Assembly: GCA_947474995.1 (NCBI GenBank)
Contig: CANJNJ010000008.1
Location: 1 to 58,569, forward strand
DNA: 58,569 nucleotides
Origin: Opitutaceae bacterium
GTDB lineage: Bacteria; Verrucomicrobiota; Verrucomicrobiia; Opitutales; Opitutaceae
Direction of reading: 5' to 3'
The notes beneath the pieces are model-generated. The model searched no databases and had not been told where the DNA came from. It worked only from the letters and a program-made list of their open reading frames with translations. Every line of letters starts with the position of its first letter. Position 1 is the stretch's first letter. Both the position numbers and the translations under genes were made by a program. Below, piece after piece: positions 1 through 58,569 of the stretch.

Positions 1-2
1 GT

Positions 3-1937
3 CTTGTCTTCAAATCCCGCGCCGCAGCCCGGCCCGAACACGAAAGCGATCGCTTCACGCAGGCGCGCGACAGTTATGCGATGCTGGTCGAAGAACATCC
101 CACCAGCCCCAAACTCGATCTATGGAATCGCTTCAAGGGAGACCTCGATGATCTGCTGCGTGCCAACCCGGACCATGTACTTGGGCGGCAATATGCGGCG
201 GTTGCGACGGGCGCCCCACGTCCGCCGTACGCGCCGGCCAAACCGCCCACCGGCGTGCCGGAGTGGGCTTTTCGCCAGGTCGAATTGCTCAGCCGCATCC
301 GGGCGTTCGTTCTTTGGTACATCGACCACCGCCAATCCGCCTACGGCGACTTTGGCGGCGGAATTTCCGACGACGTCGATCTACTCAACACGTGGCCGGG
401 CGTAGCACTCATGGGGGTTGAACCCGAGAAGCTGACGCAGTCCCTGCGCGCCTTGCTCGATGCCGCCTACAAGAACGGCATGTTCACCAACGGGCTGCCC
501 ACCATCCAGGCGGACGAGCTTCACAGCTACGAGGAGGGCATCAACTGCCTCGCGCAAAACCTGATCCTGGACTTCGGCAGTCCCCAGCAGCTCGAACGCG
601 CCATGGTCACGGCTCGCGGCCTCGCAACCGTCACGGGCATCAATACCGCCGGCCATCGCCACATGCGCTCCTCGTACTACAGCGGGACCAAACTGGCGGC
701 CGAAGATCCCTGGGGCTGGGCCAAACCTTACTCGTACCTCGTGCTGCAGGTGCCGCAGCTCCTCGTCGCGTACAATGGCACCCCCGCGCCCAAGAAATAT
801 CTGCTCGAGCTGGCCGATGGTTTGCTGGCGCACTGCCGGGTCGGCGCGGACGGCCGGGTTACTCCGCCGTCGGCCATCCACTTTGCGACGGATCGTGACG
901 GCCCGGGCGGCCGCACGTATTTTCCCTGGAACGTCTATTGGTCCGCCTGGGAATTTACGGGTGAGAAACGCTATCTCGCTCCCATCCTAGATGGGGGCCC
1001 GGGTACCGCGCTGACCGTGGGCGCCAACACCCTCGATTTGCTCAACCTGCGGGCCGCGGCGAACAAGGGCGAGGCCACCCGGGGCCGCGGTCCCGGCAAT
1101 CCGCACCTGCAGTGGCAGCTCACGGGCGACAAGGCGAACCTGACGCGCCTCTACGCCGAGCAAACCGAAAGCTGCGCGTTGCTGGAATACATCAACACCG
1201 AGGGCAGCTTGTGGATCGATCGCGTCAATGTGCCCTACACGGATATCCAGCGCGCCCGCCTCGGCGGCGTCGCCCTGGCCCGCAATTCGCTCCTTCCCGG
1301 CCACGCCGTCAGCTGGTCCTTCCGCGCGCCGGCCAATGAACGGAGCGTCGGCCTCCTCATCCCCAATGCCACGCGCACCTCGTTCAAGGTCATCGCCTAT
1401 AACCTCGAGACGACCGCCGTCCGCGCGACCATGACCGGCTGGAATATCGATCCCGGTGCGTGGGAAATTACGCAGGGCGTCGACACGAACGATGACGATA
1501 TCGCGGACGGCACCGTGACCACGCGCACCGAAAAATTCGAACGCTCGGGCTCGCTGGATTTCACCTTCCCGCCTCGCGCCACGACCGTGCTGACGCTCCA
1601 GCTCAAGACTGCGGGCACCCCCTATTGGCAACGCCCGGATCTTGGACTGGACCGTGGCGACGTGACCCTCGCCGGCGATACGATTCGCGTGACGGTGCAC
1701 AGCCTCGGTTCCGTGCCTTCACCCGCGTCGACCATCGCCCTCCGCGATTCCACCGGCCGCATCGTGACCACGACGTCCATTCCGTCCCTCGCTGCCCCCA
1801 ACGATCTTCTGCCCAAGACCGCGGAGGTTCTTCTGACCCTGCCCGGCGGAACATCGACTAGCGGAGCCACGATCGAAATTGATCCCGAACACCACCTCGA
1901 GGAAATCACCGCGCGCAACAACGCCGTGAGTCTCTAG
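3..1937 (+). CDS. C-terminal part of a large exported protein of unknown function with a CARDB-like end domain
   Basis: The frame is open from the first bases of the window, so the gene starts upstream and only its last 644 residues are seen. An internal ATG at 81 is not a convincing start, because the codons before it read on in the same style. The first two thirds contain many aromatic, His and Asp residues (GGGISDDVDLLN, ELHSYEEGIN, GHRHMRSSYYSG) and predict mainly helices, as in alpha/alpha-toroid carbohydrate-active proteins. The last ~110 residues are a beta-rich module ending EITARNNAVSL, typical of CARDB adhesion domains. I do not recognise a family with a known reaction. A cell-surface or periplasmic polysaccharide role is a guess. 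Confidence 0.75.
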   Translation, partial: LVFKSRAAARPEHESDRFTQARDSYAMLVEEHPTSPKLDLWNRFKGDLDDLLRANPDHVLGRQYAAVATGAPRPPYAPAKPPTGVPEWAFRQVELLSRIRAFVLWYIDHRQSAYGDFGGGISDDVDLLNTWPGVALMGVEPEKLTQSLRALLDAAYKNGMFTNGLPTIQADELHSYEEGINCLAQNLILDFGSPQQLERAMVTARGLATVTGINTAGHRHMRSSYYSGTKLAAEDPWGWAKPYSYLVLQVPQLLVAYNGTPAPKKYLLELADGLLAHCRVGADGRVTPPSAIHFATDRDGPGGRTYFPWNVYWSAWEFTGEKRYLAPILDGGPGTALTVGANTLDLLNLRAAANKGEATRGRGPGNPHLQWQLTGDKANLTRLYAEQTESCALLEYINTEGSLWIDRVNVPYTDIQRARLGGVALARNSLLPGHAVSWSFRAPANERSVGLLIPNATRTSFKVIAYNLETTAVRATMTGWNIDPGAWEITQGVDTNDDDIADGTVTTRTEKFERSGSLDFTFPPRATTVLTLQLKTAGTPYWQRPDLGLDRGDVTLAGDTIRVTVHSLGSVPSPASTIALRDSTGRIVTTTSIPSLAAPNDLLPKTAEVLLTLPGGTSTSGATIEIDPEHHLEEITARNNAVSL

Positions 1938-1969
1938 CCCGGAAATTTCGCGCTGTGGAGCTGCGACCA

Positions 1970-1992
1970 CGGTGGAGGGCCGAGCTCCACCG
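1970..1992. terminator. GC-rich hairpin after the first gene
   Basis: CGGTGGAG (1970-1977) pairs with CTCCACCG (1985-1992) around a 7-base loop, 33 bases after the stop codon. There is no T-run, so it may be a transcript-end hairpin or a small dispersed palindrome. The remaining gap to 2074 shows nothing else. Confidence 0.35.
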
Positions 1993-2074
1993 AGGCCAGC
2001 CGTGGACTAACCCTTAGTCCGGCCTCGACGGCACTCGGCCCCCCATAAAATCCTTACGGGACCGGCTCGACCCC

Positions 2075-2746
2075 TTACCGCCGCTGCAGTTTTTCCGGGG
2101 CCAAGGCTTCGTGGTGAAACCGCACTTCGGCGAATCCGCCCTTGAACCAATATTCAATCGTCTGGCGCACCCCGAGCGAGACCTGCCCCTCACCGAATGA
2201 GCCGAACGCGCCTTCGCGTTCCATTTCCTTCTGGCCGTTGATGAACGAAGTCATCGTCTTTCCATCCCAGCGCATCGCGACCCAATACCACTGGTTCGTC
2301 GGATGCACCAACTTCGGATCGATCGCGACAATGCTCTTGGTGCTCCGGGAAAACAGGAAGTGATCGAGCCACCACTGGCCCTTGCCATCGAGCCGGGTCT
2401 CAAACATGGCGCGCGCCTGCGTCCGATCCGCCAGGTGAAAGAAACGCTGCTGGGCGAGTCCGCCCTCGGCCGGGTAAAACAGGACCTCGATGGTGAACTG
2501 CTTGGCTCCCGCAATGGGAATGGCGGGAATGAAAATGCCGTCCTTGGCGCCATCGAACACCAGTGCCTTCACGCCATTTTCTTCCTTTATCGCCGGCGCG
2601 CCCAACACCACCACCGGATGGCCGCCGATCTGATCGAGATTGTCCAAGCGCCAGATTTCGGCCGCGCCCAGCAGGCTCGGCAGCCCGAGGATGGCGACTA
2701 GCAAGGGAACGCGGGAAAAAAATCGCCGAGGTAGGAGCGGATTCAT
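2075..2746 (-). CDS. Secreted LamG/concanavalin A-like domain protein
   Basis: A 223-residue protein starting MNPLLPRRFFSR with a clear signal peptide (hydrophobic VPLLVAILGLPSLLGAA, cleavage near AEIW). The frame runs further upstream to 2935, but that part has no signal-peptide character and would overlap the divergent regulator, so the ATG at 2746 is preferred. The mature part has the LamG jelly-roll pattern: FTIEVLFYP, FETRLDGKGQWWLDH, WYWVAMRWDGKTMTSFING, and a final AEVRFHHEALAPEKL strand. Such domains bind carbohydrate or accompany secreted glycosidases. No catalytic domain is attached. It diverges from the IclR gene across a gap of about 170 bases. Confidence 0.75.
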   Translation of the reverse strand: MNPLLPRRFFSRVPLLVAILGLPSLLGAAEIWRLDNLDQIGGHPVVVLGAPAIKEENGVKALVFDGAKDGIFIPAIPIAGAKQFTIEVLFYPAEGGLAQQRFFHLADRTQARAMFETRLDGKGQWWLDHFLFSRSTKSIVAIDPKLVHPTNQWYWVAMRWDGKTMTSFINGQKEMEREGAFGSFGEGQVSLGVRQTIEYWFKGGFAEVRFHHEALAPEKLQRR

Positions 2747-2914
2747 CCGCGAACCGTAGCCCCGGTCGGATCTCGGACAACCTCTATTTCCTTCGGCCAA
2801 CGCGACGTGAGCCGGCGGCCCCAAATTCATCGCCGGCCGGGCGTGAGTTGACCGTCCTCCCCCCAAGCGGGCGCTTGCCCTGCCTGCGGGATTGGCGTTA
2901 CCGATTATGCTGCC

Positions 2915-3664
2915 ATGCCCACTAGCACCGGTCAAAATCGCTCCGTTGCCACGTCGTTCTTAAAGGGCCTCGACTTGATGACCGTTCTCGCCCGCCGCCC
3001 GGATGGCATGGCGATGCCCGCCCTGGTCGCCCGACTCAACCTGCCCCGGACGTCGATTCTGCGGATGCTTAACACGCTCGAACTCTACGGGCTCGCCGTG
3101 CGCAGCGGCGGCCTCTGGCGCTCGACGGATCGCTTTCATGAATGGTGCAGCCGGGACACCTACAACGAAATCAAGGTCCATTACCACGAGGCCCTGAGGC
3201 GAATTGCCGCCGAGGTACAAGAACTGGTGGAACTTGGCGTGGGCGAAGGCGAAGGGGTCCGCTACATCGATTGGGTGCAGGCCGAACACTCGGTCACCAT
3301 CGATCCCTTGAAAAGTTCCCTCTACCCGCTGCACCGGACCGCCACCGGCAAACTGCTCCTTTCCCAACGCCCGGACCTCCTGAAGAAATTCAGTGATCAG
3401 CGCCTGCTCGCCGAAATTGAACAGGCCCACCTGAAGGGCGTCGCCTGGAACCGGCGCGAGTCGGACCCCAACATCATGGCTCTGGCAGTTTGGGCCGGGG
3501 TGCCCTCGACCGTGACCCCGGTGATTTGCATCAAGTGGCCGTTCTTTCGTTTTACCGACGCCAAGGCCCGCCAGGCGCTCGCGGTCATTCGCCAAACCGT
3601 CAGCCAGCTCGAAAAATCGGCGCCAGCCCTCGCCCCGGGGCGCGCGCGCCCCGGGCGCAGTTGA
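2915..3664 (+). CDS. IclR-family transcriptional regulator
   Basis: A 249-residue protein with an N-terminal winged helix-turn-helix (about residues 10-70, with LPRTSILRMLNTLELYGL as recognition region) followed by an IclR effector-binding domain (HRTATGKLLLS, typical of the family). IclR proteins usually repress or activate sugar-acid or aromatic catabolic genes in response to a small ligand. The next gene, a sugar-acid kinase, starts 12 bases downstream on the same strand, so the regulator probably controls that gene and perhaps the divergent LamG gene. The effector domain looks slightly short at its C-terminus, ending in a Pro/Arg-rich tail. Confidence 0.85.
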   Translation: MPTSTGQNRSVATSFLKGLDLMTVLARRPDGMAMPALVARLNLPRTSILRMLNTLELYGLAVRSGGLWRSTDRFHEWCSRDTYNEIKVHYHEALRRIAAEVQELVELGVGEGEGVRYIDWVQAEHSVTIDPLKSSLYPLHRTATGKLLLSQRPDLLKKFSDQRLLAEIEQAHLKGVAWNRRESDPNIMALAVWAGVPSTVTPVICIKWPFFRFTDAKARQALAVIRQTVSQLEKSAPALAPGRARPGRS

Positions 3665-3676
3665 CGCGGCGTCGCC

Positions 3677-5065
3677 ATGACCAAAAAATCTTTGTCCGCG
3701 CTCCTCGCGGCCCTGCCACCCGAACCGCGCGTGGTGCCGCAGCCGGCGGCGGTCAAGGTGATCGTGCTCGACGATGACCCCACGGGGACGCAGACCGTTC
3801 ACGGCATCCCGGTGCTGACGGAATGGAGCGTGCCTTCCCTCGAAGCGGGTTTACGCGATCCCGCCCCTTGCTTCTACGTCCTCACCAATTCGCGGGCGCT
3901 TCCCGTCGCCGCCGCGTGCGAACTGAATCGGGAGATCGGTCGCAACCTCACGGCCGCCGCCGCCCGGACCGGCCTCGCGTTCACGGTCGTCAGTCGGAGC
4001 GACTCCACCTTGCGGGGCCATTTTCCCGCGGAGACTGACGCGCTCGCGTCGGCCCTGGGCGGTGGTTTCGACGGCACGCTGATCATTCCGGCCTTCTTCG
4101 CCGGCGGCCGCTACACGATTGGCGACATTCACTATGTCGCGGACGGCGACACGCTCACGCCCGCTGGCGAAACGGAATTCGCCCGCGATGCCTCCTTCGG
4201 GTACCGGGCTTCCGACCTGAAGCAGTGGGTCGAGGAGAAAACGGCAGGGCGCATTCCCGCCGCGACCGTCGTTTCGATCTCCCTCGAAGACCTGCGCGCG
4301 CGTGGCGCCGGGGCTGTCGCGGCCAAACTCACCACCCTCCCGCGCGACGGAGTGGCCATTATCAACATCGCGGCACGCGGGGATCTGGCCGTCCTGACCG
4401 AGGCGCTGGCCCTGACTGAACGCACCGGCAAGCGCTTCCTCTTTCGCACGGCGGGCGATTTCGTCGCGGCGTACGCCGGCATCGCCCCCCGGCCGTTGTT
4501 GTCCAACGCCGAGTTGCGCGCGGCGGATTCAGCAACGGGCGGTCTCATCGTCGCGGGCTCCTACATCGGCAAGTCCTCGGCCCAGCTCGAGGCCCTCTTC
4601 CAGGGCTGTCCGGGCGTCACCCGCCTCGAAATCGCCGTCGAACAATTACTCCTGCCCGAGCGACGTGCGGCAGAAATGTCCCGCTGCCGCGCCGAACTCG
4701 AGTCCCGGCTGGCCGCCGGGACCAGCGCGGTCCTCTACACCAGCCGCAGGCTCATCACCGGCGCCGACGCCCAGGCCAGCCTCGCCATTGGCGAGAAAAT
4801 CTCGTCCGCCCTGGTCGAGATCGTGCGTTCGCTGACCGTTCGACCGCGTTGGTTCGTGGCCAAAGGAGGCATTACCTCCAGCGACCTGGCGACCGAAGCC
4901 CTCGGCATTCGCCGCGCGCTGGTTCTGGGTCAGGCGTTGCCGGGCGTCCCAGTCTGGCAGGCCGGTCCCGAGAGCAAATGGCCCGGACTCGCCTACGTCG
5001 TCTTTCCCGGAAATGTCGGCGGTCCCGATGCCATTCGCCAGCTCGTGGCCGGCCTGATTGGCTGA
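3677..5065 (+). CDS. Four-carbon acid sugar kinase family protein (former DUF1537)
   Basis: A 462-residue cytoplasmic protein. The N-terminal substrate-binding domain carries VIVLDDDPTGTQTVHG and SRSDSTLRGHFPAE, both hallmarks of the family. The C-terminal nucleotide-binding domain carries GGLIVAGSYIGKSSAQ, WFVAKGGITSSDLA and PGNVGGPDAI. Known members (OtnK, DtnK, and D-erythronate, L-threonate and D-threonate kinases) phosphorylate four-carbon sugar acids before oxidation and decarboxylation or isomerisation. The usual partners (PdxA2-type dehydrogenase, OtnC aldolase, OtnI isomerase) are not adjacent, so the substrate is open. It probably shares a transcript with the IclR gene. Confidence 0.88.
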   Translation: MTKKSLSALLAALPPEPRVVPQPAAVKVIVLDDDPTGTQTVHGIPVLTEWSVPSLEAGLRDPAPCFYVLTNSRALPVAAACELNREIGRNLTAAAARTGLAFTVVSRSDSTLRGHFPAETDALASALGGGFDGTLIIPAFFAGGRYTIGDIHYVADGDTLTPAGETEFARDASFGYRASDLKQWVEEKTAGRIPAATVVSISLEDLRARGAGAVAAKLTTLPRDGVAIINIAARGDLAVLTEALALTERTGKRFLFRTAGDFVAAYAGIAPRPLLSNAELRAADSATGGLIVAGSYIGKSSAQLEALFQGCPGVTRLEIAVEQLLLPERRAAEMSRCRAELESRLAAGTSAVLYTSRRLITGADAQASLAIGEKISSALVEIVRSLTVRPRWFVAKGGITSSDLATEALGIRRALVLGQALPGVPVWQAGPESKWPGLAYVVFPGNVGGPDAIRQLVAGLIG

Positions 5066-5089
5066 GCTGCGCACGCCCCTCCGGGCCGC

Positions 5090-5551
5090 CTATTTCTTCG
5101 CCGGAGCCGGGGCGAGGGCCGTCTGCAAACTTGCCAGCCGCCAGGCGCCCGCTTCCCGCCGCCAAACCGCCTGAAAGAAAAGATTCAGATCCCCCCATTT
5201 TCCGGCGACGCCTTTGCGTTGATCAATTTTCCCGTTCAGCACGACGACATCCGGCGTGATGACATGGCCGTGAATATCGGAAGTGACGAATCGCTCGTAC
5301 CGCAGGCCGTTGACGAAGGTGTCGAGGTGATCCTTTTTCGACTCCACCTTTCCGCTGCTGTGCGTGTAGCGACAGTCGTCCGCCATCAGCCCACCGAGGG
5401 TTTTGAGATCAGCGGCGAGCAGCGCGGCGCCGCGCGCTTTCTCGGCAGCAAGCACGGCGGCAATGTCAGCCTGGTCGTCTCGCGCCAGAAGCGAGACGGA
5501 AAAAACCGCCAAAAAAAGCGCGGTGAGTCGAAGGAAGCGGAATGGGTTCAT
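5090..5551 (-). CDS. Secreted SnoaL/NTF2-like protein (DUF4440 type)
   Basis: A 153-residue protein starting at MNPFRFLRLTAL with a signal peptide (LTALFLAVFSVSLLA, then RDDQAD). The mature part has the NTF2-like pattern seen in DUF4440 proteins: AVLAAEKARGAALLAADLKTL, a DDCRYTHSSGKVESK strand and a terminal WRREAGAWRLASLQ strand. The family includes small isomerases and many exported proteins of unknown role. The frame extends 14 codons upstream, but the signal peptide fixes the start at 5551. It lies downstream of purM on the same strand with a 74-base gap; a functional link to purine synthesis is not expected. Confidence 0.8.
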   Translation of the reverse strand: MNPFRFLRLTALFLAVFSVSLLARDDQADIAAVLAAEKARGAALLAADLKTLGGLMADDCRYTHSSGKVESKKDHLDTFVNGLRYERFVTSDIHGHVITPDVVVLNGKIDQRKGVAGKWGDLNLFFQAVWRREAGAWRLASLQTALAPAPAKK

Positions 5552-5625
5552 AGGGGGGATGAGGAGTACCGTTCCGAACCTAGGGGGACCCACCCGGGAT
5601 AATCAAGCCGGACAAGCCCCCGCCG

Positions 5626-6732
5626 CTATCGAACCTGCAGGGTATCGCCCTCGAAGGTCAGTTCGAAGGACGGAACCACGACGGCCTTGCGCGTCCCCTC
5701 TTTCTTCACGCGCCCGGCGAGCCAGGCATCATAACCCGTCGCCTTGGCAATCGCGAGGGCCGCGTCCACGTGCGACGGCGAAACGTAGGCCGCAAAGCCG
5801 ACGCCCATGTTGAATGTCGCATAGGCTTCACGGCGTTCGATCGGCCCGGCCTCCATCATGAATTCGAAGAGCGCGGGCGCCGGCCGCGGCGAGGTGATTT
5901 CGTAAACAAACGGTTCCTCGAGGCGCATCAGCTTGCGCCAGCCGTGGCCGGTCACGTGCGCCACATAATTCAACTTCAGGCCCTGGCGCTGGCACTCCCG
6001 CACAAAGGCGACGTAGATCACCGAAGGCGCCAGCAAAGCCTCGCCGAATTCCCGGGGATCCCCGTGGCCAATCGGGGTCCGGTACGAACGCGGTAATTGC
6101 GCGGCGAGCCGCCGGCAAAGCGAGAGTCCGTTGGTCTGCACGCCCGACGACGCAAAGAAAAGGATCGCATCGCCGTCGCGCACATCCCCGACAATCCGCA
6201 GCTGTTTCGGGAATATTTTTCCGATGGCCGAGCCCGCCAGGACAATCGCCGCGGGCTCCACCACGCCCCCCAGGGTGGGGGTTTCACCGCCGCCCCACAC
6301 CGCGCCGGCGGTGCGGCAACCCTCGGCAAAGCCTGCCACCAGGGCATTCGTACGCGTCGCATCGCCGAACCAGCCCGAGTCGCCCACGGCTGCGTGCATC
6401 GCGACCGAGATCGGCAGCGCGCCGCAGGTGATGAGGTCGTTGACGATCGTCGCGACCGTATCGATGGCGATTTCGCGATAAAAACATTTTCCGGTCGCCG
6501 CGTAGACCGCGTCGGCGACGAGGTTCTTGGTGCCGAGCCCCTCTTCGACGTGGGCCAGGAAGTGATCCGCCGCCTCAATCAAATAGGCGCTCTCACCGCG
6601 CGTGGTCGCCGGCTCGGCATAGCCGTGATCAGCAAGCACCCCGGAGGTCGTGCGCGCGGCCTGTTGGCACGCCCGCTTGAACGCGTCGAGCTGATCGTAG
6701 CGCACCCCGGAAGCTTCGTAGCTCAGAGCCAT
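5626..6732 (-). CDS. purM: Phosphoribosylformylglycinamidine cyclo-ligase (AIR synthase)
   Basis: A 368-residue cytoplasmic enzyme of the PurM/ThiL/SelD fold that makes AIR from FGAM with ATP, step 5 of de novo purine synthesis. The start SYEASGVRYDQLDAFKR matches the family's SYxxAGVD opening. An ATP-binding-type turn (IAIDTVATIVNDLITCGA), the GGGETPTLGGVVEP loop and SSGVQTNGLSLCRR follow in family order. It looks like the slightly longer, divergent PurM found in Bacteroidetes and relatives rather than the E. coli type. It lies 64 bases after purF on the same strand, and purL is the divergent neighbour. Confidence 0.9.
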   Translation of the reverse strand: MALSYEASGVRYDQLDAFKRACQQAARTTSGVLADHGYAEPATTRGESAYLIEAADHFLAHVEEGLGTKNLVADAVYAATGKCFYREIAIDTVATIVNDLITCGALPISVAMHAAVGDSGWFGDATRTNALVAGFAEGCRTAGAVWGGGETPTLGGVVEPAAIVLAGSAIGKIFPKQLRIVGDVRDGDAILFFASSGVQTNGLSLCRRLAAQLPRSYRTPIGHGDPREFGEALLAPSVIYVAFVRECQRQGLKLNYVAHVTGHGWRKLMRLEEPFVYEITSPRPAPALFEFMMEAGPIERREAYATFNMGVGFAAYVSPSHVDAALAIAKATGYDAWLAGRVKKEGTRKAVVVPSFELTFEGDTLQVR

Positions 6733-6796
6733 GGAATTGGTAAGTCTCGCCGCAAAATCACCTCCGACTCGTCACACGTCCCGCGCCACATGTCAC

Positions 6797-8707
6797 TCAA
6801 TAAGACCGCCCATCGAGCTTCTCGTAGTAATTCACGTACGCCTGATTGACGACGCGATAGCCGCCCGGCGTGGGATACCGGCCCGTGAAGTACCAATCAC
6901 CCCGGTGATTCGGGACCGCGGCATGGAGGTTCTCAATCGTCTGAAAGATGATTTCGATCTCGCCCTGCCACTCGAGATTCTTGGGGCGCACCAACTCGAC
7001 GACTTTTCGGGAGATTTCCTGCGGCGTGAACGGCTCGTAAATCCGGCGCACGTGGTTCTCGGAGCCGCCTTTCTTTACCTCGTCACGACACAGCTCGTAG
7101 ACGTCATCAAGGAGCGACGTCTGGCCGCGCTCGTTGATCAGCGCCACGGCCGCCTCGAAGGCGATGAACTTGGCGAACTCCGACATGTCGATGCCGTAGC
7201 AATCGGGATAGCGGATCTGCGGTGCGGTCGAAACGATGACGATTTTCTTCGGGTTGAGTCGCGTGAGAATCCGCAGGATCGAGCGCCGGAGCGTCGTGCC
7301 GCGGACGATCGAATCGTCGATCACGACCAGATTGTCCTGTCCCGCCCGCACCGAGCCATAGGTGATGTCGTAGACATGGCTCGCCAGCTGATTCCGCAGG
7401 TTCTCCTGCCCGATGAACGTGCGGAGCTTGATATCCTTGCTCACGACTTTCTCTCCCCGCGGCCAGTTGCGGAGAATCAGGTCGTCGAGCATCGCTTCGG
7501 TCAGCTTGCCCGCGTTGCTCGCCGCCAAAATCGCCGATTTCACTTCGTCACGCCGGCGCGTGCGCAGCTCCGACATCAAGCCGTAGAACGCCGTCTCCGC
7601 CGTGTTCGGAATGAAACTAAAGACCGTGTTCGCCCAGTCGTTCTTAATCGACTCCAGGACCTGCGCCGCCAGTTGTCCGCCCAACGCCTGGCGTTCGCGG
7701 TAAATATCGACGTCGTTGCCGCGGGAAAAATAAATTCGCTCGAAGGAGCAGGACGTGCGGGCCATCGGCGCCGTGAACGGCGCCGACGTCACGGTCCCGC
7801 TCTTCTTGATCACGACCACGTGGCCGGGCTCGACTTCGCGGACTTGCTCCACCGCCAGGTCGAATACGGTCATCAGCGGCGCCCGCTCCGAGGCAAACGC
7901 CACCACCTCGTCGTTTTGAAAATAGAAACACGGCCGGATGCCCGACGGATCCCGGACCACGAACGCATCACCGTTGCCGATCAAACCGGCCAGCGTGTAG
8001 CCGCCGTCCCAGCGCTGCGAAGCCCGGGTGATGACGCGGGTCAAATCGAGCTCCTCGCTGATCCGGCGTGTCATTTCGGCCCCGGCCAGGTCACGTTTGC
8101 GCAGGAAGCGGTAGATGTCCTCGTGCTCCTCATCGAGGAAGAAGCCGATTTTCTCGAGGATGGCCTGCGTGTCGGTCGCAAAGATCGGGTGCTGGCCCAT
8201 CGCGATGAGCGACTGGTTCAACTCCTGCGTGTTGGTCAGGTTGAAATTACCGCACAGCGCGAGATTGCGCGTCGGCCACGGGCTGCGGCGAAAGAAAGGA
8301 TGGCAGGACGAGATGTTGTAGCCGCCACTCGTGCCATAGCGCAGGTGCCCCAGCAGCAGCTCGCCGCCGAAGTCAAAGTGCCGCTTCACCGTGTCCGGGA
8401 ACTCCGGATGAATCACCCCGGAATCGACGTGTTCGTTATACTGCGAAAGGAGCGACCGGACGATTTTGTCGAGCGGATTGGATTTCACGTTCCGCTCGCG
8501 AAACATGAACGGCTCGCCTGCGGGCAGATCCAGCTTGACGCAAGCCACGCCCGCGCCGTCCTGGCCGCGGTTGTGCTGCTTTTCCATCAGGAGGAAAAGC
8601 TTCGTGAAACCCCAGAGCGGCGAGCCGTATTTTTCCTGGTAAAAGGAAAGCGGCTTGAGGAGCCGCACGAGCGCGACGCCACATTCGTGGTTGATGCGAT
8701 CACTCAT
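6797..8707 (-). CDS. purF: Amidophosphoribosyltransferase, long form
   Basis: A 636-residue enzyme that commits PRPP to purine synthesis by transferring glutamine ammonia. The N-terminal Ntn glutaminase begins MSDRINHECGVALVRL, so the likely nucleophile is Cys9, exposed after removal of a short propeptide. HNRGQDGAGVA and LLGHLRYGTSGGY are glutaminase motifs. The PRPP-binding loop LVVIDDSIVRGTT lies near residues 459-471. At ~636 residues it is clearly longer than the ~500-residue enterobacterial PurF and matches the long form common in Bacteroidetes. It heads a likely purF-purM operon, with the start codon facing purL across about 490 bases. Confidence 0.93.
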   Translation of the reverse strand: MSDRINHECGVALVRLLKPLSFYQEKYGSPLWGFTKLFLLMEKQHNRGQDGAGVACVKLDLPAGEPFMFRERNVKSNPLDKIVRSLLSQYNEHVDSGVIHPEFPDTVKRHFDFGGELLLGHLRYGTSGGYNISSCHPFFRRSPWPTRNLALCGNFNLTNTQELNQSLIAMGQHPIFATDTQAILEKIGFFLDEEHEDIYRFLRKRDLAGAEMTRRISEELDLTRVITRASQRWDGGYTLAGLIGNGDAFVVRDPSGIRPCFYFQNDEVVAFASERAPLMTVFDLAVEQVREVEPGHVVVIKKSGTVTSAPFTAPMARTSCSFERIYFSRGNDVDIYRERQALGGQLAAQVLESIKNDWANTVFSFIPNTAETAFYGLMSELRTRRRDEVKSAILAASNAGKLTEAMLDDLILRNWPRGEKVVSKDIKLRTFIGQENLRNQLASHVYDITYGSVRAGQDNLVVIDDSIVRGTTLRRSILRILTRLNPKKIVIVSTAPQIRYPDCYGIDMSEFAKFIAFEAAVALINERGQTSLLDDVYELCRDEVKKGGSENHVRRIYEPFTPQEISRKVVELVRPKNLEWQGEIEIIFQTIENLHAAVPNHRGDWYFTGRYPTPGGYRVVNQAYVNYYEKLDGRSY

Positions 8708-9198
8708 CGCGTGAGGTGGCGGCTCGGGAACGGGCGTCAGTCAGCATGTGGCAATCGAAGATCGTCAACAAAGCGGTTCATCTCGATGACGCCATCAAAT
8801 TGGTCAACGGCTTTCAGCGTTTCGGCGCGTCTTATTGAAATATTTAACCCGGCAGCCTGACCCGTTTTTCCACTTGGCCATCCGCTTTCCACCCCAAGAA
8901 GAAGCGCCGGGATGCGAATTTGGCGCGATCTAGGCCGGCCCGCCGGTGCCTTCATCCCCAATGCCGCACTTCTCCGTGTTGCCCGCTGCGGGAGAAACGG
9001 GATGATTTGGGGCGCACGCTCCGCCCTCGGGCCCCGCCCTCCCGGGCAGGGCGACCAAAGCCGCCCAAACACAAAATTCAGGTCACCGCTTCCTCCCTCC
9101 GACCCCTCCCCGCCCCTCGGGCGGCCACGGGAACCGGAAATGACCTTCGGGCTCCTTGACCGCGCCGGTGATGTTCGCGAACGTCCTTGGTCCCGACC
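8708..9198. promoter_or_regulatory. Divergent purF/purL control region
   Basis: This gap between two divergent purine genes must hold both promoters. Visible items are a 30-codon reading frame at 8746-8838 (MWQSKIVNKAVHLDDAIK onwards) in a stretch richer in A and T than its surroundings, a weak hairpin-like copy at 8982-9001 resembling the repeat at 16506-16525 (17 of 20 bases), and GC-rich palindromic patches around 9020-9055. I see no clear purine riboswitch or operator. Confidence 0.4.
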
Positions 9199-12100
9199 AT
9201 GCTGATCCTTCGCGGCTCGTCCGCCCTCTCCGATTTTCGCCTCCAAAAGCTGCTGCAGGACCTCACCGCTGCCGGCCTGCCCGCACGCGCCGTCGCCGCC
9301 CAATTTGTCCACTTGGTGGAATTGTCCGGCGACCTCTCGCCCGAAGGGCAGGTCGTACTGGAAAAACTTCTCACTTACGGCCCCAGTCGTCCCACGACTC
9401 CGGTCACGGGCCTCATCCAGGTCGTCGCCCCGCGCCCCGGCACCATTTCCCCGTGGTCGTCCAAAGCCACCGATATCGCCCACATCTGTGGACTCGCGGC
9501 CGTCCAGCGCATCGAACGGGTGATCGCGTATACCATCGAACTCGACAGCGCCGCCCTGCCGCCGCTCCTGCACGTCCTCTCCGTCCGGCAGCTGGCCCTA
9601 TTGAGCGCGAAGCTCCACGACCGCATGACCCAGGTCGTTTTCAGCGATCTCGAGGCTGGCGCCGCGCTCTTCCGTCACGAGTCCCCGCGCCCGCTGACCA
9701 GCGTGCCCGTGCTCGCCCAGGGCCGCACCGCCCTCGTCGAAGCCAACCGCACGCTCGGCCTGGCCCTGGCCGAGGACGAAATCGACTACCTCGTCCAAAG
9801 CTTCACCACGCTCGGCCGCGACCCGAACGACATCGAGTTGATGATGTTCGCCCAGGCCAATTCCGAACACTGCCGGCACAAGATTTTCAATGCCTCGTGG
9901 GAAATCGACGGCGCTCCCCGCGACCGCTCGTTGTTCAAGATGATCAAGAACACCTACGAACTGCACGCCGAGGGCATCCTTTCCGCCTACACGGACAACG
10001 CCGCCGTTTTGGCCGGCTCGCGGGGCGGGCGTTTTTACGTTGATCCCCGGACCAACGAATACGCCGCCCACGACGAGGACATTCATCTCCTTTGCAAGGT
10101 CGAGACGCACAACCACCCGACGGCCATCTCCCCGTTCCCCGGCGCCGCCACCGGCTCGGGCGGCGAAATTCGCGACGAGGGTGCCACCGGCCGCGGGGCC
10201 AAGCCCAAGGCGGGACTCACCGGTTTCACCGTTTCCAACCTGAGAATTCCCGGCGCACTCCAACCCTGGGAAAAGGATTTCGGCAAACCCGGCCGGATCG
10301 TCTCCGCCCTCGACATCATGATCGAGGGCCCGCTCGGCGGCGCCGCCTTCAACAACGAATTCGGCCGTCCCAATATCGCCGGCTACTTCCGCACGTTTGA
10401 ACAAGAGGTTCCGGCCGCGGCCGCCCGAAGTTTAACATTTAAGGTTGAAGGGGCCAAGGCGGACTCCGCTTCAAACCTTACCCCTTCAACCTTACCCCTT
10501 ACACGCGCCGCCCCGGCCACCGAATGGCGAGGCTACCACAAGCCCATCATGCTCGCGGGCGGGCTCGGCAACATCCGCGCGGATCATGTCCGCAAAGGGG
10601 AGATCGACCCCGGCGACAAGCTCATCGTCCTCGGCGGACCGGCCATGTTGATTGGTCTCGGCGGCGGCGCGGCCTCGTCGATGGGCAGTGGCGCGGGGAG
10701 CGAAGACCTCGATTTCGCCAGTGTGCAGCGCGACAACCCGGAAATGCAGCGGCGTTGTCAGGAAGTGATCGACCGCTGCTGGGCGCTCGGCGCGGCCAAC
10801 CCCATCTCCTTCATTCACGACGTCGGCGCCGGTGGCATCTCCAATGCGTTGCCCGAGCTGGTGAACGACGGCGGACGCGGCGGACGCTTCGATCTCCGCC
10901 AAGTCCCCAATGACGAACCGGGGATGAGCCCGCTCGAAATCTGGTGCAACGAATCGCAGGAGCGCTACGTGCTCGCGGTTCCGACCGCCCGACTCGAGCT
11001 CTTCACCCAGCTCTGCGCGCGCGAGCGCTGCCCCTTCGCCGTGGTCGGCGAGGCGACGGCGCAGAAGCAACTCGTGCTGGGCGATGCCCATTTTAAGAAC
11101 ACGCCCATCGACCTGCCGCTTGATGTCCTGCTCGGCAAACCGCCCCGCATGCACCGCAAGGATGCCACGCTGATCCGCCCGCAGTACCGATTGGACCTTG
11201 GTCATTTGTCATTGGCGGACGCCGTCCGCCTGGTCCTCTCCCACCCCACGGTCGCGGATAAGACCTTTCTCCTCTCCATCGGCGATCGCACCCTCGGCGG
11301 CCTCATCTGCCGCGACCAGATGGTCGGTCCGTGGCAGGTGCCGGTGGCCGATTGCGCCGTCACCGCCGCCGCATTTGACGTCAACACCGGAGAGGCGATG
11401 GCCGTGGGTGAACGCACCCCCGTCGCCGTCAACAGCGCCGCGGCGTCGGCCCGCCTCGCCGTGGGCGAAGCACTCACCAATCTGGCCGCCGCGCAAATCG
11501 GCGACATCGGCAAGGTCAACCTCTCGGCCAACTGGATGGCGGCGCCCGCGATTCCCGGGGAAGGCGCCGATCTCTACGCCGCCGTTCAGGCCGTCGGCAT
11601 GGAACTCTGTCCTGCTCTCGGGATCACGATCCCGGTCGGCAAGGATTCCATGAGCATGAGCACCGTCTGGAAAGACGGCACCACGGAGAAGCGCATCACG
11701 GCGCCCGTCTCGCTCATCGTCTCGGCTTTCGCGCCCGTCACCGACATCCGACTTTCCCTGACGCCGCAATTGCAACCAGTCTCCGCGGCCACCGGCGAAA
11801 CCGTCCTCCTGCTGATCGATCTCGGCCGGGGCAAGAATCGGCTCGGTGGCTCGATCCTCGCGCAAGTGGTCTCGCAAATGGGCGAGGCTCCGCCCGACGT
11901 CGACAACGCGACCGACCTGAAGAAATTTTGGTCGGCCATCCAGCAGCTCGGCCGCGAGAAGAAAATCCTCGCCTATCACGATCGCTCCGACGGCGGCCTG
12001 TTCGCGACCGTGACGGAAATGGCCTTCGCCGGGCACGTCGGCGTCGACCTCGAAATTCCCGCCGGCCACAATGCCTTCGCCGCGCTCTTCAGCGAAGAAC

Positions 12101-13221
12101 TCGGTGCGGTTATCCAGGTGCGCGCCGCCGACCTCGACGAAGTCTCGCTCACCCTGCGCCAGCACGGGTTCAAGGCCTGCACGAGCCGCCTCGGCACGCT
12201 CAATCCGCATCAGGCCATCCGCGTGAAGCGCGCCGGTCAGGAACTGCTCAACGAAAATCTCTCCGACCTGCGCGCCCTCTGGTCGGACGTCACCCGCCGC
12301 ATCGCCGGCCTCCGCGACAATCCCGTCTGCGCCGAACAGGAACACCAGGGTCGCGTGGATCGCGCGGATCCCGGCATCACGCCGAAGCTCACGTTCGATT
12401 ATTCCGACGCCTATCACTCGTCACTCGTCACTCGTCACCAGGGCGCCCGCCCGGCCGTCGCCATTCTCCGCGAGCAGGGCGTGAACGGCCACATCGAAAT
12501 GGCCGCCGCGTTCACGCGCGCCGGCTTCAAGGCGATCGATGTCCACATGACCGACCTTCTCAGCGGTCGCGTCTCGCTCCAGGATTTCCGCGGCCTCGCG
12601 GCCTGCGGCGGTTTCAGTTACGGCGACGTCCTCGGCGCCGGCGAGGGCTGGGCCAAAAGCGTGCTCTTCCACGAGCGCACCCGGGCGGAATTCTCCGCCT
12701 TCTTTCACCGCGAGGAGACCTTTGCCCTCGGCGTCTGCAACGGCTGCCAGATGATGAGCAATCTCCAGTCGATCATCCCCGGCGCCGAACTCTGGCCGCG
12801 GTTTGTGCAGAACCAGTCCGAACGCTACGAGGCCCGCTTCGTCTCGATGAAAATCGAGAAATCTCCCAGCGTGATTTTTGCCGGCATGGAAGGCTCGGTT
12901 ATTCCCGTCGCGACTGCCCATGGCGAAGGCTACACTGAGTTTAAGTCGGCGGCCGACGCGCGGAAACTCAGCGAGTCCGGTCTCGTCGCCGGAAGGTTCG
13001 TTGATAACCGGCACGAAGTCACCGAACGCTATCCGCTCAATCCCAATGGTTCACCGCTGGGCATGACCGCCCTGACCACGACGACCGGGCGTGTGACGAT
13101 CATGATGCCGCACCCCGAGCGCGCGTTTCGCACCCAGGCCATGAGCTGGCATCCGCCGGAATGGGGCGAAGATTCACCCTGGATGCGCCTCTTCCACAAC
13201 GCGCGGTCGTGGGTGGGGTAA
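9199..13221 (+). CDS. purL: Phosphoribosylformylglycinamidine synthase, large single-chain form
   Basis: A 1340-residue enzyme that converts FGAR to FGAM with glutamine and ATP. The ATG at 9199 is chosen over a TTG four codons upstream because [19 protein letters not shown] aligns with the E. coli-type start. Order: N-terminal PurS-like part, linker, two PurM-like halves ([46 protein letters not shown]) and a C-terminal class I glutaminase with nucleophile Cys1180 in GVCNGCQMM and catalytic His/Glu in MMPHPERAF. Two stretches look inserted: residues ~411-435, encoded by an inverted repeat, and ~1072-1081, encoded by a 7-base tandem repeat between the synthetase and glutaminase domains. Both keep the frame, and all core motifs survive. 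Confidence 0.95.
10431..10502. repeat. In-frame palindromic insert inside purL
   Basis: TAAGGTTGAAGGGG (10440-10453) is perfectly complementary to CCCCTTCAACCTTA (10481-10494). A smaller palindrome, GCGGACTCCGC, lies in the loop. The whole segment is translated as a low-complexity loop rich in Ser, Thr and Leu just before the conserved [16 protein letters not shown] motif. Similar TAAGG/CCTTA palindromic DNA occurs outside genes at 26908-26964. Confidence 0.7.
12414..12438 (+). repeat. 7-base tandem repeat inside purL
   Basis: Three copies of TCACTCG (12414-12434) plus a partial TCAC are translated as HSSLVTRH in the linker between the synthetase and glutaminase domains. Similar TCACTC/GTCAC text lies between purM and purF near 6770-6798. 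Confidence 0.7.
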
Positions 13222-13222
13222 G

Positions 13223-13237
13223 GAGCCGCAACGGCTC
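13223..13237. terminator. Hairpin directly after purL
   Basis: GAGCCG, loop CAA, CGGCTC begins two bases after the purL stop codon. It has no T-run and is at best a weak transcript-end hairpin. Confidence 0.4.
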
Positions 13238-13296
13238 AGTTGAGGGTTAAGGGACCGAGCGGCAAAACTTTGCCGTCCGGCCCGATTTTGGCCGTT

Positions 13297-13324
13297 CGCA
13301 GGTTACCGTCCGCAGGTTACCGTC
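13297..13324 (+). repeat. Two perfect 14-base direct repeats before the DMT transporter gene
   Basis: CGCAGGTTACCGTC occurs twice back to back (13297-13310 and 13311-13324) in the 160-base gap between purL and the transporter. It is followed by a pyrimidine-rich CTTTCAACTTTCAACTT run. It could be an operator for the transporter or simple slippage. Confidence 0.5.
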
Positions 13325-13381
13325 CGCGCCTTCTCCGCTTTCAACTTTCAACTTACCACGACGTCAGCAAACCGACCCACC

Positions 13382-14281
13382 TTGATCGCAGCAACCCGCC
13401 GCCGACTGGCCTTCGCGCTCATCTTTGTCGTTCCGGCCTTTTGGGGCGTGAACTATCTGGTCGCGCGTTCCGCGGCTGGCACCGTGGCGCCGCACGCCCT
13501 CGCCTGCGCCCGCTGGTTTCTCGCGGGGCTGTTTCTCTCCACCCTGACGTGGCGTGAAATCGCCGCCAATCCCGCAGCGCTCAAGCGCGAGTGGAAAAAC
13601 TTTCTCGGGCTCGGCGCCCTCGGCATGTGGATCTGCGGCTCCTTTGTCTACATCGGCGCGCGCACCACGACGGCGACCAACATCGGGCTCCTTTACGCGA
13701 TTTCGCCGGTGCTCATCACCGTGTTCTCCGTCCTGGTGCTGAAGGAACGCATCGGTCCGGTGCAGATCGCCGGAACCGCACTCGCCCTCGCCGGTTTCAT
13801 GCACGTCGTGCTGAAGGGCAACTGGCTCGCCCTTTCGGGCGTGCAGCTGGTCGCGGGCGATCTCTGGATTCTCGCCGCCACCGTGGCGTGGAGCGCCTAC
13901 ACCATCATCCTTCGGGCCCAGCCCAGCGCCTTCCGCGCGATGGCGCGGCTCACCCTCATCTGCGTCGGCGGGGTCGTGATTCTTCTGCCCTTCGCCGTCA
14001 TCGAGGCCGTGTGGTTTATTCCCTCCCAGGTCTCGTGGACCGTCGCCGGCTACGTGCTGCTCGTGGCCTTGCTGCCCGGTTTCGGGGCCTACCTCGCCTA
14101 CTCTTTCATGCTCGGCGAACTTGGCGCGGCGCGCGTCGGAGTCGTGCTCTATCTCGGCCCGATCTACGCGGCGGCGATGGCATGGGTCGGACTGGGCGAG
14201 CCGGTCCTCGGCTTTCACTGGATCGGCGCCGCGCTGATTTTTCCGGGCATCTATCTGGCGACGCGCCCGGCGCGGGCCTAA
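13382..14281 (+). CDS. DMT-superfamily transporter (EamA/RhaT type)
   Basis: A 299-residue inner-membrane protein with about ten hydrophobic segments in two homologous EamA halves (for example FALIFVVPAFWGVNYLVA and LLYAISPVLITVFSVLVL in the first half, VLYLGPIYAAAMAWVGLG in the second). The PALLxxSP-like LYAISPVLITVF and YLGPIYAA motifs are typical. The first usable start is TTG at 13382; no in-frame ATG precedes the first membrane segment. EamA proteins export or import amino acids, sugars or metabolites, and the substrate cannot be told here. It is probably transcribed alone: the next gene is convergent. Confidence 0.85.
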   Translation: MIAATRRRLAFALIFVVPAFWGVNYLVARSAAGTVAPHALACARWFLAGLFLSTLTWREIAANPAALKREWKNFLGLGALGMWICGSFVYIGARTTTATNIGLLYAISPVLITVFSVLVLKERIGPVQIAGTALALAGFMHVVLKGNWLALSGVQLVAGDLWILAATVAWSAYTIILRAQPSAFRAMARLTLICVGGVVILLPFAVIEAVWFIPSQVSWTVAGYVLLVALLPGFGAYLAYSFMLGELGAARVGVVLYLGPIYAAAMAWVGLGEPVLGFHWIGAALIFPGIYLATRPARA

Positions 14282-14356
14282 CGACGGAACGACCTGAGCA
14301 CGGGGGACCGGGCGCTCTGTCCGCGGTCCGGCGGCCCACGGGGTGCACCGCCCTCC

Positions 14357-15130
14357 TTACTTTCCGCGCCACTCCGGCTTGCGCTTGGCGAGAAACGACG
14401 CGACGCCCTCCTTGAAATCCGCACTCCCATAGCAAGCGCGAACCAAATCCTCGCCGTCCGGCAGGTTCGTCATCGTTATCCGCCGAATTCCTTCCTTGGC
14501 CGCGCGCATCGTCAACGGCGCATGCGCGGCCAGCCGGCCGCACATCGCGTCAATCGCCGCCGCGACGTCGCCCGGCAACACGAGTTTTTCCACGTAGCCG
14601 CCCGCGGCCGCCTCGTCACCGCTGACCGACTCCGCCAGCAGCAACATGCGTTTGGTGCGCGGGACGCCAAACGCCGCCATCAGCCGCGCCACGTTCGCCG
14701 TCGAAAGGCAATTGCCCAGCGTGCGCGCGATCGGCACCCCGAAGCGCGCCTGGGGCGTCGCGATCCGAAAATCGCACGCCGTCGCCATCACGAGGCCACC
14801 GCCCATGCACCAGCCCTCCACGACCGCGACCGTCGGCATCGGCAATTTTTCGATCTGCTCGATCGCCGCCTCGACCTTCCGCTCGTAAGCCACGCCGTCG
14901 TCGGCGCCCTGGAAAGTCGTGAACTGCCCGATATCCGTGCCCGCCACGAACGCTTCACTCGTGCCGCGAAAAACCGCGACCCGCACGCTCGCGTCGGCGG
15001 CCATCGCCGTGCACGCCGACGCCAGCTCGGCATACATCGCCCACGTCATGGCGTTGCGCGCCTCCGGTCGGTCAAACCGCACGGTCGCCACCCCATGGCT
15101 CACCCCATAATGCACGCGTCCGTCGCTCAT
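14357..15130 (-). CDS. Enoyl-CoA hydratase/isomerase family protein
   Basis: A 257-residue crotonase-fold enzyme. The first oxyanion-hole segment FRGTSEAFVAGTDIGQF and the second, EGWCMGGGLVMATACDFRIAT, match the family. The Glu pair of classical hydratases is not clearly present at the second position (RFGVPIARTLGNCLS), so it may be an isomerase, decarboxylase or hydrolase of the same fold. The start codon overlaps the stop codon of the upstream CoA-transferase by four bases (ATGA), which indicates translational coupling. The two proteins probably act on the same CoA thioester. Confidence 0.87.
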   Translation of the reverse strand: MSDGRVHYGVSHGVATVRFDRPEARNAMTWAMYAELASACTAMAADASVRVAVFRGTSEAFVAGTDIGQFTTFQGADDGVAYERKVEAAIEQIEKLPMPTVAVVEGWCMGGGLVMATACDFRIATPQARFGVPIARTLGNCLSTANVARLMAAFGVPRTKRMLLLAESVSGDEAAAGGYVEKLVLPGDVAAAIDAMCGRLAAHAPLTMRAAKEGIRRITMTNLPDGEDLVRACYGSADFKEGVASFLAKRKPEWRGK

Positions 15131-16365
15131 GGGGCAAACGCGCCGGCGGCGCGCAGTTCCTCGCGGCGGCGCGAGTCGAGGCCCAGTTCAGAGAGAATCT
15201 CCTCCGTGTGCTGGCCGAGCAGGGGCGGCGCCCGGCGCACCCGTTGCTTGGTCTCGCTCAGCTTCACCGGAAATCCAATAGACTTGATTTTGCCCTCCAC
15301 GGGATGGTCGATTTCCATGACCGCCCCCCGGGCCCGGGCGTGCTCATTGTCCAATGCCTGCGCATAATTCAAAATTGGTCCCACGGGAATTCCGGCGGCC
15401 AAAAGCAGTTCGATCCACTCCCCGGCCGTCCGGTGCGCGAGTGATTTCTCCATTTCCGCAATCAGTTCGAGTCGATTGCCGAGCCGGGCCGCGATCGTGG
15501 TAAATCTCCCATCCGCCAGGAGGTCCGGCCGCTCGATCACTTCGCATAGTTTCTTCCAGAGCTTGGCGTTGTTCGCCCCGAGCACAAAATAGCCGTCCTT
15601 CGCCCGGACCGCCTGATAAGGCGCACTGAAACGATTCGCGGTGCCCAGCGGCGTCGGCACCCGCCCCGTCCCCCAGTACTCGGAGATGTCCCAGATGCTG
15701 AACGCCAGCGCCGATTCAAACAGCGACGCGTCGACCCACTGCCCGCGGCCGGTCTGCGCCCGTCCGAGCAACGCACTCAGGATTCCGTACGTCGCAAACA
15801 GCGCCGCCCCGATATCGGAGACCGGCACACCCGACTTGGTCGGCGGCCCGTCCGGGTGGCCCGTGATGCTCATGACTCCTCCCATCGCCTGGGCAATCAG
15901 ATCGAAACCGGGCCGCTGCGACCACGGGCCGGTCTGGCCAAATCCGGAGATGCTGGCGTAAACCAACCGCGGATTGATCGCCTTCAACGTTTCATAGTCG
16001 ATGCCGAGCCGCTGCGTCACTCCCGGGCGATAATTTTCAATCACGACGTCGGCGGTCTGGACCAACCGGTGGAACACGTCCCGTGCGGCCCGGCTCTTGA
16101 GATTGAGCGTCATGCTGCGCTTATTTCGGTTCAGATTGAAGAAACCGAGGCTGTCGTTGCCCTTCGGTTTGAAGCTCATCGCGCGGCGGGTCTGGTCGCC
16201 GCCATCCGGCGGTTCAATCTTGATCACATCCGCGCCCATGTCGCCCAGCAGCATGGAGCAAAACGGCCCGGCCATCACCTGGCTGACATCGAGCACCCGA
16301 ATGCCGTCCAGCGGTAACGGCTTGGTCGGGGTCTTGGGATCGCTCGCAGTCTTCGCTTCGGCCAT
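15127..16365 (-). CDS. CaiB/BaiF (class III) CoA-transferase
   Basis: A 412-residue cytoplasmic protein. The ATG at 16365 (MAEAKTASDP) is preferred to one 23 codons upstream, since the extension is Arg/Trp-rich and has no family match. Family features in order: GIRVLDVSQVMAGPFCSMLL, GADVIKIEPPDGGD, FFNLNRNKRSMTLNL, and the catalytic-Asp region QWVDASLFESALAF. Class III enzymes move CoA between carboxylic acids (formyl, succinyl, oxalyl, carnitine and others). With the coupled crotonase-family gene it could activate and then modify a dicarboxylic or hydroxy acid. The acid is unknown. Confidence 0.9.
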   Translation of the reverse strand: MAEAKTASDPKTPTKPLPLDGIRVLDVSQVMAGPFCSMLLGDMGADVIKIEPPDGGDQTRRAMSFKPKGNDSLGFFNLNRNKRSMTLNLKSRAARDVFHRLVQTADVVIENYRPGVTQRLGIDYETLKAINPRLVYASISGFGQTGPWSQRPGFDLIAQAMGGVMSITGHPDGPPTKSGVPVSDIGAALFATYGILSALLGRAQTGRGQWVDASLFESALAFSIWDISEYWGTGRVPTPLGTANRFSAPYQAVRAKDGYFVLGANNAKLWKKLCEVIERPDLLADGRFTTIAARLGNRLELIAEMEKSLAHRTAGEWIELLLAAGIPVGPILNYAQALDNEHARARGAVMEIDHPVEGKIKSIGFPVKLSETKQRVRRAPPLLGQHTEEILSELGLDSRRREELRAAGAFAP

Positions 16366-16459
16366 TGCGCCATCGTCAGCCGCGCGACCGCGCCATGTCG
16401 AGAATCGAGAAACGTTACCAAACGGCCATCGCACACGGGCGCATCTCCGGGCGTGGCGA

Positions 16460-16525
16460 CCCGCCTCTCCCGAGAAGGCCGATCACGTCGACCGCTCGGC
16501 TGCACCCCGCTTCGAGAGAAGCGGG
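16460..16525 (+). repeat. Dispersed repeat ending in a 20-base hairpin, copy A
   Basis: It begins CCCGCCTCTCC and ends with the palindrome CCCGCTTCGAGAGAAGCGGG (16506-16525). The same start and exactly the same palindrome occur in the opposite orientation at 20451-20532. It lies in the 259-base gap between the divergent CoA-transferase and the small gene at 16625. Confidence 0.7.
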
Positions 16526-16624
16526 CTGGCTTCGGATATCACCGACCACCCACAGATGCGACCGGGGCAAACCCGCGGGTCAGCGTTGACGACCCGGAAC
16601 GCTGCGTAGAAAAACGACGTTGCC

Positions 16625-17029
16625 ATGCGTACATCCAACCTCGCTCGTATTAAACCGGTGCACCCCCACGCGTGGTTGTGGGAGCCGCTGGAGACGGAGG
16701 CTTCCCTGGTCGTCCGCGCGATGTTTGGGACGAAGGCGGTCTACCTCGAAGGCAAACTCGTGCTGTGCTTCACCGCCAAGGCCGAACCCTGGCGTGGAGT
16801 GCTGGTGTGCACCGAGCGCCGTCACCACGAATCGTTGCAGGCGGAGTTTCCGGCGCTTTCGCCCCACCCCGTGTTGCCCAAGTGGCTCTATCTGGCCGAG
16901 GCGGAAAATGATTTTGAAAAAACCGCCACGCGCCTGGTCCGAGCCGTTCGCCAACGGGATGCCCGCATCGGCGTGACCCCGCAACCCGGTCGCCGGGCCC
17001 GGCCCCGCCCCCGCACCGTCCACGCATGA
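16625..17029 (+). CDS. Conserved small protein, possibly TfoX-N/MmcQ-like
   Basis: A 134-residue cytoplasmic protein. The core VVRAMFGTKAVYLEGKLVL is reminiscent of the MFGG.GIYLDG motif of TfoX N-terminal domains. The strongly hydrophilic LSPHPVLPKWLYLAE segment suggests a small alpha/beta fold, and the tail is Arg/Pro-rich. The match is by eye only. Its stop codon overlaps the start of the next gene by four bases (ATGA), so the pair is coupled. The function is unknown. Confidence 0.75.
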   Translation: MRTSNLARIKPVHPHAWLWEPLETEASLVVRAMFGTKAVYLEGKLVLCFTAKAEPWRGVLVCTERRHHESLQAEFPALSPHPVLPKWLYLAEAENDFEKTATRLVRAVRQRDARIGVTPQPGRRARPRPRTVHA

Positions 17030-17235
17030 GTCCACGCATCAAACGTCTCTGGCTCCGCGGCTCCCTGCTTGGCCTCGTCATGAACGCCGTCTTTCTGTTT
17101 CTGCAATACAAGGCCAAGGGGATTCTGTACCCTCGCGACTGGTTGGTCGCCGCGAAATCGCTCGGGGCCACCGTCGCCGCGATCGCGGTGCTCGCGTTCT
17201 TGTTTTCCCGAGTGGGCGAACCGCCGCCAAAATAG
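17026..17235 (+). CDS. Small two-helix membrane protein
   Basis: A 69-residue protein with two hydrophobic helices (SLLGLVMNAVFLFLQY and GATVAAIAVLAFLFS) separated by a basic loop, and Arg-rich at the N-terminus (positive-inside). It is translationally coupled to the preceding gene by an ATGA overlap. No family is recognised. The convergent cutC gene starts its 3' end 42 bases away. Confidence 0.7.
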   Translation: MSPRIKRLWLRGSLLGLVMNAVFLFLQYKAKGILYPRDWLVAAKSLGATVAAIAVLAFLFSRVGEPPPK

Positions 17236-17277
17236 CGCCGCGCTCTGTCCGGCCCGGCGATCGGGACCGACGCACCT

Positions 17278-18021
17278 TCAAGCCAGCGAACGGAGCGCCC
17301 GCACGCGCTCCTCGCTCGCAATCTTGAGCGCGTATTCCGGCGGTCCCAATTGGCCGCCCATGAAAACGTGCGGGTTGCGAAATGTCATCCGGCTGTCGCG
17401 CAGACCGCCCGCCGAGCTGTGAATCTCCTTGGCTCGGCTTCGCGTCAGAATCTTCTGCAGGTTGCGCTCCGTGACGCCGCCGCCCGGCATCACTATCATC
17501 TTGTCCCCGGCTCGCTCCACCAGTTCCGCGATCAGGTCGATGCCCTCCAGCGGCGTCTTCTCCTGCCCTGAGGTCAGCAGCCGCTCGATGCCGAGGTCCA
17601 GCAGCGTGCGAAACGCCTCCCACGGGTCCCGCGCCATGTCGAACGCGCGGTGAAAGGTCACCGGCAGTGGCCGCGCCAGCTGCGCGAGTTTCGCCGTCCG
17701 CTCCCTGTCGATTGTGCCGTCCGGATTGAGCAACCCGAACACGATGACGTCGGCGCCAAGCTCCTTCGCCACGTGCAGGTCGTGCTCCATCGTCGCGAAT
17801 TCATCGGCCGAAACACAAAAATCCCCGCCGCGCGGTCGAATCATCGCGGCAATCGGGATTTTTACCCGCTCGCGCACGACCTTGAGCAAACCCGCACTCG
17901 GCGTCAGGCCCCCTTCGAAAAGTGCCGAACACAGTTCGATCCGATCGGCGCCGCCCGCCTCGGCCGCAAGGGATGACTCCACCGAATCGACACAGATTTC
18001 CAAGCGAACGCGTTCAGCCAT
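17278..18021 (-). CDS. cutC: CutC family protein
   Basis: A 247-residue TIM-barrel protein. LEICVDSVESSLAAEAGGADRIELCSAL at the start, IPIAAMIRPRGGDFCVS, FGLLNPDGTIDRERT, VTFHRAFDM, LLTSGQEKTPLEG and the terminal EIHSSAGG are classic CutC signatures. CutC was linked to copper tolerance in E. coli, but that role is disputed and the reaction is unknown. It lies next to a Tat-exported isomerase gene on the opposite strand, with a 112-base divergent gap. Confidence 0.93.
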   Translation of the reverse strand: MAERVRLEICVDSVESSLAAEAGGADRIELCSALFEGGLTPSAGLLKVVRERVKIPIAAMIRPRGGDFCVSADEFATMEHDLHVAKELGADVIVFGLLNPDGTIDRERTAKLAQLARPLPVTFHRAFDMARDPWEAFRTLLDLGIERLLTSGQEKTPLEGIDLIAELVERAGDKMIVMPGGGVTERNLQKILTRSRAKEIHSSAGGLRDSRMTFRNPHVFMGGQLGPPEYALKIASEERVRALRSLA

Positions 18022-18133
18022 GGCCGAAAAAATGCGGGGCCGCCGAAGGGTGGCAATGCCGGACTCGCCGCCCCACCTCCGAAATTTTCACCAACCGCCT
18101 TGCGCCCTCCCGCGGCCGGCAAATACTCGCCAT

Positions 18134-19123
18134 ATGAGTTCCCGCCCCCTGACCACGCGCCGCGATTTCATCGCCTCGGCTTCGCTCGCCGCCGCCACGG
18201 CTGCCCTCCTCCCTTCTTCCCTTCGCGCGCAGGCTCCGGCCGCCCCCGCCCCGCGCCACGCCGCCGCGGGCCGCCCGCTCATTGGCTGCTACGCCCCGCG
18301 CGTGTTTGTGAAATTCAACCTGGGCACGGACGCCCTGCTCGACGCCGCCAAGGCCGCCGGATTCCAATCCGTTGATATGCTCGGCGGCGGCTCCGGCGCC
18401 GCCCGCGTGCGCGGCACACCCGAGGCGCCCGAGGCGATTCGGGCCAAGCTCGAAGCGCGGGGACTCGTCTCGACCGTCGGCAGCCTGGTCGTGCCAGAGA
18501 AAGTCCCGCACGCCGAAGCCGTCGCCGCCACACGCGCGCAACTCACGCGCATGCACCTCATCGGGCAGAAATACGCGCTCTGCGGCGGACTCTACGACGA
18601 GACGCAATGGGTGCCGTTCTGCAAAGTCCTCCACGACGCCGCGGCGTTTGGCCAGGACCTGGGCATTCAGGTCACCACCAAGTTCCACCACGGGTTGAAT
18701 AACACTTCGGTCGAACTGCTCGGCTGGTTGTATCAGGTCAACCATCCGAACTTCCGCCTCTTCTTCGATCCGGGCAATTTCATCTACTACACGGGCAAGG
18801 ATCCGTTGAAGCAGTTGGAGATCCTCGGCCCGCACGTCGTCGGTTGGGTCGCGAAGGACTGCGCCGGGCCGCAGTACTTGGAGCGCATGGCCGGCGATCC
18901 CGGCTTCGGCACGACCAAGCCGGATTCCAGCGGCAACGAAGTGATGATTCAGTTCGGCACCGGCAAAGTCGATTTCAGCGCCGTCTACCGCAAGCTGAAG
19001 ACCTACGGTTTCAACGGCGTCATCTACGTCGAGGGCACCATCTCCGGCGACACCGTCGCAGCAACCGTCGCCAACGCCCGGGCGAATTTGTCCTATCTGG
19101 AAAAGTCGCTCGCCCAGGCCTAG
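18134..19123 (+). CDS. Tat-exported sugar isomerase/epimerase (xylose isomerase-like TIM barrel)
   Basis: A 329-residue protein. The ATG at 18134 gives a twin-arginine signal (TTRRDFIASASLAAATAALL), so the longer frame upstream is rejected. The mature protein is an AP-endonuclease-2/xylose-isomerase-like barrel: likely metal ligands lie in VTTKFHHGLNN, FRLFFDPGNF, VVGWVAKDCAG and GVIYVEGTIS. Relatives include hydroxypyruvate isomerase and many exported sugar 3-dehydrogenase partners in Planctomycetes and Verrucomicrobia. The substrate is unknown and export suggests work on extracytoplasmic sugars. Confidence 0.85.
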   Translation: MSSRPLTTRRDFIASASLAAATAALLPSSLRAQAPAAPAPRHAAAGRPLIGCYAPRVFVKFNLGTDALLDAAKAAGFQSVDMLGGGSGAARVRGTPEAPEAIRAKLEARGLVSTVGSLVVPEKVPHAEAVAATRAQLTRMHLIGQKYALCGGLYDETQWVPFCKVLHDAAAFGQDLGIQVTTKFHHGLNNTSVELLGWLYQVNHPNFRLFFDPGNFIYYTGKDPLKQLEILGPHVVGWVAKDCAGPQYLERMAGDPGFGTTKPDSSGNEVMIQFGTGKVDFSAVYRKLKTYGFNGVIYVEGTISGDTVAATVANARANLSYLEKSLAQA

Positions 19124-19158
19124 CCGGCGCCTCCGGCAACGTGCGCCGCTTGTAGTGG

Positions 19159-19219
19159 GTCGTTCCGCCTTCGGGCGGACGGATTGAATTGTTCGGATTC
19201 CGCCTCAAGGCGGAACTAC
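19159..19219. repeat. 61-base paired-hairpin repeat (REP/BIME-like), copy 1
   Basis: It starts GTCGTTCCGCCTTCGGGCGG and ends CCGCCTCAAGGCGGAACTAC. Each end is itself a hairpin, and the two ends are also complementary to each other. It has the same length as the copies at 25091, 37714 and 57692. It lies between the isomerase stop codon and the SUMF1-like gene. Confidence 0.85.
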
Positions 19220-19332
19220 GAACTTACCCGCCTTCCGAACAACGCGGGGCACTCGCCAAGCGACAGCCCCGCCTGTCCCCAAGCTTTCGCGTTGCGACCG
19301 GCGTCGGGTCGGACCAAGCAATCTTCATCTCC

Positions 19333-20334
19333 ATGCCTACCCCTCCCTGGTGTCGCCTTGATCCCTTGCGTCTCAAAATCGCCGCCAGCCTCGTCGCCTG
19401 CTGGCTGGCCGGCTTTGAGCTTCGCGCCGTTGACACGCCGGATAAGATCACCGTCCCGGGCTTGAATCTCACCATGGTGAAAATTCATCCGGGCACCTTC
19501 ATCATGGGAAATCAGAAGGCCAACGGGGATAGCGACGAGAGCCCGGCGCATCCGGTGACGTTGACCAGGGAATTTTGGCTGGGAGCCACGACCGTCACGG
19601 TCGGGCAGTTTCGCCAGTTCATCGAGGCTACCGGGTACGTGACCGAACCGGAAATCAACCACACCGGGATCTTCGTCAAGCGAGACGACGCCGGGCCGCA
19701 GAAATATACGAGCTGGCGAAATCCGGCCACGCCCAATCTCCAGCAGACCGACGACCACCCCGTCGTCGGCATCAGTTGGAAGGACACCCAGCAATTCTGC
19801 ACGTGGCTCACCGACCGCGAGCGCGCCGGCGGCCGTCTGCCGGCCGGACACATCTACCGATTGCCGACGGAAGCGCAGTGGGAGTACGCCGCGAAGGCCG
19901 GCACCAAGGAAGATTTAGCCGACCCCAGCGAATACGCGTGGTACGTCGGCAATAGCGGCGGGGTGCCCCATCCCGTCGGATTGCGGAAGCCGAATCCATG
20001 GGGATTGTACGACATGCAGGGCAACGTGTGGGCCTGGGTCCACGACTGGTACGGCCAGTACCCCGCCACACCGGTTGTCGACCCCGAGGGCCCGACCTCG
20101 CCCGCCGATCCGGCAATTATTCGTCCTCTCCGGGAAATGCGCGGCGGCACCTGGAATGATCCCTTTGGGCACGGTCTCAACACGCCCAACCGCTGGGGCA
20201 CCTGGGGCATCTACGCGTCCAACTGGGTCAGCTTCCGCGTGGCGATCGGTCTGCCGCCTTCGCCCATTCCGCCGAGCCAGCGGGCGGTCTATCCGCCCGA
20301 CGGGCCGGTGGCTGCGCCGGCGCGCAAGCCGTGA
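19333..20334 (+). CDS. Exported SUMF1/EgtB/PvdO-family (formylglycine-generating-enzyme-like) protein
   Basis: A 333-residue protein. The ATG at 19333 gives a signal peptide (LKIAASLVACWLAGFELRA); the longer frame upstream runs into the repeat at 19159 and is rejected. FGE-sulfatase domain markers follow in order: MVKIHPGTFIMGN, HPVTLTREFWLG, HPVVGISWKDTQQFCTWL, YRLPTEAQWEYAA, NPWGLYDMQGNVWAWVHD, MRGGTWND and a terminal SFRVAI. The active-site cysteines of true formylglycine-generating enzymes are not seen near the C-terminus, so this is probably a carbohydrate- or ligand-binding relative. It is a single gene followed by the convergent DUF1552 gene. Confidence 0.88.
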   Translation: MPTPPWCRLDPLRLKIAASLVACWLAGFELRAVDTPDKITVPGLNLTMVKIHPGTFIMGNQKANGDSDESPAHPVTLTREFWLGATTVTVGQFRQFIEATGYVTEPEINHTGIFVKRDDAGPQKYTSWRNPATPNLQQTDDHPVVGISWKDTQQFCTWLTDRERAGGRLPAGHIYRLPTEAQWEYAAKAGTKEDLADPSEYAWYVGNSGGVPHPVGLRKPNPWGLYDMQGNVWAWVHDWYGQYPATPVVDPEGPTSPADPAIIRPLREMRGGTWNDPFGHGLNTPNRWGTWGIYASNWVSFRVAIGLPPSPIPPSQRAVYPPDGPVAAPARKP

Positions 20335-20450
20335 CGGGAGTTTCGGGTCGCGCCGGAATTTGTCTGCTTCGTCCGATAGCCTGATTACGCGGTTCGTCGT
20401 CGCCTGCCCGGAACGGCAGGGACCGGCGTCGGGATGAAACACCCGAAATT

Positions 20451-20532
20451 CCCGCTTCTCTCGAAGCGGGCGGCACGACGGCGCCGACCTGCGTGGCCAC
20501 CTCGGGTCGTGGCCCGCCGCAGGAGAGGCGGG
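20451..20532 (-). repeat. Dispersed repeat with 20-base hairpin, copy B (inverted)
   Basis: Read on the minus strand it starts CCCGCCTCTCC and ends CCCGCTTCGAGAGAAGCGGG, identical to the ends of the copy at 16460-16525, though the middle differs and is 16 bases longer. It occupies the 219-base gap between two convergent genes and may serve as a two-way terminator. Confidence 0.7.
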
Positions 20533-20553
20533 AAAACGTCCGGTTAACCTCTC

Positions 20554-21900
20554 CTACACCCCCGCCAGCCGCGTGCTCGCGTCGCCGAACCGATCGAGTT
20601 TCACGCCCATCCGATCCATCAGCGACAGGTACAAACTGCAGAGCCGGCGATTCTCGTCGCCCGAATCGGCATAGTCGAGGAACCGGCCGGTCTCGAGCGT
20701 TCCGCCCAACCCGCCCGCCGTGAGCACCGGGACCTTTGTGTTGTCGTGTTTGCTCCCCGACCACATGTTCGACATGAATACGAGGCACGAATTATCCAAC
20801 ACGGTGCCTTCGCCCTCGGGCATCGAGGCCAGCTTGTTGATTAGGTAGGCGTACTGGCTCGTGTAGTATTGGTTGATCCGCAGGAATTCGTCCGACGTAT
20901 CCGAATGGCTCGCGAGGTGATGCGCCAGCTTCACATTGAGGAACGGATAGAACAGTCCGGAAATATCGCGGCACAGCAGCAGCGTGGCGATGCGGGTCTT
21001 GTCCGTCTGAAACGCCAGCGCGAGAATGTCGCACATCAGCCGCATGTGCTCGCGGATGTCCTCGGGCAGCCCGTTGTCGGGCCGCTTCATCAGGAATGTC
21101 GGCGTGCTGCCGCCCTGCGCGTTCGCGTCGGCCTTGGCCTTCGCCGCCCGCATGTTTTGCGCGCGCTTCTCCACTTCGCGCACGCTCGTCAGATACTCGT
21201 CGAGCTTGGCCTTGTCCGTCGCGCTCACCTGCCGCTCCAGCGTCGCCGCCTGATCCATCACGCGATCGAGCACGCTCTGGTTGCGCATGCTGCCGCGGTT
21301 TTCCAGGAGGCTGTCGAACGCAAGCGAGGGATAGACCTCCATCGGCACGGGCGACGTCGCGTTCTCCCACGAGATGTGCGAGCTGTAGGCCATCGAGAAA
21401 TTGCTCTCGTGATACCCCGTCACCGGCTGCTCGCAGCCGAGCACCATGCTGGGCTGCACGGTCTGGTCGCCAATCCGGCTCGCCAGCATCTGATCCATGC
21501 TCACGCCGCCATGCAATTCGGCGCCCTTGGTCAACGGCACGCCCGAAAGGAGATTGCCCGTCATGCCCGGGTGAATGCCGACGCCCGTCGCGGCCTTGTT
21601 GAAGAGGCCTTTGACGAAATTAATCTTCCCCTTGAACGGCTCGAGCGGAGCCAGGCTGGGTCCGAGCTTGAACGTCTCGCCCGCCCCTTCGGCCCACCAA
21701 TGCGTCGGGTTGACGCCGTTCGCCATGAACAAAACCGCCAGCCGCCGCGGCGTGGCCGCAGGCGCCCCGCCCTTCGTCATCGGCTCGGCGCCCCAGACGG
21801 GCAGCGACTCGAGCCACGGCAGCGCCATCACGACCCCGGCACCGCGCAGGAAGCGCCGACGGGAAATTTGGTGGGGGTTCATCGCGTGGGAAATTTTCAT
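20554..21900 (-). CDS. DUF1552 Tat-exported protein
   Basis: A 448-residue protein with a twin-arginine signal (SRRRFLRGAGVVMALPWLESL). A second ATG at 21882 (MNPHQISRRRFLRG) is equally good as a start. The body has DUF1552 marks: RRLAVLFMANGVNPTHWW, LDEYLTSVREVEKR, FQTDKTRIATLLL, HHLASHSDTSDEFLRI and VLDNSCLVFMSNMWSGSKHD. These resemble the alkaline phosphatase-like fold of the related DUF1501 proteins. The function is unknown. It starts 9 bases after the DUF1592 cytochrome gene ends, so the two form an operon. The same pairing is common in Planctomycetota and Verrucomicrobiota. Confidence 0.9.
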   Translation of the reverse strand: MKISHAMNPHQISRRRFLRGAGVVMALPWLESLPVWGAEPMTKGGAPAATPRRLAVLFMANGVNPTHWWAEGAGETFKLGPSLAPLEPFKGKINFVKGLFNKAATGVGIHPGMTGNLLSGVPLTKGAELHGGVSMDQMLASRIGDQTVQPSMVLGCEQPVTGYHESNFSMAYSSHISWENATSPVPMEVYPSLAFDSLLENRGSMRNQSVLDRVMDQAATLERQVSATDKAKLDEYLTSVREVEKRAQNMRAAKAKADANAQGGSTPTFLMKRPDNGLPEDIREHMRLMCDILALAFQTDKTRIATLLLCRDISGLFYPFLNVKLAHHLASHSDTSDEFLRINQYYTSQYAYLINKLASMPEGEGTVLDNSCLVFMSNMWSGSKHDNTKVPVLTAGGLGGTLETGRFLDYADSGDENRRLCSLYLSLMDRMGVKLDRFGDASTRLAGV

Positions 21901-21909
21901 GGGATTGGG

Positions 21910-24900
21910 TTATTCGCTTTCGGGGTCAGGGGCGGTACGCTTGGTCAGGAACTGGCGGCTCGTCACCATGCCTTCGATCAAGTCGTTGAAGTGATAGCCT
22001 CCGGCGGTGAGCTTCTTGTGCAGGTCGGCGACGACCAGATCGTCCGAGAGAATCAGGCTTCGCCCTAGGGCATAGACCATCATTTTTCGGCAGAGGTTGT
22101 CGAGGTATTCGTCCTGCACTTTGGTTCGGAAATAGGTCCGCAGTCCCGCGAGCCCCGTGCCCTCACTCCCGTCAGGAAAAGAAGCGCGCGTGTCCACCGG
22201 CCGGCCCGCCAAATCCAGGGTGCGCACCTCGCCCACCGGACCGAAGCCCTCGAAGACCAGACCGAAGGAATCGATCTTGTCGTGGCAACTCGCGCAGGCC
22301 TTGTCGTCCCGATGGCGCGCCAGGGTCTGGCGCACCGTCAGGTCGCCCATCTTGGTTTCGTCCGTGGGGATGACGGGGACATTCGGCGGCGGCGGCGGGA
22401 TGCGCTCGCCCAGCAATTTCGACACAACCCAGTTGCCCCGCTTCACCGGGCTCGTCCGCAGGCCGGGCGCATTCTTGGTCAGGAACGCCGCCATCGGCAG
22501 CACGCCCCCGCGGCTAAACTTGCCGGCGCCGTCGATCTTGGCCCACTCGTGCGCCGCGCCGGTCGGCACCGGCATGCCGTAGTGCTGCGCCAGGATCGGA
22601 TTAACAAACGTGTAGTCGCCGTAAACGAAATCGAGCACCGAGCCATTCCGTTTCACGATGTCGATGAAGAAGCGCACGGGCTCCTCGAACATCGCCTCGC
22701 GCAGCTCGTTCGTGAACGTCGGAAACCGCTCGCGGTCCACCGCGTTGTGCTCCTCGAAGCGGCGGATATCGAGCCAGTTGCCGCCGAATTCCTTCGCCAA
22801 ACCCCGCACGCGATCATCCTGCAGCATTCGCCTCACCTGGGCCACCAGCACTTCCGGCCGGTGCAAGTCTCCCTCCGCCGCCCGCGCCATCAGTTCCTGA
22901 TCGGGCATCGTCGACCACAGAAAATAACTCAGCCGGTTGGCCAGCTCGTACTCCGTCAGCGGTTGCACGGGCCGGGCCACGGGCTGGTCGGCCTTCGGCA
23001 GGGCGAACCGGTACGAAAAGCCGGGCGCCATCAGCAGGCTCACGACCGAGTCGCGAATCGCCCCCTCGTGGTCGAGCTTCTCGGCCCGCAGCTTGCGATA
23101 GAAACTGAGAATGTCATCCCGCTCTGCCGCCAACAACGGCCGGCGATAGGCGCGCTCGGCGAAGGTCAGCAGCGACTGCAGATGGCTCGGTTCCGCCGCG
23201 GTCCGCGCCTGCTCCAACGCGCGAATCGATCCATTGATGGTGACAAAATAATCCCGCACCGCCTTTAACGCCGTCTCGTTCAACTCCAGCTTTTCCGCCT
23301 TCACCACGAAGAGCTTTGCGAGCTCCTTGATCTTCGCTTCGCTGGTGATGTCGTCGTCCTCGGAGCGATAGAGGTTGAACTCCGGCGTGATCATGAAGCT
23401 CGGCGGCTCCGCCCGTTCGAACCAGATGAACTGCTTGAACTGCCGCAGCGGCGCTAGCGTGATGAAATCGAGTTTCGCCCAAAGGGCGTCCAACTCCCGC
23501 TTGTCCGCCTGATCGAGCACCAGTGCACACAGCGGCTCGTCGTCCCGAAAATAGCCCATCTGGCTGTGAAAGCCCGCCGTGAGCAGGCGGTGCCCCGCCA
23601 AGTCCGAGGCGATTTCCTTCGGATTCGTCAGAAACATCCGGGCCCGCTCCGCGATATAGAAAGCATCGGGGAAGGTCTCGCAGAACCGCTGGAACGAATC
23701 CTCGTAAAGCTCCCGGGCCTTCTCTCCCGCGGGGATGAGCATGCGCGGATCGGAAATTTCGTACTCCGACATGTCGATCCGCTGCGCGTTGCCCGCATAT
23801 CTCATCCGGTTCGCGGCGTATTGCTGATCCTTCCAGAGCACCAGGGTCTGCGAGCCCGCGGCAACGATCTTGCCGTTCGCCACGAGGTTCGGGAATTCCC
23901 TCTGCACGTAGGGTCGGAGCTCCACGATGAAATCACGCAGCGCCACGCACCCCGCGCGCACGCCCTTCGGTTCCCGACCTGCCGCCGGCGGCGGCAGGTT
24001 CCGCCAGCGCGCCTGAAGGGCCGCCATCGGCCCGACTTCCTCGTCGCGCGCCGTCACCACGCTCCAAATCTGCTCAAGATATTTGGGACTCAGTCCCGCC
24101 TCCTTCGCGATTTCGGCGAGTTTGGCGCTGGGTCGACCCAGGGCCGCGCGATGCTGAAACCGCCACGCCGCAGCAAAGAAGTCCGCGTAGTCGAGCGATT
24201 GACGTCGGTAAAAATCGACGATCCGATGGACCGCGTATTTATCGCGATCCTCCTCCGTCACCATCGGATGGGGCGCAAAGACGAAGCCCCGCGGATTGAA
24301 AACAATGTGCTCCGCCACCAGCCGCGCGGCATCGAGATATTTTTTGATCAGCGCCGGCGACATCGCCAGCGACTCGCCCGAATTGTCGAACCCGGCTCCG
24401 TTCGCCGGATCCACCGGAAATTCCCGCGTTGGCCGGATATCGACGCCCGTCAGATCCCGAATCGTGTAATCATACTCCGCGTTGCTCAGTCGCCGGGCCA
24501 GCACCACCCCCGGCTCACCCGCGTTGCGCTCCGCCTCGTAAGTCCGCAGCGACTCGAGCCACGCGACCACCGGACGCACCTGCGCCTCATCCGGATGTTT
24601 CTTCGCCTCGTCCGGCGGCATTTCCTCCGCCTTGATCCGCTCCAGCACCTCGGACCAGCGATTCAGGTTTTTTTTCACCGACGCGAACGTGGTGAAGGTG
24701 CTCAGGTCCAGTTCGGCCTTGGGTTTGTCGCTCCCATGGCAACTCGTGCAATAGGTCTCCACGAACGGATGAATCGTCTCGCGAAAACCCCGGTCGAATT
24801 CTGCCGCCTTCACGTCCGGTGCCGCGACCGTTTTGGCCAGCGTCGAGCCCGCGGCAGGCGGCGGTTTCGCCACGGACTGTGGGGCCGTGCACGCGCTCCA

Positions 24901-24963
24901 GCCAACCGCGACGGCGACAGCCAGCAGCACAGGAAGCACGATAATCGCAGGGTGTTTTCGCAT
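21910..24963 (-). CDS. Multidomain exported c-type cytochrome-like protein (DUF1587/1592/1588/1585/1595)
   Basis: A 1017-residue exported protein starting MRKHPAIIVLPVLLAVAVAV; the codons upstream of 24963 are non-coding and include the 61-base repeat. A first heme-binding CTSCH is at residues 72-76. Then DUF1587 (LARRLSNAEYDYTIRDLTG), a long middle region, DUF1595 (FAERAYRRPLLAAERDDI), DUF1592 (YELANRLSYFLWSTMPDQEL), DUF1588 (RGGVLPMAAFLTKNAPG; second CASCH at residues 890-894) and DUF1585 (YALGRSLILSDDLVVADL) at the C-terminus. These are the Planctomycete PSCyt-type proteins. The two CxxCH motifs imply an extracytoplasmic redox role, but the reaction is not known. Confidence 0.92.
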   Translation of the reverse strand: MRKHPAIIVLPVLLAVAVAVGWSACTAPQSVAKPPPAAGSTLAKTVAAPDVKAAEFDRGFRETIHPFVETYCTSCHGSDKPKAELDLSTFTTFASVKKNLNRWSEVLERIKAEEMPPDEAKKHPDEAQVRPVVAWLESLRTYEAERNAGEPGVVLARRLSNAEYDYTIRDLTGVDIRPTREFPVDPANGAGFDNSGESLAMSPALIKKYLDAARLVAEHIVFNPRGFVFAPHPMVTEEDRDKYAVHRIVDFYRRQSLDYADFFAAAWRFQHRAALGRPSAKLAEIAKEAGLSPKYLEQIWSVVTARDEEVGPMAALQARWRNLPPPAAGREPKGVRAGCVALRDFIVELRPYVQREFPNLVANGKIVAAGSQTLVLWKDQQYAANRMRYAGNAQRIDMSEYEISDPRMLIPAGEKARELYEDSFQRFCETFPDAFYIAERARMFLTNPKEIASDLAGHRLLTAGFHSQMGYFRDDEPLCALVLDQADKRELDALWAKLDFITLAPLRQFKQFIWFERAEPPSFMITPEFNLYRSEDDDITSEAKIKELAKLFVVKAEKLELNETALKAVRDYFVTINGSIRALEQARTAAEPSHLQSLLTFAERAYRRPLLAAERDDILSFYRKLRAEKLDHEGAIRDSVVSLLMAPGFSYRFALPKADQPVARPVQPLTEYELANRLSYFLWSTMPDQELMARAAEGDLHRPEVLVAQVRRMLQDDRVRGLAKEFGGNWLDIRRFEEHNAVDRERFPTFTNELREAMFEEPVRFFIDIVKRNGSVLDFVYGDYTFVNPILAQHYGMPVPTGAAHEWAKIDGAGKFSRGGVLPMAAFLTKNAPGLRTSPVKRGNWVVSKLLGERIPPPPPNVPVIPTDETKMGDLTVRQTLARHRDDKACASCHDKIDSFGLVFEGFGPVGEVRTLDLAGRPVDTRASFPDGSEGTGLAGLRTYFRTKVQDEYLDNLCRKMMVYALGRSLILSDDLVVADLHKKLTAGGYHFNDLIEGMVTSRQFLTKRTAPDPESE

Positions 24964-25090
24964 CGGAATTTTTGGGGCCAACTGGCAACGCCAGCCTTCG
25001 GCGTCGGACGGGTCCGGCGGCAAAGCGAACCCGAGTCTAGGCGACGACCGCCCGCGCGCGGCGAGCACAAACTTTTCACGCGCAACGTTT

Positions 25091-25151
25091 GTCGTTCCGC
25101 CTTCAGGCGGAAAGATTGCACCACCCGGATTACGACGAAAGGCGGAACGAC
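25091..25151. repeat. 61-base paired-hairpin repeat (REP/BIME-like), copy 2
   Basis: It runs from GTCGTTCCGCCTTCAGGCGG to AAAGGCGGAACGAC. The outer complementarity extends a few bases further on each side (CGTTTG/CAACG). The inner right arm is damaged (TTACGAC where other copies have TTCCGCC). It lies in the 251-base divergent gap between the DUF1592 gene and the cyclophilin gene, in their shared promoter region. Confidence 0.85.
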
Positions 25152-25214
25152 CAACGCAGAGGTCGACGCCCATCCCTTCCTTGACTCGCCAATCCGGGTG
25201 TTAAGAAGTGAGGG

Positions 25215-25859
25215 ATGCCCCTCGCCAGAAACTTTCCCTCTCTGCGCCTGCCCCGGACCCGGTCCCTCCCGCTGGCCCTCGCCCTTGGTCTGCTTCTCAC
25301 CAGCGGTTGCCGGCCTTCCTCCGCGGAAAAGGCAAAAGCACCCGAAACGCCCAAAAGCTCCGGCGGCCTCCATGCCAGCATGGAAACGGACAAGGGGACC
25401 ATTGACATCGAATTCCTCCCGGAAATGGCCCCCAAAGCCGTCGAAAATTTCCGGCTGCTCGCCGAACGCGGCTACTACAAGGGCGTGATTTTCCACCGCG
25501 TCGTCAAAGGGTTCATGATTCAGGGCGGCGATCCCACGGGCACCGGACGCGGCGGCGAAAGCGCGTTTGGCGGCGTGTTTCCCGATGAAATCAACCGCAG
25601 CTCCGTCGTCTACCAGCGCGGCTACCGCCGTGGCATTGTCGCCATGGCCAATTCCGGACCGAACACCAATGGCAGCCAGTTTTTCATCATGCATCAGGAT
25701 TACCCCCTGCGCCCCAACTACGTGATTTTCGGCCACGTCACCAAGGGCATGGAAGCGGTCGACACCATCGCCGAAGCCCCCACCTCGATGGGAAATGATG
25801 GCGACACCAGCAAGCCGCTCACCCCCGTCGCGATTCGTGGGATCAAAATTCTGCCTTGA
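25215..25859 (+). CDS. Peptidyl-prolyl cis-trans isomerase, cyclophilin type, lipoprotein
   Basis: A 214-residue protein with a lipoprotein signal (LALALGLLLTSGC, lipid Cys at the end of the lipobox) and a Ser/Lys/Pro linker. The cyclophilin core follows: METDKGTIDIEFLPEMAPK, GVIFHRVVKGFMIQGGDPTGTG, GIVAMANSGPNTNGSQFFI and NYVIFGHVTKGMEAVD, including the active-site Arg of FHRV and QFF. It catalyses proline isomerisation of proteins in the cell envelope. It is transcribed alone or with the dienelactone hydrolase 126 bases downstream. That gap holds only pyrimidine-rich text. Confidence 0.95.
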   Translation: MPLARNFPSLRLPRTRSLPLALALGLLLTSGCRPSSAEKAKAPETPKSSGGLHASMETDKGTIDIEFLPEMAPKAVENFRLLAERGYYKGVIFHRVVKGFMIQGGDPTGTGRGGESAFGGVFPDEINRSSVVYQRGYRRGIVAMANSGPNTNGSQFFIMHQDYPLRPNYVIFGHVTKGMEAVDTIAEAPTSMGNDGDTSKPLTPVAIRGIKILP

Positions 25860-25985
25860 GCATCTTTGTTCGCTCTCCTGACACCCGAAGACCCTGAACC
25901 GGTCGCCGGGCTCCCCTCCTGACTCCTTCCCTCCTGGCTCCTTTTCCACCCCCAAAACCAAAACAAACCAAACCCCAAAGTAATC

Positions 25986-26879
25986 ATGGAACGCAAGACG
26001 GCCAAAGACTTCGACCAGGAGCTGCTCTATTTGTACGATTTCTACGTTCACGGTAAGATCGACCGCCGGACCTTTCTGGAACGTTCCGCCAAGTTCGCCG
26101 TCGGTGGGCTCACGGCAGCCGCGCTCCTGCAAATGCTTTCACCCAATTACGCCTTCGCCGCCCAGGTGCCGCAGGAGGACAATCGGGTAAAGTCGGAATA
26201 CCTGAAATACCAGTCACCCGCCGGCAGCGGGGAGATGCGGGGTCTTTGCGCCCGGCCCGCCAACGCCAAGGGCAAGCTCCCCGGCGTCATCGTCGTCCAC
26301 GAAAACCGCGGCCTCAACCCGTACATCGAGGACGTGGCCCGCCGCGTCGCCCTCGCCGGCTTCGTGGCCTTCGCCCCCGACGCGCTTTACCCCGCCGGTG
26401 GTTATCCCGGCAACGACGAGAAGGGCGTGGAAATGCAGCGGGCGCTCAAGCCCGAGAACATCATCGAGGATTTTGTCGCCGCGACCGAATTCCTGTCCAA
26501 GCACGCCGACTGCAACAGCAAGATGGGCGTGGTCGGGTTCTGCTTCGGCGGCGGCATGGCCAATCGGCTCGCGTGGCGCCTGCCCAACCTCATCAAGGCC
26601 GCCGCCCCTTACTACGGCGGCCAGCCGAAGCCCGAGGAAACGGCGAAAATCAAGGGCGCCCTGCTCATTCACTACGCCGGCCTGGACACCCGCGTCAACG
26701 CCGGCTGGCCGGCCTACGAAGGCGCGCTCAAGGCCGCGGGCGTGAAATACGAAGCCTTCATTTATCCCGACGTGAATCACGGTTTCCACAACGACACGAC
26801 GCCCCGCTACGACAAGTCGGCGGCCGAACTTTCGTGGGGCCGCACCGTCGAGTTCTTCAAGAAGAACCTCGCCTCGTAG
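25986..26879 (+). CDS. Tat-exported dienelactone hydrolase family protein
   Basis: A 297-residue alpha/beta hydrolase. A polar N-terminal stretch of ~27 residues precedes a twin-arginine-like signal (DRRTFLERSAKFAVGGLTAAALL), an arrangement also seen in other DLH proteins annotated as exported. Catalytic triad: nucleophile Cys in GFCFGGGMANRL, Asp in GLDTRVNAG and His in NHGFHND. The substrate may be any ester or lactone. The stop codon TAG is part of the GTAG that opens a hairpin repeat (26876-26899), so the natural C-terminus may have been set by that repeat. Confidence 0.93.
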   Translation: MERKTAKDFDQELLYLYDFYVHGKIDRRTFLERSAKFAVGGLTAAALLQMLSPNYAFAAQVPQEDNRVKSEYLKYQSPAGSGEMRGLCARPANAKGKLPGVIVVHENRGLNPYIEDVARRVALAGFVAFAPDALYPAGGYPGNDEKGVEMQRALKPENIIEDFVAATEFLSKHADCNSKMGVVGFCFGGGMANRLAWRLPNLIKAAAPYYGGQPKPEETAKIKGALLIHYAGLDTRVNAGWPAYEGALKAAGVKYEAFIYPDVNHGFHNDTTPRYDKSAAELSWGRTVEFFKKNLAS

Positions 26880-26899
26880 CGCCGGTCTTCGACCGGCGC
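26876..26899. repeat. 24-base GTAG hairpin overlapping a stop codon, copy 1
   Basis: GTAGCGCCGGTCTTCGACCG and on to GCGC: a GTAG head followed by a perfect hairpin (GCGCCGGTC/GACCGGCGC). The TAG is the stop codon of the hydrolase. A T-rich TAGTTTTA follows, so it may also stop transcription. A near-identical copy lies at 52276. Confidence 0.8.
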
Positions 26900-26907
26900 A
26901 TAGTTTT

Positions 26908-26964
26908 AGGTGTAAGGATTAAGGCGTAAGGCAAGGAAGGGCCGCCCCTTCCCCTTACACCTTA
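26908..26964. repeat. Palindromic TAAGG/CCTTA element
   Basis: AGGTGTAAGG (26908-26917) pairs with CCTTACACCT (26953-26962), and an inner GGAAGGG/CCCTTCC hairpin lies between. It resembles the palindrome inserted in purL at 10431-10502. It lies between convergent genes and may end both transcripts. Confidence 0.6.
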
Positions 26965-27044
26965 CTCCCAAATCATTGCACCCCGTTTGAGGGGCGGCCG
27001 GAAAGCCCATCCGGCCAAAGCACGGTGAAGAATCTTCCCGGCGA

Positions 27045-27287
27045 TCAGTTCCCCGCCGGCGGTTTCGTCCCGTAGTGCGGCAACAGCTGCTTGATGTGCC
27101 CCTGGATGATCGCGCCGATCGTCTCGGCCGGCAGCTCCCGCTTGTGCAGTTCGAAGATCGCGACCAGCAGGGCGAGTTCGATATCCACCTTCTTCGGGCT
27201 CGCGGCCTTCATTTCCGCCAGAATCTCGAGGGCCTTTTTTTCGGCATTCTTGTAATCGAAGAAATTCTGTTCCGTCGGCGTCGCCAT
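27045..27287 (-). CDS. Small helical protein of unknown function
   Basis: An 80-residue protein starting MATPTEQNFFDYKNAEKKALEI. It is mostly amphipathic helix (EILAEMKAASPKKVDIELALLVAIFELHK) and ends with a Pro/Gly tail. The codon frame runs upstream to 27467, but that part is out of style and overlaps the HIT pseudogene, so the ATG at 27287 is used. No family is recognised. Its neighbours give no clue. Confidence 0.65.
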   Translation of the reverse strand: MATPTEQNFFDYKNAEKKALEILAEMKAASPKKVDIELALLVAIFELHKRELPAETIGAIIQGHIKQLLPHYGTKPPAGN

Positions 27288-27450
27288 GATTAAAGAGGTT
27301 CGACAAACCCCGCCGCCGTCAAGAGTCCACTCCCCCCCTCCCTCGCCATGCGCGCCCCGCTCACCCACCTCGTCGCCGTCGTCCAGGCACCTCTCTGTCC
27401 GCCCAGTCGGCCGACTACACCAAGAAAAAACTGAAAAGCTCGCCAAGCCC

Positions 27451-27822
27451 TCGCCCTTCGAAGTCATGATCGCCGGCCAGTCGAATCAGAAAATCGTCGA
27501 CCAAGACGAGTACGTCGTCCCCTTCGCCGGACTGCGCCCACCGGCGCCCGTCCCTTTTCTCATCGTACCGAAGAACAGAATCCCGACGCTCAACGACGCG
27601 ACCGAGGCGGACGCGCTGCTCCTCGGCCGCCTGCTCCTCGCGGGAAATAAAATCGCCCACGACTAGGGCATCGCCGAGTCCGGCTACCGGCTCGCGCTCC
27701 ACAACAATGAAGACGCGGGCCAGTCGGTGTTCCACCTCCACGTCCATCTACTCGGCGTCATGAACCTCGGCCCGACGGTCCCGCAAACCTACTCCGCCCC
27801 CCCTCCCTCCGATCAGAAATAG
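27451..27822 (+). pseudogene. Decayed HIT-family (histidine triad) nucleotide-binding protein gene
   Basis: The frame reads DEYVVPFAGLRPPAPVPFLIVPKNRIPTLNDA-like HINT text, then LLLGRLLLAGNKIAHD, then an in-frame TAG at 27664-27666, then GIAESGYRLALHNNEDAGQSV and the histidine triad HLHVHLLG. In intact HINT proteins these parts are continuous, so the stop splits the gene before its catalytic triad. The N-terminal REIPAK-type motif is also scrambled (AGQSNQK) and no sensible start is seen upstream. HINT proteins hydrolyse AMP-lysine-type phosphoramidates. Readthrough of the TAG is possible but unsupported. Confidence 0.8.
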
Positions 27823-27990
27823 CCCGGGCCTACACTCCGCATCCCCGCCTCATCTTTCCGCGGCCCTCGCCCCACCCAACCCGCTTCGTTCCGCGCGACG
27901 TCTCCGCCTGTTTGTCATCTAATAGATGACAAACGTCGAAGGCCGGTTTCGGGTACGGTGGGGCCGAGGAGCGGAATGGTTTCGGGCAAA

Positions 27991-28368
27991 TCAGCGGACC
28001 GCCGGATAAATTTCGTCGGCGATCCAGCACCAGGCCAGGCCTACGGCGCCGAGCGTACCAATCCACCACAGGATCCGGCGGTGTGTCGCGAGGCTTTCGG
28101 TCCGGGAGAGCCGTTGGAAAATAAAATCGACCGGGCACGCCGCACAGTAACAGGCGTTCGCAAACGCGACCAGCGCCGCAAGAGAGACCGCCGACTGGCG
28201 CGTAAACGCGGACCGGAAATGCGGCCAGGTAAACAGCAGCCAGCCCAACGCAACGGACGCGAGGACCAGATTGTAGCCGACGCGACGTCGCTCCCAATAA
28301 CGGATCGCGTCCCGCAACACCGCGCCCGCCGCACCAGGCGGCGCTTCCGTTGGCTGACTTGCATTCAT
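27991..28368 (-). CDS. Small membrane protein with three predicted helices
   Basis: A 125-residue protein starting MNASQPTEAPPG, with a soluble N-terminus then three hydrophobic stretches (LVLASVALGWLLFTW, AVSLAALVAFANACYCAA, WWIGTLGAVGLAWCWIA). Cysteines cluster in NACYCAACPVDF, which could bind metal or form disulfides. The start codon overlaps the TGA of an upstream frame by four bases (ATGA). No family is recognised. Confidence 0.7.
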   Translation of the reverse strand: MNASQPTEAPPGAAGAVLRDAIRYWERRRVGYNLVLASVALGWLLFTWPHFRSAFTRQSAVSLAALVAFANACYCAACPVDFIFQRLSRTESLATHRRILWWIGTLGAVGLAWCWIADEIYPAVR

Positions 28369-28548
28369 CTTTTGGCGGCCAGTTTGCACGCTTCGACCAC
28401 CAGTAAAAACTGTATTTCCATCGTCACCCGACCCGCCGAGGGAACCAGCATCTTGTAGGCCGCGGCGTTTCCGATCGGCGGAGCAGCCCAGTCGGCGTCC
28501 CAACAGCGCGACCAACACGGACGGCACGCAGGCCGCCACGCCCACCAT
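28365..28548 (-). pseudogene. Possible frameshifted small gene coupled to the membrane protein
   Basis: Two overlapping minus-strand frames each look half real. The frame starting at 28548 opens with hydrophobic VGVAACVPSVLVALLGRRLGC and then turns Arg/Gly-rich. The other frame becomes protein-like just there (IGNAAAYKMLVPSAGRVTME) and ends in EACKLAAKR with its TGA overlapping the next start codon. One frameshift near 28480-28500 would join them into a ~60-residue protein. A sequencing error or decay would both explain it. Confidence 0.35.
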
Positions 28549-28614
28549 CTACGGCGCAAGGAGCGGGCGCCCGACCGTTCCCCGGGGCCAACAGTTCGCT
28601 TTATCGCCGCCCGC

Positions 28615-29160
28615 CTACGGACTCGGCGCCGGCGATTTTCGCAGGCGCACGACGGGCATCAAAGCTCGATTGGCGAGGACGAGATCAAAACGCTCCACCA
28701 CGTCATACTTGAATCCTACATAAAGCGGTTCGCCCGCCAGCGTCGCCACGATCTCAATCCCGCGAAAACCAGCCGCGAGGGCCGCGGACTCGGCTAGTTC
28801 CATGAGTCGCCGTCCGATCCCGCGCCGCGCGAATTCCGGATGCACGAAAAAGGCCCGAATCATGGCCGGCTCGGTCGCGGGATCCCGCAACGGATCCTTT
28901 TCCTTCTTCCCGCGATCTCCACCGTAGAGGCTCTTCCGCTTGCTCCAACCCCCGCACCCCACGATCCGGCCCTCGGCCACGGCCACAAAATAAGTGCCGT
29001 CTTCGATCAGCTGGCTGTCCACGCCAAACACCGTGCCAATCGCGCCCTCGATCTGTTCGGCTGAATAATAACCCACCTGCAGCGCGCGCGCCGATAGCGG
29101 AATGAGCGTTTCCAGCGCGGGAATGTCGCCGGCGACGGCAAGGCGGTATTCGAGGGGCAT
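28615..29160 (-). CDS. GNAT-family N-acetyltransferase
   Basis: A 181-residue protein starting MPLEYRLAVAGDIPALETLI; the extra 26 codons upstream are rejected as out of style. The acetyl-CoA-binding motif A is seen as AFFVHPEFARRGIGRRLMELAE (R-x-x-G-x-G/A as RRGIGR), and TYFVAVAEGRIVGCGGW is the preceding strand pair. The acceptor substrate cannot be told. The 171-base gap upstream shows nothing notable. Confidence 0.9.
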   Translation of the reverse strand: MPLEYRLAVAGDIPALETLIPLSARALQVGYYSAEQIEGAIGTVFGVDSQLIEDGTYFVAVAEGRIVGCGGWSKRKSLYGGDRGKKEKDPLRDPATEPAMIRAFFVHPEFARRGIGRRLMELAESAALAAGFRGIEIVATLAGEPLYVGFKYDVVERFDLVLANRALMPVVRLRKSPAPSP

Positions 29161-29331
29161 AGAGGGCGCGGCGTTCACGCTGGCGCAAGCGTTCCCGCCA
29201 GGTGCTGCCGCATCTCGTCGCTGACACGCGGCCACCACACGTCCCTCGCCAGTTTCTCAGTCGGACGACGCCGTTTCATGTTCGGCAAGGGTGTCTCGAA
29301 ACCCGAACATCCGGCGAGGAGAAGATCATTT

Positions 29332-29547
29332 TCATCGGTCCGATTTGCGCCGTCGTAGCAGATAAATCACGAGCGGCGGAATCGGCAGCAGGGCCATGGC
29401 AAAGAGCACGCCGACCGCTTTCCCGAGACCACTCGGAGCGACCGCGTACAAGGCGGCGGCAATCGCCGCGACAAGCACCGCATGATACCGAAACGCCCGA
29501 ATCTCAGCCCGCGTAAAGCCGACCGATGATTTTTCCCGCTCGCTCAT
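29332..29547 (-). CDS. Small two-helix membrane protein
   Basis: A 71-residue protein with a polar N-terminus (MSEREKSSVGFTRAEIRAF), two hydrophobic helices (AVLVAAIAAALYAVAP, VLFAMALLPIPPLVIYLL) and a basic end RRRKSDR. It is coupled to the upstream gene by an ATGA overlap. The function is unknown. Confidence 0.7.
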   Translation of the reverse strand: MSEREKSSVGFTRAEIRAFRYHAVLVAAIAAALYAVAPSGLGKAVGVLFAMALLPIPPLVIYLLRRRKSDR

Positions 29548-30110
29548 GGCTTGAACGTGTACCCAAGGTCACCGGGGCGCATGCTAAAAGGGGTCCCCGG
29601 ACGCGGGATGACACTGGGGCAGCTCATTGGCTCGACGTTGCCGTCGGCGCTCGTCAACTCGAAGCCGGAAGGGTAGAAGATGTCACCGTCCGGGCGCCGC
29701 TCCGACCGAATCCGCAAAACGATTCCCTCCCTGAGCGAAAACACCGCTTCCTCACCCAGAAACAACGCGACCCGCACACCCTCGACCTGCTCCTGCAGCA
29801 ACGTGCTAGGGTCGGTCAGAAGGGTCCGGTCGTCCTGCCCTTTCGATGCCCGCAGCGGCACCTCGTGCCGTGTCCCGCCCTGGCTTAACGGGATCACCTC
29901 GCAAGTCGGCGCAAAGGACTCGCCCGTATCCGGGCCAAACGTCTGGCCAAGCTTGAGCCAGCCCGACGAACGATTGCCCTCGGCTTCCGTGAGGGGAAAA
30001 AGCTCATCCCGGGCGGTGAAAAAAGACCCGGAGAACGCAATCTCCGCCCTGGCCGCGATCGCGCTGAGCCGGAGCCACACGAGGTATTTCGGCATGCCGG
30101 GCTTTGTCAT
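29544..30110 (-). CDS. Conserved-looking protein of unknown function
   Basis: A 188-residue soluble protein starting MTKPGMPKYLVWLRLSAIAARAEI. It is beta-rich with many Gly/Pro turns and no Cys cluster, signal peptide or membrane helix. I do not recognise a family. Its stop codon overlaps the start of the small membrane gene, and the gene upstream (30174-30635) ends 63 bases before it, so the three probably form one transcript. Confidence 0.65.
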   Translation of the reverse strand: MTKPGMPKYLVWLRLSAIAARAEIAFSGSFFTARDELFPLTEAEGNRSSGWLKLGQTFGPDTGESFAPTCEVIPLSQGGTRHEVPLRASKGQDDRTLLTDPSTLLQEQVEGVRVALFLGEEAVFSLREGIVLRIRSERRPDGDIFYPSGFELTSADGNVEPMSCPSVIPRPGTPFSMRPGDLGYTFKP

Positions 30111-30173
30111 TGGTGAAACGCGATCACGAGCGGCCGGCCTTGGGGGCTCAACGGCCCCGTCCACCCCAACCTC

Positions 30174-30635
30174 TCATTTGCGACGAAAAACATAACGCGT
30201 CCCATCATCATACCATTCTTTCCGCGCCCCCAGCTCAGCGCCAATTCTTTCGCTCGCGTCCCATGGCTTCAGGGGCGACGCCACGAACGGCTTCCCCGCG
30301 AACCCACCGACCTCGATATCGCGACGATGCAGCAGTCCCGTTGCGACCTCCAGGACCGCGCGGTGCACCACCGCCACGCTCTGTTCTGGCCAGGCCGCAC
30401 GAGCATCGCGCACGATGCGGGCGAGCGCCACCGGCCCGTTGGCCGTGTCGGCATAGACGGGTCCCTCGGGATTCTGCTCGGGAAATAGCCGGCGGTGCAG
30501 ATCAACGCCCAGCCATTGCAGATACTGACCCGCGGAACCCGGACCGCCCGCCTGCACCACTCCGACCACGCCGACCCCAAGCACCACCAGGCCGAAAATC
30601 CCCACGGCGGCGCAGTTCTTCTCTCGTAAGGCCAT
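30174..30635 (-). CDS. Membrane-anchored protein of unknown function
   Basis: A 153-residue protein with one N-terminal hydrophobic segment (AAVGIFGLVVLGVGVVGVVQA), which is an uncleaved anchor or signal, then a soluble domain of ~120 residues with ARIVRDARAAWPEQSVAVVHRA and a terminal YDDGTRYVFRRK. No family is recognised. It probably heads the three-gene unit down to 29332. Confidence 0.65.
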   Translation of the reverse strand: MALREKNCAAVGIFGLVVLGVGVVGVVQAGGPGSAGQYLQWLGVDLHRRLFPEQNPEGPVYADTANGPVALARIVRDARAAWPEQSVAVVHRAVLEVATGLLHRRDIEVGGFAGKPFVASPLKPWDASERIGAELGARKEWYDDGTRYVFRRK

Positions 30636-30971
30636 CGCGAGGATTTTCCGGCCGGGCGTCAGCGCGCAACGCGAGCGACACCTGCGACTGTGGTTCGCAC
30701 GCGCCCCGGGTTCGAATCTCTTCTCCGAGGGTGTCGCAAAAGGGCGCCCCGATTGTCATGCTTAGCGCCGTCACGAAGACGCCGAAAAGTGGACCGTGCG
30801 CTCCGCGCGCGGTCAAGCGGCGCGCGGAGCGCACCGCCGACCCGGTACGCCTCCGGTGGGTTTTGGCATGATGGCGCCTGGGACGTCATCAGCAGCGCCA
30901 GTGAAGAATCCAGCAGGAGGGACACGGGAAGCCGGTGGTTGCCCATCAGGCAGAACGGCACCGAAGCGCCG
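30636..30971. other. 336-base gap with a 15-base perfect inverted repeat
   Basis: It lies between the unknown membrane-anchored gene and the SDR gene, both minus strand. GTGCGCTCCGCGCGC (30796-30810) pairs perfectly with GCGCGCGGAGCGCAC (30820-30834) around a 9-base loop. Further out GGCGCC and TCATGC/GCATGA segments near 30749 and 30870 suggest a nested larger palindrome. The text ACCGTGCGCTCCGC recurs at 36353-36366. No gene is seen. Confidence 0.6.
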
Positions 30972-31751
30972 TCACCACATGCGCGCCATCGCTCCGCCGT
31001 CGATGAGCAGCACGCTGCCGGTGATGTAGCGACCGGCGTCACTGGCCAACAGCAGCGCACCCGGCGCCAATTCGACGGGTTGTCCCCATCGGTTGAGGCA
31101 CGTGCGTCCGGCGAGTTTGTCCTGCTGCTCCTTGCTCAGAATCGACATCGGCATCTCGGTGGCAAACGGCCCCGGCGCGATGCAATTGACGGTGATCCCG
31201 TGCGGGCCGAGGTGAAGCGCGTTCGCCTTTACCATGCCGTGCAACGCGGCCTTGGTCGTGCTGTAGGCCACGCGGTCGGGCGTGCTGGCCAGTGCCATGA
31301 TCGATGAGATATAGATCATTCGTCCCCAGCGCCGCTGCATCATGCCCGGCGCGAGCGCTCGGCTCAGCACCATCGAGCTCGTGACGTTCAACTCCATCAG
31401 CGAGTCCCAGTCTTTATCGATGATCTTGTCGACCGCCTGCGGCACGTTCCAGCCGGCGTTGCTGATGAAAATATCCACCTTGCCCAGTCGCGCGATGGCG
31501 TCCTTCGCCAACTGCTCGGCTTCCGGTCGTTTGGCGACGTCAGCCACCAGGGCTTCGACCCGGGCGCCCGTCTCGGCCGCCAGCTTCGTGGCCGTGGCTT
31601 CGATCTCGGAGCGGTTCCGGCTGCAGATGGCAACGTCGGCGCCGGCCTGCGCGAGGATACGGGCCATCTCGAGCCCCAGGCCGCGGCTGCCGCCAGTGAC
31701 CAGCGCGCTGCGGTTGGTGAGGTTGAAGGGAGTATTGAGATAATGATTCAT
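30972..31751 (-). CDS. SDR-family oxidoreductase (gluconate 5-dehydrogenase-like)
   Basis: A 259-residue classical short-chain dehydrogenase. NAD(P)-binding TGGSRGLGLEMARI sits at residues ~19-32, then NAG in FISNAGWNVP. The active site has Ser in IYISSIMALAS and the Tyr/Lys pair in VAYSTTKAALHG, and INCIAPGPF is seen as VNCIAPGPF. The closest style is gluconate 5-dehydrogenase/3-oxoacyl-ACP reductase, and the sugar-acid setting of the window favours a sugar substrate. A GTAG hairpin (31754-31771) starts two bases upstream of the ATG, so the ribosome-binding region lies inside a repeat. Confidence 0.92.
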   Translation of the reverse strand: MNHYLNTPFNLTNRSALVTGGSRGLGLEMARILAQAGADVAICSRNRSEIEATATKLAAETGARVEALVADVAKRPEAEQLAKDAIARLGKVDIFISNAGWNVPQAVDKIIDKDWDSLMELNVTSSMVLSRALAPGMMQRRWGRMIYISSIMALASTPDRVAYSTTKAALHGMVKANALHLGPHGITVNCIAPGPFATEMPMSILSKEQQDKLAGRTCLNRWGQPVELAPGALLLASDAGRYITGSVLLIDGGAMARMW

Positions 31752-31753
31752 AG

Positions 31754-31771
31754 GTAGGCCGCTTCAGCGGC
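31754..31771. repeat. GTAG hairpin abutting the SDR start codon
   Basis: GTAG followed by the 14-base palindrome GCCGCTTCAGCGGC. It lies between the SDR start codon and the TonB_C frame end, and has the same GTAG-plus-palindrome design as the elements at 26876 and 52276. Confidence 0.65.
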
Positions 31772-31775
31772 TGGC

Positions 31776-31917
31776 TCACTCCATGCGTGGCGGACCTGCG
31801 CTCAACGTCAAAGATGAATCGCCCGACGCCGCGTTATCTTCGGCGTAGGCCGGCACGTCCTCCGCGACAAACCCGAGGATCTCCTCCTCGTTCATCGGCA
31901 CCCGATCGATCATGGAC
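31776..31917 (-). pseudogene. Out-of-frame C-terminal tail of the TonB_C protein
   Basis: Just past the stop of the TonB_C gene another minus frame reads LAPAPESMIDRVPMNEEEIL, continues as an acidic stretch (AEDVPAYAEDN) and ends at a TGA at 31776. The text is protein-like and joins the upstream gene if one base is gained or lost near 31930-31960. It may be a broken C-terminus or a sequencing error. Confidence 0.4.
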
Positions 31918-32625
31918 TCAGGGGCCGGCGCGAGTTGGGACGCGTTCCTCGAAATGCAGCGTGGTCGTCGACTCGACATAGATGGGCTTGCCGTCCTTGC
32001 GGGGCGGCTCGAAAGTCATGCGCGCCACGGCGGCGAGAGTCGGGATCAGCAGGTCCACGCGGGGCGGGCTGTAAAAACGTGGATTCAGCACGGTGCCATC
32101 AGGGGCGACGACAAAGTTCACTGTGACGTTGGCGATGACGCCGGAGCGAATCAGGGATCGCGGATAAAACGGGTGCGCGTCAGTCATGACTTTCAGTTCC
32201 TGCCCATAGTCTTTGGCGGAAAGCGCCGGCTCAGGCAGCGTGACAAAAACCTTCCGCTTCGCCTGGGCATTAATCTTTTGCTCGAAGGGCGCGCGAAACT
32301 GAAACGGGATGGAAACTTTCATCTCCGCCTTCGCGCCGTCGCGCTGGCCCGGCTGAAACTTCCAGTCTTGGATGGCCGCCAGTGCTGCAGCCCCGAACGC
32401 CGGGTGGTCGGCGGCGTTGATCGTCGCGCCGTACATGGAACCGTCGGTCTTGACCATCACGTCGATCGTGGCGTCGCCATCCTGGCCCGTGTCGGTGAGT
32501 TCAGCCGGGTAAGCGGGCATGTGAGGATTCAGCGGCTTCGGCCGAACGGTTTGGGCCGACGCCCAGGGCGCGAGAGCGACGGTGAGCGCAGCGAGGAAAA
32601 GGTACAGGCAATGGCGGAAACTCAT
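31918..32625 (-). CDS. Exported protein with two TonB C-terminal-like domains
   Basis: A 235-residue protein with a signal peptide (YLFLAALTVALAPWASA, cleavage before QTV). Two TonB_C-like repeats follow: PAYPAELTDTGQDGDATIDV to DWKFQPGQ, and PFYPRSLIRSGVIANVTVNF to MTFEPPRKDGKP. The G-x-x-G/A-x-V-x-V-x-F strand and the W/F-x-F/P-x-P ending are the family pattern. Real TonB has one such domain and an uncleaved membrane anchor. Here the anchor appears to be cleaved and the domain is doubled, so it is not a classic energy transducer. The frame ends early relative to a neighbouring acidic tail. Confidence 0.8.
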   Translation of the reverse strand: MSFRHCLYLFLAALTVALAPWASAQTVRPKPLNPHMPAYPAELTDTGQDGDATIDVMVKTDGSMYGATINAADHPAFGAAALAAIQDWKFQPGQRDGAKAEMKVSIPFQFRAPFEQKINAQAKRKVFVTLPEPALSAKDYGQELKVMTDAHPFYPRSLIRSGVIANVTVNFVVAPDGTVLNPRFYSPPRVDLLIPTLAAVARMTFEPPRKDGKPIYVESTTTLHFEERVPTRAGP

Positions 32626-32949
32626 ACAGGTGAAAGGGGGGGGGGACGCTTCACGACCGGGGCGAGGTTGTCACTTCTTTCTCCGCCTCGGAGCGGTTCG
32701 ACCAATCCAGATCTACCGCGAAGCCCAACAAGCGCGACAGTCTAAACCGAAACATTGCAGTCGGAGTACATGCCCGCCCCGAAAACGACTGCACTGAAAG
32801 GTGGAACCCGATGTCCTCATCGGGTTTTGGACCGGGCGCGCTTACGAGCAAAAAGCGATCTCACCTCGGGATGCCCGATAATTCGCGTGATTCACTCGTG
32901 GGCCTCTGCAACGGTTTACCCCCGTGCCTTGCCCTCTCCCGCCTCTCTG
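32626..32949 (+). promoter_or_regulatory. Structured leader region before the POT transporter gene
   Basis: This 324-base gap separates a minus-strand gene from the plus-strand transporter. It holds a G-run near 32636 and two successive plus-strand hairpins. The first is TGCAGTCG (32756-32763) with CGACTGCA (32786-32793). The second is the terminator-like hairpin at 32805-32828. The order suggests an attenuator or riboswitch-like leader, although neither hairpin resembles a known class. Confidence 0.45.
32805..32828 (+). terminator. Rho-independent-type terminator inside the transporter leader
   Basis: AACCCGATG pairs with CATCGGGTT over a TCCT loop and runs into TTTT. It lies about 122 bases before the transporter start codon, and no plus-strand gene precedes it, so it would act on the transporter's own transcript. 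Confidence 0.6.
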
Positions 32950-34458
32950 ATGAGTTCGTCGCCTTCGCCTGCTCTTCCCCTTGTCCCGGAGGTTCCGGCC
33001 CACGCCCAGTGGCTGGGTCATCCTCGACCGCTGTTCACGCTTTTTTTCGCCGAGTTGTGGGAGCGCTTTTCCTACTATGGCATGCGGGCCCTCCTCACGC
33101 TCTACATGGTTACGCCGATCGCCGCGGGCGGGCTGAACCTCTCCACCGCCAAGGCCACGCTCATCTACGGCACCTACACCAGTTCGGTGTACATGTTGTC
33201 CATTCCGGGCGGCACGCTGGCCGACCAGATCCTGGGCTCGCGGCTGGCGGTGCTGATCGGCGGAATCATCATCGCCACGGGACACTTCTGCCTGGCGATT
33301 CCGAACGAAAACGCGTTTCTACCCGCGCTGGCGCTGATCGTCCTCGGCACCGGGCTGCTCAAGCCAAACATCAGCGCGATGGTGGGCCAGCTCTACACGC
33401 CGGGCGATCCGCGGCGCGACGCGGGGTTCTCGATTTTCTACATGGGGATCAATGTCGGGGCGTTCGTGGCCCCTTTCGTGACCGGCACGCTCGCGCAACA
33501 CAGCTGGTTCAAGGGGCGGCTCGTCCAGTGGGGCTTTGATCCGCTGCACTCGTGGCACTGGGGTTTTGCCGCCGCGGGCTTCGGCATGCTGCTGGGCCTG
33601 CTCGTGTTCGTGCTCTTTGGCCGGGACATCAAAGCCGTGGGCGCGGCGCCGCCACGCGTTCCGGGCGCGTGGAAAAATCCGCTGCTCACGCTCGCCGGCA
33701 CGGTTGTGCTCTGGGGGCTGGTGCGGCTCTCGGATGAAGCCGCGTTCCACGGGCTGCGCTATTTTTTCGTGCTGATCCCCGTGGGACTCGTGATTTGGTT
33801 TGGGCGGTCGGCCAACGCCGGCACGAGGCGGCTGGGCGCGATCTTTGTGTTCTTCATCGGGGCGCTGATTTTCTGGGCGCTGTTTGAGCAGGCCGGAAGC
33901 TCGCTGAATCTTTTTGCCGATCGCTTTACCGCGAAAGAAATCCGCGGCTTTGAGGTGCCGTCCGCGTGGTATCAGGCGGCCAATCCGGTCTTTGTCATTT
34001 TACTCGCCCCGGTTTTTGCCGCGCTCTGGGTCAAACTGGGCGCGCGCCAGCCCTCGAGTCCGCTCAAGTTCGCGCTGGCCCTCTTTTTTCTCGCGATCGG
34101 ATTCGTCCTGATGGTGCCGGCGGCCCGGCTGGCGATGCAGGGACGCGTGAGTCCGCTATGGTTGCTGGGACTCTATTTTTTTCAAACCCTGGGAGAGATG
34201 TGCTTGAGTCCCGTGGGCCTGAGCACGTTCACGAAACTGGCGCCGCGCCACTTGGTCGGCGCGATGCTCGGCATCTGGTTTCTCGGCGCCGCGCTGGGCA
34301 ACAAGTTCGCCGGCGTGCTGGCGTCGAGTTTTGGCGAAGGCTCCGCCGCAAACCTCGATCGCTTCTTTGGCCAACAGGCGCTGGCGGTCTTCGTCGTCGC
34401 GGGAATTTTTCTGGCGCTGGTCCCCTGGGTACGACGGCGGATGGGCGACGTGAGGTGA
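32950..34458 (+). CDS. Proton-dependent oligopeptide transporter (POT/PTR family)
   Basis: A 502-residue MFS protein. The ATG at 32950 is chosen because the codons before it, back to 32755, are leader DNA with hairpins. The family signature FFAELWERFSYYGMRALLTLY is at residues ~27-46 (ExxERFxYYG proton-coupling motif). GTGLLKPNISAMVGQLY and FSIFYMGINVGAF follow as the second POT signature, and the protein has about 12-14 membrane helices. It imports di- and tripeptides with protons. A large palindrome follows the stop codon. Confidence 0.93.
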   Translation: MSSSPSPALPLVPEVPAHAQWLGHPRPLFTLFFAELWERFSYYGMRALLTLYMVTPIAAGGLNLSTAKATLIYGTYTSSVYMLSIPGGTLADQILGSRLAVLIGGIIIATGHFCLAIPNENAFLPALALIVLGTGLLKPNISAMVGQLYTPGDPRRDAGFSIFYMGINVGAFVAPFVTGTLAQHSWFKGRLVQWGFDPLHSWHWGFAAAGFGMLLGLLVFVLFGRDIKAVGAAPPRVPGAWKNPLLTLAGTVVLWGLVRLSDEAAFHGLRYFFVLIPVGLVIWFGRSANAGTRRLGAIFVFFIGALIFWALFEQAGSSLNLFADRFTAKEIRGFEVPSAWYQAANPVFVILLAPVFAALWVKLGARQPSSPLKFALALFFLAIGFVLMVPAARLAMQGRVSPLWLLGLYFFQTLGEMCLSPVGLSTFTKLAPRHLVGAMLGIWFLGAALGNKFAGVLASSFGEGSAANLDRFFGQQALAVFVVAGIFLALVPWVRRRMGDVR

Positions 34459-34496
34459 GAACGCTTCCGTCCTCGGATTATCGGAAGAGGCCGAGC

Positions 34497-34621
34497 GAAC
34501 GATCGAACGACTTTTTTTTGCCACAAATTGCACCAATGGGCACAGATGCTGACCAAGCAAAGAATGCCTTTATTTGTGCCCATTGGTGTAATTTGTGGCC
34601 CAAAAGGATCGGGGATCGTTC
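34497..34621. repeat. Large nested palindrome after the transporter gene
   Basis: GCCACAAATTGCACCAATGG and the next bases (34520-34546) are complementary to 34573-34599 over 27 positions with two mismatches, loop 26 bases. Outside this GAACGATC (34497) pairs with GATCGTTC (34614-34621). TGTGCCCATTGGTGTAATTT-type text is AT-richer than its surroundings. It may terminate transcription and probably belongs to a dispersed repeat family. Confidence 0.75.
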
Positions 34622-34697
34622 CGTCTAAATCGAACGCGGCGACACAAGGAAAATAATTTCTTTGGCGTTTCGGCGCGGGTGGCGGAGAGTTCCTGCC

Positions 34698-35492
34698 ATG
34701 CCGTCATGGGATAGCGCCCAGTATCTTCGCTTCGCCTCGGAGCGTACGCAGCCTTCGATCGATTTGGTGGCGCGCATCGCGCTCGACGCACCGAAGCGGG
34801 TGGTCGATCTCGGGTGCGGACCGGGCAACAGTACGGCCGTAGTGGGTCGCCGCTGGCCCAACGCGCAAATAGCCGGTGTGGATAACTCCGCCGCGATGCT
34901 CGCGGGCGCGCGCCGCGATTTCCCACAGTGGACCTGGCGCGAAAGCGACCTCACCGCGTGGGCGGAACGCGCGGGTCAACCAGACGGCGAAACGTATGAC
35001 CTCATCTTTTCGAATGCCGCGTTTCAATGGGTGCCAGCCCACGGCGCACTCCTGCCGCGGCTCTTCGAGGCCGTCGCACCGGGTGGCGCCCTCGCCTTTC
35101 AGATTCCCCACAGCCTCGAGGCGCCGCATCAACTTTGCATCAGCGACCTCGCCGCCTCGGCCGCGTGGCAGCGACGCTTTGTGCGCCCGCCGGTCTCGTG
35201 GCACGTGGAACCGCCGGGATTTTATTACGACGCGCTGGCCCCGCGCGCCGCGCGGATTGAGCTCTGGCTGACGGATTACCTCCACGTCCTCGACGGCCCG
35301 GAGGCGATCGTCGAATGGCACCGCGGCACCGGGCTGCGGCCGTTCATCGACCAGCTGCCCGACGAAGCGGCCCGCGCGGAGTTTCTCCGCGACTACCTGG
35401 CCACGATTACTCCGCACTATCCGCGGCAGGCCGATGGCCGCCTGCTCATGCCCTTTCGCCGGATGTTCTGCATCGCGTATTGTTCTCCATGA
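34698..35492 (+). CDS. tam: Trans-aconitate 2-methyltransferase-like SAM-dependent methyltransferase
   Basis: A 264-residue protein starting MPSWDSAQYLRFASERTQPS, the typical Tam opening (W-x-x-Y-L-x-F-x-x-x-R). The SAM-binding motif I is VVDLGCGPGNSTAVV, and IAGVDNSAAML and DLIFSNAAFQWV follow. Tam methylates trans-aconitate, a side product that inhibits the TCA cycle. The start at 34698 is preferred because the 12 upstream codons are out of style. It is coupled to the MOSC gene by an ATGA overlap. Confidence 0.88.
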   Translation: MPSWDSAQYLRFASERTQPSIDLVARIALDAPKRVVDLGCGPGNSTAVVGRRWPNAQIAGVDNSAAMLAGARRDFPQWTWRESDLTAWAERAGQPDGETYDLIFSNAAFQWVPAHGALLPRLFEAVAPGGALAFQIPHSLEAPHQLCISDLAASAAWQRRFVRPPVSWHVEPPGFYYDALAPRAARIELWLTDYLHVLDGPEAIVEWHRGTGLRPFIDQLPDEAARAEFLRDYLATITPHYPRQADGRLLMPFRRMFCIAYCSP

Positions 35493-36328
35493 TTCATCTC
35501 ACCGGCCTCTTTATCCATCCCGTAAAATCGCTGGGCGCCTGCGCGGTGAGGGCCGCGGAGATCGACGCGCTCGGGCTGGTGGGCGACCGGCGGTTCATGG
35601 TCGTCGAGGATGAATCCGGCCGATTCCTGACGCAGCGCACGCTTCCCCGGATGGCGCTGATCGCGACGGAGCTCTCCGAATTCACCCTCACGCTTTCGGC
35701 GCCGGGTCACGGGTCGATCGCCGTCGCCCGGACGTTTCGGCCCACCGCCGGGGAGAAACCGCGGCCGGTGGTGGTCAGCGTGTGGGCGAGCGAAGGCCTG
35801 CTCGCAGACGATTGCGGCGACGCGCCCGCGGCGTGGCTCGGTGATTTTCTCGGGGTCAAATGCCGGCTGGTCCGCATCGGCGAAAAGTTTCGCCGGCCGG
35901 TCCTCAAACCTGGCCAGGCCCGCCCCGAGGATGTCGTCAGTTTTGCGGACGGTTACCCGCTGCTCGTGATCAGCGAGGCCTCGCTCGCGGACCTCAACGA
36001 TCGGCTCGTGGCGCGCGGTGAGGGGGGCGTCCCGATGGACCGCTTCCGGCCCAATCTCGTCGTCGCGGGCTGCGCCGCGTTTGCCGAGGATACCTGGACG
36101 CGCTTTCGCATCGGCGGGATCGTCTTTCGCGCGGGCGGTCCCTGCGGGCGCTGCGTGCTGACGACCACGGATCAACGCACCGCGGAACGCGGCCTCGAGC
36201 CGCTGCGGACGCTCGCGTCGTATCGGCGCGATGGCAACGATCCGACGAACGTGAATTTCGGGCAGAATCTGTTTCAAGAGACGAAGACCGGGACGCTGCA
36301 GGTCGGGGATGCCGTGGTGCCGGGATAA
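35489..36328 (+). CDS. MOSC domain protein (YcbX-like)
   Basis: A 279-residue protein starting MIHLTGLFIHPVKSLGACAV with the MOSC N-terminal beta-barrel (HPVKSLG), then the MOSC core (DGYPLLVISEASLADL, RFRPNLVVAGCAAFAED) and the conserved Cys in GGPCGRCVLTTTD, which binds the molybdenum cofactor or sulfur in relatives. YcbX works with a reductase on N-hydroxylated compounds. No reductase is fused here. The frame upstream of 35489 is inside the methyltransferase gene and is rejected. Confidence 0.92.
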   Translation: MIHLTGLFIHPVKSLGACAVRAAEIDALGLVGDRRFMVVEDESGRFLTQRTLPRMALIATELSEFTLTLSAPGHGSIAVARTFRPTAGEKPRPVVVSVWASEGLLADDCGDAPAAWLGDFLGVKCRLVRIGEKFRRPVLKPGQARPEDVVSFADGYPLLVISEASLADLNDRLVARGEGGVPMDRFRPNLVVAGCAAFAEDTWTRFRIGGIVFRAGGPCGRCVLTTTDQRTAERGLEPLRTLASYRRDGNDPTNVNFGQNLFQETKTGTLQVGDAVVPG

Positions 36329-36614
36329 AGGAATGGCTGGGCCTTGGGCACGACCGTGCGCTCCGCAGCCGCGCGGCGCACCCGATCGGTTGATCGGGAA
36401 AGGTGGGCCGGGCACTCCGTGCGCGGCCATGGACGGTGACGCCGAGCCCAACGCCGGCCGCGCACGGACTGCCCGGCCCACCCTTCGGGCTTTTCCGAAT
36501 GGAAAAACAGCCGACGCCGGCCGTGACTAAGGCGCCGTTTTCTGCACGATACTGATTCCCGCGAGCCCATTGGCGCGGATGTGACGCTCCCGTCTTTTCA
36601 ACCCAAAAACTATC
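36329..36614. repeat. 286-base gap holding three successive hairpins
   Basis: A long palindrome pairs 36402-36428 (GGTGGGCCGGGCACTCCGTG and on) with 36456-36482 over 27 bases with one mismatch. Before it are CCCGATC/GATCGGG (36381-36398) and the ACCGTGCGCTCCGC text shared with 30793-30834. No gene is seen. The first Asp-box protein gene follows. Confidence 0.7.
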
Positions 36615-37703
36615 ATGACCAAGTTCGCCTTCATCTTCGCGCTGTTTCTGGGCGGCTCGGCGCTCGGAGCCGCCACACCCCAAGTCATAAAGAACGTCGT
36701 CGTCTACCAGGAGCCGGGCCGGTTTGGCGGGTGGCCCGCCAACAACGGCATCTGGGCCTGGGGCGACGAGATTGTCGTCGGTTTCATGCAGGGCTATTTC
36801 AAGAATACCGAGCGCGGCCACGCGATCGACAGCCAGCGACCGAGTGTCACGCGTTTCGCCCGGAGCAAGGACGGCGGGCTGACCTGGACTCTCGAAGTGC
36901 CATCGTTTCCCGACGTGCCCGACCAGGAGGGCGAAGGCACGACCTGCCCGGGCGGACTCGACTTCACGGCACCCAATTCCGCCGTCGCGTTGCGAATGAT
37001 CTCCAGCGGCCGCGGGTTCTCGCGTTTCTATTATTCCCGGGATCGAGCCCACACCTGGGAAGGGCCCTACCAACTGCCGACCTTCGACCGCAAAGGCATC
37101 GCCGCCCGCACCGACTATCTCGTCGACGGCGCGCACGAGCTGACGGCGTTCATCACCGCGTCGAAGGAAAATGGCCGCGAAGGGCGCGTGCTCTGCATCC
37201 GCACCTCAGACGGCGGCAAGTCCTGGCACCTGGTTTCATGGATCGGCGACGAGCCGAAGGGATTCAGCATCATGCCCTCGTCCGTTCGTCTTTCGCCGAC
37301 GCGGATCCTCAGCACGTTGCGGATCAAGGAAGGCCCGGAGCATTTCATCGACGCCTGGACGACGGACGACAACGGCAAGACGTGGCAGTTCTTCAACCGG
37401 CCCGTGGCCAGCACCGGCGGGTCGAACGGCAATCCCTCGAGCATGATCAAGCTGCGCGATGGGCGGCTCGTAATCACGTATGGCTACCGCTCCGAACCTT
37501 ATGGCATTCGCGCACGGATCAGCGGTGATCAAGGGCGGACCTGGGGCCAGGAAATCATGCTGCGCGACGATGGCGGCACGTGGGACCTCGGATATCCGCG
37601 GACAGTCGAACGCGCCGACGGAAAAATCGTCACGACCTACTACTTCAACGACAAAAAAGACGGTGAACGCTACATCGCGGCGACAATTTGGGACCCGCGT
37701 TGA
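36615..37703 (+). CDS. Exported BNR/Asp-box (sialidase-fold) protein
   Basis: A 362-residue protein with a signal peptide (KFAFIFALFLGGSALGA). At least four Asp-box-like turns are visible: SKDGGLTWTLEV, SDGGKSWHLV, TDDNGKTWQFF and GDQGRTWGQE, as in six-bladed sialidase-type beta-propellers. The active-site Arg triad and Tyr/Glu pair of true sialidases cannot be placed by eye, so the enzyme activity is unknown. It is convergent with the AGE epimerase gene, with a 61-base repeat exactly in the gap. Confidence 0.85.
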   Translation: MTKFAFIFALFLGGSALGAATPQVIKNVVVYQEPGRFGGWPANNGIWAWGDEIVVGFMQGYFKNTERGHAIDSQRPSVTRFARSKDGGLTWTLEVPSFPDVPDQEGEGTTCPGGLDFTAPNSAVALRMISSGRGFSRFYYSRDRAHTWEGPYQLPTFDRKGIAARTDYLVDGAHELTAFITASKENGREGRVLCIRTSDGGKSWHLVSWIGDEPKGFSIMPSSVRLSPTRILSTLRIKEGPEHFIDAWTTDDNGKTWQFFNRPVASTGGSNGNPSSMIKLRDGRLVITYGYRSEPYGIRARISGDQGRTWGQEIMLRDDGGTWDLGYPRTVERADGKIVTTYYFNDKKDGERYIAATIWDPR

Positions 37704-37713
37704 ACGGTTGTTT

Positions 37714-37774
37714 GTAGTTCCGCCTTTAGGCGGAAGGTTTCCAGAGCCCGGATTCCGCCTAAAGGCGGGACTAC
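37714..37774. repeat. 61-base paired-hairpin repeat (REP/BIME-like), copy 3
   Basis: GTAGTTCCGCCTTTAGGCGG at one end and CCGCCTAAAGGCGGGACTAC at the other. It is the most perfect copy, with GTAG at both ends. It fills the gap between two convergent genes and probably ends both transcripts. Confidence 0.9.
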
Positions 37775-37784
37775 GAACCCGGCG

Positions 37785-38987
37785 CTACTCGGCCAGCAGC
37801 TCTTCCGTCAGCCGCCAGCAATAGCGCTGCATCCGCGGCAGGTGGAACGGGCCTTTCCACGTGTTGCCCTTGAGCCGGGTGGAGATGCGCCCGTCGCGGT
37901 GGGCGTAGCCGAACCATTCGCCGTGTTCGGGATCGGCAAACACGCGATGTGACCAGTCGTGGACGAGCGTGTGCCACTCGGCGTATTTGTCGTCACGCGT
38001 GAGCTGCCACGCGAGGAGCGTCGCGATCTCGGCCTCGTTGTGCGGCCACCAGAATTTCATCTCCGCCCAATATTCCTGCACGGGCAGGCCCTTGAGATCG
38101 ACGAAGTACAACAGGCCACCGTGTTCGCGGTCCCAGCCGCGCGCCCACATGCAGTCGAGGATGCCGAGGCCCAGCTTGAGCAGTCGCGGGTCGCGCGCCC
38201 GGTGCTTCGCCTCGTGCAGGACAAACCAGGCGCACTCGATCGCATGGCCGGGGTTCAGCGTGCGGCCGTCAAAGTGATCAATGACCTCGCCCTTCGGTCC
38301 CACCATTTCCATCAGCGCCCCGAGGTCCGGTTTGTAGAAATCGCGCTCGATGGCCGCGATGGAGCGATCGATCCACTGGGTGCACGTCGCCCCCTTGGCG
38401 GAAAGGTCGCCGAGCAGAGCGCGCACTTCCTGAGCCGTAGCGATGGCGATCATGTGCGGCGCCACACCCTGGGCAGGCCGCGTCTCCGGATCCGTTTTCG
38501 GCGGCATCACGCCCGGCGTAAAGGAGTGATGGAGGTAAGTCTCGAAATATTGCTGCGCCTCCTGGGCCGCGCGCGCGTCGCCCGTCGCCTTCGCGTAGGC
38601 CGCACTGCCGATGGCCGCGAAACACTCGCTGTAAACATACCGCCGCATCCGCAACGGGCGGCCCTCGCGCGTCACCGTGAAATAGAGTTTCCCGCCGGGA
38701 CCGCGACAATGGCTGCGGATGAAATCGAGGCAGTGCCGCGAAGCGTCGAGCCACTCGGGACGTTTTTCGACGGTGTTGTAGAGCGTGGCAAAGGTCCACG
38801 CCGCGCGACCCTGCAGCCAGACCGCCTTGTCCGTGTCGACGACGGTGCCGTCGTGGGCCAGCCCGGTGAGCAATCCGCCATGCTCATGATCGAGGCCGTG
38901 GCGCAGCCAAAAAGGAATGCAGCTCTTGAGCAGCCCGTCGCGATAGACGTCGCGGAACTGGGTGAGTTTTTGATCGGATAGGCTCAT
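37785..38987 (-). CDS. AGE-family epimerase/isomerase (N-acylglucosamine 2-epimerase type)
   Basis: A 400-residue (alpha/alpha)6-barrel enzyme starting MSLSDQKLTQFRDVYRDGLL; the 64 codons upstream are rejected. Family marks: FWLRHGLDHEHGGLLTGLA, DKAVWLQGRAAWTFA, MRRYVYSECFAAIGSAAYAK, the His region TLNPGHAIECAWFVL, and WWPHNEAEIATLLAW. Members epimerise N-acylglucosamine/N-acylmannosamine, cellobiose or mannose. It lies last in the long minus-strand run, 40 bases after the MFS gene. Confidence 0.92.
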   Translation of the reverse strand: MSLSDQKLTQFRDVYRDGLLKSCIPFWLRHGLDHEHGGLLTGLAHDGTVVDTDKAVWLQGRAAWTFATLYNTVEKRPEWLDASRHCLDFIRSHCRGPGGKLYFTVTREGRPLRMRRYVYSECFAAIGSAAYAKATGDARAAQEAQQYFETYLHHSFTPGVMPPKTDPETRPAQGVAPHMIAIATAQEVRALLGDLSAKGATCTQWIDRSIAAIERDFYKPDLGALMEMVGPKGEVIDHFDGRTLNPGHAIECAWFVLHEAKHRARDPRLLKLGLGILDCMWARGWDREHGGLLYFVDLKGLPVQEYWAEMKFWWPHNEAEIATLLAWQLTRDDKYAEWHTLVHDWSHRVFADPEHGEWFGYAHRDGRISTRLKGNTWKGPFHLPRMQRYCWRLTEELLAE

Positions 38988-39027
38988 CGAAGGAACGGAC
39001 CAAGCGGACCGGCCAAACCAAGCGGGG

Positions 39028-40290
39028 TCAAGTGGGCGGTACGGAACCAGGCCGCGGGCGGATAAAGAAAAGCAGGAGTGCGCAGAGCAGCAGACTGCCC
39101 GCGGCAAATTGGAAAAGGCGCGGGAGCGGGATCCCCCCGTCACGCAACGCCCCGCCCGCATAGATCGACAGCCCGCCAATTCCGGCTGAACAGAGATTTA
39201 AGACGCCGTAACCCGTGGCCCGGTACCGCGCGTCCGAGATCAGACACAGAATTGGCATCATGTTCGCGTCGGTGAAGGCGCGCGTCAGGCCCGTGAGAAT
39301 CAGTCCGAAAATCGCCAGCCAGAAAATATCCGTGCCCGCCACCATCACGAGCGCGGGTGCCGCAATGAGGAGCCCCAACGCCGGAACGTAGATCCGGCCG
39401 CGCGGATTGGTCCGGCTCCAGGCGTCGGCCCAGAAGCCACCAAGCAACACGCCCACCAGCGATGATGCCTGATAATAGCCCGTCGCCGACATCCCTGCCA
39501 CGCCCTGGCCGAGATGAAATTTCTCCGTCAAATACGTCGGCATCCAGCCAATCACAGTCCACAAGACGCCGAATATCCCCCAATAAAAGAACGCGAGGAT
39601 AAACGGACCTGAGCCAAAGAGGCTGCGCATGGCGGCACCAAAGCCCCCCACCGGCAAGGTCGCCTCCGGGGCATCGGCCGCACGCTCGGACCGGGGAGCG
39701 TCGCGCAGAAAAAGCATCAGAACGATGGCATAGCCGATGCCGATCAAACCAAAGAGACTGAAAGCGTAACTCCACGTATGCCGCTCGGCGACCAGTCCGC
39801 CCAGGCCGCCCAAACTGGCGCCCGTCATCATCCCGGTCATGTGCACCCCCGTCGCGCGCGAGCGCGTTGCTCCGCGATGGTAGTCCATGATGAGGGCGAG
39901 GCCGGCCGGCACATAACACGCCTCGCTAATGCCCATGAGCGCCCGGGTGATCAGCAAACCTTCAAACGTCGTCGCCCGGGATGTGAGCCAGGTCATCAAC
40001 GACCAAATCAAAAGGCTGCCAATGATCACGCGGGTGCGACTCAACCGATCCGCCACAAATCCGGCAAACGGACTGCACAGGGCGTACACCCAGAGAAAAA
40101 CCGAGGTCAGCAGCCCGAACTGTGCATCGGTCATCGGAATCGCCGCCATCACCGAACCCCGCATCGTGGTCAGCATGATCCGGTCGATGAGATTCAGGCA
40201 GGCCACCACCCAAAGCAGCCCGACGACCAGCCATGCCCGGCCCATGCGTTCAGGCGCAACCGGAGCGGAAATGCCATGCGGGTTCGTCAT
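39028..40290 (-). CDS. MFS transporter, probably for an organic or sugar acid
   Basis: A 420-residue protein with 12 predicted membrane helices. The loop 2-3 motif is GFVADRLSRTRVIIG (MFS motif A). FYWGIFGVLWTVIGWMPTYL and GVAGMSATGYYQASSLVGVLLGG are typical of the anion:cation symporter type that carries hexuronates, sialate and related acids. The start codon overlaps the stop of the propeller gene upstream (ATGA), so they are coupled. It is the likely importer of the product made outside the cytoplasm by this cluster. Confidence 0.88.
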   Translation of the reverse strand: MTNPHGISAPVAPERMGRAWLVVGLLWVVACLNLIDRIMLTTMRGSVMAAIPMTDAQFGLLTSVFLWVYALCSPFAGFVADRLSRTRVIIGSLLIWSLMTWLTSRATTFEGLLITRALMGISEACYVPAGLALIMDYHRGATRSRATGVHMTGMMTGASLGGLGGLVAERHTWSYAFSLFGLIGIGYAIVLMLFLRDAPRSERAADAPEATLPVGGFGAAMRSLFGSGPFILAFFYWGIFGVLWTVIGWMPTYLTEKFHLGQGVAGMSATGYYQASSLVGVLLGGFWADAWSRTNPRGRIYVPALGLLIAAPALVMVAGTDIFWLAIFGLILTGLTRAFTDANMMPILCLISDARYRATGYGVLNLCSAGIGGLSIYAGGALRDGGIPLPRLFQFAAGSLLLCALLLFFIRPRPGSVPPT

Positions 40291-41390
40291 GGTGCCGTCG
40301 TCCGGACCTTGGGCAACCAGGAGTACTCAAGGCGTCGCACCCGCAACGGCCCGCTCAAACGCGCCATCTCGTCGTCCCCTACGTTGTAGGCCAGCAGGAT
40401 CGCGTCAGGCGTACATTGGAGCGCGATGTAGTGATACCAAATGCTGTTATCGCCTTCGATCAACTTGCGGAGCGGCCAGGTCTGGCCGTCGTCCGACGAA
40501 ATCGCCGCGACCAAGGGTGCGCGGCGGCCTTTGACGAAGGGAAATTTGCCGGAGTGATCGTTGAACACCGCCAGCAGGTCGCGCGAATTCGGCAGCCGCT
40601 TGATGCTCGCCGGCGACAAGGGGGAAACCAGCGTCGAAGGGGACGGCGCGCTCCACGTTTTTCCGTTATCCGCCGAGCGCAATTGGTACTGCGAGCCCAT
40701 ATCGGTGCGTGCCCATGAAAGCAGTCCTGCACCCGCCGTCTCCACCACGCCGGACTCCTGCAGCCCGGATTTGCCCTCGGCGACACCCCAGCGCGACAGC
40801 GATTCCTGCCAGGTGGCGCCTTCGTCGTCGGAGTAATACCAGACCGCGGCCCCCCGCGTGCCGGCCATGCGATGGGAATTCATCGGCAGGAGGATTCGTC
40901 CACTGCTCGTTTGGATGACACGATCGTTATTCAAAATAAAATATCCCGGTGAATCGATCACCAACCGCGGCTTCGACCAAACGGCCCCGTCGTCGGTGGA
41001 AAATGAGACATAGGGACGGCAATCCTCGGTGCTCTTCGTGAAGAGGTAGAACATCGCGAGCTTGCCGCTCGCCAACGTCAGCAGGGAGACGCTCATCACA
41101 TTCAGGCCCTGGCCATCGACCCCCTGGATGATTTCGCGCGGTGCGCTCCACGCGCGGCCATCGTCATCTGACTGGATGCCCACAACCCGCGCCGCACTGT
41201 GATCCCGGTTCCCACCGTAGAACTGGGTGTAATAGAAAAGAATCCGACCGCTTTTCAGCCGGGCAAAACCTCCTTCCGAATTCCGGGGATTGCCGGGCGT
41301 GGGACGAAGTTCGAGCACGACCTGATTTTCCGTCTGGGCGGATAATGCCCCGAAGAGGAACAGTCCGAGCCCGAGCGCGATAAACTTCAT
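40287..41390 (-). CDS. Exported sialidase-like Asp-box protein
   Basis: A 367-residue protein with a signal peptide (MKFIALGLGLFLFGALSA). Asp-box turns: SDDDGRAWSAPRE, STDDGAVWSKPRL, SDDEGATWQESL, SADNGKTWSAPSP, SSDDGQTWPLRK, consistent with a six-bladed propeller. RNSEGGFARLKSGRILFYYTQFY at the start resembles the opening of exo-sialidase-like proteins. The substrate is not proven. It is coupled to the MFS gene downstream and starts 52 bases after the next propeller gene. Confidence 0.88.
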   Translation of the reverse strand: MKFIALGLGLFLFGALSAQTENQVVLELRPTPGNPRNSEGGFARLKSGRILFYYTQFYGGNRDHSAARVVGIQSDDDGRAWSAPREIIQGVDGQGLNVMSVSLLTLASGKLAMFYLFTKSTEDCRPYVSFSTDDGAVWSKPRLVIDSPGYFILNNDRVIQTSSGRILLPMNSHRMAGTRGAAVWYYSDDEGATWQESLSRWGVAEGKSGLQESGVVETAGAGLLSWARTDMGSQYQLRSADNGKTWSAPSPSTLVSPLSPASIKRLPNSRDLLAVFNDHSGKFPFVKGRRAPLVAAISSDDGQTWPLRKLIEGDNSIWYHYIALQCTPDAILLAYNVGDDEMARLSGPLRVRRLEYSWLPKVRTTAP

Positions 41391-41442
41391 GGCGAGATTT
41401 GCGAAATCAAAGGCAGCTGGAAATTTCGCCGGCCCGGCGCCC

Positions 41443-42615
41443 TCACGGGCCCGCAAATTTCGGAATGGCCTCCGGATCGAAACGTACCCAATGAATCGCC
41501 GTCTGCTTCCCGTGCGTGCCCCAAAAGGCCAGCAGGACGTGACCGTTGCTCAGCGTGGCAAGTGACGGGAACCCGAAGCGCAGCGTGTTGAGCTCCTCGG
41601 AGGTCGAGACTTTTCCCGCCATGCCCGACTCTGCGCCGCCCCAGAGCAGGCCACGGCGTTCCGTGCGCCACCCCGAAGCGTCGACGGTGGCGAGTTCAAC
41701 CCAAAGCCCCGGACGATCATGGCGGCGATACGCGGCCATAATTTTGCCCGACTCGAGCTCGATGACCTTGCAGGTCTGGGCGAGAAATCCCGTCGGCGTC
41801 GGCGGGCCAAACGTCTTGCCGCCGTCGCGACTCACCACGAACACGGAAGGCTTGGTCTCGCGGCTCTTGGGGTCGTAGACCCACGCCGTCGCCAGCAAGC
41901 TCCCGTCCCGGCGCACCGTCACGGACTGCTCCCAATGAATGTAGCCGGTCTTGCGACCGTCGAACGAGGGAACGAAGCGCGGCCAGGTCACGCCTCCATC
42001 GGTGCTGACGAGGAGCCCGGAGACTTCGCCATTCGGCGATTCGCCGTTCCAACCGCGCCACGTCGCCACCGGTGCGGCCCAGCTGCCATCGGGCAATTGC
42101 ACGATCGCGTGGCATAGTTCCCACGTCGGGCCAACCAACGGCGGCTCGATCCAACGCGGCGCGGACCACTTCCGGCCGCTATCCAGGCTCTCGATCCAGA
42201 AAAGCTTCATCGGCACCTGGCCGAGCGTCTCGCGATTGGAGCGATGCGTTTCGTAGCCCTGCCGATTCTCCCATTTGCCAAAGCCGAGCAGCCGCTGACC
42301 GGCCAGCCGGCGCGTGCGAATCGTGTGCGTCGTTGGCGGACCGTCTGGTTTGACCACCAGCGGGCCTTCGTCCTGCCAAGTCGTCCCCCCGTCGACCGTC
42401 CGGACTCCCCGTGTATGATAATCCAAAGTCTCGGTTGAAGTCCCCAAATCAAAGGAGACGAACCATTCGCGCTCTGAGAGCACCGTCAGGCTCGGATGGT
42501 ACGCATTGCGCGTGTCCGGTGGACTCGCGGCGAAGGCGACTCCCACCGCCTCGGCTCGCACGGCTTCAGCGCAGGGAGCAGCGGGAGTCGGGGTGCCTGG
42601 TGAACTCGGTTGCAT
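41443..42615 (-). CDS. Sialidase-like Asp-box protein without a visible signal peptide
   Basis: A 390-residue protein whose first usable start is the ATG at 42615. It opens MQPSSPGTPTPAAPCAEAVR, which is not a signal peptide, whereas neighbouring propellers have one. The same frame is open upstream as far as 42729 except for one TGA at 42619-42621, so an N-terminal part may be missing. Asp-box turns: TVDGGTTWQDEGP, LDSGRKWSAPR, STDGGVTWPRF, SRDGGKTFGPP. It ends GKQTAIHWVRFDPEAIPKFAG. It could be a cytoplasmic or misannotated-start member of the family. Confidence 0.82.
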   Translation of the reverse strand: MQPSSPGTPTPAAPCAEAVRAEAVGVAFAASPPDTRNAYHPSLTVLSEREWFVSFDLGTSTETLDYHTRGVRTVDGGTTWQDEGPLVVKPDGPPTTHTIRTRRLAGQRLLGFGKWENRQGYETHRSNRETLGQVPMKLFWIESLDSGRKWSAPRWIEPPLVGPTWELCHAIVQLPDGSWAAPVATWRGWNGESPNGEVSGLLVSTDGGVTWPRFVPSFDGRKTGYIHWEQSVTVRRDGSLLATAWVYDPKSRETKPSVFVVSRDGGKTFGPPTPTGFLAQTCKVIELESGKIMAAYRRHDRPGLWVELATVDASGWRTERRGLLWGGAESGMAGKVSTSEELNTLRFGFPSLATLSNGHVLLAFWGTHGKQTAIHWVRFDPEAIPKFAGP

Positions 42616-42618
42616 CGA

Positions 42619-42729
42619 TCAACGATCCGTCCCGGTCGGCATCAGCGCCAACCGAAAACGCGTGGTCTCCTGCGGATTCCAAACCCGGAGGACGCGGCTC
42701 GGGCGGCGTCTGAAGGCAGCGCTGCTCAC
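42619..42729 (-). CDS. 36-codon frame coupled to the upstream propeller gene (uncertain)
   Basis: It begins GTG at 42729, overlapping the TGA of the preceding gene (GTGA), and reads RVLRVWNPQETTRFRLALMP before a TGA. The next ATG of the propeller gene lies one codon further in the same frame. It has protein-like composition but no signal or known match. It may be the lost N-terminus of the propeller gene or chance. Confidence 0.3.
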   Translation of the reverse strand: MSSAAFRRRPSRVLRVWNPQETTRFRLALMPTGTDR

Positions 42730-44255
42730 TGGGCGGCGTTCGGGTCCTGGGAATAATCGTGGGTGCCGAGGCTGAACAGGCGCGTGCTCGTCAGCTCCAG
42801 CAGGACCCTGATCGGGCGGTCGGCGGGGGGCAACGCCCCGCTCTTCCAGCGCATGAGACCTGAGATGCTATCGGTTGTCAGCGGCACACTGTCCGCCAGG
42901 CCAAGGCCGGCAATGGCCCGACCGTCCGCTTCGACCAACCCCGCGCGAACGGCGCCGCGCCGGGCGTCGGCGTTCACCACGAGGCGGGCCGACGCGAGCC
43001 GCAGCGGTTTGGTCTCCAGCCGCCCACCTTCGGGTCCCGCGTCCAGCGACACAAAGCCATCGCGACGCCAATCCGCCCGCGCGATGGAGATGCGCTTGGG
43101 CGGCATGGGGCCGCCGTGATTGGTGGTCAACACCGTGTAGTAAACCCACGTTTCCTTTCCGGCATTCACCGGCGACGACGCGAGGCCGAGGATCGCCCCG
43201 CCATTGAAGGTTCCAGGCGCGCCGTGCGGAATCACGTTGCTCCGCGGCCAGGAGCGCTGCCAGTGAGCGCCATCGAGGCTGCTGGCGATCTCGACATCGA
43301 TCGGCCCGGCAATCGGGCTCTGGCCCTTGCCCACGGCCGACCGCGGCAACTGATACTCGACCCGCAGGACAGTCGGCAACCCGATGAAGCCGCCGGCGTG
43401 GGCAAAGACCGACATGTTGTAGAATTCGGTGCGCTCCCCGGGGCGCGTAACCCACAAGTCGTCGATTTCATCCGGGCTCAGCACAAGGTGCGGTTCCGAC
43501 CACGTGACGAAATCGCGACTGCGCGAGAGCCACACCACGCGGCGATCGAAGCCGCGGACGACCTGCGGCTTCTTGAGATACACGAGAAATTCCCCGTTCA
43601 CGGGGTCCTGCGCCATCGTGATGGTGTCGGAATAGGGAAAAATCGGCGCGCCACTCGCCGGCCGATAGGCCCACGTCAGCCCATCAGGCGACGTGGCGGA
43701 ATAGTAATTCCGGCCCGAGGCGCCCACCATCTTGTAGCGGTGCGCCGGATTCTTTTCGAAGGCGTCGACGATGACCGTCGGGCTATCGAGATCGAAGATG
43801 ATATTGTTCTGTTTCGAACCCGCGAATTCATGGAGTCCAAGATTGGGCCGATCCCACTTTTTCCCATCGGGCGATGTCGCGTAAAGTTGAAGCGTCGCCC
43901 CACCCTCTTTGAATCCCGCGACATGGACCTTCGCCGTATCGGCGAGCACCTCGCCCCGGCTGGGCAGGCCCACATACCACATTTCGAAGAATTTTTTCTC
44001 CGGGTTGAAGCGTACCGTGCCGAACACATAGACCCGCTCGCCTTCCCACGGGAGTTCCGGCTGCAACACCGGTTGGGCCAGAGACTGGCCGGGATGAATC
44101 CGCCGCACGAGGTCGCGACGCGTCTCGATGCCGCCATCGTCAACAAAAAGCAGGGGCAATTCGCCAAGCCGAATGGCCCGGCCATCCCCCGCCGCGGCGC
44201 CGGCCGGGCGGCAGAGAATCAGGAAAGCGAACAGCAAACCGAGCCGGATTTTCAT
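42726..44255 (-). CDS. Exported GH32/GH43-like beta-propeller protein
   Basis: A 509-residue protein with a signal peptide (MKIRLGLLFAFLILCRPAGA). The frame upstream of 44255 belongs to shadow text of the repeat-protein gene and is rejected. Repeating SPDG/W motifs (TSPDGKKWDRPNLGL, TSPDGLTWAYRP, SRSRDFVTWSEPH, SSLDGAHWQRSW) and the FEMWYVG and EFYNMSV strands match the planctomycete and verrucomicrobial propeller family often annotated as GH32- or GH43-like. It probably binds or cuts a glycan. Its stop codon overlaps a GTG of a short frame. Confidence 0.85.
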   Translation of the reverse strand: MKIRLGLLFAFLILCRPAGAAAGDGRAIRLGELPLLFVDDGGIETRRDLVRRIHPGQSLAQPVLQPELPWEGERVYVFGTVRFNPEKKFFEMWYVGLPSRGEVLADTAKVHVAGFKEGGATLQLYATSPDGKKWDRPNLGLHEFAGSKQNNIIFDLDSPTVIVDAFEKNPAHRYKMVGASGRNYYSATSPDGLTWAYRPASGAPIFPYSDTITMAQDPVNGEFLVYLKKPQVVRGFDRRVVWLSRSRDFVTWSEPHLVLSPDEIDDLWVTRPGERTEFYNMSVFAHAGGFIGLPTVLRVEYQLPRSAVGKGQSPIAGPIDVEIASSLDGAHWQRSWPRSNVIPHGAPGTFNGGAILGLASSPVNAGKETWVYYTVLTTNHGGPMPPKRISIARADWRRDGFVSLDAGPEGGRLETKPLRLASARLVVNADARRGAVRAGLVEADGRAIAGLGLADSVPLTTDSISGLMRWKSGALPPADRPIRVLLELTSTRLFSLGTHDYSQDPNAAQ

Positions 44256-44316
44256 GCGAAGGAGCGATGGGGCCCGTGATCCGTTCTTCAACCAGACCAA
44301 GCCGACAAATAGGCTG

Positions 44317-45273
44317 CTAGGGTTGAGCCGCCCCGCGCCGCGGGCCGAGCACGTGCAGGATGACCAGGGCCGAGCCAATGCGAACATCGCCGTGTGCGGC
44401 CTGCAGGAGCGGCGCGAGTTGCGCCAGATCTCCCGGCCCGAGGGCCGAGGCCAAGGCGTGACTGGCCTCAAAGCGCATATGGGGCTCCGCCGTCTCCGAC
44501 AGCAAAACCTCTTGCAACCGGCCGACCCAGGCGCGTTCGTGCGTCGCAGAAACCCGCAGGGCCAGCGCGGCACTGAGCAAATAAACTTCCACGTCCGTAC
44601 CGGGTCGCTCCGCAAGGGCCGCGCGCGCCAGCGCCGACCGGACACCGGCGTCGTCGGGCTTGAGCCAGCGCAGGACATAGCCCGCGCGCCGCCGGGCCAC
44701 CGGGTGTTGAGACACAAGCTTGCCGACGATTCGCTGTAACGCATCAGGTTCCCCGGCCAGGGCCAGCGCCCACCATGGCAACAGGGTCTCCTGCTCCGGC
44801 TCGTTCGCCACCATTTGGCGCGCCAACGCGACCGCTCCCGCCGATGGCCTAAACCCGAGCTTGTCCAAGCTCTCGATCGCCGTGGCCACATCCGGGCCCG
44901 CTTCGAGCAGGCGGGCTGCAATCCGGGCCTGCCAGGCGGCGCGCTCGGCGGCAGACGACGCCGACGCCGCGAGGACACGCCAGGTGCCAATCTCAAATTC
45001 CTTCGGTGCGGTCCGGCGCAACTCGGCTTCAAACTCAAGCCGCGCCGGTTCGGTTTCCCCCAGGCCAATGAGGGCTTCGGCCGCGTGCACCTTTATCCAG
45101 CCCGTTTCTTCCAGCAAGGCGCGCTGGAGGGTCTGGGAGGCAGCCGACTTCAATACTTCAGATTGCTTCATTTCAACGGAGCCAGGTGGAACCAAATTGT
45201 CGCCCGCGCGGGACGCGGTCGGTTTCATCACAAATAAAAGTGGCAACGCGACAGCGGAACGAAACAAGGGCAT
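44317..45273 (-). CDS. Exported HEAT-repeat-like protein
   Basis: A 318-residue protein starting MPLFRSAVALPLLFVMKPTASR with a short signal-like hydrophobic stretch. The rest is Ala/Leu-rich helical repeats (KVHAAEALIGLGETEPARLEF, ARRRAGYVLRWLKPDDAGV, RFEASHALASALGPGDLAQ) typical of HEAT/PBS-lyase-like repeats. Such exported repeat proteins are common next to planctomycete and verrucomicrobial sugar clusters and probably act as scaffolds. There is no catalytic motif. It ends 61 bases before the next gene. Confidence 0.75.
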   Translation of the reverse strand: MPLFRSAVALPLLFVMKPTASRAGDNLVPPGSVEMKQSEVLKSAASQTLQRALLEETGWIKVHAAEALIGLGETEPARLEFEAELRRTAPKEFEIGTWRVLAASASSAAERAAWQARIAARLLEAGPDVATAIESLDKLGFRPSAGAVALARQMVANEPEQETLLPWWALALAGEPDALQRIVGKLVSQHPVARRRAGYVLRWLKPDDAGVRSALARAALAERPGTDVEVYLLSAALALRVSATHERAWVGRLQEVLLSETAEPHMRFEASHALASALGPGDLAQLAPLLQAAHGDVRIGSALVILHVLGPRRGAAQP

Positions 45274-45358
45274 GAAGGGAACCGGATTGACGCCGCGCTC
45301 ATTGCCACCCGGCGTCAAATCCAAATCGTTTCCGCAAAGGACCACCGCCAAACCCAAC

Positions 45359-45418
45359 GGGAGCGCGGCCGCCCCGGCCGCCCGAGTCTGCCGTGCGACC
45401 AAGGACGGTCGCGCTCCC
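45359..45418. terminator. 60-base hairpin region after the TonB receptor gene
   Basis: GGGAGCGCGGCC (45359-45370) pairs with GGTCGCGCTCCC (45407-45418) with one mismatch, and an inner GGCCGCCCCGGCC is also palindromic. It lies in the 172-base gap between the receptor and the HEAT-like gene. It may end or weaken transcription between them. Confidence 0.5.
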
Positions 45419-45445
45419 AACTCGAAGCGACGTGACCGCCACAAC

Positions 45446-47824
45446 TCAGTACTTGTACGTCAGGGTCAAACGGAACGTCCGATCCATCGCGCGATAGATC
45501 AGGGAGTCCTGAATCGAGTAAACGATCTTGTCGCTGTTCGCGAGGTTCAGGATGTTGAGTTGGACGTTCCAGCGGTCCCGTCCGTAGCCGATCAGTCCGT
45601 CAAAGATGTCGCTCGAGGGCATGAAGAACGTGTTGCCGCTGTCCCCGGGAGCGACCCCACGGTGCCGCCAGTCGGCGCCGACATACCAGCCCTTGCCCGG
45701 GCCGCCTTGGAACGTGTATTTTCCAATCAACGAATAGCTCGCGTCGCGCGGCACCTGGTTGAACTGCAGGCCGGTCTCGTTCTTCGAATCCACCTTGCTG
45801 TAGGCCAGGATCAGATCCAGTCCGGGCATCGGTCCCCACGCGATGTCCATCTCATAACCCTTGGTCTTTTGCGTTCCCGCGGGCACCGAGATGAAACCGC
45901 CACCCAAGGACGGCGGATTGATCACCTGCACAAGCACGTTGGTGAGTTCCATGTCGAAGACCGAGGCCGTGGCGACGAGCTTGCCGCCGTACATATCGAG
46001 CTTGATGCCGCCTTCCTTGATTTTGCCCTCTTGGTTGGGGAACTTGGTATTCGTCGCGGGATTCAGCGTGTTGATCGGAATATAGGTCTGGCCCACCTGG
46101 CCAAAGATGCTCAGGCCGGGAACGGGTTTGCCGACCACGCCGTATTTCGACGTCCACTGCTGGTTCGAGATGAAGGCCGTCGTCGCCGGATTCACCACGA
46201 ACCGGCGATTGGCGATACTGGCGGGGGAGTCGAAACCGTACGTGGTGGTGTCGATCTTGTCGTCGCGCGCGCCGGCCGTGAAGATCAACTTGTTGTCGAG
46301 GAGCGCAATGTTGTCCTGGAAGCCAAACGCGTAGGCGTGGTTCTTGTTGTCGCCGTTGAAGGAATTGAAACTTGGCGTCGTCGCCTCGAGCGCCTTGCGG
46401 TCAAATCCGGAAAAATCCGGCCGGAGGGCCGAGAACGAATTGGCGACTGCCGTCGTGTTTTTCGGATTGGGAATCGCCCAGAAGAAGAATGCGCGTTCGG
46501 TCTGGGTGTTGGTGAGCTGGCCGTTGACGACCACCGTGTGCTTGACCGACCCCGTCATGAATTTGCCGACGATATCCAGGTAGGCGCCGGTGTGGATCTT
46601 GTAGCCGGAAAATTCCCGGAGCGTGAGGTTCGTGCGGAAATCCGCCACGCGGGGATCCGCCTGGGAAATGAAGCTGGACGTGCCATTGACGAGCTGGCCC
46701 GCCGCATTCGTGTACTGCACGATGGCCCCGGTACTGGTGACCGGCGTGGGCAGGGTCAGTGCATAACTCGGGCCCTGGTCGCCATACGCCTGGTTATTGC
46801 GCGCCACGAGCCGCATCGTCCATTTGCTGTCATCCTGGGCGGCGATGGTGTATTCGACGCCGGCCTCGTAGGTACGCACGTTCCCCGGGGAATTGTCGTC
46901 CGGCGGCGCGTTGTTGATTTCCTTCGAGACCGGGAACTTCGGATTGTTGAGGACCGGGGCGAACGTGGGATTGAGCGGGTCCTTCCAACCCGTGGCAAAG
47001 ACTGTGGCGTTGGTGATGGCCACGTCATGCTTCATGTAGCTGAACCGGGCCCAGGCGCGCCCGCCGGATTTCGAGTCACCGAGCAGGTGCGTCCAGGAGA
47101 AGGTGGCGTTGGTGGAGTCGTTCCGGCCGGCCCCCCAGTACCGCCGGCCGTTTTGTTGCGCCACCACCGCGCGATAGGCGTCGCGCTTGCCCACGGGCCG
47201 GGTGGTATCGATCATGGCGCGGACATATTTGTCGTAGGACTGCGCCTGAAACTGGACGACCGTCTGCGGGGTAAAGCGCGGCCACTTGCTGATCTTATTG
47301 ATCACGCCACCCATGCTGGTCGTGCCGTAGAGCGCGCCGGCCGGACCCTTGATGACCTCCACCCTTTCATAGCTGGAGGCATCGTCGACCGCGCCGACGG
47401 CGGTTGCGGTCAGGTCGGGCAAACCGTCCCGAATGCCGAAGCCGGCCGTGGAACTGATCGCAAAGCCCCGCAGGGTGAAACTCTCAAACCGTGGGGAAAG
47501 GGGCGAGGTGGCCTGAATGCCGGAAACGAACGACAGGACCTCGAGGGCGCTGACCGGCGCCTTGTCCGCGAAGAATTGTTCGCTCAGGCCAATCACCGAG
47601 AGCGGCACATCGCTATTCGGCAGGGCGACCCGCGACGCGCCCATCGTTTCGGACATGCCATAGCCGGTGTCCCGCTGATTTTTCACGAGGAAAGGAGACA
47701 GCACAACGGTCTCGTCGGCCATCGCGGCCGAAGTCGACGACGACGGCTGCGGCGCGGTTTGCGCTCGAGCCGGCAAAACCAAGACGGTGCTCAAAAGCAC
47801 ACTGAGGCTAAGGATTCGTTTCAT
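45446..47824 (-). CDS. TonB-dependent outer-membrane receptor
   Basis: A 792-residue protein starting MKRILSLSVLLSTVLVLP with a signal peptide to ARAQ; the 15 codons upstream are rejected. DETVVLSPFLVKNQRDTGY looks like the TonB-box region usual in Verrucomicrobia. The plug follows (GLSEQFFADKAPVSALEVLS, SYERVEVIKGPAGALYGTTS with the GPAGALYG signature), then the 22-strand barrel, ending in an aromatic residue (TFRLTLTYKY). By style it is siderophore-receptor-like, but in this setting it may import an oligosaccharide. It lies downstream of the cytochrome gene with a 245-base gap that may hold its own promoter. Confidence 0.92.
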   Translation of the reverse strand: MKRILSLSVLLSTVLVLPARAQTAPQPSSSTSAAMADETVVLSPFLVKNQRDTGYGMSETMGASRVALPNSDVPLSVIGLSEQFFADKAPVSALEVLSFVSGIQATSPLSPRFESFTLRGFAISSTAGFGIRDGLPDLTATAVGAVDDASSYERVEVIKGPAGALYGTTSMGGVINKISKWPRFTPQTVVQFQAQSYDKYVRAMIDTTRPVGKRDAYRAVVAQQNGRRYWGAGRNDSTNATFSWTHLLGDSKSGGRAWARFSYMKHDVAITNATVFATGWKDPLNPTFAPVLNNPKFPVSKEINNAPPDDNSPGNVRTYEAGVEYTIAAQDDSKWTMRLVARNNQAYGDQGPSYALTLPTPVTSTGAIVQYTNAAGQLVNGTSSFISQADPRVADFRTNLTLREFSGYKIHTGAYLDIVGKFMTGSVKHTVVVNGQLTNTQTERAFFFWAIPNPKNTTAVANSFSALRPDFSGFDRKALEATTPSFNSFNGDNKNHAYAFGFQDNIALLDNKLIFTAGARDDKIDTTTYGFDSPASIANRRFVVNPATTAFISNQQWTSKYGVVGKPVPGLSIFGQVGQTYIPINTLNPATNTKFPNQEGKIKEGGIKLDMYGGKLVATASVFDMELTNVLVQVINPPSLGGGFISVPAGTQKTKGYEMDIAWGPMPGLDLILAYSKVDSKNETGLQFNQVPRDASYSLIGKYTFQGGPGKGWYVGADWRHRGVAPGDSGNTFFMPSSDIFDGLIGYGRDRWNVQLNILNLANSDKIVYSIQDSLIYRAMDRTFRLTLTYKY

Positions 47825-48069
47825 TTTAGGATTTGGCCGGGGGGATTGCTTGCAGTGTTCAATGCGCAAGGCGCACCAACTCTCGGCTAGCTACAAATCG
47901 CCCCTCCCCTCATTGCCAAGCCATTCGTCCTGGTTCCCGTGAGAGGCCAGGGCGGACGACCCCGCCCGCCGACCCTCCGGGCCGCCCCGGGAAGGCCACG
48001 TCAGGGCGTTGCCCGGTCGCGCCGCCCTTTAGTCCGGCCCATTCGCCGTCGACGGGATGGCCGGCGGCG

Positions 48070-48444
48070 TCACTTCAGCGTTTGCAGGTACGCGATGAGT
48101 TCCTGGCGCTCCTTCGGCTCGGGCAGTCCCGGAAAGGGCATCGCGTTGCCGGGAATATAGGTCTGCGGATTTTCGAGATACGCATCCAGGGTGGCGTCAC
48201 TCCACACGATTTTGGAATTCTTCATCGCCCGGCTGTAGCGAAACCCCGGCACCGTGCCCGCCTGGCGACCGATCAGGCCACGCAGGTCCGGCCCCGGCGT
48301 AACCGCGCCTTGCCCCGGAGTATGGCAGGCCGCGCACGTTGCAAATAATTCCCGCCCCTTATCCGGGTTGCCTGCCGCCGCCAACCCCGAGGCGCAAAGG
48401 GTCGCAAGCGTCAAAATTCCCAACGAACAAAAGCGGCGGCTCAT
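48070..48444 (-). CDS. Small exported c-type cytochrome
   Basis: A 124-residue protein starting MSRRFCSLGILTLATLCA with a signal peptide to GLAAA. Heme motif CAACH (in RELFATCAACHTPGQG) and a distal Met in YIPGNAMPFPGLP mark it as a class I monoheme cytochrome. The gene starts 14 bases after the GMC oxidoreductase gene ends, so it is the probable electron acceptor of that enzyme. The codons upstream of 48444 overlap the GMC gene and are not used. Confidence 0.93.
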   Translation of the reverse strand: MSRRFCSLGILTLATLCASGLAAAGNPDKGRELFATCAACHTPGQGAVTPGPDLRGLIGRQAGTVPGFRYSRAMKNSKIVWSDATLDAYLENPQTYIPGNAMPFPGLPEPKERQELIAYLQTLK

Positions 48445-48458
48445 GCCAGTAAGTGGGT

Positions 48459-50219
48459 TCACAGCCGTCCCGGCTTGCGGTTGTATCGAACGAGATCCTC
48501 CCCCAGCCGCAACGAGAGAGCCGCGACCAGTTCGGAGGGATTGAAACCCGCGTTTTGGGCAAAGGTCGACGCCCCCGCCACAAACAGATTGTCCGCGTCC
48601 CAATGCTGCCCGCGCGGCGAGACCACGCTGGTCGCCGAGTCGGAGCCCATGATCGTGCCCCCGGTGATATGGGTGCCGTGATAAAGCCGCGCATCGTACG
48701 GACGGCCACGGGGAACCGCCGGGCCGACCACCGTCGCTCCCATCGCCCGGGCAATCTTTTCCGCCTGCGCCGTGCAGTAGGCCGACATGCGCCGTTCGTT
48801 TTCCCGGTAATCAAAGGTGATGCGCAGGAGTGGCTGCCCGTAGGCGTCCGTGTAGTCCGGATCCAGATCGAGGAAATTCTCGCGGTGCGGATAGCAACTA
48901 CCCTGCACGCCGATCGAAAATGAATGCGCGTACCAATCGGCGTTGGCCTGTTTCCACGCCGTGCCCCAGCGCGGGGTTCCCGGCGGCACGCTGCGGGCGG
49001 AAATCGGCGTGCCGGAGCCCATGCCCACGCCCGTCGTGCCCCCGCCGAAGAAGCCGAGCCCGGCATGATCAAAATTGTCGTCGTTGAATTCGTCGATCAG
49101 GTGACCCGCCGCCCCGGCGGAGAAGAAGGGATTGATCCAGCGGTCGCGGAAAAAAACCCCGACCCCCGACGTGGTCTGGAAGCAGAGATTCTTGCCGACG
49201 GCGCCCTGCCCGGTCGCGGGATCATAGGCGCGTCCGATCCGGCTGCCGAGCAGCAGGCGGGTCGTGGTCATGGTAAACGCGGCCAGCACCACGACGTCCG
49301 CGGGTTGGTAGTACTCTTCTCCCGTCATAAGGTCGAGATACCGCACGCCGCGCGCGTGGCGGGAGGCCGCGTCGTAATCGACCGCCAGCACGTGGGCGTG
49401 CTGACGCAGCTCAAAGTGCGGCTGCCTTTCCAGCCAGGGATACAACAACGCCGCCGGGGTGCCCTTGGCGTTGGCCTCGCAAACATACCGGCCGCAATGT
49501 CCACAAAACTGGCAGGCCCCGAGCCTCATGCCATCGGGATTCACGTAGGCGCCCGGGGAATTGGCCGCGGGCATCGGGAACGGGCGATACCCAAATTCAC
49601 GCTCGGCCGTTTCCTTGAACATCAATCCCGCCTCGGTCGCCTCGAGCGGTTTCTGCGGGTACTCGTTCTGCCGCGGATCCTCGAACGGGTTGCCGCCCGG
49701 CTGTACTTGTCCGCGCAGATTGCCCGCCTTGCCCGCGATCCCGAAGAGTTTCTCGAACCGATCGTAGTACGGTTCGAGCTCGTCGTAACTCACGCCCCAG
49801 TCCTGCACCGGCATGTCGGCCGGGATCGCGGCCTTGCCGTAGCGCCGCACCAGGCGCGAATAGAGCTCGGAGTTGTAGCCGGCCCAGCGGTGCGACTCGC
49901 CGTTCCAATGATTGCCCGCGCCTCCCACGCCCGTGCCGGGCAGAAACGACGCGAGCCGCCGCATGGGCCGCGACGCGTCGGCGCGGGAATGCCGCAACGT
50001 GTAGGTTTCGGCCGACGCATTTTGCATCAGGCCCGCGCGCACGGACCAGCGCAGCTCGTCGCGCTGACTCGGAATCTTGGCCTCGGCGCCGTCGCGCACG
50101 TCCCCGCCGCGCTCCAGCACCAGTGTGTCGATGCCCGCGGGGGCGAGCTGCCGGGAAATCAAGCCGGCCGCCAGGCCGCCGCCGACAATGACCACCGTGC
50201 GTCGAGGAAGGGTCTTCAT
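48459..50219 (-). CDS. GMC-family FAD oxidoreductase (large subunit type)
   Basis: A 586-residue enzyme. The FAD-binding TVVIVGGGLAAGLISRQL is at the N-terminus, PGTGVGGAGNHWNGES is the GMC substrate/FAD loop, and the C-terminal domain has GTHITGGTIMGSDSATSVV and NLFVAGASTFAQNAGFNPSE. A Cys-rich CQFCGHCGRYVCEANAKGTP lies at ~230-250 (4-Cys cluster, a likely Fe-S or structural site known in some dehydrogenases of this class). It has no signal peptide of its own and probably travels with subunit 3 through Tat, as in gluconate 2-dehydrogenase and sorbitol dehydrogenase. The likely reaction is oxidation of a sugar or sugar alcohol in the periplasm, with electrons passed to the adjacent cytochrome. 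Confidence 0.92.
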   Translation of the reverse strand: MKTLPRRTVVIVGGGLAAGLISRQLAPAGIDTLVLERGGDVRDGAEAKIPSQRDELRWSVRAGLMQNASAETYTLRHSRADASRPMRRLASFLPGTGVGGAGNHWNGESHRWAGYNSELYSRLVRRYGKAAIPADMPVQDWGVSYDELEPYYDRFEKLFGIAGKAGNLRGQVQPGGNPFEDPRQNEYPQKPLEATEAGLMFKETAEREFGYRPFPMPAANSPGAYVNPDGMRLGACQFCGHCGRYVCEANAKGTPAALLYPWLERQPHFELRQHAHVLAVDYDAASRHARGVRYLDLMTGEEYYQPADVVVLAAFTMTTTRLLLGSRIGRAYDPATGQGAVGKNLCFQTTSGVGVFFRDRWINPFFSAGAAGHLIDEFNDDNFDHAGLGFFGGGTTGVGMGSGTPISARSVPPGTPRWGTAWKQANADWYAHSFSIGVQGSCYPHRENFLDLDPDYTDAYGQPLLRITFDYRENERRMSAYCTAQAEKIARAMGATVVGPAVPRGRPYDARLYHGTHITGGTIMGSDSATSVVSPRGQHWDADNLFVAGASTFAQNAGFNPSELVAALSLRLGEDLVRYNRKPGRL

Positions 50220-50237
50220 TTCGCGCGCAAGTGCGGG

Positions 50238-50984
50238 TTAGCCGAAGTCCTCGATGGACTTGGGATCGCTGGCGCCGGGGAAAGGCTTGCCCCGGTACTT
50301 TACGACATTGAGGCCGTTGACGGCCGGCAGCCCGGGATACCCCACCATTTTCCAAAACACCTTGTCCCGATTTCCGCCATAGATCGGATCGGCGTAACAC
50401 GCCTGGACGAAAAGCGGGTAGACCAATTCGTTGAACCACTCCGCGAGCGGCACCCGCGGATCACCCACCTTGCCATCGGCGATCGCGACGAGGAAGGCAT
50501 TGGCTTCGACCGCGTTCAATTCCTCAAATCGCCGGCCGTGCTGTCGCCGGACGGCCTGATTTGCCGCCGCAATTCCCGCCCGGAAAAATTCCTCCGGCGT
50601 CAGCGGCAATTGATAGCCGTGCTCCGGGAGACCCGGCCGCCACGGCCCGCACCGATACAATCGGTCCCCTTGGCCAAAGGCACCCGCGAGCTGGCGATCC
50701 ATGAAGATGGCGAGGCCGCAGTCCGTCCCGCGCGGCGTCAATGCGTCCGCCGGGCACATCACGTCCACCAGCGCCTCGACAAACGCCGCCTCGTTGGGAC
50801 TCAGCAATTGATAGCCGGGTGGCGGCGCCTCCGCCGGCGTGGCCGCGGCCGCCCCCGCGGCGACGCTCGCGGCGGTCGGAACCGTGGCGAGCCCTGCGAG
50901 CACGGCTGCCTGGCGCAGAAATTCGCGGCGGCCGGATTCCGGGCCGCGCCCCGCGGGCGGCGATTCTGGGGCTCCGTCTTTCAC
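50238..50984 (-). CDS. Gluconate 2-dehydrogenase subunit 3 family protein (Tat signal)
   Basis: A 248-residue protein with a twin-arginine signal (GRREFLRQAAVLAGLATVP) and start GTG at 50984. The mature part YQLLSPNEAAFVEALVDVMCPAD, DRQLAGAFG and AVNGLNVVKYRGKPFPGA matches the small subunit (gamma) that escorts the FAD subunit. It lies 18 bases before the GMC gene. The GTG overlaps the TGA of an upstream short frame (GTGA). It probably carries the GMC subunit across the membrane folded. Confidence 0.92.
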   Translation of the reverse strand: MKDGAPESPPAGRGPESGRREFLRQAAVLAGLATVPTAASVAAGAAAATPAEAPPPGYQLLSPNEAAFVEALVDVMCPADALTPRGTDCGLAIFMDRQLAGAFGQGDRLYRCGPWRPGLPEHGYQLPLTPEEFFRAGIAAANQAVRRQHGRRFEELNAVEANAFLVAIADGKVGDPRVPLAEWFNELVYPLFVQACYADPIYGGNRDKVFWKMVGYPGLPAVNGLNVVKYRGKPFPGASDPKSIEDFG

Positions 50985-51121
50985 GCGGACACTCCGACCG
51001 GCATCTCCGCGGCGCCGGCACCGTCGGCCGCCGGCGTCACGCGGCGCGTGGTGACGATGCTCCGAACCGTTCGGAGAATGCGGGAACCGCGTTCCCGGCC
51101 AATGACGAGTGCAGTTTCCAT
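50981..51121 (-). CDS. Short basic reading frame coupled to the dehydrogenase operon (uncertain)
   Basis: A 46-codon frame starting METALVIGRERGSRILRTV and ending MPVGVSA, with its TGA overlapping the GTG of the subunit 3 gene. It is Arg-rich with no membrane segment. It could be a leader peptide that sets translation of the operon, or chance; no match is recognised. A clear ribosome-binding site is not seen. Confidence 0.3.
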   Translation of the reverse strand: METALVIGRERGSRILRTVRSIVTTRRVTPAADGAGAAEMPVGVSA

Positions 51122-51436
51122 GAAATTAGGGCGCAGGCACGAGTCCGGAGATTCATTGCCGAGGGCCCACTCGTCAATCCTGGTCCCCAACCGATGCCAT
51201 GCCTGCGCGCGGCCCGGCGCCCGGAGAAAATTCCGTTGCCCGCGGCGCGGCGGTCTTGAAAAAATTAATGCGCTGCACCCGCTCCAGCCCTTCACCTGCC
51301 GGTCGCGGCCGGCAAATCCCGGGAGTTTCGCCCCCCGCCTTCGCCCGGCATTTTCTTTGGCCTCCCCGGGAGTCCAGCAGCGCCGGGTTGTGTCGCGGCC
51401 GCGGGGCGATTGGGCTGCGCCCCGTCACAATTTACC
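51122..51436. promoter_or_regulatory. Divergent control region between the dehydrogenase operon and the aldolase gene
   Basis: The gap between the two divergent units is 452 bases in all, from 50985 to 51436. TTGAAAAAATTAATG near 51255-51270 is the only AT-rich patch. Short palindromes occur around 51300-51315 (GGTCGCGGCCGG). No operator is recognised. It is the natural place for binding by the GntR/LacI hybrid regulator at 52377-53465. Confidence 0.35.
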
Positions 51437-52267
51437 ATGAACCCCGAACCTGTGAGCCCACCCTCGCTCTTGCGCGTCAACCGGCTCCTGGCCCATATGC
51501 GCGCCGGGGAACTGGAACACCTGTATAGCCTCGGGAATTTCGCGTCGCCGCGCTACGTCGACTATATCTGCGCGAGCGGACATTTTCAGTCGCTGTGGTT
51601 CGACCTCGAGCACTTTGACATTCCCACCCACGAGCTCGCCGTGCTCAACCTGGTCGCGCGGGCCTACCCGGTGACAACAATCGCCCGTTTCAAGGCGGCC
51701 GACTATCAAACCGTCATGCGCATCATGGAGACCGGCGTGGGCGGCATCATGTGCGCCATGGTCGAGAGCGCGGCCGAGGCCGAGCAGATTGTGCGATGGG
51801 CGAAGTTCCGGAATCCCACGCCCGGCCCGGGTGAAGTCACCGGACTGCGCGGCTGGAACGGCGGCGGCCCCGATGCCCGCTACGGTATGGTCCCGGCGAC
51901 GGACTACGTGCGGCATCAAAACACCGAAATCGCGATCCTCTGCCAGATTGAAACGCCCGAGGCGCTGGCCCGCCTCAATGAGATTGCCGCGGTGCCCGGA
52001 GTCGACGGCTTGTTCTTCGGTCCCGGCGACTACGCCCACCGGATCGGTCACCTCGGAAAAATCACCCACCCGGAGGTACTTCAGGCGATGCAGCTCGTGG
52101 CGGCGGCCTGCAAGCGCAACGGGAAGTTTCTCGGCACCATCGGCATCGGCCGCGAACATTACCTGAAAGTAAAAGAGATCGGCGCGCGGTTGATTTGCCC
52201 CGGCGGCGACCTGCGCGTGATGAACCACGGCCTGCGTGAATTGGTAAAGTCTTTCAGCGACGTGTAA
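51437..52267 (+). CDS. HpcH/HpaI-family aldolase
   Basis: A 276-residue class II retro-aldolase. The catalytic His in WFDLEHFDIP (D-x-E-H), metal-binding Glu in ILCQIETPEALAR and Asp in GLFFGPGDYAHRIG match the family. It would cleave a 2-keto-3-deoxy or 4-hydroxy-2-keto acid to pyruvate or a related keto acid plus an aldehyde. The ATG at 51437 is preferred to a TTG nine codons upstream. A second aldolase of the same family lies at 53804. It starts 452 bases from the divergent oxidoreductase operon. Confidence 0.92.
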   Translation: MNPEPVSPPSLLRVNRLLAHMRAGELEHLYSLGNFASPRYVDYICASGHFQSLWFDLEHFDIPTHELAVLNLVARAYPVTTIARFKAADYQTVMRIMETGVGGIMCAMVESAAEAEQIVRWAKFRNPTPGPGEVTGLRGWNGGGPDARYGMVPATDYVRHQNTEIAILCQIETPEALARLNEIAAVPGVDGLFFGPGDYAHRIGHLGKITHPEVLQAMQLVAAACKRNGKFLGTIGIGREHYLKVKEIGARLICPGGDLRVMNHGLRELVKSFSDV

Positions 52268-52275
52268 CGGCTCGA

Positions 52276-52299
52276 GTAGCGCCGGTCTCCGACCGGCGT
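52276..52299. repeat. 24-base GTAG hairpin after the aldolase gene, copy 2
   Basis: GTAGCGCCGGTCTCCGACCG and on to GCGT, differing from the copy at 26876 in two positions. It lies 8 bases after the aldolase stop and is followed by a stretch with TTTTTT flanked by the inverted pair TCGCGT/ACGCGA, so it may end the transcript. Confidence 0.8.
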
Positions 52300-52376
52300 T
52301 CAACCGGCTGCATCGCGGCTCGCGTCCGTTTTTTGGCGACGCGAATCGGGCGGACGCATGCGGCTCGTCGGCTCGC

Positions 52377-53465
52377 TCAGCGCCCCGGGGGCGCCGCCAG
52401 CGAGCGACCCGGCACGAACTTTGGTTCGATCCGTTGATCGAGATGGGGAATCGGTTCGCGGCGGATGAAGGCGAGCACGTGGGCGAACAATCGTTTGGCG
52501 TAGGTCTTGGGACTCAACACGTAGCCGGCGGGCGTCGGCTTCAGGTACGAGAGGAAGGTATCGTGGTCGCGCGAAACGAGCGAAACCTGCTCGCCCACCC
52601 GCAAGCCCCGATCGGCCAGAAACGTGACAGCCGTGAGGTAAATGTCCGGCTTGGCGATCAACAGCGCCGTCGGCGGACGGGAGGAATCAAATAGCCGCGC
52701 GAGCACGCGCCACGCGCCCTCGACCGTGCCATCGTGGCGGGCCACCGTCGATTCCACGTCACTCCGGTCCGACCGCTGCACGGCATCGATGAAACCCGCT
52801 TCACTTTCCAAGTCTCCGCCACGCTGGGATTCGTTGACGAAGAACGCGAGCCGCCGGTGCCCCAAGCGCAGCATGGCGCCGACCGCGTGGCGGCACACCG
52901 CAAAATAATCGAGATCCACGTTGGGGAGGGGCAACTCCTTCGGGCAGGAACCCGCGATGATGCACGGTACGCGATGATCGAAGAACCACCGCTGCATGAT
53001 CGCGTTCGAGTGCGTCAGCACCCAGCAGGCCTGGGGATTTTGCCGCACGAGCCGGGCCAGTGCCTGGTTCGAACCGCGGCTGAAGAACCGGCTGCTGGAA
53101 AACGCGGCCAGCTTGATCCCGCGCTCGAAGAGCAAGGTGCGCAGTTCGTCGATCCACAGGGTGGTGTGCGACGGCAACTGATCGAGGGAATCGGGCGTCA
53201 GGAGCCCGATCGAAAGCTCCTGGCGCTCCACGGGGCGCACGGCGCCGACGATCCGGTGGCCCACGCGCCGGCCGGTCTTGATCAATCCCTCCCGCTGGAG
53301 CGGGGCGATGGCCTTGCGCACCGTCTTCCGACTCACTTGCAGCGTCTCGGCCAGCGCGCGCTCACTCGGCAGTGCAGCGATCCAGGTACCAGCCTGAATT
53401 TCCTTCGCAATCCGCGCGGCCACCTGGGCGGCGAGCGAGTGGTAGTTATGAGGTTCGGCGGGCAT
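52377..53465 (-). CDS. GntR-type HTH/LacI-type sensor hybrid regulator
   Basis: A 362-residue protein. Residues ~8-70 are a GntR winged helix (AARIAKEIQAGTWIAALPSERALAETLQVSRKTVRKAI). From about residue 82 it is a LacI/periplasmic-binding-like sensor (LSIGLLTPDSLDQL, CIIAGSCPKELPLPNVDLDYF, MLRLGHRRLAFFVNESQRGGD). The DNA-binding part is GntR-type though the sensor is LacI-like, a fusion usual for XylR-type regulators of Bacteroidetes and Verrucomicrobia. It probably responds to the sugar or its breakdown product and controls the flanking aldolase genes. Confidence 0.9.
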   Translation of the reverse strand: MPAEPHNYHSLAAQVAARIAKEIQAGTWIAALPSERALAETLQVSRKTVRKAIAPLQREGLIKTGRRVGHRIVGAVRPVERQELSIGLLTPDSLDQLPSHTTLWIDELRTLLFERGIKLAAFSSSRFFSRGSNQALARLVRQNPQACWVLTHSNAIMQRWFFDHRVPCIIAGSCPKELPLPNVDLDYFAVCRHAVGAMLRLGHRRLAFFVNESQRGGDLESEAGFIDAVQRSDRSDVESTVARHDGTVEGAWRVLARLFDSSRPPTALLIAKPDIYLTAVTFLADRGLRVGEQVSLVSRDHDTFLSYLKPTPAGYVLSPKTYAKRLFAHVLAFIRREPIPHLDQRIEPKFVPGRSLAAPPGR

Positions 53466-53803
53466 GGGAAAGCGGACTATTTCGTCTTACCCCGGCCGGT
53501 TCTCCGCTCGAAAGTCTCCAGACCGGGTTGCAACCATTCGTGATTTTCGGAACGCGTCCCGGTTTCCGCAAGGCTCTTCCGCCGCGAATCCGATGGGCGG
53601 GCTATCGCCAGGTCTCTGATGGAGACCAGGATTAGTCGGTCGAAATGCGGGCGCCGGCGGTCCTAGCTGCTGGGGCTGTCCGCCCTGCCCGGTCGCGTAC
53701 GACCGACGCGGCCCTCCGCTCCACCCGGCCCGGCTGGCGGCTAGTTCTGACCTGCTTAGCCCTCTCCTCAACCTCCCACTTCCAACCTCAACCGATCAAC
53801 CGC
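53466..53803. other. 338-base divergent gap between regulator and second aldolase
   Basis: It holds GC-rich runs and a pyrimidine-rich patch near 53761-53795 (CCTCTCCTCAACCTCCCACT). A minus-strand frame from 53771 and a plus-strand frame from 53645 are not protein-like. No clear operator was found. The gap is the likely site for autoregulation and control of the 53804 aldolase. Confidence 0.4.
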
Positions 53804-54580
53804 ATGCGCTCCTCCTCCATCCGTTCACGTTTGCGCCTCGGGCAGGCGGCCCGGATTGCCTTCATGTACTATCCGACGGCCATGATGCCGGCGTATGCCG
53901 CCAAGGCGGGCTACGACGCCGTCTGCATCGATGCCGAGCACAACACCTGGGAACGGCGCGAGATCGGCCGGATGGTGCCACTGCATCGCCTCGCCGGGAT
54001 CGACTGCATGGTACGCACCGGCAGCCGGAATCCGACCGAGCTGTATCGTCTGCTTGAAGATGGCGTGACGGCGTTGTTGTGCCCGCTCGTCAACACGCCG
54101 GCCGAAGCCGCCACCCTCGCTCAAGCCGTCCGGTTTCCCCCGCTCGGCCAGCGGGGCATCGACGGCGCCGGGATGGACAACGATTACTATGTGAACGGCA
54201 CCACGGGTTACGCCGCCGCCGCCAACGCCGAGACGATGCTTATTGTCCAAATCGAGACGCCGCAGGCGGTCGCTTGCGTCGACCAGATCGCCGCGACCAA
54301 GGGCCTCGACGGCTTGTTCATCGGCCCGGGCGACCTCGCCCTGCGCCTCGGCTGCGCGCCGGACTGGGCCGAGCCGAAAATGCAGGAGGCCCAGGCCGCG
54401 GTGGCCGCCGCCGCCGCGAAGCACGGCATCGCCTGGGGCCGTCCCGCCGGCAGCGCCACGGATATTTCAACGCTGGCGCGAATGGGGGGCCAACTCATCG
54501 CCTACGGCAGCGATTTCAGCGCGGTGAAGGCCATGATGCTTTCCACCTACAGCCAGACCCTGGCCGAGGGGCTGAAATAA
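53804..54580 (+). CDS. HpcH/HpaI-family aldolase, second copy
   Basis: A 258-residue protein starting MRSSSIRSRLRLGQAARIAF. DAVCIDAEHNTWERREIG (catalytic His), LIVQIETPQAVACV (Glu) and GLDGLFIGPGDLALRLG (Asp) place it with the 2-keto-3-deoxy-acid class II aldolases. It diverges from its neighbour at 51437 by sequence, so the two may cut different chain lengths. The frame upstream from 53645 is not coding-like. It sits 17 bases before the amidohydrolase and is probably co-transcribed with it. Confidence 0.92.
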   Translation: MRSSSIRSRLRLGQAARIAFMYYPTAMMPAYAAKAGYDAVCIDAEHNTWERREIGRMVPLHRLAGIDCMVRTGSRNPTELYRLLEDGVTALLCPLVNTPAEAATLAQAVRFPPLGQRGIDGAGMDNDYYVNGTTGYAAAANAETMLIVQIETPQAVACVDQIAATKGLDGLFIGPGDLALRLGCAPDWAEPKMQEAQAAVAAAAAKHGIAWGRPAGSATDISTLARMGGQLIAYGSDFSAVKAMMLSTYSQTLAEGLK

Positions 54581-54597
54581 TTTCAGGATAACAGCCC

Positions 54598-56013
54598 GTG
54601 CATCCCGACGCCAAAGCGGCGCAGGCGCTTCCGCCGAAAGCCATCGACCTGCTGCTGCTGCACGCGGTCGTCCTGACGCTCGACGAACAACGACGCGTCT
54701 TCCGCGATGGGGCCGTCGCCGTGGCCGGTGGCGTCATTGTCGACGTTGGCCCGTCGGAACGGCTCGCCGCCGAGTATGTCGCCGCGCGCATGATCGATGC
54801 CAAGGGCGGTGTCGTCCAGCCGGGCTTTGTCGATTCGCACGTGCACCTCTCGCATCAACTGGATCGCGGGATGATTCCCGATGACTGGCCGGAAAACCGG
54901 GAACATGAACACTGGCTGCCTTACTGGCAGAACATGACGCGCGACGACGACTACCTTTCGGGCGTGCTGGCCTGCCTGGAGATGCTTCACAACGGCACGA
55001 CAACGTTCTCCGACATGAGCGGACGGCATGCCGCCGAAGCCCGCGTCCAGGCCGCCACCGAAGTCGGTCTGCGCGGGGCCGTTTCGCAAATCTGCTGGGA
55101 TGTCCCGCCCCACCCATCCGTCGGGATCGGCGACACGGCACAATGTGTGAGGGTCCTCGAAAAACTCACCGCCGCCTACCCGCGGAAACCCGGAACGCTG
55201 GTCTGGGGCGGGGTCAATTTGTCGGCCATGGGCCGCGCGAGCGATGAACTGCTGGTCGCGGCGAAGTCCCTCGCCCGCTCCAAGGGCCTTACGATGGCCA
55301 TGCACCAATCTTTCGGCCCGGCGGATGTCTCCGCCTACCAGCGCAAGACGGGGACGAGCGCCATCGACCACTTGGCCGCGCTCGGAATTCTCGGCCCGGA
55401 CCTGGCCCTGGTACACATGATCCACGCCAGCGCCCGCGAAGTGGAAATACTGCAGGCCACGAACACGAACGTCGTCCACTGCCCGGGCGCATCCGTGCGC
55501 ACCGGGATGGGGGTCACCCGCTTTGGCCGCTTTCCCGAAATGCTCCGGGCGGGAATCAATGTGGCGCTCGGCTCGGACTCGGGCAACTACTCGGACTTTC
55601 TCGACGTCGGTCGCCAGGCCTACCTCGCGGCGACGATCCACCGTGAAGCCCACGGTGAAATGCCAACCATCAGCGCGTACCAGGCCCTGGAAATGGCCAC
55701 CCGCAATGGCGCCTGCGCGCTGGGACTGGCCGACGAGATCGGATCGCTCGCCCCGGGCAAGCGGGCCGACATGGTGCTCCATCGCCGCCAGCGGCCGGAA
55801 TGGCATCCGATGGGAAACGTCGTCAACACGCTCGTGTACAGCGCGCAGTCATCCGGCGTCGACACCTGCATCGTCGATGGCCGCGTCGTGCTGGAAGGCG
55901 GCCGGTCCACGCTCGTTGATGAAGAGGCATTGCTGGCCCGGGTCGATCGCGCCGCCCGGCAGTTGTATGCCCGCATGGGCTGGAACTCTCCGAGTCGCTG
56001 GCCGGTTATCTGA
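54598..56013 (+). CDS. Amidohydrolase, TRZ/ATZ/SsnA-like
   Basis: A 471-residue protein starting GTG at 54598, 17 bases after the aldolase. AGGATAA in the gap is a fair ribosome-binding site. The metal-site motifs are PGFVDSHVHLSH (HxH), LTMAMHQSFGP and LVHMIHASARE (His), and ALGSDSGNYSDFL (Asp). Members deaminate or hydrolyse purines, pterins, melamine or N-acyl compounds. With the aldolase gene the substrate may be an N-containing sugar-acid derivative, but no direct evidence shows which. Confidence 0.88.
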   Translation: MHPDAKAAQALPPKAIDLLLLHAVVLTLDEQRRVFRDGAVAVAGGVIVDVGPSERLAAEYVAARMIDAKGGVVQPGFVDSHVHLSHQLDRGMIPDDWPENREHEHWLPYWQNMTRDDDYLSGVLACLEMLHNGTTTFSDMSGRHAAEARVQAATEVGLRGAVSQICWDVPPHPSVGIGDTAQCVRVLEKLTAAYPRKPGTLVWGGVNLSAMGRASDELLVAAKSLARSKGLTMAMHQSFGPADVSAYQRKTGTSAIDHLAALGILGPDLALVHMIHASAREVEILQATNTNVVHCPGASVRTGMGVTRFGRFPEMLRAGINVALGSDSGNYSDFLDVGRQAYLAATIHREAHGEMPTISAYQALEMATRNGACALGLADEIGSLAPGKRADMVLHRRQRPEWHPMGNVVNTLVYSAQSSGVDTCIVDGRVVLEGGRSTLVDEEALLARVDRAARQLYARMGWNSPSRWPVI

Positions 56014-56055
56014 CCGAAGGGGGAGCGGCATCTTGCTCCACCCGCAGCCGGGGCC

Positions 56056-57687
56056 TCAACGCACGTGCGCGTGTGGGTCGCCGTCCGCCAGCGCGAGTTT
56101 TTCCGGCCAGGCCAGTTCCACGCCACGCTGCTCCAGCTCGCGCTGAAAGGCCCGCATCCGATCCTTGTCCCGATGCACCAGCCGGGGCCGGCAATCGTGC
56201 GCCAGACAGTAAGCGGCCAGCGCGCCCGCCGATTCGCCGATGTTCCACTCCACCGGATGCAGCCGGTAACAACCGTTCGTGATGTGGGTCGTGCCCAGGT
56301 TCTTCGCCGCCGGCAGCAGATTTTCCATCCGGACCGGAAGCAAGGACCCGAGCGGAATGCGGAACGGCAATGAAGGCACGTCGAGGTAGTTGTCCCCGCC
56401 GCAAGTCGGATGAAGATCGATCCGGTAGCAACCCACACCGACGCTGTCTTCAAAGCGCTCAGCCAGCAGGTCGTTGGGCCGCAGGGAGCCCGAGACATGT
56501 TGCTCCCGCACGGTGAACTCGGCGCGAATCCGCCGCGATTCCCGAATATAGGGCGCCATCGCCAGGCCGTCTTCCGTGCCCGCCACGTCGCCACGCAACC
56601 GCAAGCCCGGCCAGCCCTTTCCTCCATCGGCGCGTGGCGCCTCCGTCTGCAGCCAGTGCAGCATCGAGAAACTCAGTTGTTTTGATCCGGCCAACGCCTT
56701 TTCGCGATCGCTCGCCGAATCCGTGAGCAAATTTCCCGGCAAATAATCGATCATCGGCCAATTGATCGCGACGATGTCACTTGCGTAGGTCCCGGGCACG
56801 AACAGGTCGCGGTCGATGATCCGACGGTAGCTCCACAATCCCGATTTCGCCGCCGGGACTTCACCGTGCGGTTCAAACCGGTAGTTCACGGGCTGCATGG
56901 TCCTCGGGCTCAGGCCGGTCCAGCTCAACCACGCCCCGGGCCAGGGCGGTTGCAGCGCCGGGCGGAAATTTCGCCAGAATTCATATCCGGCCGGCGGTGG
57001 GCCCGCATGATTTTCGCCCGCCCGGTGTTCCAGGGCGAAACACCACGAAAAGGCCTGCACATTGTCCGGCCGCGCCACGGCCGGTGCGCTCGGTTCCCCC
57101 GTCTGCGCCCGCGATTCCTGGCCCGTCACGAATTCGGCGCCGGCCAGCGGCAAAAGTTCACCCGTCTCCGTCGCATCCAGGAAATACGGCGCCCGAATTT
57201 CGCACCGCGCGCCCGAGCGCCGGTCGCTCAACGTGACCCGCGCAATGCGGTCTTTTCCGTCGGTCGTTACGTCCACCGGCGCGACCCCGTTCATAACGAG
57301 CAGGCGGCCGCTGCTCTGGTAGGCGGCCAAAAACCCCGTGAGCACGGCCAGTGCGACCCGTGGCTCATGACACAGTGGCGAAACCCACCCGTTGCCCGGA
57401 TTCAGCTGCGGCTGGGATCGGGCCTTTTCGGTCAGCGGATAATACTGGCGGTAGTATGCGCGCACGTCCTCGCGGAAACGGCGGTACGAAGACGTCCGGC
57501 CGAATTGCTCAATCCAGCCATGCTCGTCAGGTGGAACCATCTGCGACGTCAATTGCCCGCCCAACCACTCCGTCTCCTCCGTCAAAATTACTTTTCGCCC
57601 CGCTTCCAGGGCGGCCAGTGCCGCGGCGCAGCCGCCGACTCCTCCGCCGATCACGGCAATGTCCGTGAAAAATTGTTTCGCGCTCAT
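56056..57687 (-). CDS. FAD-dependent oxidoreductase (FAD_oxidored, PF12831 type)
   Basis: A 543-residue protein starting MSAKQFFTDIAVIGGGVGGC. The Rossmann motif DIAVIGGGVGGCAAALAAL is at the N-terminus, EETEWLGGQLTSQMVPPDEH is the family's second hallmark, and LDATETGELLPLAGAEFVTG the third. The C-terminus NLGTTHITNGCYRLHPVEWN is also typical. No signal peptide is visible. The family is frequent in planctomycete and verrucomicrobial polysaccharide loci, with no defined reaction. A 61-base repeat starts four bases before the ATG. Everything upstream of the ATG in frame is repeat-derived. Confidence 0.9.
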   Translation of the reverse strand: MSAKQFFTDIAVIGGGVGGCAAALAALEAGRKVILTEETEWLGGQLTSQMVPPDEHGWIEQFGRTSSYRRFREDVRAYYRQYYPLTEKARSQPQLNPGNGWVSPLCHEPRVALAVLTGFLAAYQSSGRLLVMNGVAPVDVTTDGKDRIARVTLSDRRSGARCEIRAPYFLDATETGELLPLAGAEFVTGQESRAQTGEPSAPAVARPDNVQAFSWCFALEHRAGENHAGPPPAGYEFWRNFRPALQPPWPGAWLSWTGLSPRTMQPVNYRFEPHGEVPAAKSGLWSYRRIIDRDLFVPGTYASDIVAINWPMIDYLPGNLLTDSASDREKALAGSKQLSFSMLHWLQTEAPRADGGKGWPGLRLRGDVAGTEDGLAMAPYIRESRRIRAEFTVREQHVSGSLRPNDLLAERFEDSVGVGCYRIDLHPTCGGDNYLDVPSLPFRIPLGSLLPVRMENLLPAAKNLGTTHITNGCYRLHPVEWNIGESAGALAAYCLAHDCRPRLVHRDKDRMRAFQRELEQRGVELAWPEKLALADGDPHAHVR

Positions 57688-57691
57688 GTTG

Positions 57692-57752
57692 GTAGTTCCG
57701 CCTTCAGGCGGAATTCGCGGGCCACAAGGCTTCCGCCTGAAGGCGGGACAAC
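57692..57752. repeat. 61-base paired-hairpin repeat (REP/BIME-like), copy 4, next to a start codon
   Basis: It begins GTAGTTCCGCCTTCAGGCGG four bases upstream of the oxidoreductase ATG and ends CCGCCTGAAGGCGGGACAAC. On the coding (minus) strand AAGGCGG within the hairpin is the only Shine-Dalgarno-like sequence near the ATG, so a folded repeat would hide it. Confidence 0.85.
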
Positions 57753-57781
57753 CAACGTGGCACATCGTTTCACCCGGGTCG

Positions 57782-58561
57782 TCATGGTCGCGGCGACTTG
57801 AGTAATTCAGCGAGCGGTTGCTTGAGCGCCGCGGCCCAGATCGCGTAGCCCCCCTCACTGGGGTGAATCAAGTCGGGCATGATTTCGCGCGACAACGTGC
57901 CGTCGGGCCCGATAAATTTTGGTTCCAAATCGAGGAAGTGAACGAACCGACCGTCATGCAACCGGCTCAACGCCGCGTTGACTTCACGAATCTGCCCGCG
58001 CTGTGCGGAGTCCTTTTCACCCCGCGGGAAAACTCCGAGCAGCAGGATTCGCGTCTCCGGCAATTTCGCCCGCAGCGTCGTCACAATCAGCATCACGCCT
58101 TCGATCGCCTCCGCGGTGGAGTTGCGCGGCGTGCCATCCTTTTCCGTCCCGGTGTTGTTGCCCCCGATCATCACGACCACGACTCGCGGCGCCAGGCCGT
58201 CGATCTCGCCGTGCTGCAGCCGCCACAACTGATGCTGCGTCCGGTCGCCATCGATGGCAAAGTTCGCCGCGCGCAGCGGCGCCAAGTGTTCGTCCCACAA
58301 CACCCGCCCCGTCGTCCGCCACAGATCGGTGATCGAATCACCGATGAACAGCACGTCGATGCCACCGCGCCGGGCCGTCGCCACGTATTCCTCATGCCGC
58401 TGCATCCAGCTGAGGTTCTGACCGCCGAAGACCTGGCGCGGCACCGGTTCAGTGGCGGTGTTGGCGAACGCACCCGATCCCAATGTCAGCAATCCGACCA
58501 GCGCGGGCCGGCGCAGCCGTCCCAAAGCGGCCCACCGCCCGCCGCTCGACCGCCGGTTCAT
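57782..58561 (-). CDS. Exported SGNH/GDSL-type hydrolase
   Basis: A 259-residue protein with an N-terminal basic-hydrophobic stretch (RRPALVGLLTLGSGAFA) as signal peptide. SGNH blocks: nucleophile Ser in VLFIGDSITDLW, Gly of block II, Asn in VVVMIGGNNTG, and Asp/His in MPDLIHPSEGGYA. The family (PAF acetylhydrolase-like) removes acetyl or other ester groups from sugars. It lies 95 bases from the oxidoreductase gene on the same strand, which would fit deacetylation of a glycan substrate. The gene starts only eight bases from the window end, so its promoter is not in view. Confidence 0.9.
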   Translation of the reverse strand: MNRRSSGGRWAALGRLRRPALVGLLTLGSGAFANTATEPVPRQVFGGQNLSWMQRHEEYVATARRGGIDVLFIGDSITDLWRTTGRVLWDEHLAPLRAANFAIDGDRTQHQLWRLQHGEIDGLAPRVVVVMIGGNNTGTEKDGTPRNSTAEAIEGVMLIVTTLRAKLPETRILLLGVFPRGEKDSAQRGQIREVNAALSRLHDGRFVHFLDLEPKFIGPDGTLSREIMPDLIHPSEGGYAIWAAALKQPLAELLKSPRP

Positions 58562-58569
58562 TCCTTTAA

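Follow-up and report, generated by a model that had tools for sequence, protein, structure and literature searches.

In the reference fructose and FAD-glucose dehydrogenases, cysteine ligands hold an iron-sulfur cluster and the cytochrome subunits carry three hemes. GH33 sialidases are recognised by a FRIP/YRIP arginine motif together with Asp-boxes, and N-acylglucosamine 2-epimerases act on N-acyl hexosamines, an oxidised sugar being an unusual substrate for them. Genes with similarities to each of these enzymes lie close together in the window studied here, the whole 58,569-nucleotide stretch of Opitutaceae DNA that was analysed; in the parts of the literature open to our search, nothing was found on this gene arrangement. 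We propose, with a probability of roughly 0.6, that the SUB3-GMC-CYTC gene trio encodes a relocated aldose or sugar-acid dehydrogenase that now stands in a mosaic locus and possibly belongs to a split pathway.

The gene run and its dehydrogenase trio

Between 50984 and 37785 the minus strand carries ten genes, in the order SUB3, GMC, CYTC, TBDT, HEAT, PROP, BNRa, BNRb, MFS and AGE (Table 1), with successive intergenic gaps of 18, 14, 245, 172, 61, 110, 52, -4 and 40 nt. The trio at the head of the run is tightly packed, and BNRb and MFS overlap. Promoters could lie in the CYTC-TBDT and TBDT-HEAT gaps, which leaves a single transcript only putative; promoter and terminator scans listed nothing within the first of these gaps, and Rfam and tRNA scans of the window returned no matches. 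The starts of CYTC, TBDT, HEAT, PROP, BNRb and AGE were chosen by us, which shortened several of the mechanical open reading frames. The original prediction of a 13-kb single-direction locus with this gene order is confirmed, all ten genes lying on one strand. Its labels, a HEAT-like protein and three propellers, fared less evenly: BNRa and BNRb are indeed BNR_2 proteins, whereas HEAT falls under the Pfam cut-off and PROP is without a Pfam family.

Table 1. Genes of the run and genes beyond the 5' side of the trio, with the matches on which their assignments are based
Gene	Coordinates	Strand	Assignment and features
SUB3	50238..50984	-	Gluconate 2-dehydrogenase subunit 3-like small subunit; PF13618 86 bits, 3.6e-24; twin-arginine motif RREFLR
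GMC	48459..50219	-	FAD catalytic subunit; PF05199 69 bits, PF00732 30 bits; invariant Cys 236, 239, 242, 247; His517 in HITGGT
CYTC	48070..48444	-	Monoheme cytochrome c; PF00034 43.5 bits, 8.4e-11 (longer mechanical ORF)
TBDT	45446..47824	-	TonB-dependent receptor; Plug 47.8 bits, 2.2e-12
HEAT	44317..45273	-	HEAT-like protein, weak assignment; HEAT_2 17.2 bits (cut-off 27.7), E 0.0063
PROP	42726..44255	-	Unclassified; signal-like N-terminus; no Pfam match; family expanded in relatives
BNRa	41443..42615	-	BNR_2 43 bits; signal peptide absent by eye
BNRb	40287..41390	-	BNR_2 sialidase-superfamily, 123.5 bits; signal-like N-terminus; five Asp-boxes; FRIP motif absent
MFS	39028..40290	-	MFS transporter; 160.9 bits
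AGE	37785..38987	-	N-acylglucosamine 2-epimerase-like; PF07221 158 bits, 4e-46
HpcH1	51437..52267	+	HpcH/HpaI-type aldolase, divergent from trio; PF03328 2e-23
GntR	52377..53465	-	GntR-type regulator with periplasmic-binding-protein-like sensor domain
HpcH2	53804..54580	+	Second HpcH/HpaI-type aldolase; PF03328 6.4e-28
FADox	56056..57687	-	PF12831 oxidoreductase

The three domains of the GMC, gluconate 2-dehydrogenase subunit 3 and cytochrome c combination are all found in adjacent genes. A regular-expression search places the Tat motif near the SUB3 N-terminus; by eye, GMC begins at its own FAD motif with no signal, and the CYTC N-terminus is signal-like. With this motif, a GMC subunit like that of fructose and FAD-glucose dehydrogenases and a c-type cytochrome, the trio has the appearance of a periplasmic dehydrogenase, and in this respect the original prediction is supported. 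GMC aligns end to end with fructose dehydrogenase 7w2j (94 bits), and this enzyme and FAD-glucose dehydrogenase (6a2u, 8grj) are its top matches by sequence and again by fold, the predicted structure (pLDDT 65, pTM 0.76) serving as a fold check only. Although these are the nearest solved relatives of GMC, identity to them is about 19-23%. The catalytic histidine is aligned, a Cys-rich stretch occupies the same place and a Tat-type small subunit is common to all. There are also differences: the four cysteines are invariant across 19 sequences, but their spacing, CxxCxxCxxxxC, departs from that of the reference enzymes; the asparagine beside the catalytic histidine of fructose dehydrogenase is replaced by threonine in GMC and by serine or threonine in the relatives read; and CYTC has a single CxxCH (regular-expression search) where the reference cytochrome subunit is triheme. 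Members of the trio family from Verrucomicrobiota, Rokuibacteriota and Pseudomonadota share 59-73% identity, and we could identify no characterised member of it in this analysis.

Trio neighbourhoods and the remainder of the operon

The trio was compared across 27 other loci with this GMC, 15 of them with full 10-kb flanks and 12 without. Dropped before the count were L033 (24% identity), L068 and L069 (40%, with GMC ahead of SUB3), L035, L064, L065, L066 and L067 as repeats of L011, L012, L013, L015 and L016, and the short same-place loci L034 and L036-L042. An FMN dehydrogenase gene directly follows the trio in eight of the 27 loci, every one from Verrucomicrobiota, and seven of the eight also carry genes for a Gfo/Idh oxidoreductase and a 2-hydroxyacid dehydrogenase, the contig of the eighth (L011) ending at that point. 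Farther along, contig permitting, lie MFS, kelch and sugar-acid dehydratase genes. The resulting operon, known here from sequence alone, reads TBDT-SUB3-GMC-CYTC-FMN_dh-Gfo/Idh-2HADH-MFS-kelch-MR_MLE (for example in L009, L013, L062 and L063), and its MR_MLE is nearest to arabinonate and galactonate dehydratases, with a score under cut-off. The operon provides a testable guess at the substrate class of the trio. At L030, 6 kb separate the FMN dehydrogenase (53%) from the trio, and the pair was not scored as adjacent. The trio can also stand alone, since those of 14 Pseudomonadota and one Rokuibacteriota, as well as L015 and L016, are without an operon partner.

The window GMC is 68-73% identical to the GMC of this operon, and a concatenated tree of the trio, with a root placed by us, makes the window sister to the eight operon-clade trios (98/99) and sets the other nine apart (100/100); a GMC-only tree did not settle the position of the window. 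However, FMN_dh, Gfo/Idh, 2HADH, kelch and MR_MLE are all missing from the window, which has, as its sole operon partner type, an MFS from the same broad family, and its TBDT is 24-31% identical to the operon TBDT over 220-739 residues. The operon is split in this genome. Contig C5 keeps it without the trio, with the FMN dehydrogenase reduced to a 101-codon fragment and no 2-hydroxyacid dehydrogenase at the C5 locus; a longer FMN dehydrogenase (58%) is encoded on contig C15. On C5, TBDT (56%) and MR_MLE (73%) were compared with those of L009, Gfo/Idh and kelch show 79% and 59% identity, and the MFS is 49% identical to the window MFS. A 277-nt gap on C5 holds no credible trio remnant. Gfo/Idh (E<=1e-120) was found in six of 200 family genomes, and all six hold the trio, being among the eight with a GMC of at least 64% identity (Fisher p 3e-10, with related genomes counted as independent). 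The two are linked in four of five other genomes, as in G123 the trio and Gfo/Idh lie on two contigs, at contig ends. Because the present assembly is a draft in 261 contigs, C5 may in the cell be a neighbour of C8, the contig of the window.

In the reading we prefer, the trio would form a Tat-exported FAD dehydrogenase that draws electrons from a periplasmic sugar or sugar acid and sends them on, by way of FAD, perhaps an iron-sulfur cluster, and then cytochrome c, to the respiratory chain. Its ancestry would place it in a Verrucomicrobiota operon resembling an oxidative aldonate-type pathway, now divided between the window and C5, and we infer relocation of the trio rather than its separate acquisition. 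Most likely the trio still feeds sugar-acid catabolism via the C5 transporter and dehydratase, perhaps together with the neighbouring HpcH aldolase. A more specific proposal is that the trio left a conserved aldonate-type operon and settled in a glycan-uptake locus, so that a single oxidative pathway is now encoded at two places. We consider this unlikely; if true, a respiratory sugar dehydrogenase would have been rewired from free-sugar to glycan use, and what is left of its former operon would still be present.

A different chemistry is conceivable, in which the trio would act as a glycoside 3-dehydrogenase, with Gfo/Idh and the HpcH enzymes processing the 3-keto sugars. Weak matches link GMC to pyranose oxidase (TIGR02462, 41.5 bits) and the C5 Gfo/Idh to the glycoside/disaccharide 3-dehydrogenase models BT_2158 (35.9 bits) and BT_2159 (30.8 bits), but all three scores are far below cut-off, and in the PDB it is to fructose and glucose dehydrogenases that GMC is closest in sequence and fold. 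The operon, moreover, holds a sugar-acid dehydratase-like gene, and no 3-keto lyase of the known kind was seen among the genes scanned. We regard this chemistry as very improbable.

Propeller, receptor and regulator genes

The ten-gene run looks like a mosaic. PROP, BNRa, BNRb, AGE, GntR and FADox are each absent from all 27 other trio loci (15 of which have full 10-kb flanks), and the trio is absent from all 10 PROP, 19 AGE and 14 MFS loci fetched as best or chosen matches. HpcH1, which scores 117 bits against TIGR02311, under the cut-off of 369, has homologues of 36-37% identity in three of the 27 trio loci, and HEAT has one in a single locus. Beside the trio, a second piece with its own history would comprise GntR, HpcH1, FADox, PROP and probably TBDT, and a third, likewise with its own history, would comprise AGE and an MFS of a large family. 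FADox, HpcH1 and GntR co-occur in L053, L057 and L060 (FADox 26% in L060). L053, which is without the trio, combines these genes with TBDT (40%), PROP and a BNR_2 protein and also holds a 2-hydroxyacid dehydrogenase, an MR_MLE and a DHDPS-family gene; BNR_2 proteins stand beside PROP in L054 and L057 too. The gene content of L053 makes a link between propeller loci and sugar acids plausible, and its own MR_MLE, DHDPS and 2-hydroxyacid dehydrogenase mean that sugar-acid chemistry may also belong to the PROP piece. If the trio did move into a glycan-uptake locus, periplasmic sugar oxidation would have come to lie beside a GntR-regulated propeller locus that itself may handle sugar acids. Because members of the same enzyme families turn up in different combinations from one locus to another, adjacency is a weak guide to pathway membership in catabolic loci of this kind.

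Of 200 family genomes, 53 contain a match to PROP (E<=1e-20) and three a match to BNRa (E<=1e-30), the genome under study included in both counts. Weak matches of a PROP profile to the PDB (E 0.017-0.096), namely mannobiose phosphorylase, fructofuranosidase and one uncharacterised chain, suggest a propeller fold; a PROP structure model from the single sequence (mean pLDDT 32.5) was of no use. TBDT scores 148.4 bits against the TonB siderophore receptor model TIGR01783, under its cut-off of 223.5. With Sus-type polysaccharide utilisation loci the window shares a TonB receptor, secreted BNR-type proteins, a regulator and a transporter close together, but it has no SusC/SusD pair, and the window genes scanned gave no SusD or glycoside hydrolase family match. 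A fourth BNR protein is encoded at 36615-37703, on the opposite strand to the ten-gene run.

These genes bear on the idea of one co-regulated locus, in which a glycan taken up by TBDT would be trimmed by the propellers, and the sugar so freed would be oxidised in the periplasm by the trio, imported by the MFS and epimerised by AGE. The shared strand, the short gaps inside SUB3-GMC-CYTC and BNRb-MFS-AGE and the signal-like N-termini, by eye, of TBDT, HEAT, PROP and BNRb are all consistent with it. Likewise, TBDT and MFS both stand beside the trio in six of the 27 other loci and receptor, PROP and BNR_2 genes recur together without the trio in L053, as do PROP and BNR_2 genes in L054 and L057, so that the general notion of coupling glycan uptake to periplasmic oxidation, put forward in the original prediction, retains some support. 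The particular gene set that it named does not: the full set is found in none of the loci examined, and the usual partners of the trio are on C5. The chain of binding, trimming, oxidation, import and epimerisation rests on adjacency in one genome, and it is further weakened by the two long gaps, by the lack of a recognisable signal peptide on BNRa and by the usual substrates of AGE. Nor is there a palindrome common to the trio-upstream and CYTC-TBDT gaps among the nine gaps searched. These nine gaps contain 30 shared palindrome pairs, whereas 60 shuffles gave 6.8 on average and never as many as 30; a shared operator was nevertheless rejected, as a repeated element present at 37.7 and 57.7 kb accounts for 17 of the 30 pairs and no pair joins the trio gap to the CYTC-TBDT gap. 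Overall, we consider a single co-regulated locus distinctly unlikely.

The transporter and the epimerase

The nearest NCBIfam model to the window MFS is the D-galactonate transporter TIGR00893 (108 bits, cut-off 395). Of 200 genomes, 63 contain matches to it (E<=1e-80), its own genome having nine, and the transporters closest to it (58-67%) belong to other settings, judged from genes named by eye. In the MFS tree, the six trio-operon transporters form a clade (100/100) that excludes the window MFS, whose own place is not settled. For these reasons the MFS was dropped as a link between the trio and the window.

AGE matches the solved N-acylglucosamine 2-epimerase 8bry over its full length (492.7 bits, 8bry residues 23-409 against 6-398), but scores 356.3 bits against NCBIfam NF052547, whose equivalog cut-off is 600. 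Matches (E<=1e-40) were found in 51 of 200 family genomes, at up to 85% identity. Both its similarity to 8bry and this spread would suit a partial sialate or N-acetylmannosamine locus made up of BNRb, MFS, AGE and perhaps BNRa, to which the trio is an unrelated neighbour, a possible though not a probable reading. None of the lyase, kinase and deacetylase genes of such a locus was seen in the ten-gene run. Moreover, [FYW]R[IVL]P occurs in none of BNRa, BNRb and BNRc, although Asp-box-like motifs occur in all three, and BNRb matches sialidases over part of its length only. Of the 19 AGE loci, 16 have no MFS of the window's family, the window MFS being closer to the transporters in other settings noted above, and PROP (L084, 30%) and BNRb (L076) are each found once. 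However, L076 brings together two BNRb homologues (25-26%), an MFS (51%), a GntR (38%) and an AGE (80%), and in L072 and L073 AGE lies near an MFS of the window's family (47-48%) and, by eye, near a DHDPS-like gene, a GntR-like gene and a receptor. Genes like the DHDPS-like gene of L072 are present elsewhere in the genome studied here, at 45% and 42% identity.

Gene order and enzyme class of the trio

All ten genes lie on the minus strand in the order originally predicted: SUB3 (gluconate 2-dehydrogenase subunit 3-like), GMC (FAD catalytic subunit), CYTC (cytochrome c), TBDT (TonB-dependent receptor), a HEAT-like protein, PROP, BNRa and BNRb (BNR_2 proteins), MFS and AGE (N-acylglucosamine 2-epimerase-like), separated by gaps of 18, 14, 245, 172, 61, 110, 52, -4 and 40 nt. 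Two of the gene labels held less well. The HEAT assignment is weak, scoring 17.2 bits where the cut-off is 27.7. PROP, labelled a propeller, has no Pfam match; a ten-sequence PROP profile gave only weak matches in the PDB (E 0.017-0.096), namely a mannobiose phosphorylase, a fructofuranosidase and a single uncharacterised chain. The genes upstream of the run encode two HpcH/HpaI-type aldolases, an amidohydrolase, a PF12831 oxidoreductase (FADox) and a GntR-type regulator; a fourth BNR protein is encoded downstream on the opposite strand. The aldolase genes flank the single GntR regulator and have a 105-nt stretch in common at 70% identity.

The window corresponds to contig C8 of a draft assembly (5.24 Mb, 261 contigs), and its membership in that genome is supported by a repeat. 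REP/REPIN-like doublets in the window carry AGTTCCGCCTNNAGGCGG in inverted pairs; half-sites with at most one mismatch number 363 genome-wide against 0 for the reversed control, and at least three exact sites lie on C8.

Coordinates of the features discussed
Feature	Contig or locus	Positions	Strand
DUF1552 protein and neighbouring DUF1587/1588/1592 protein with Planctomycete-type cytochrome c domain	C8	20554-25173	minus
Second inverted-repeat element	C8	36398-36486	
REP/REPIN-like doublet	C8	37710-37778	
REP/REPIN-like doublet	C8	57685-57759	
MFS gene	C8	39028-40290	minus
HpcH/HpaI aldolase gene	C8	51437-52267	
HpcH/HpaI aldolase gene	C8	53804-54580	
Sugar-acid operon without trio and 2-hydroxyacid dehydrogenase, with 101-codon FMN-dehydrogenase fragment	L142 (G000:C5)	9918-17393	
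C5 TBDT	C5	18917-21064	

SUB3 carries a twin-arginine motif and CYTC a single CxxCH; by eye, GMC lacks a separate signal. GMC aligns over its full length with fructose dehydrogenase (94 bits), and its structural model (19 sequences; pLDDT 65, pTM 0.76) has fructose and FAD-glucose dehydrogenases as top fold matches. The active-site His of fructose dehydrogenase is retained, whereas the neighbouring Asn is replaced by Thr; four Cys, invariant in the 19 sequences, occupy the region where the reference has its Cys stretch, although their spacing differs. We predict that GMC works like the fructose/FAD-glucose dehydrogenase class, a prediction at class level that assigns it to neither specific enzyme. 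By GMC gene, the closest named relatives are Verrucomicrobiota, several of them Opitutaceae, which is the basis for placing this genome; the second-best GMC in the same genome shows 33% identity.

Association of the trio with a sugar-acid operon

The trio (SUB3, GMC and CYTC) was compared with 27 other loci holding GMC at 59-73% identity, 25 from an 84,980-species collection (pattern search, close relatives only) and two from family genomes; 12 were assigned to Verrucomicrobiota, 14 to Pseudomonadota and one to Rokuibacteriota, on title or kinship. At a threshold of at least 55 bits, SUB3 occurs in 25 and CYTC in 24, TBDT in seven, MFS in eight (one at 27%), the window aldolase HpcH1 in three (36-37%) and HEAT in one. 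PROP, BNRa, BNRb, BNRc, AGE, GntR and FADox occur in none of the 27, absences that are not absolute because 10 kb on both sides was available for only 15; that of AGE is the least secure, the window AGE ending 9.5 kb from GMC.

An FMN-dependent dehydrogenase follows the trio in eight Verrucomicrobiota loci (L009, L010, L011, L012, L013, L031, L062 and L063). Gfo/Idh and 2-hydroxyacid dehydrogenase genes are then present in seven, kelch in six and MR_MLE in five, with several contigs ending early. This sugar-acid operon was not seen next to the trio in L015, L016 and L030, the L008 contig stops directly after GMC, and the operon partners searched were found in none of the 15 Pseudomonadota and Rokuibacteriota loci. 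The trio keeps company with the sugar-acid operon, or stands alone.

Two lines of evidence, Gfo/Idh co-occurrence and a concatenated tree, tie the window trio to this operon. Gfo/Idh at E≤1e-120 occurs in six of 200 family genomes, the window's own included, all among the eight with GMC at ≥64% identity; ten are GMC-positive at E≤1e-100. Ignoring kinship, Fisher p for the co-occurrence is 3e-10 with eight genomes and 3e-9 with ten. Both genes share one contig in four of the five other genomes, and in the fifth (G123) they lie on two contigs, at contig ends. In the concatenated trio tree, with its root placed by hand among the other trios, the window groups as sister of the eight loci L008-L013, L062 and L063, all Verrucomicrobiota (98/99), and is set apart from the other nine trios (100/100); a GMC-only tree with distant outgroups does not settle its position. 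GMC at ≥64% was found in none of the ten other same-genus genomes listed, two of which hold a 41-42% relative.

A trio-less operon and the predicted pathway

Contig C5 of the same genome carries, in operon order, TBDT, the FMN-dehydrogenase fragment, Gfo/Idh (79% to that of L009), MFS (49% to that of the window), kelch (59%) and MR_MLE (73%), the last two again measured against L009. In the 277-nt gap between TBDT and the fragment, trio matches were at chance level (best GMC E 0.009, antisense), and the interval examined between Gfo/Idh and MFS lacks the 2-hydroxyacid dehydrogenase. A longer FMN dehydrogenase, 58% identical to that of L009, lies on contig C15. The C5 receptor shares 56% identity with those of L009 and L010; the window TBDT matches these receptors at 24-31% over 220-739 residues. 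The second inverted-repeat element of the window has copies in several loci of its genome (L142, L143, L091 and L005), one of them directly 3' of the truncated FMN dehydrogenase, which may hint at the origin of the C5 deletion.

The nearest models to the C5 MR_MLE dehydratase are arabinonate and galactonate dehydratases, and the nearest to the window MFS is a galactonate transporter, each match falling below its curated cut-off. In the simplest predicted pathway, the trio would act outside the inner membrane and oxidise an aldose or a sugar acid, an MFS would import the product, MR_MLE would dehydrate it, and an HpcH or DHDPS-type aldolase would carry out the cleavage. The gene for an HpcH aldolase lies divergently next to the trio, so C8 and C5 may each hold part of this pathway.

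Settings of PROP, AGE and MFS

The reverse comparison bears out the pattern in part: the trio is absent from the ten loci around the best PROP homologues, the 19 around AGE homologues and the 14 around MFS homologues. PROP, encoded at 42726-44255, belongs to a family for which there is no Pfam model; of the 200 family genomes, 53 have matches, and a genome often has several. Its usual companions tend to be GntR (four of the ten loci, 35-46%), HpcH1 (four, 60-71%), FADox (four; 63, 63, 55 and 26%), BNR_2 proteins (L053, L054 and L057) and receptors, a Plug-bearing one adjoining PROP in L054 and, by eye, in L056 and L057.

The ten-gene run resembles a mosaic whose modules are common in the family. 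The original prediction, that it may couple glycan uptake to periplasmic sugar oxidation, is partly supported, its general idea drawing support from the PROP locus L053, whose additional MR_MLE, DHDPS-family and 2-hydroxyacid dehydrogenase genes speak for sugar-acid chemistry in PROP loci; however, that interpretation rests on adjacency, and the complete ten-gene set recurs in no examined locus. No paper on the arrangement was found in the open-licence library searched.

Among the 19 AGE loci, window-type GntR occurs in four, PROP in one (30%) and BNRb in one (26%), and an MFS of the window family in three, AGE lying near it in at least L072, L073 and L076. This MFS family is expanded, with nine matches at E≤1e-80 in the window's genome, and its gene settings vary among relatives.
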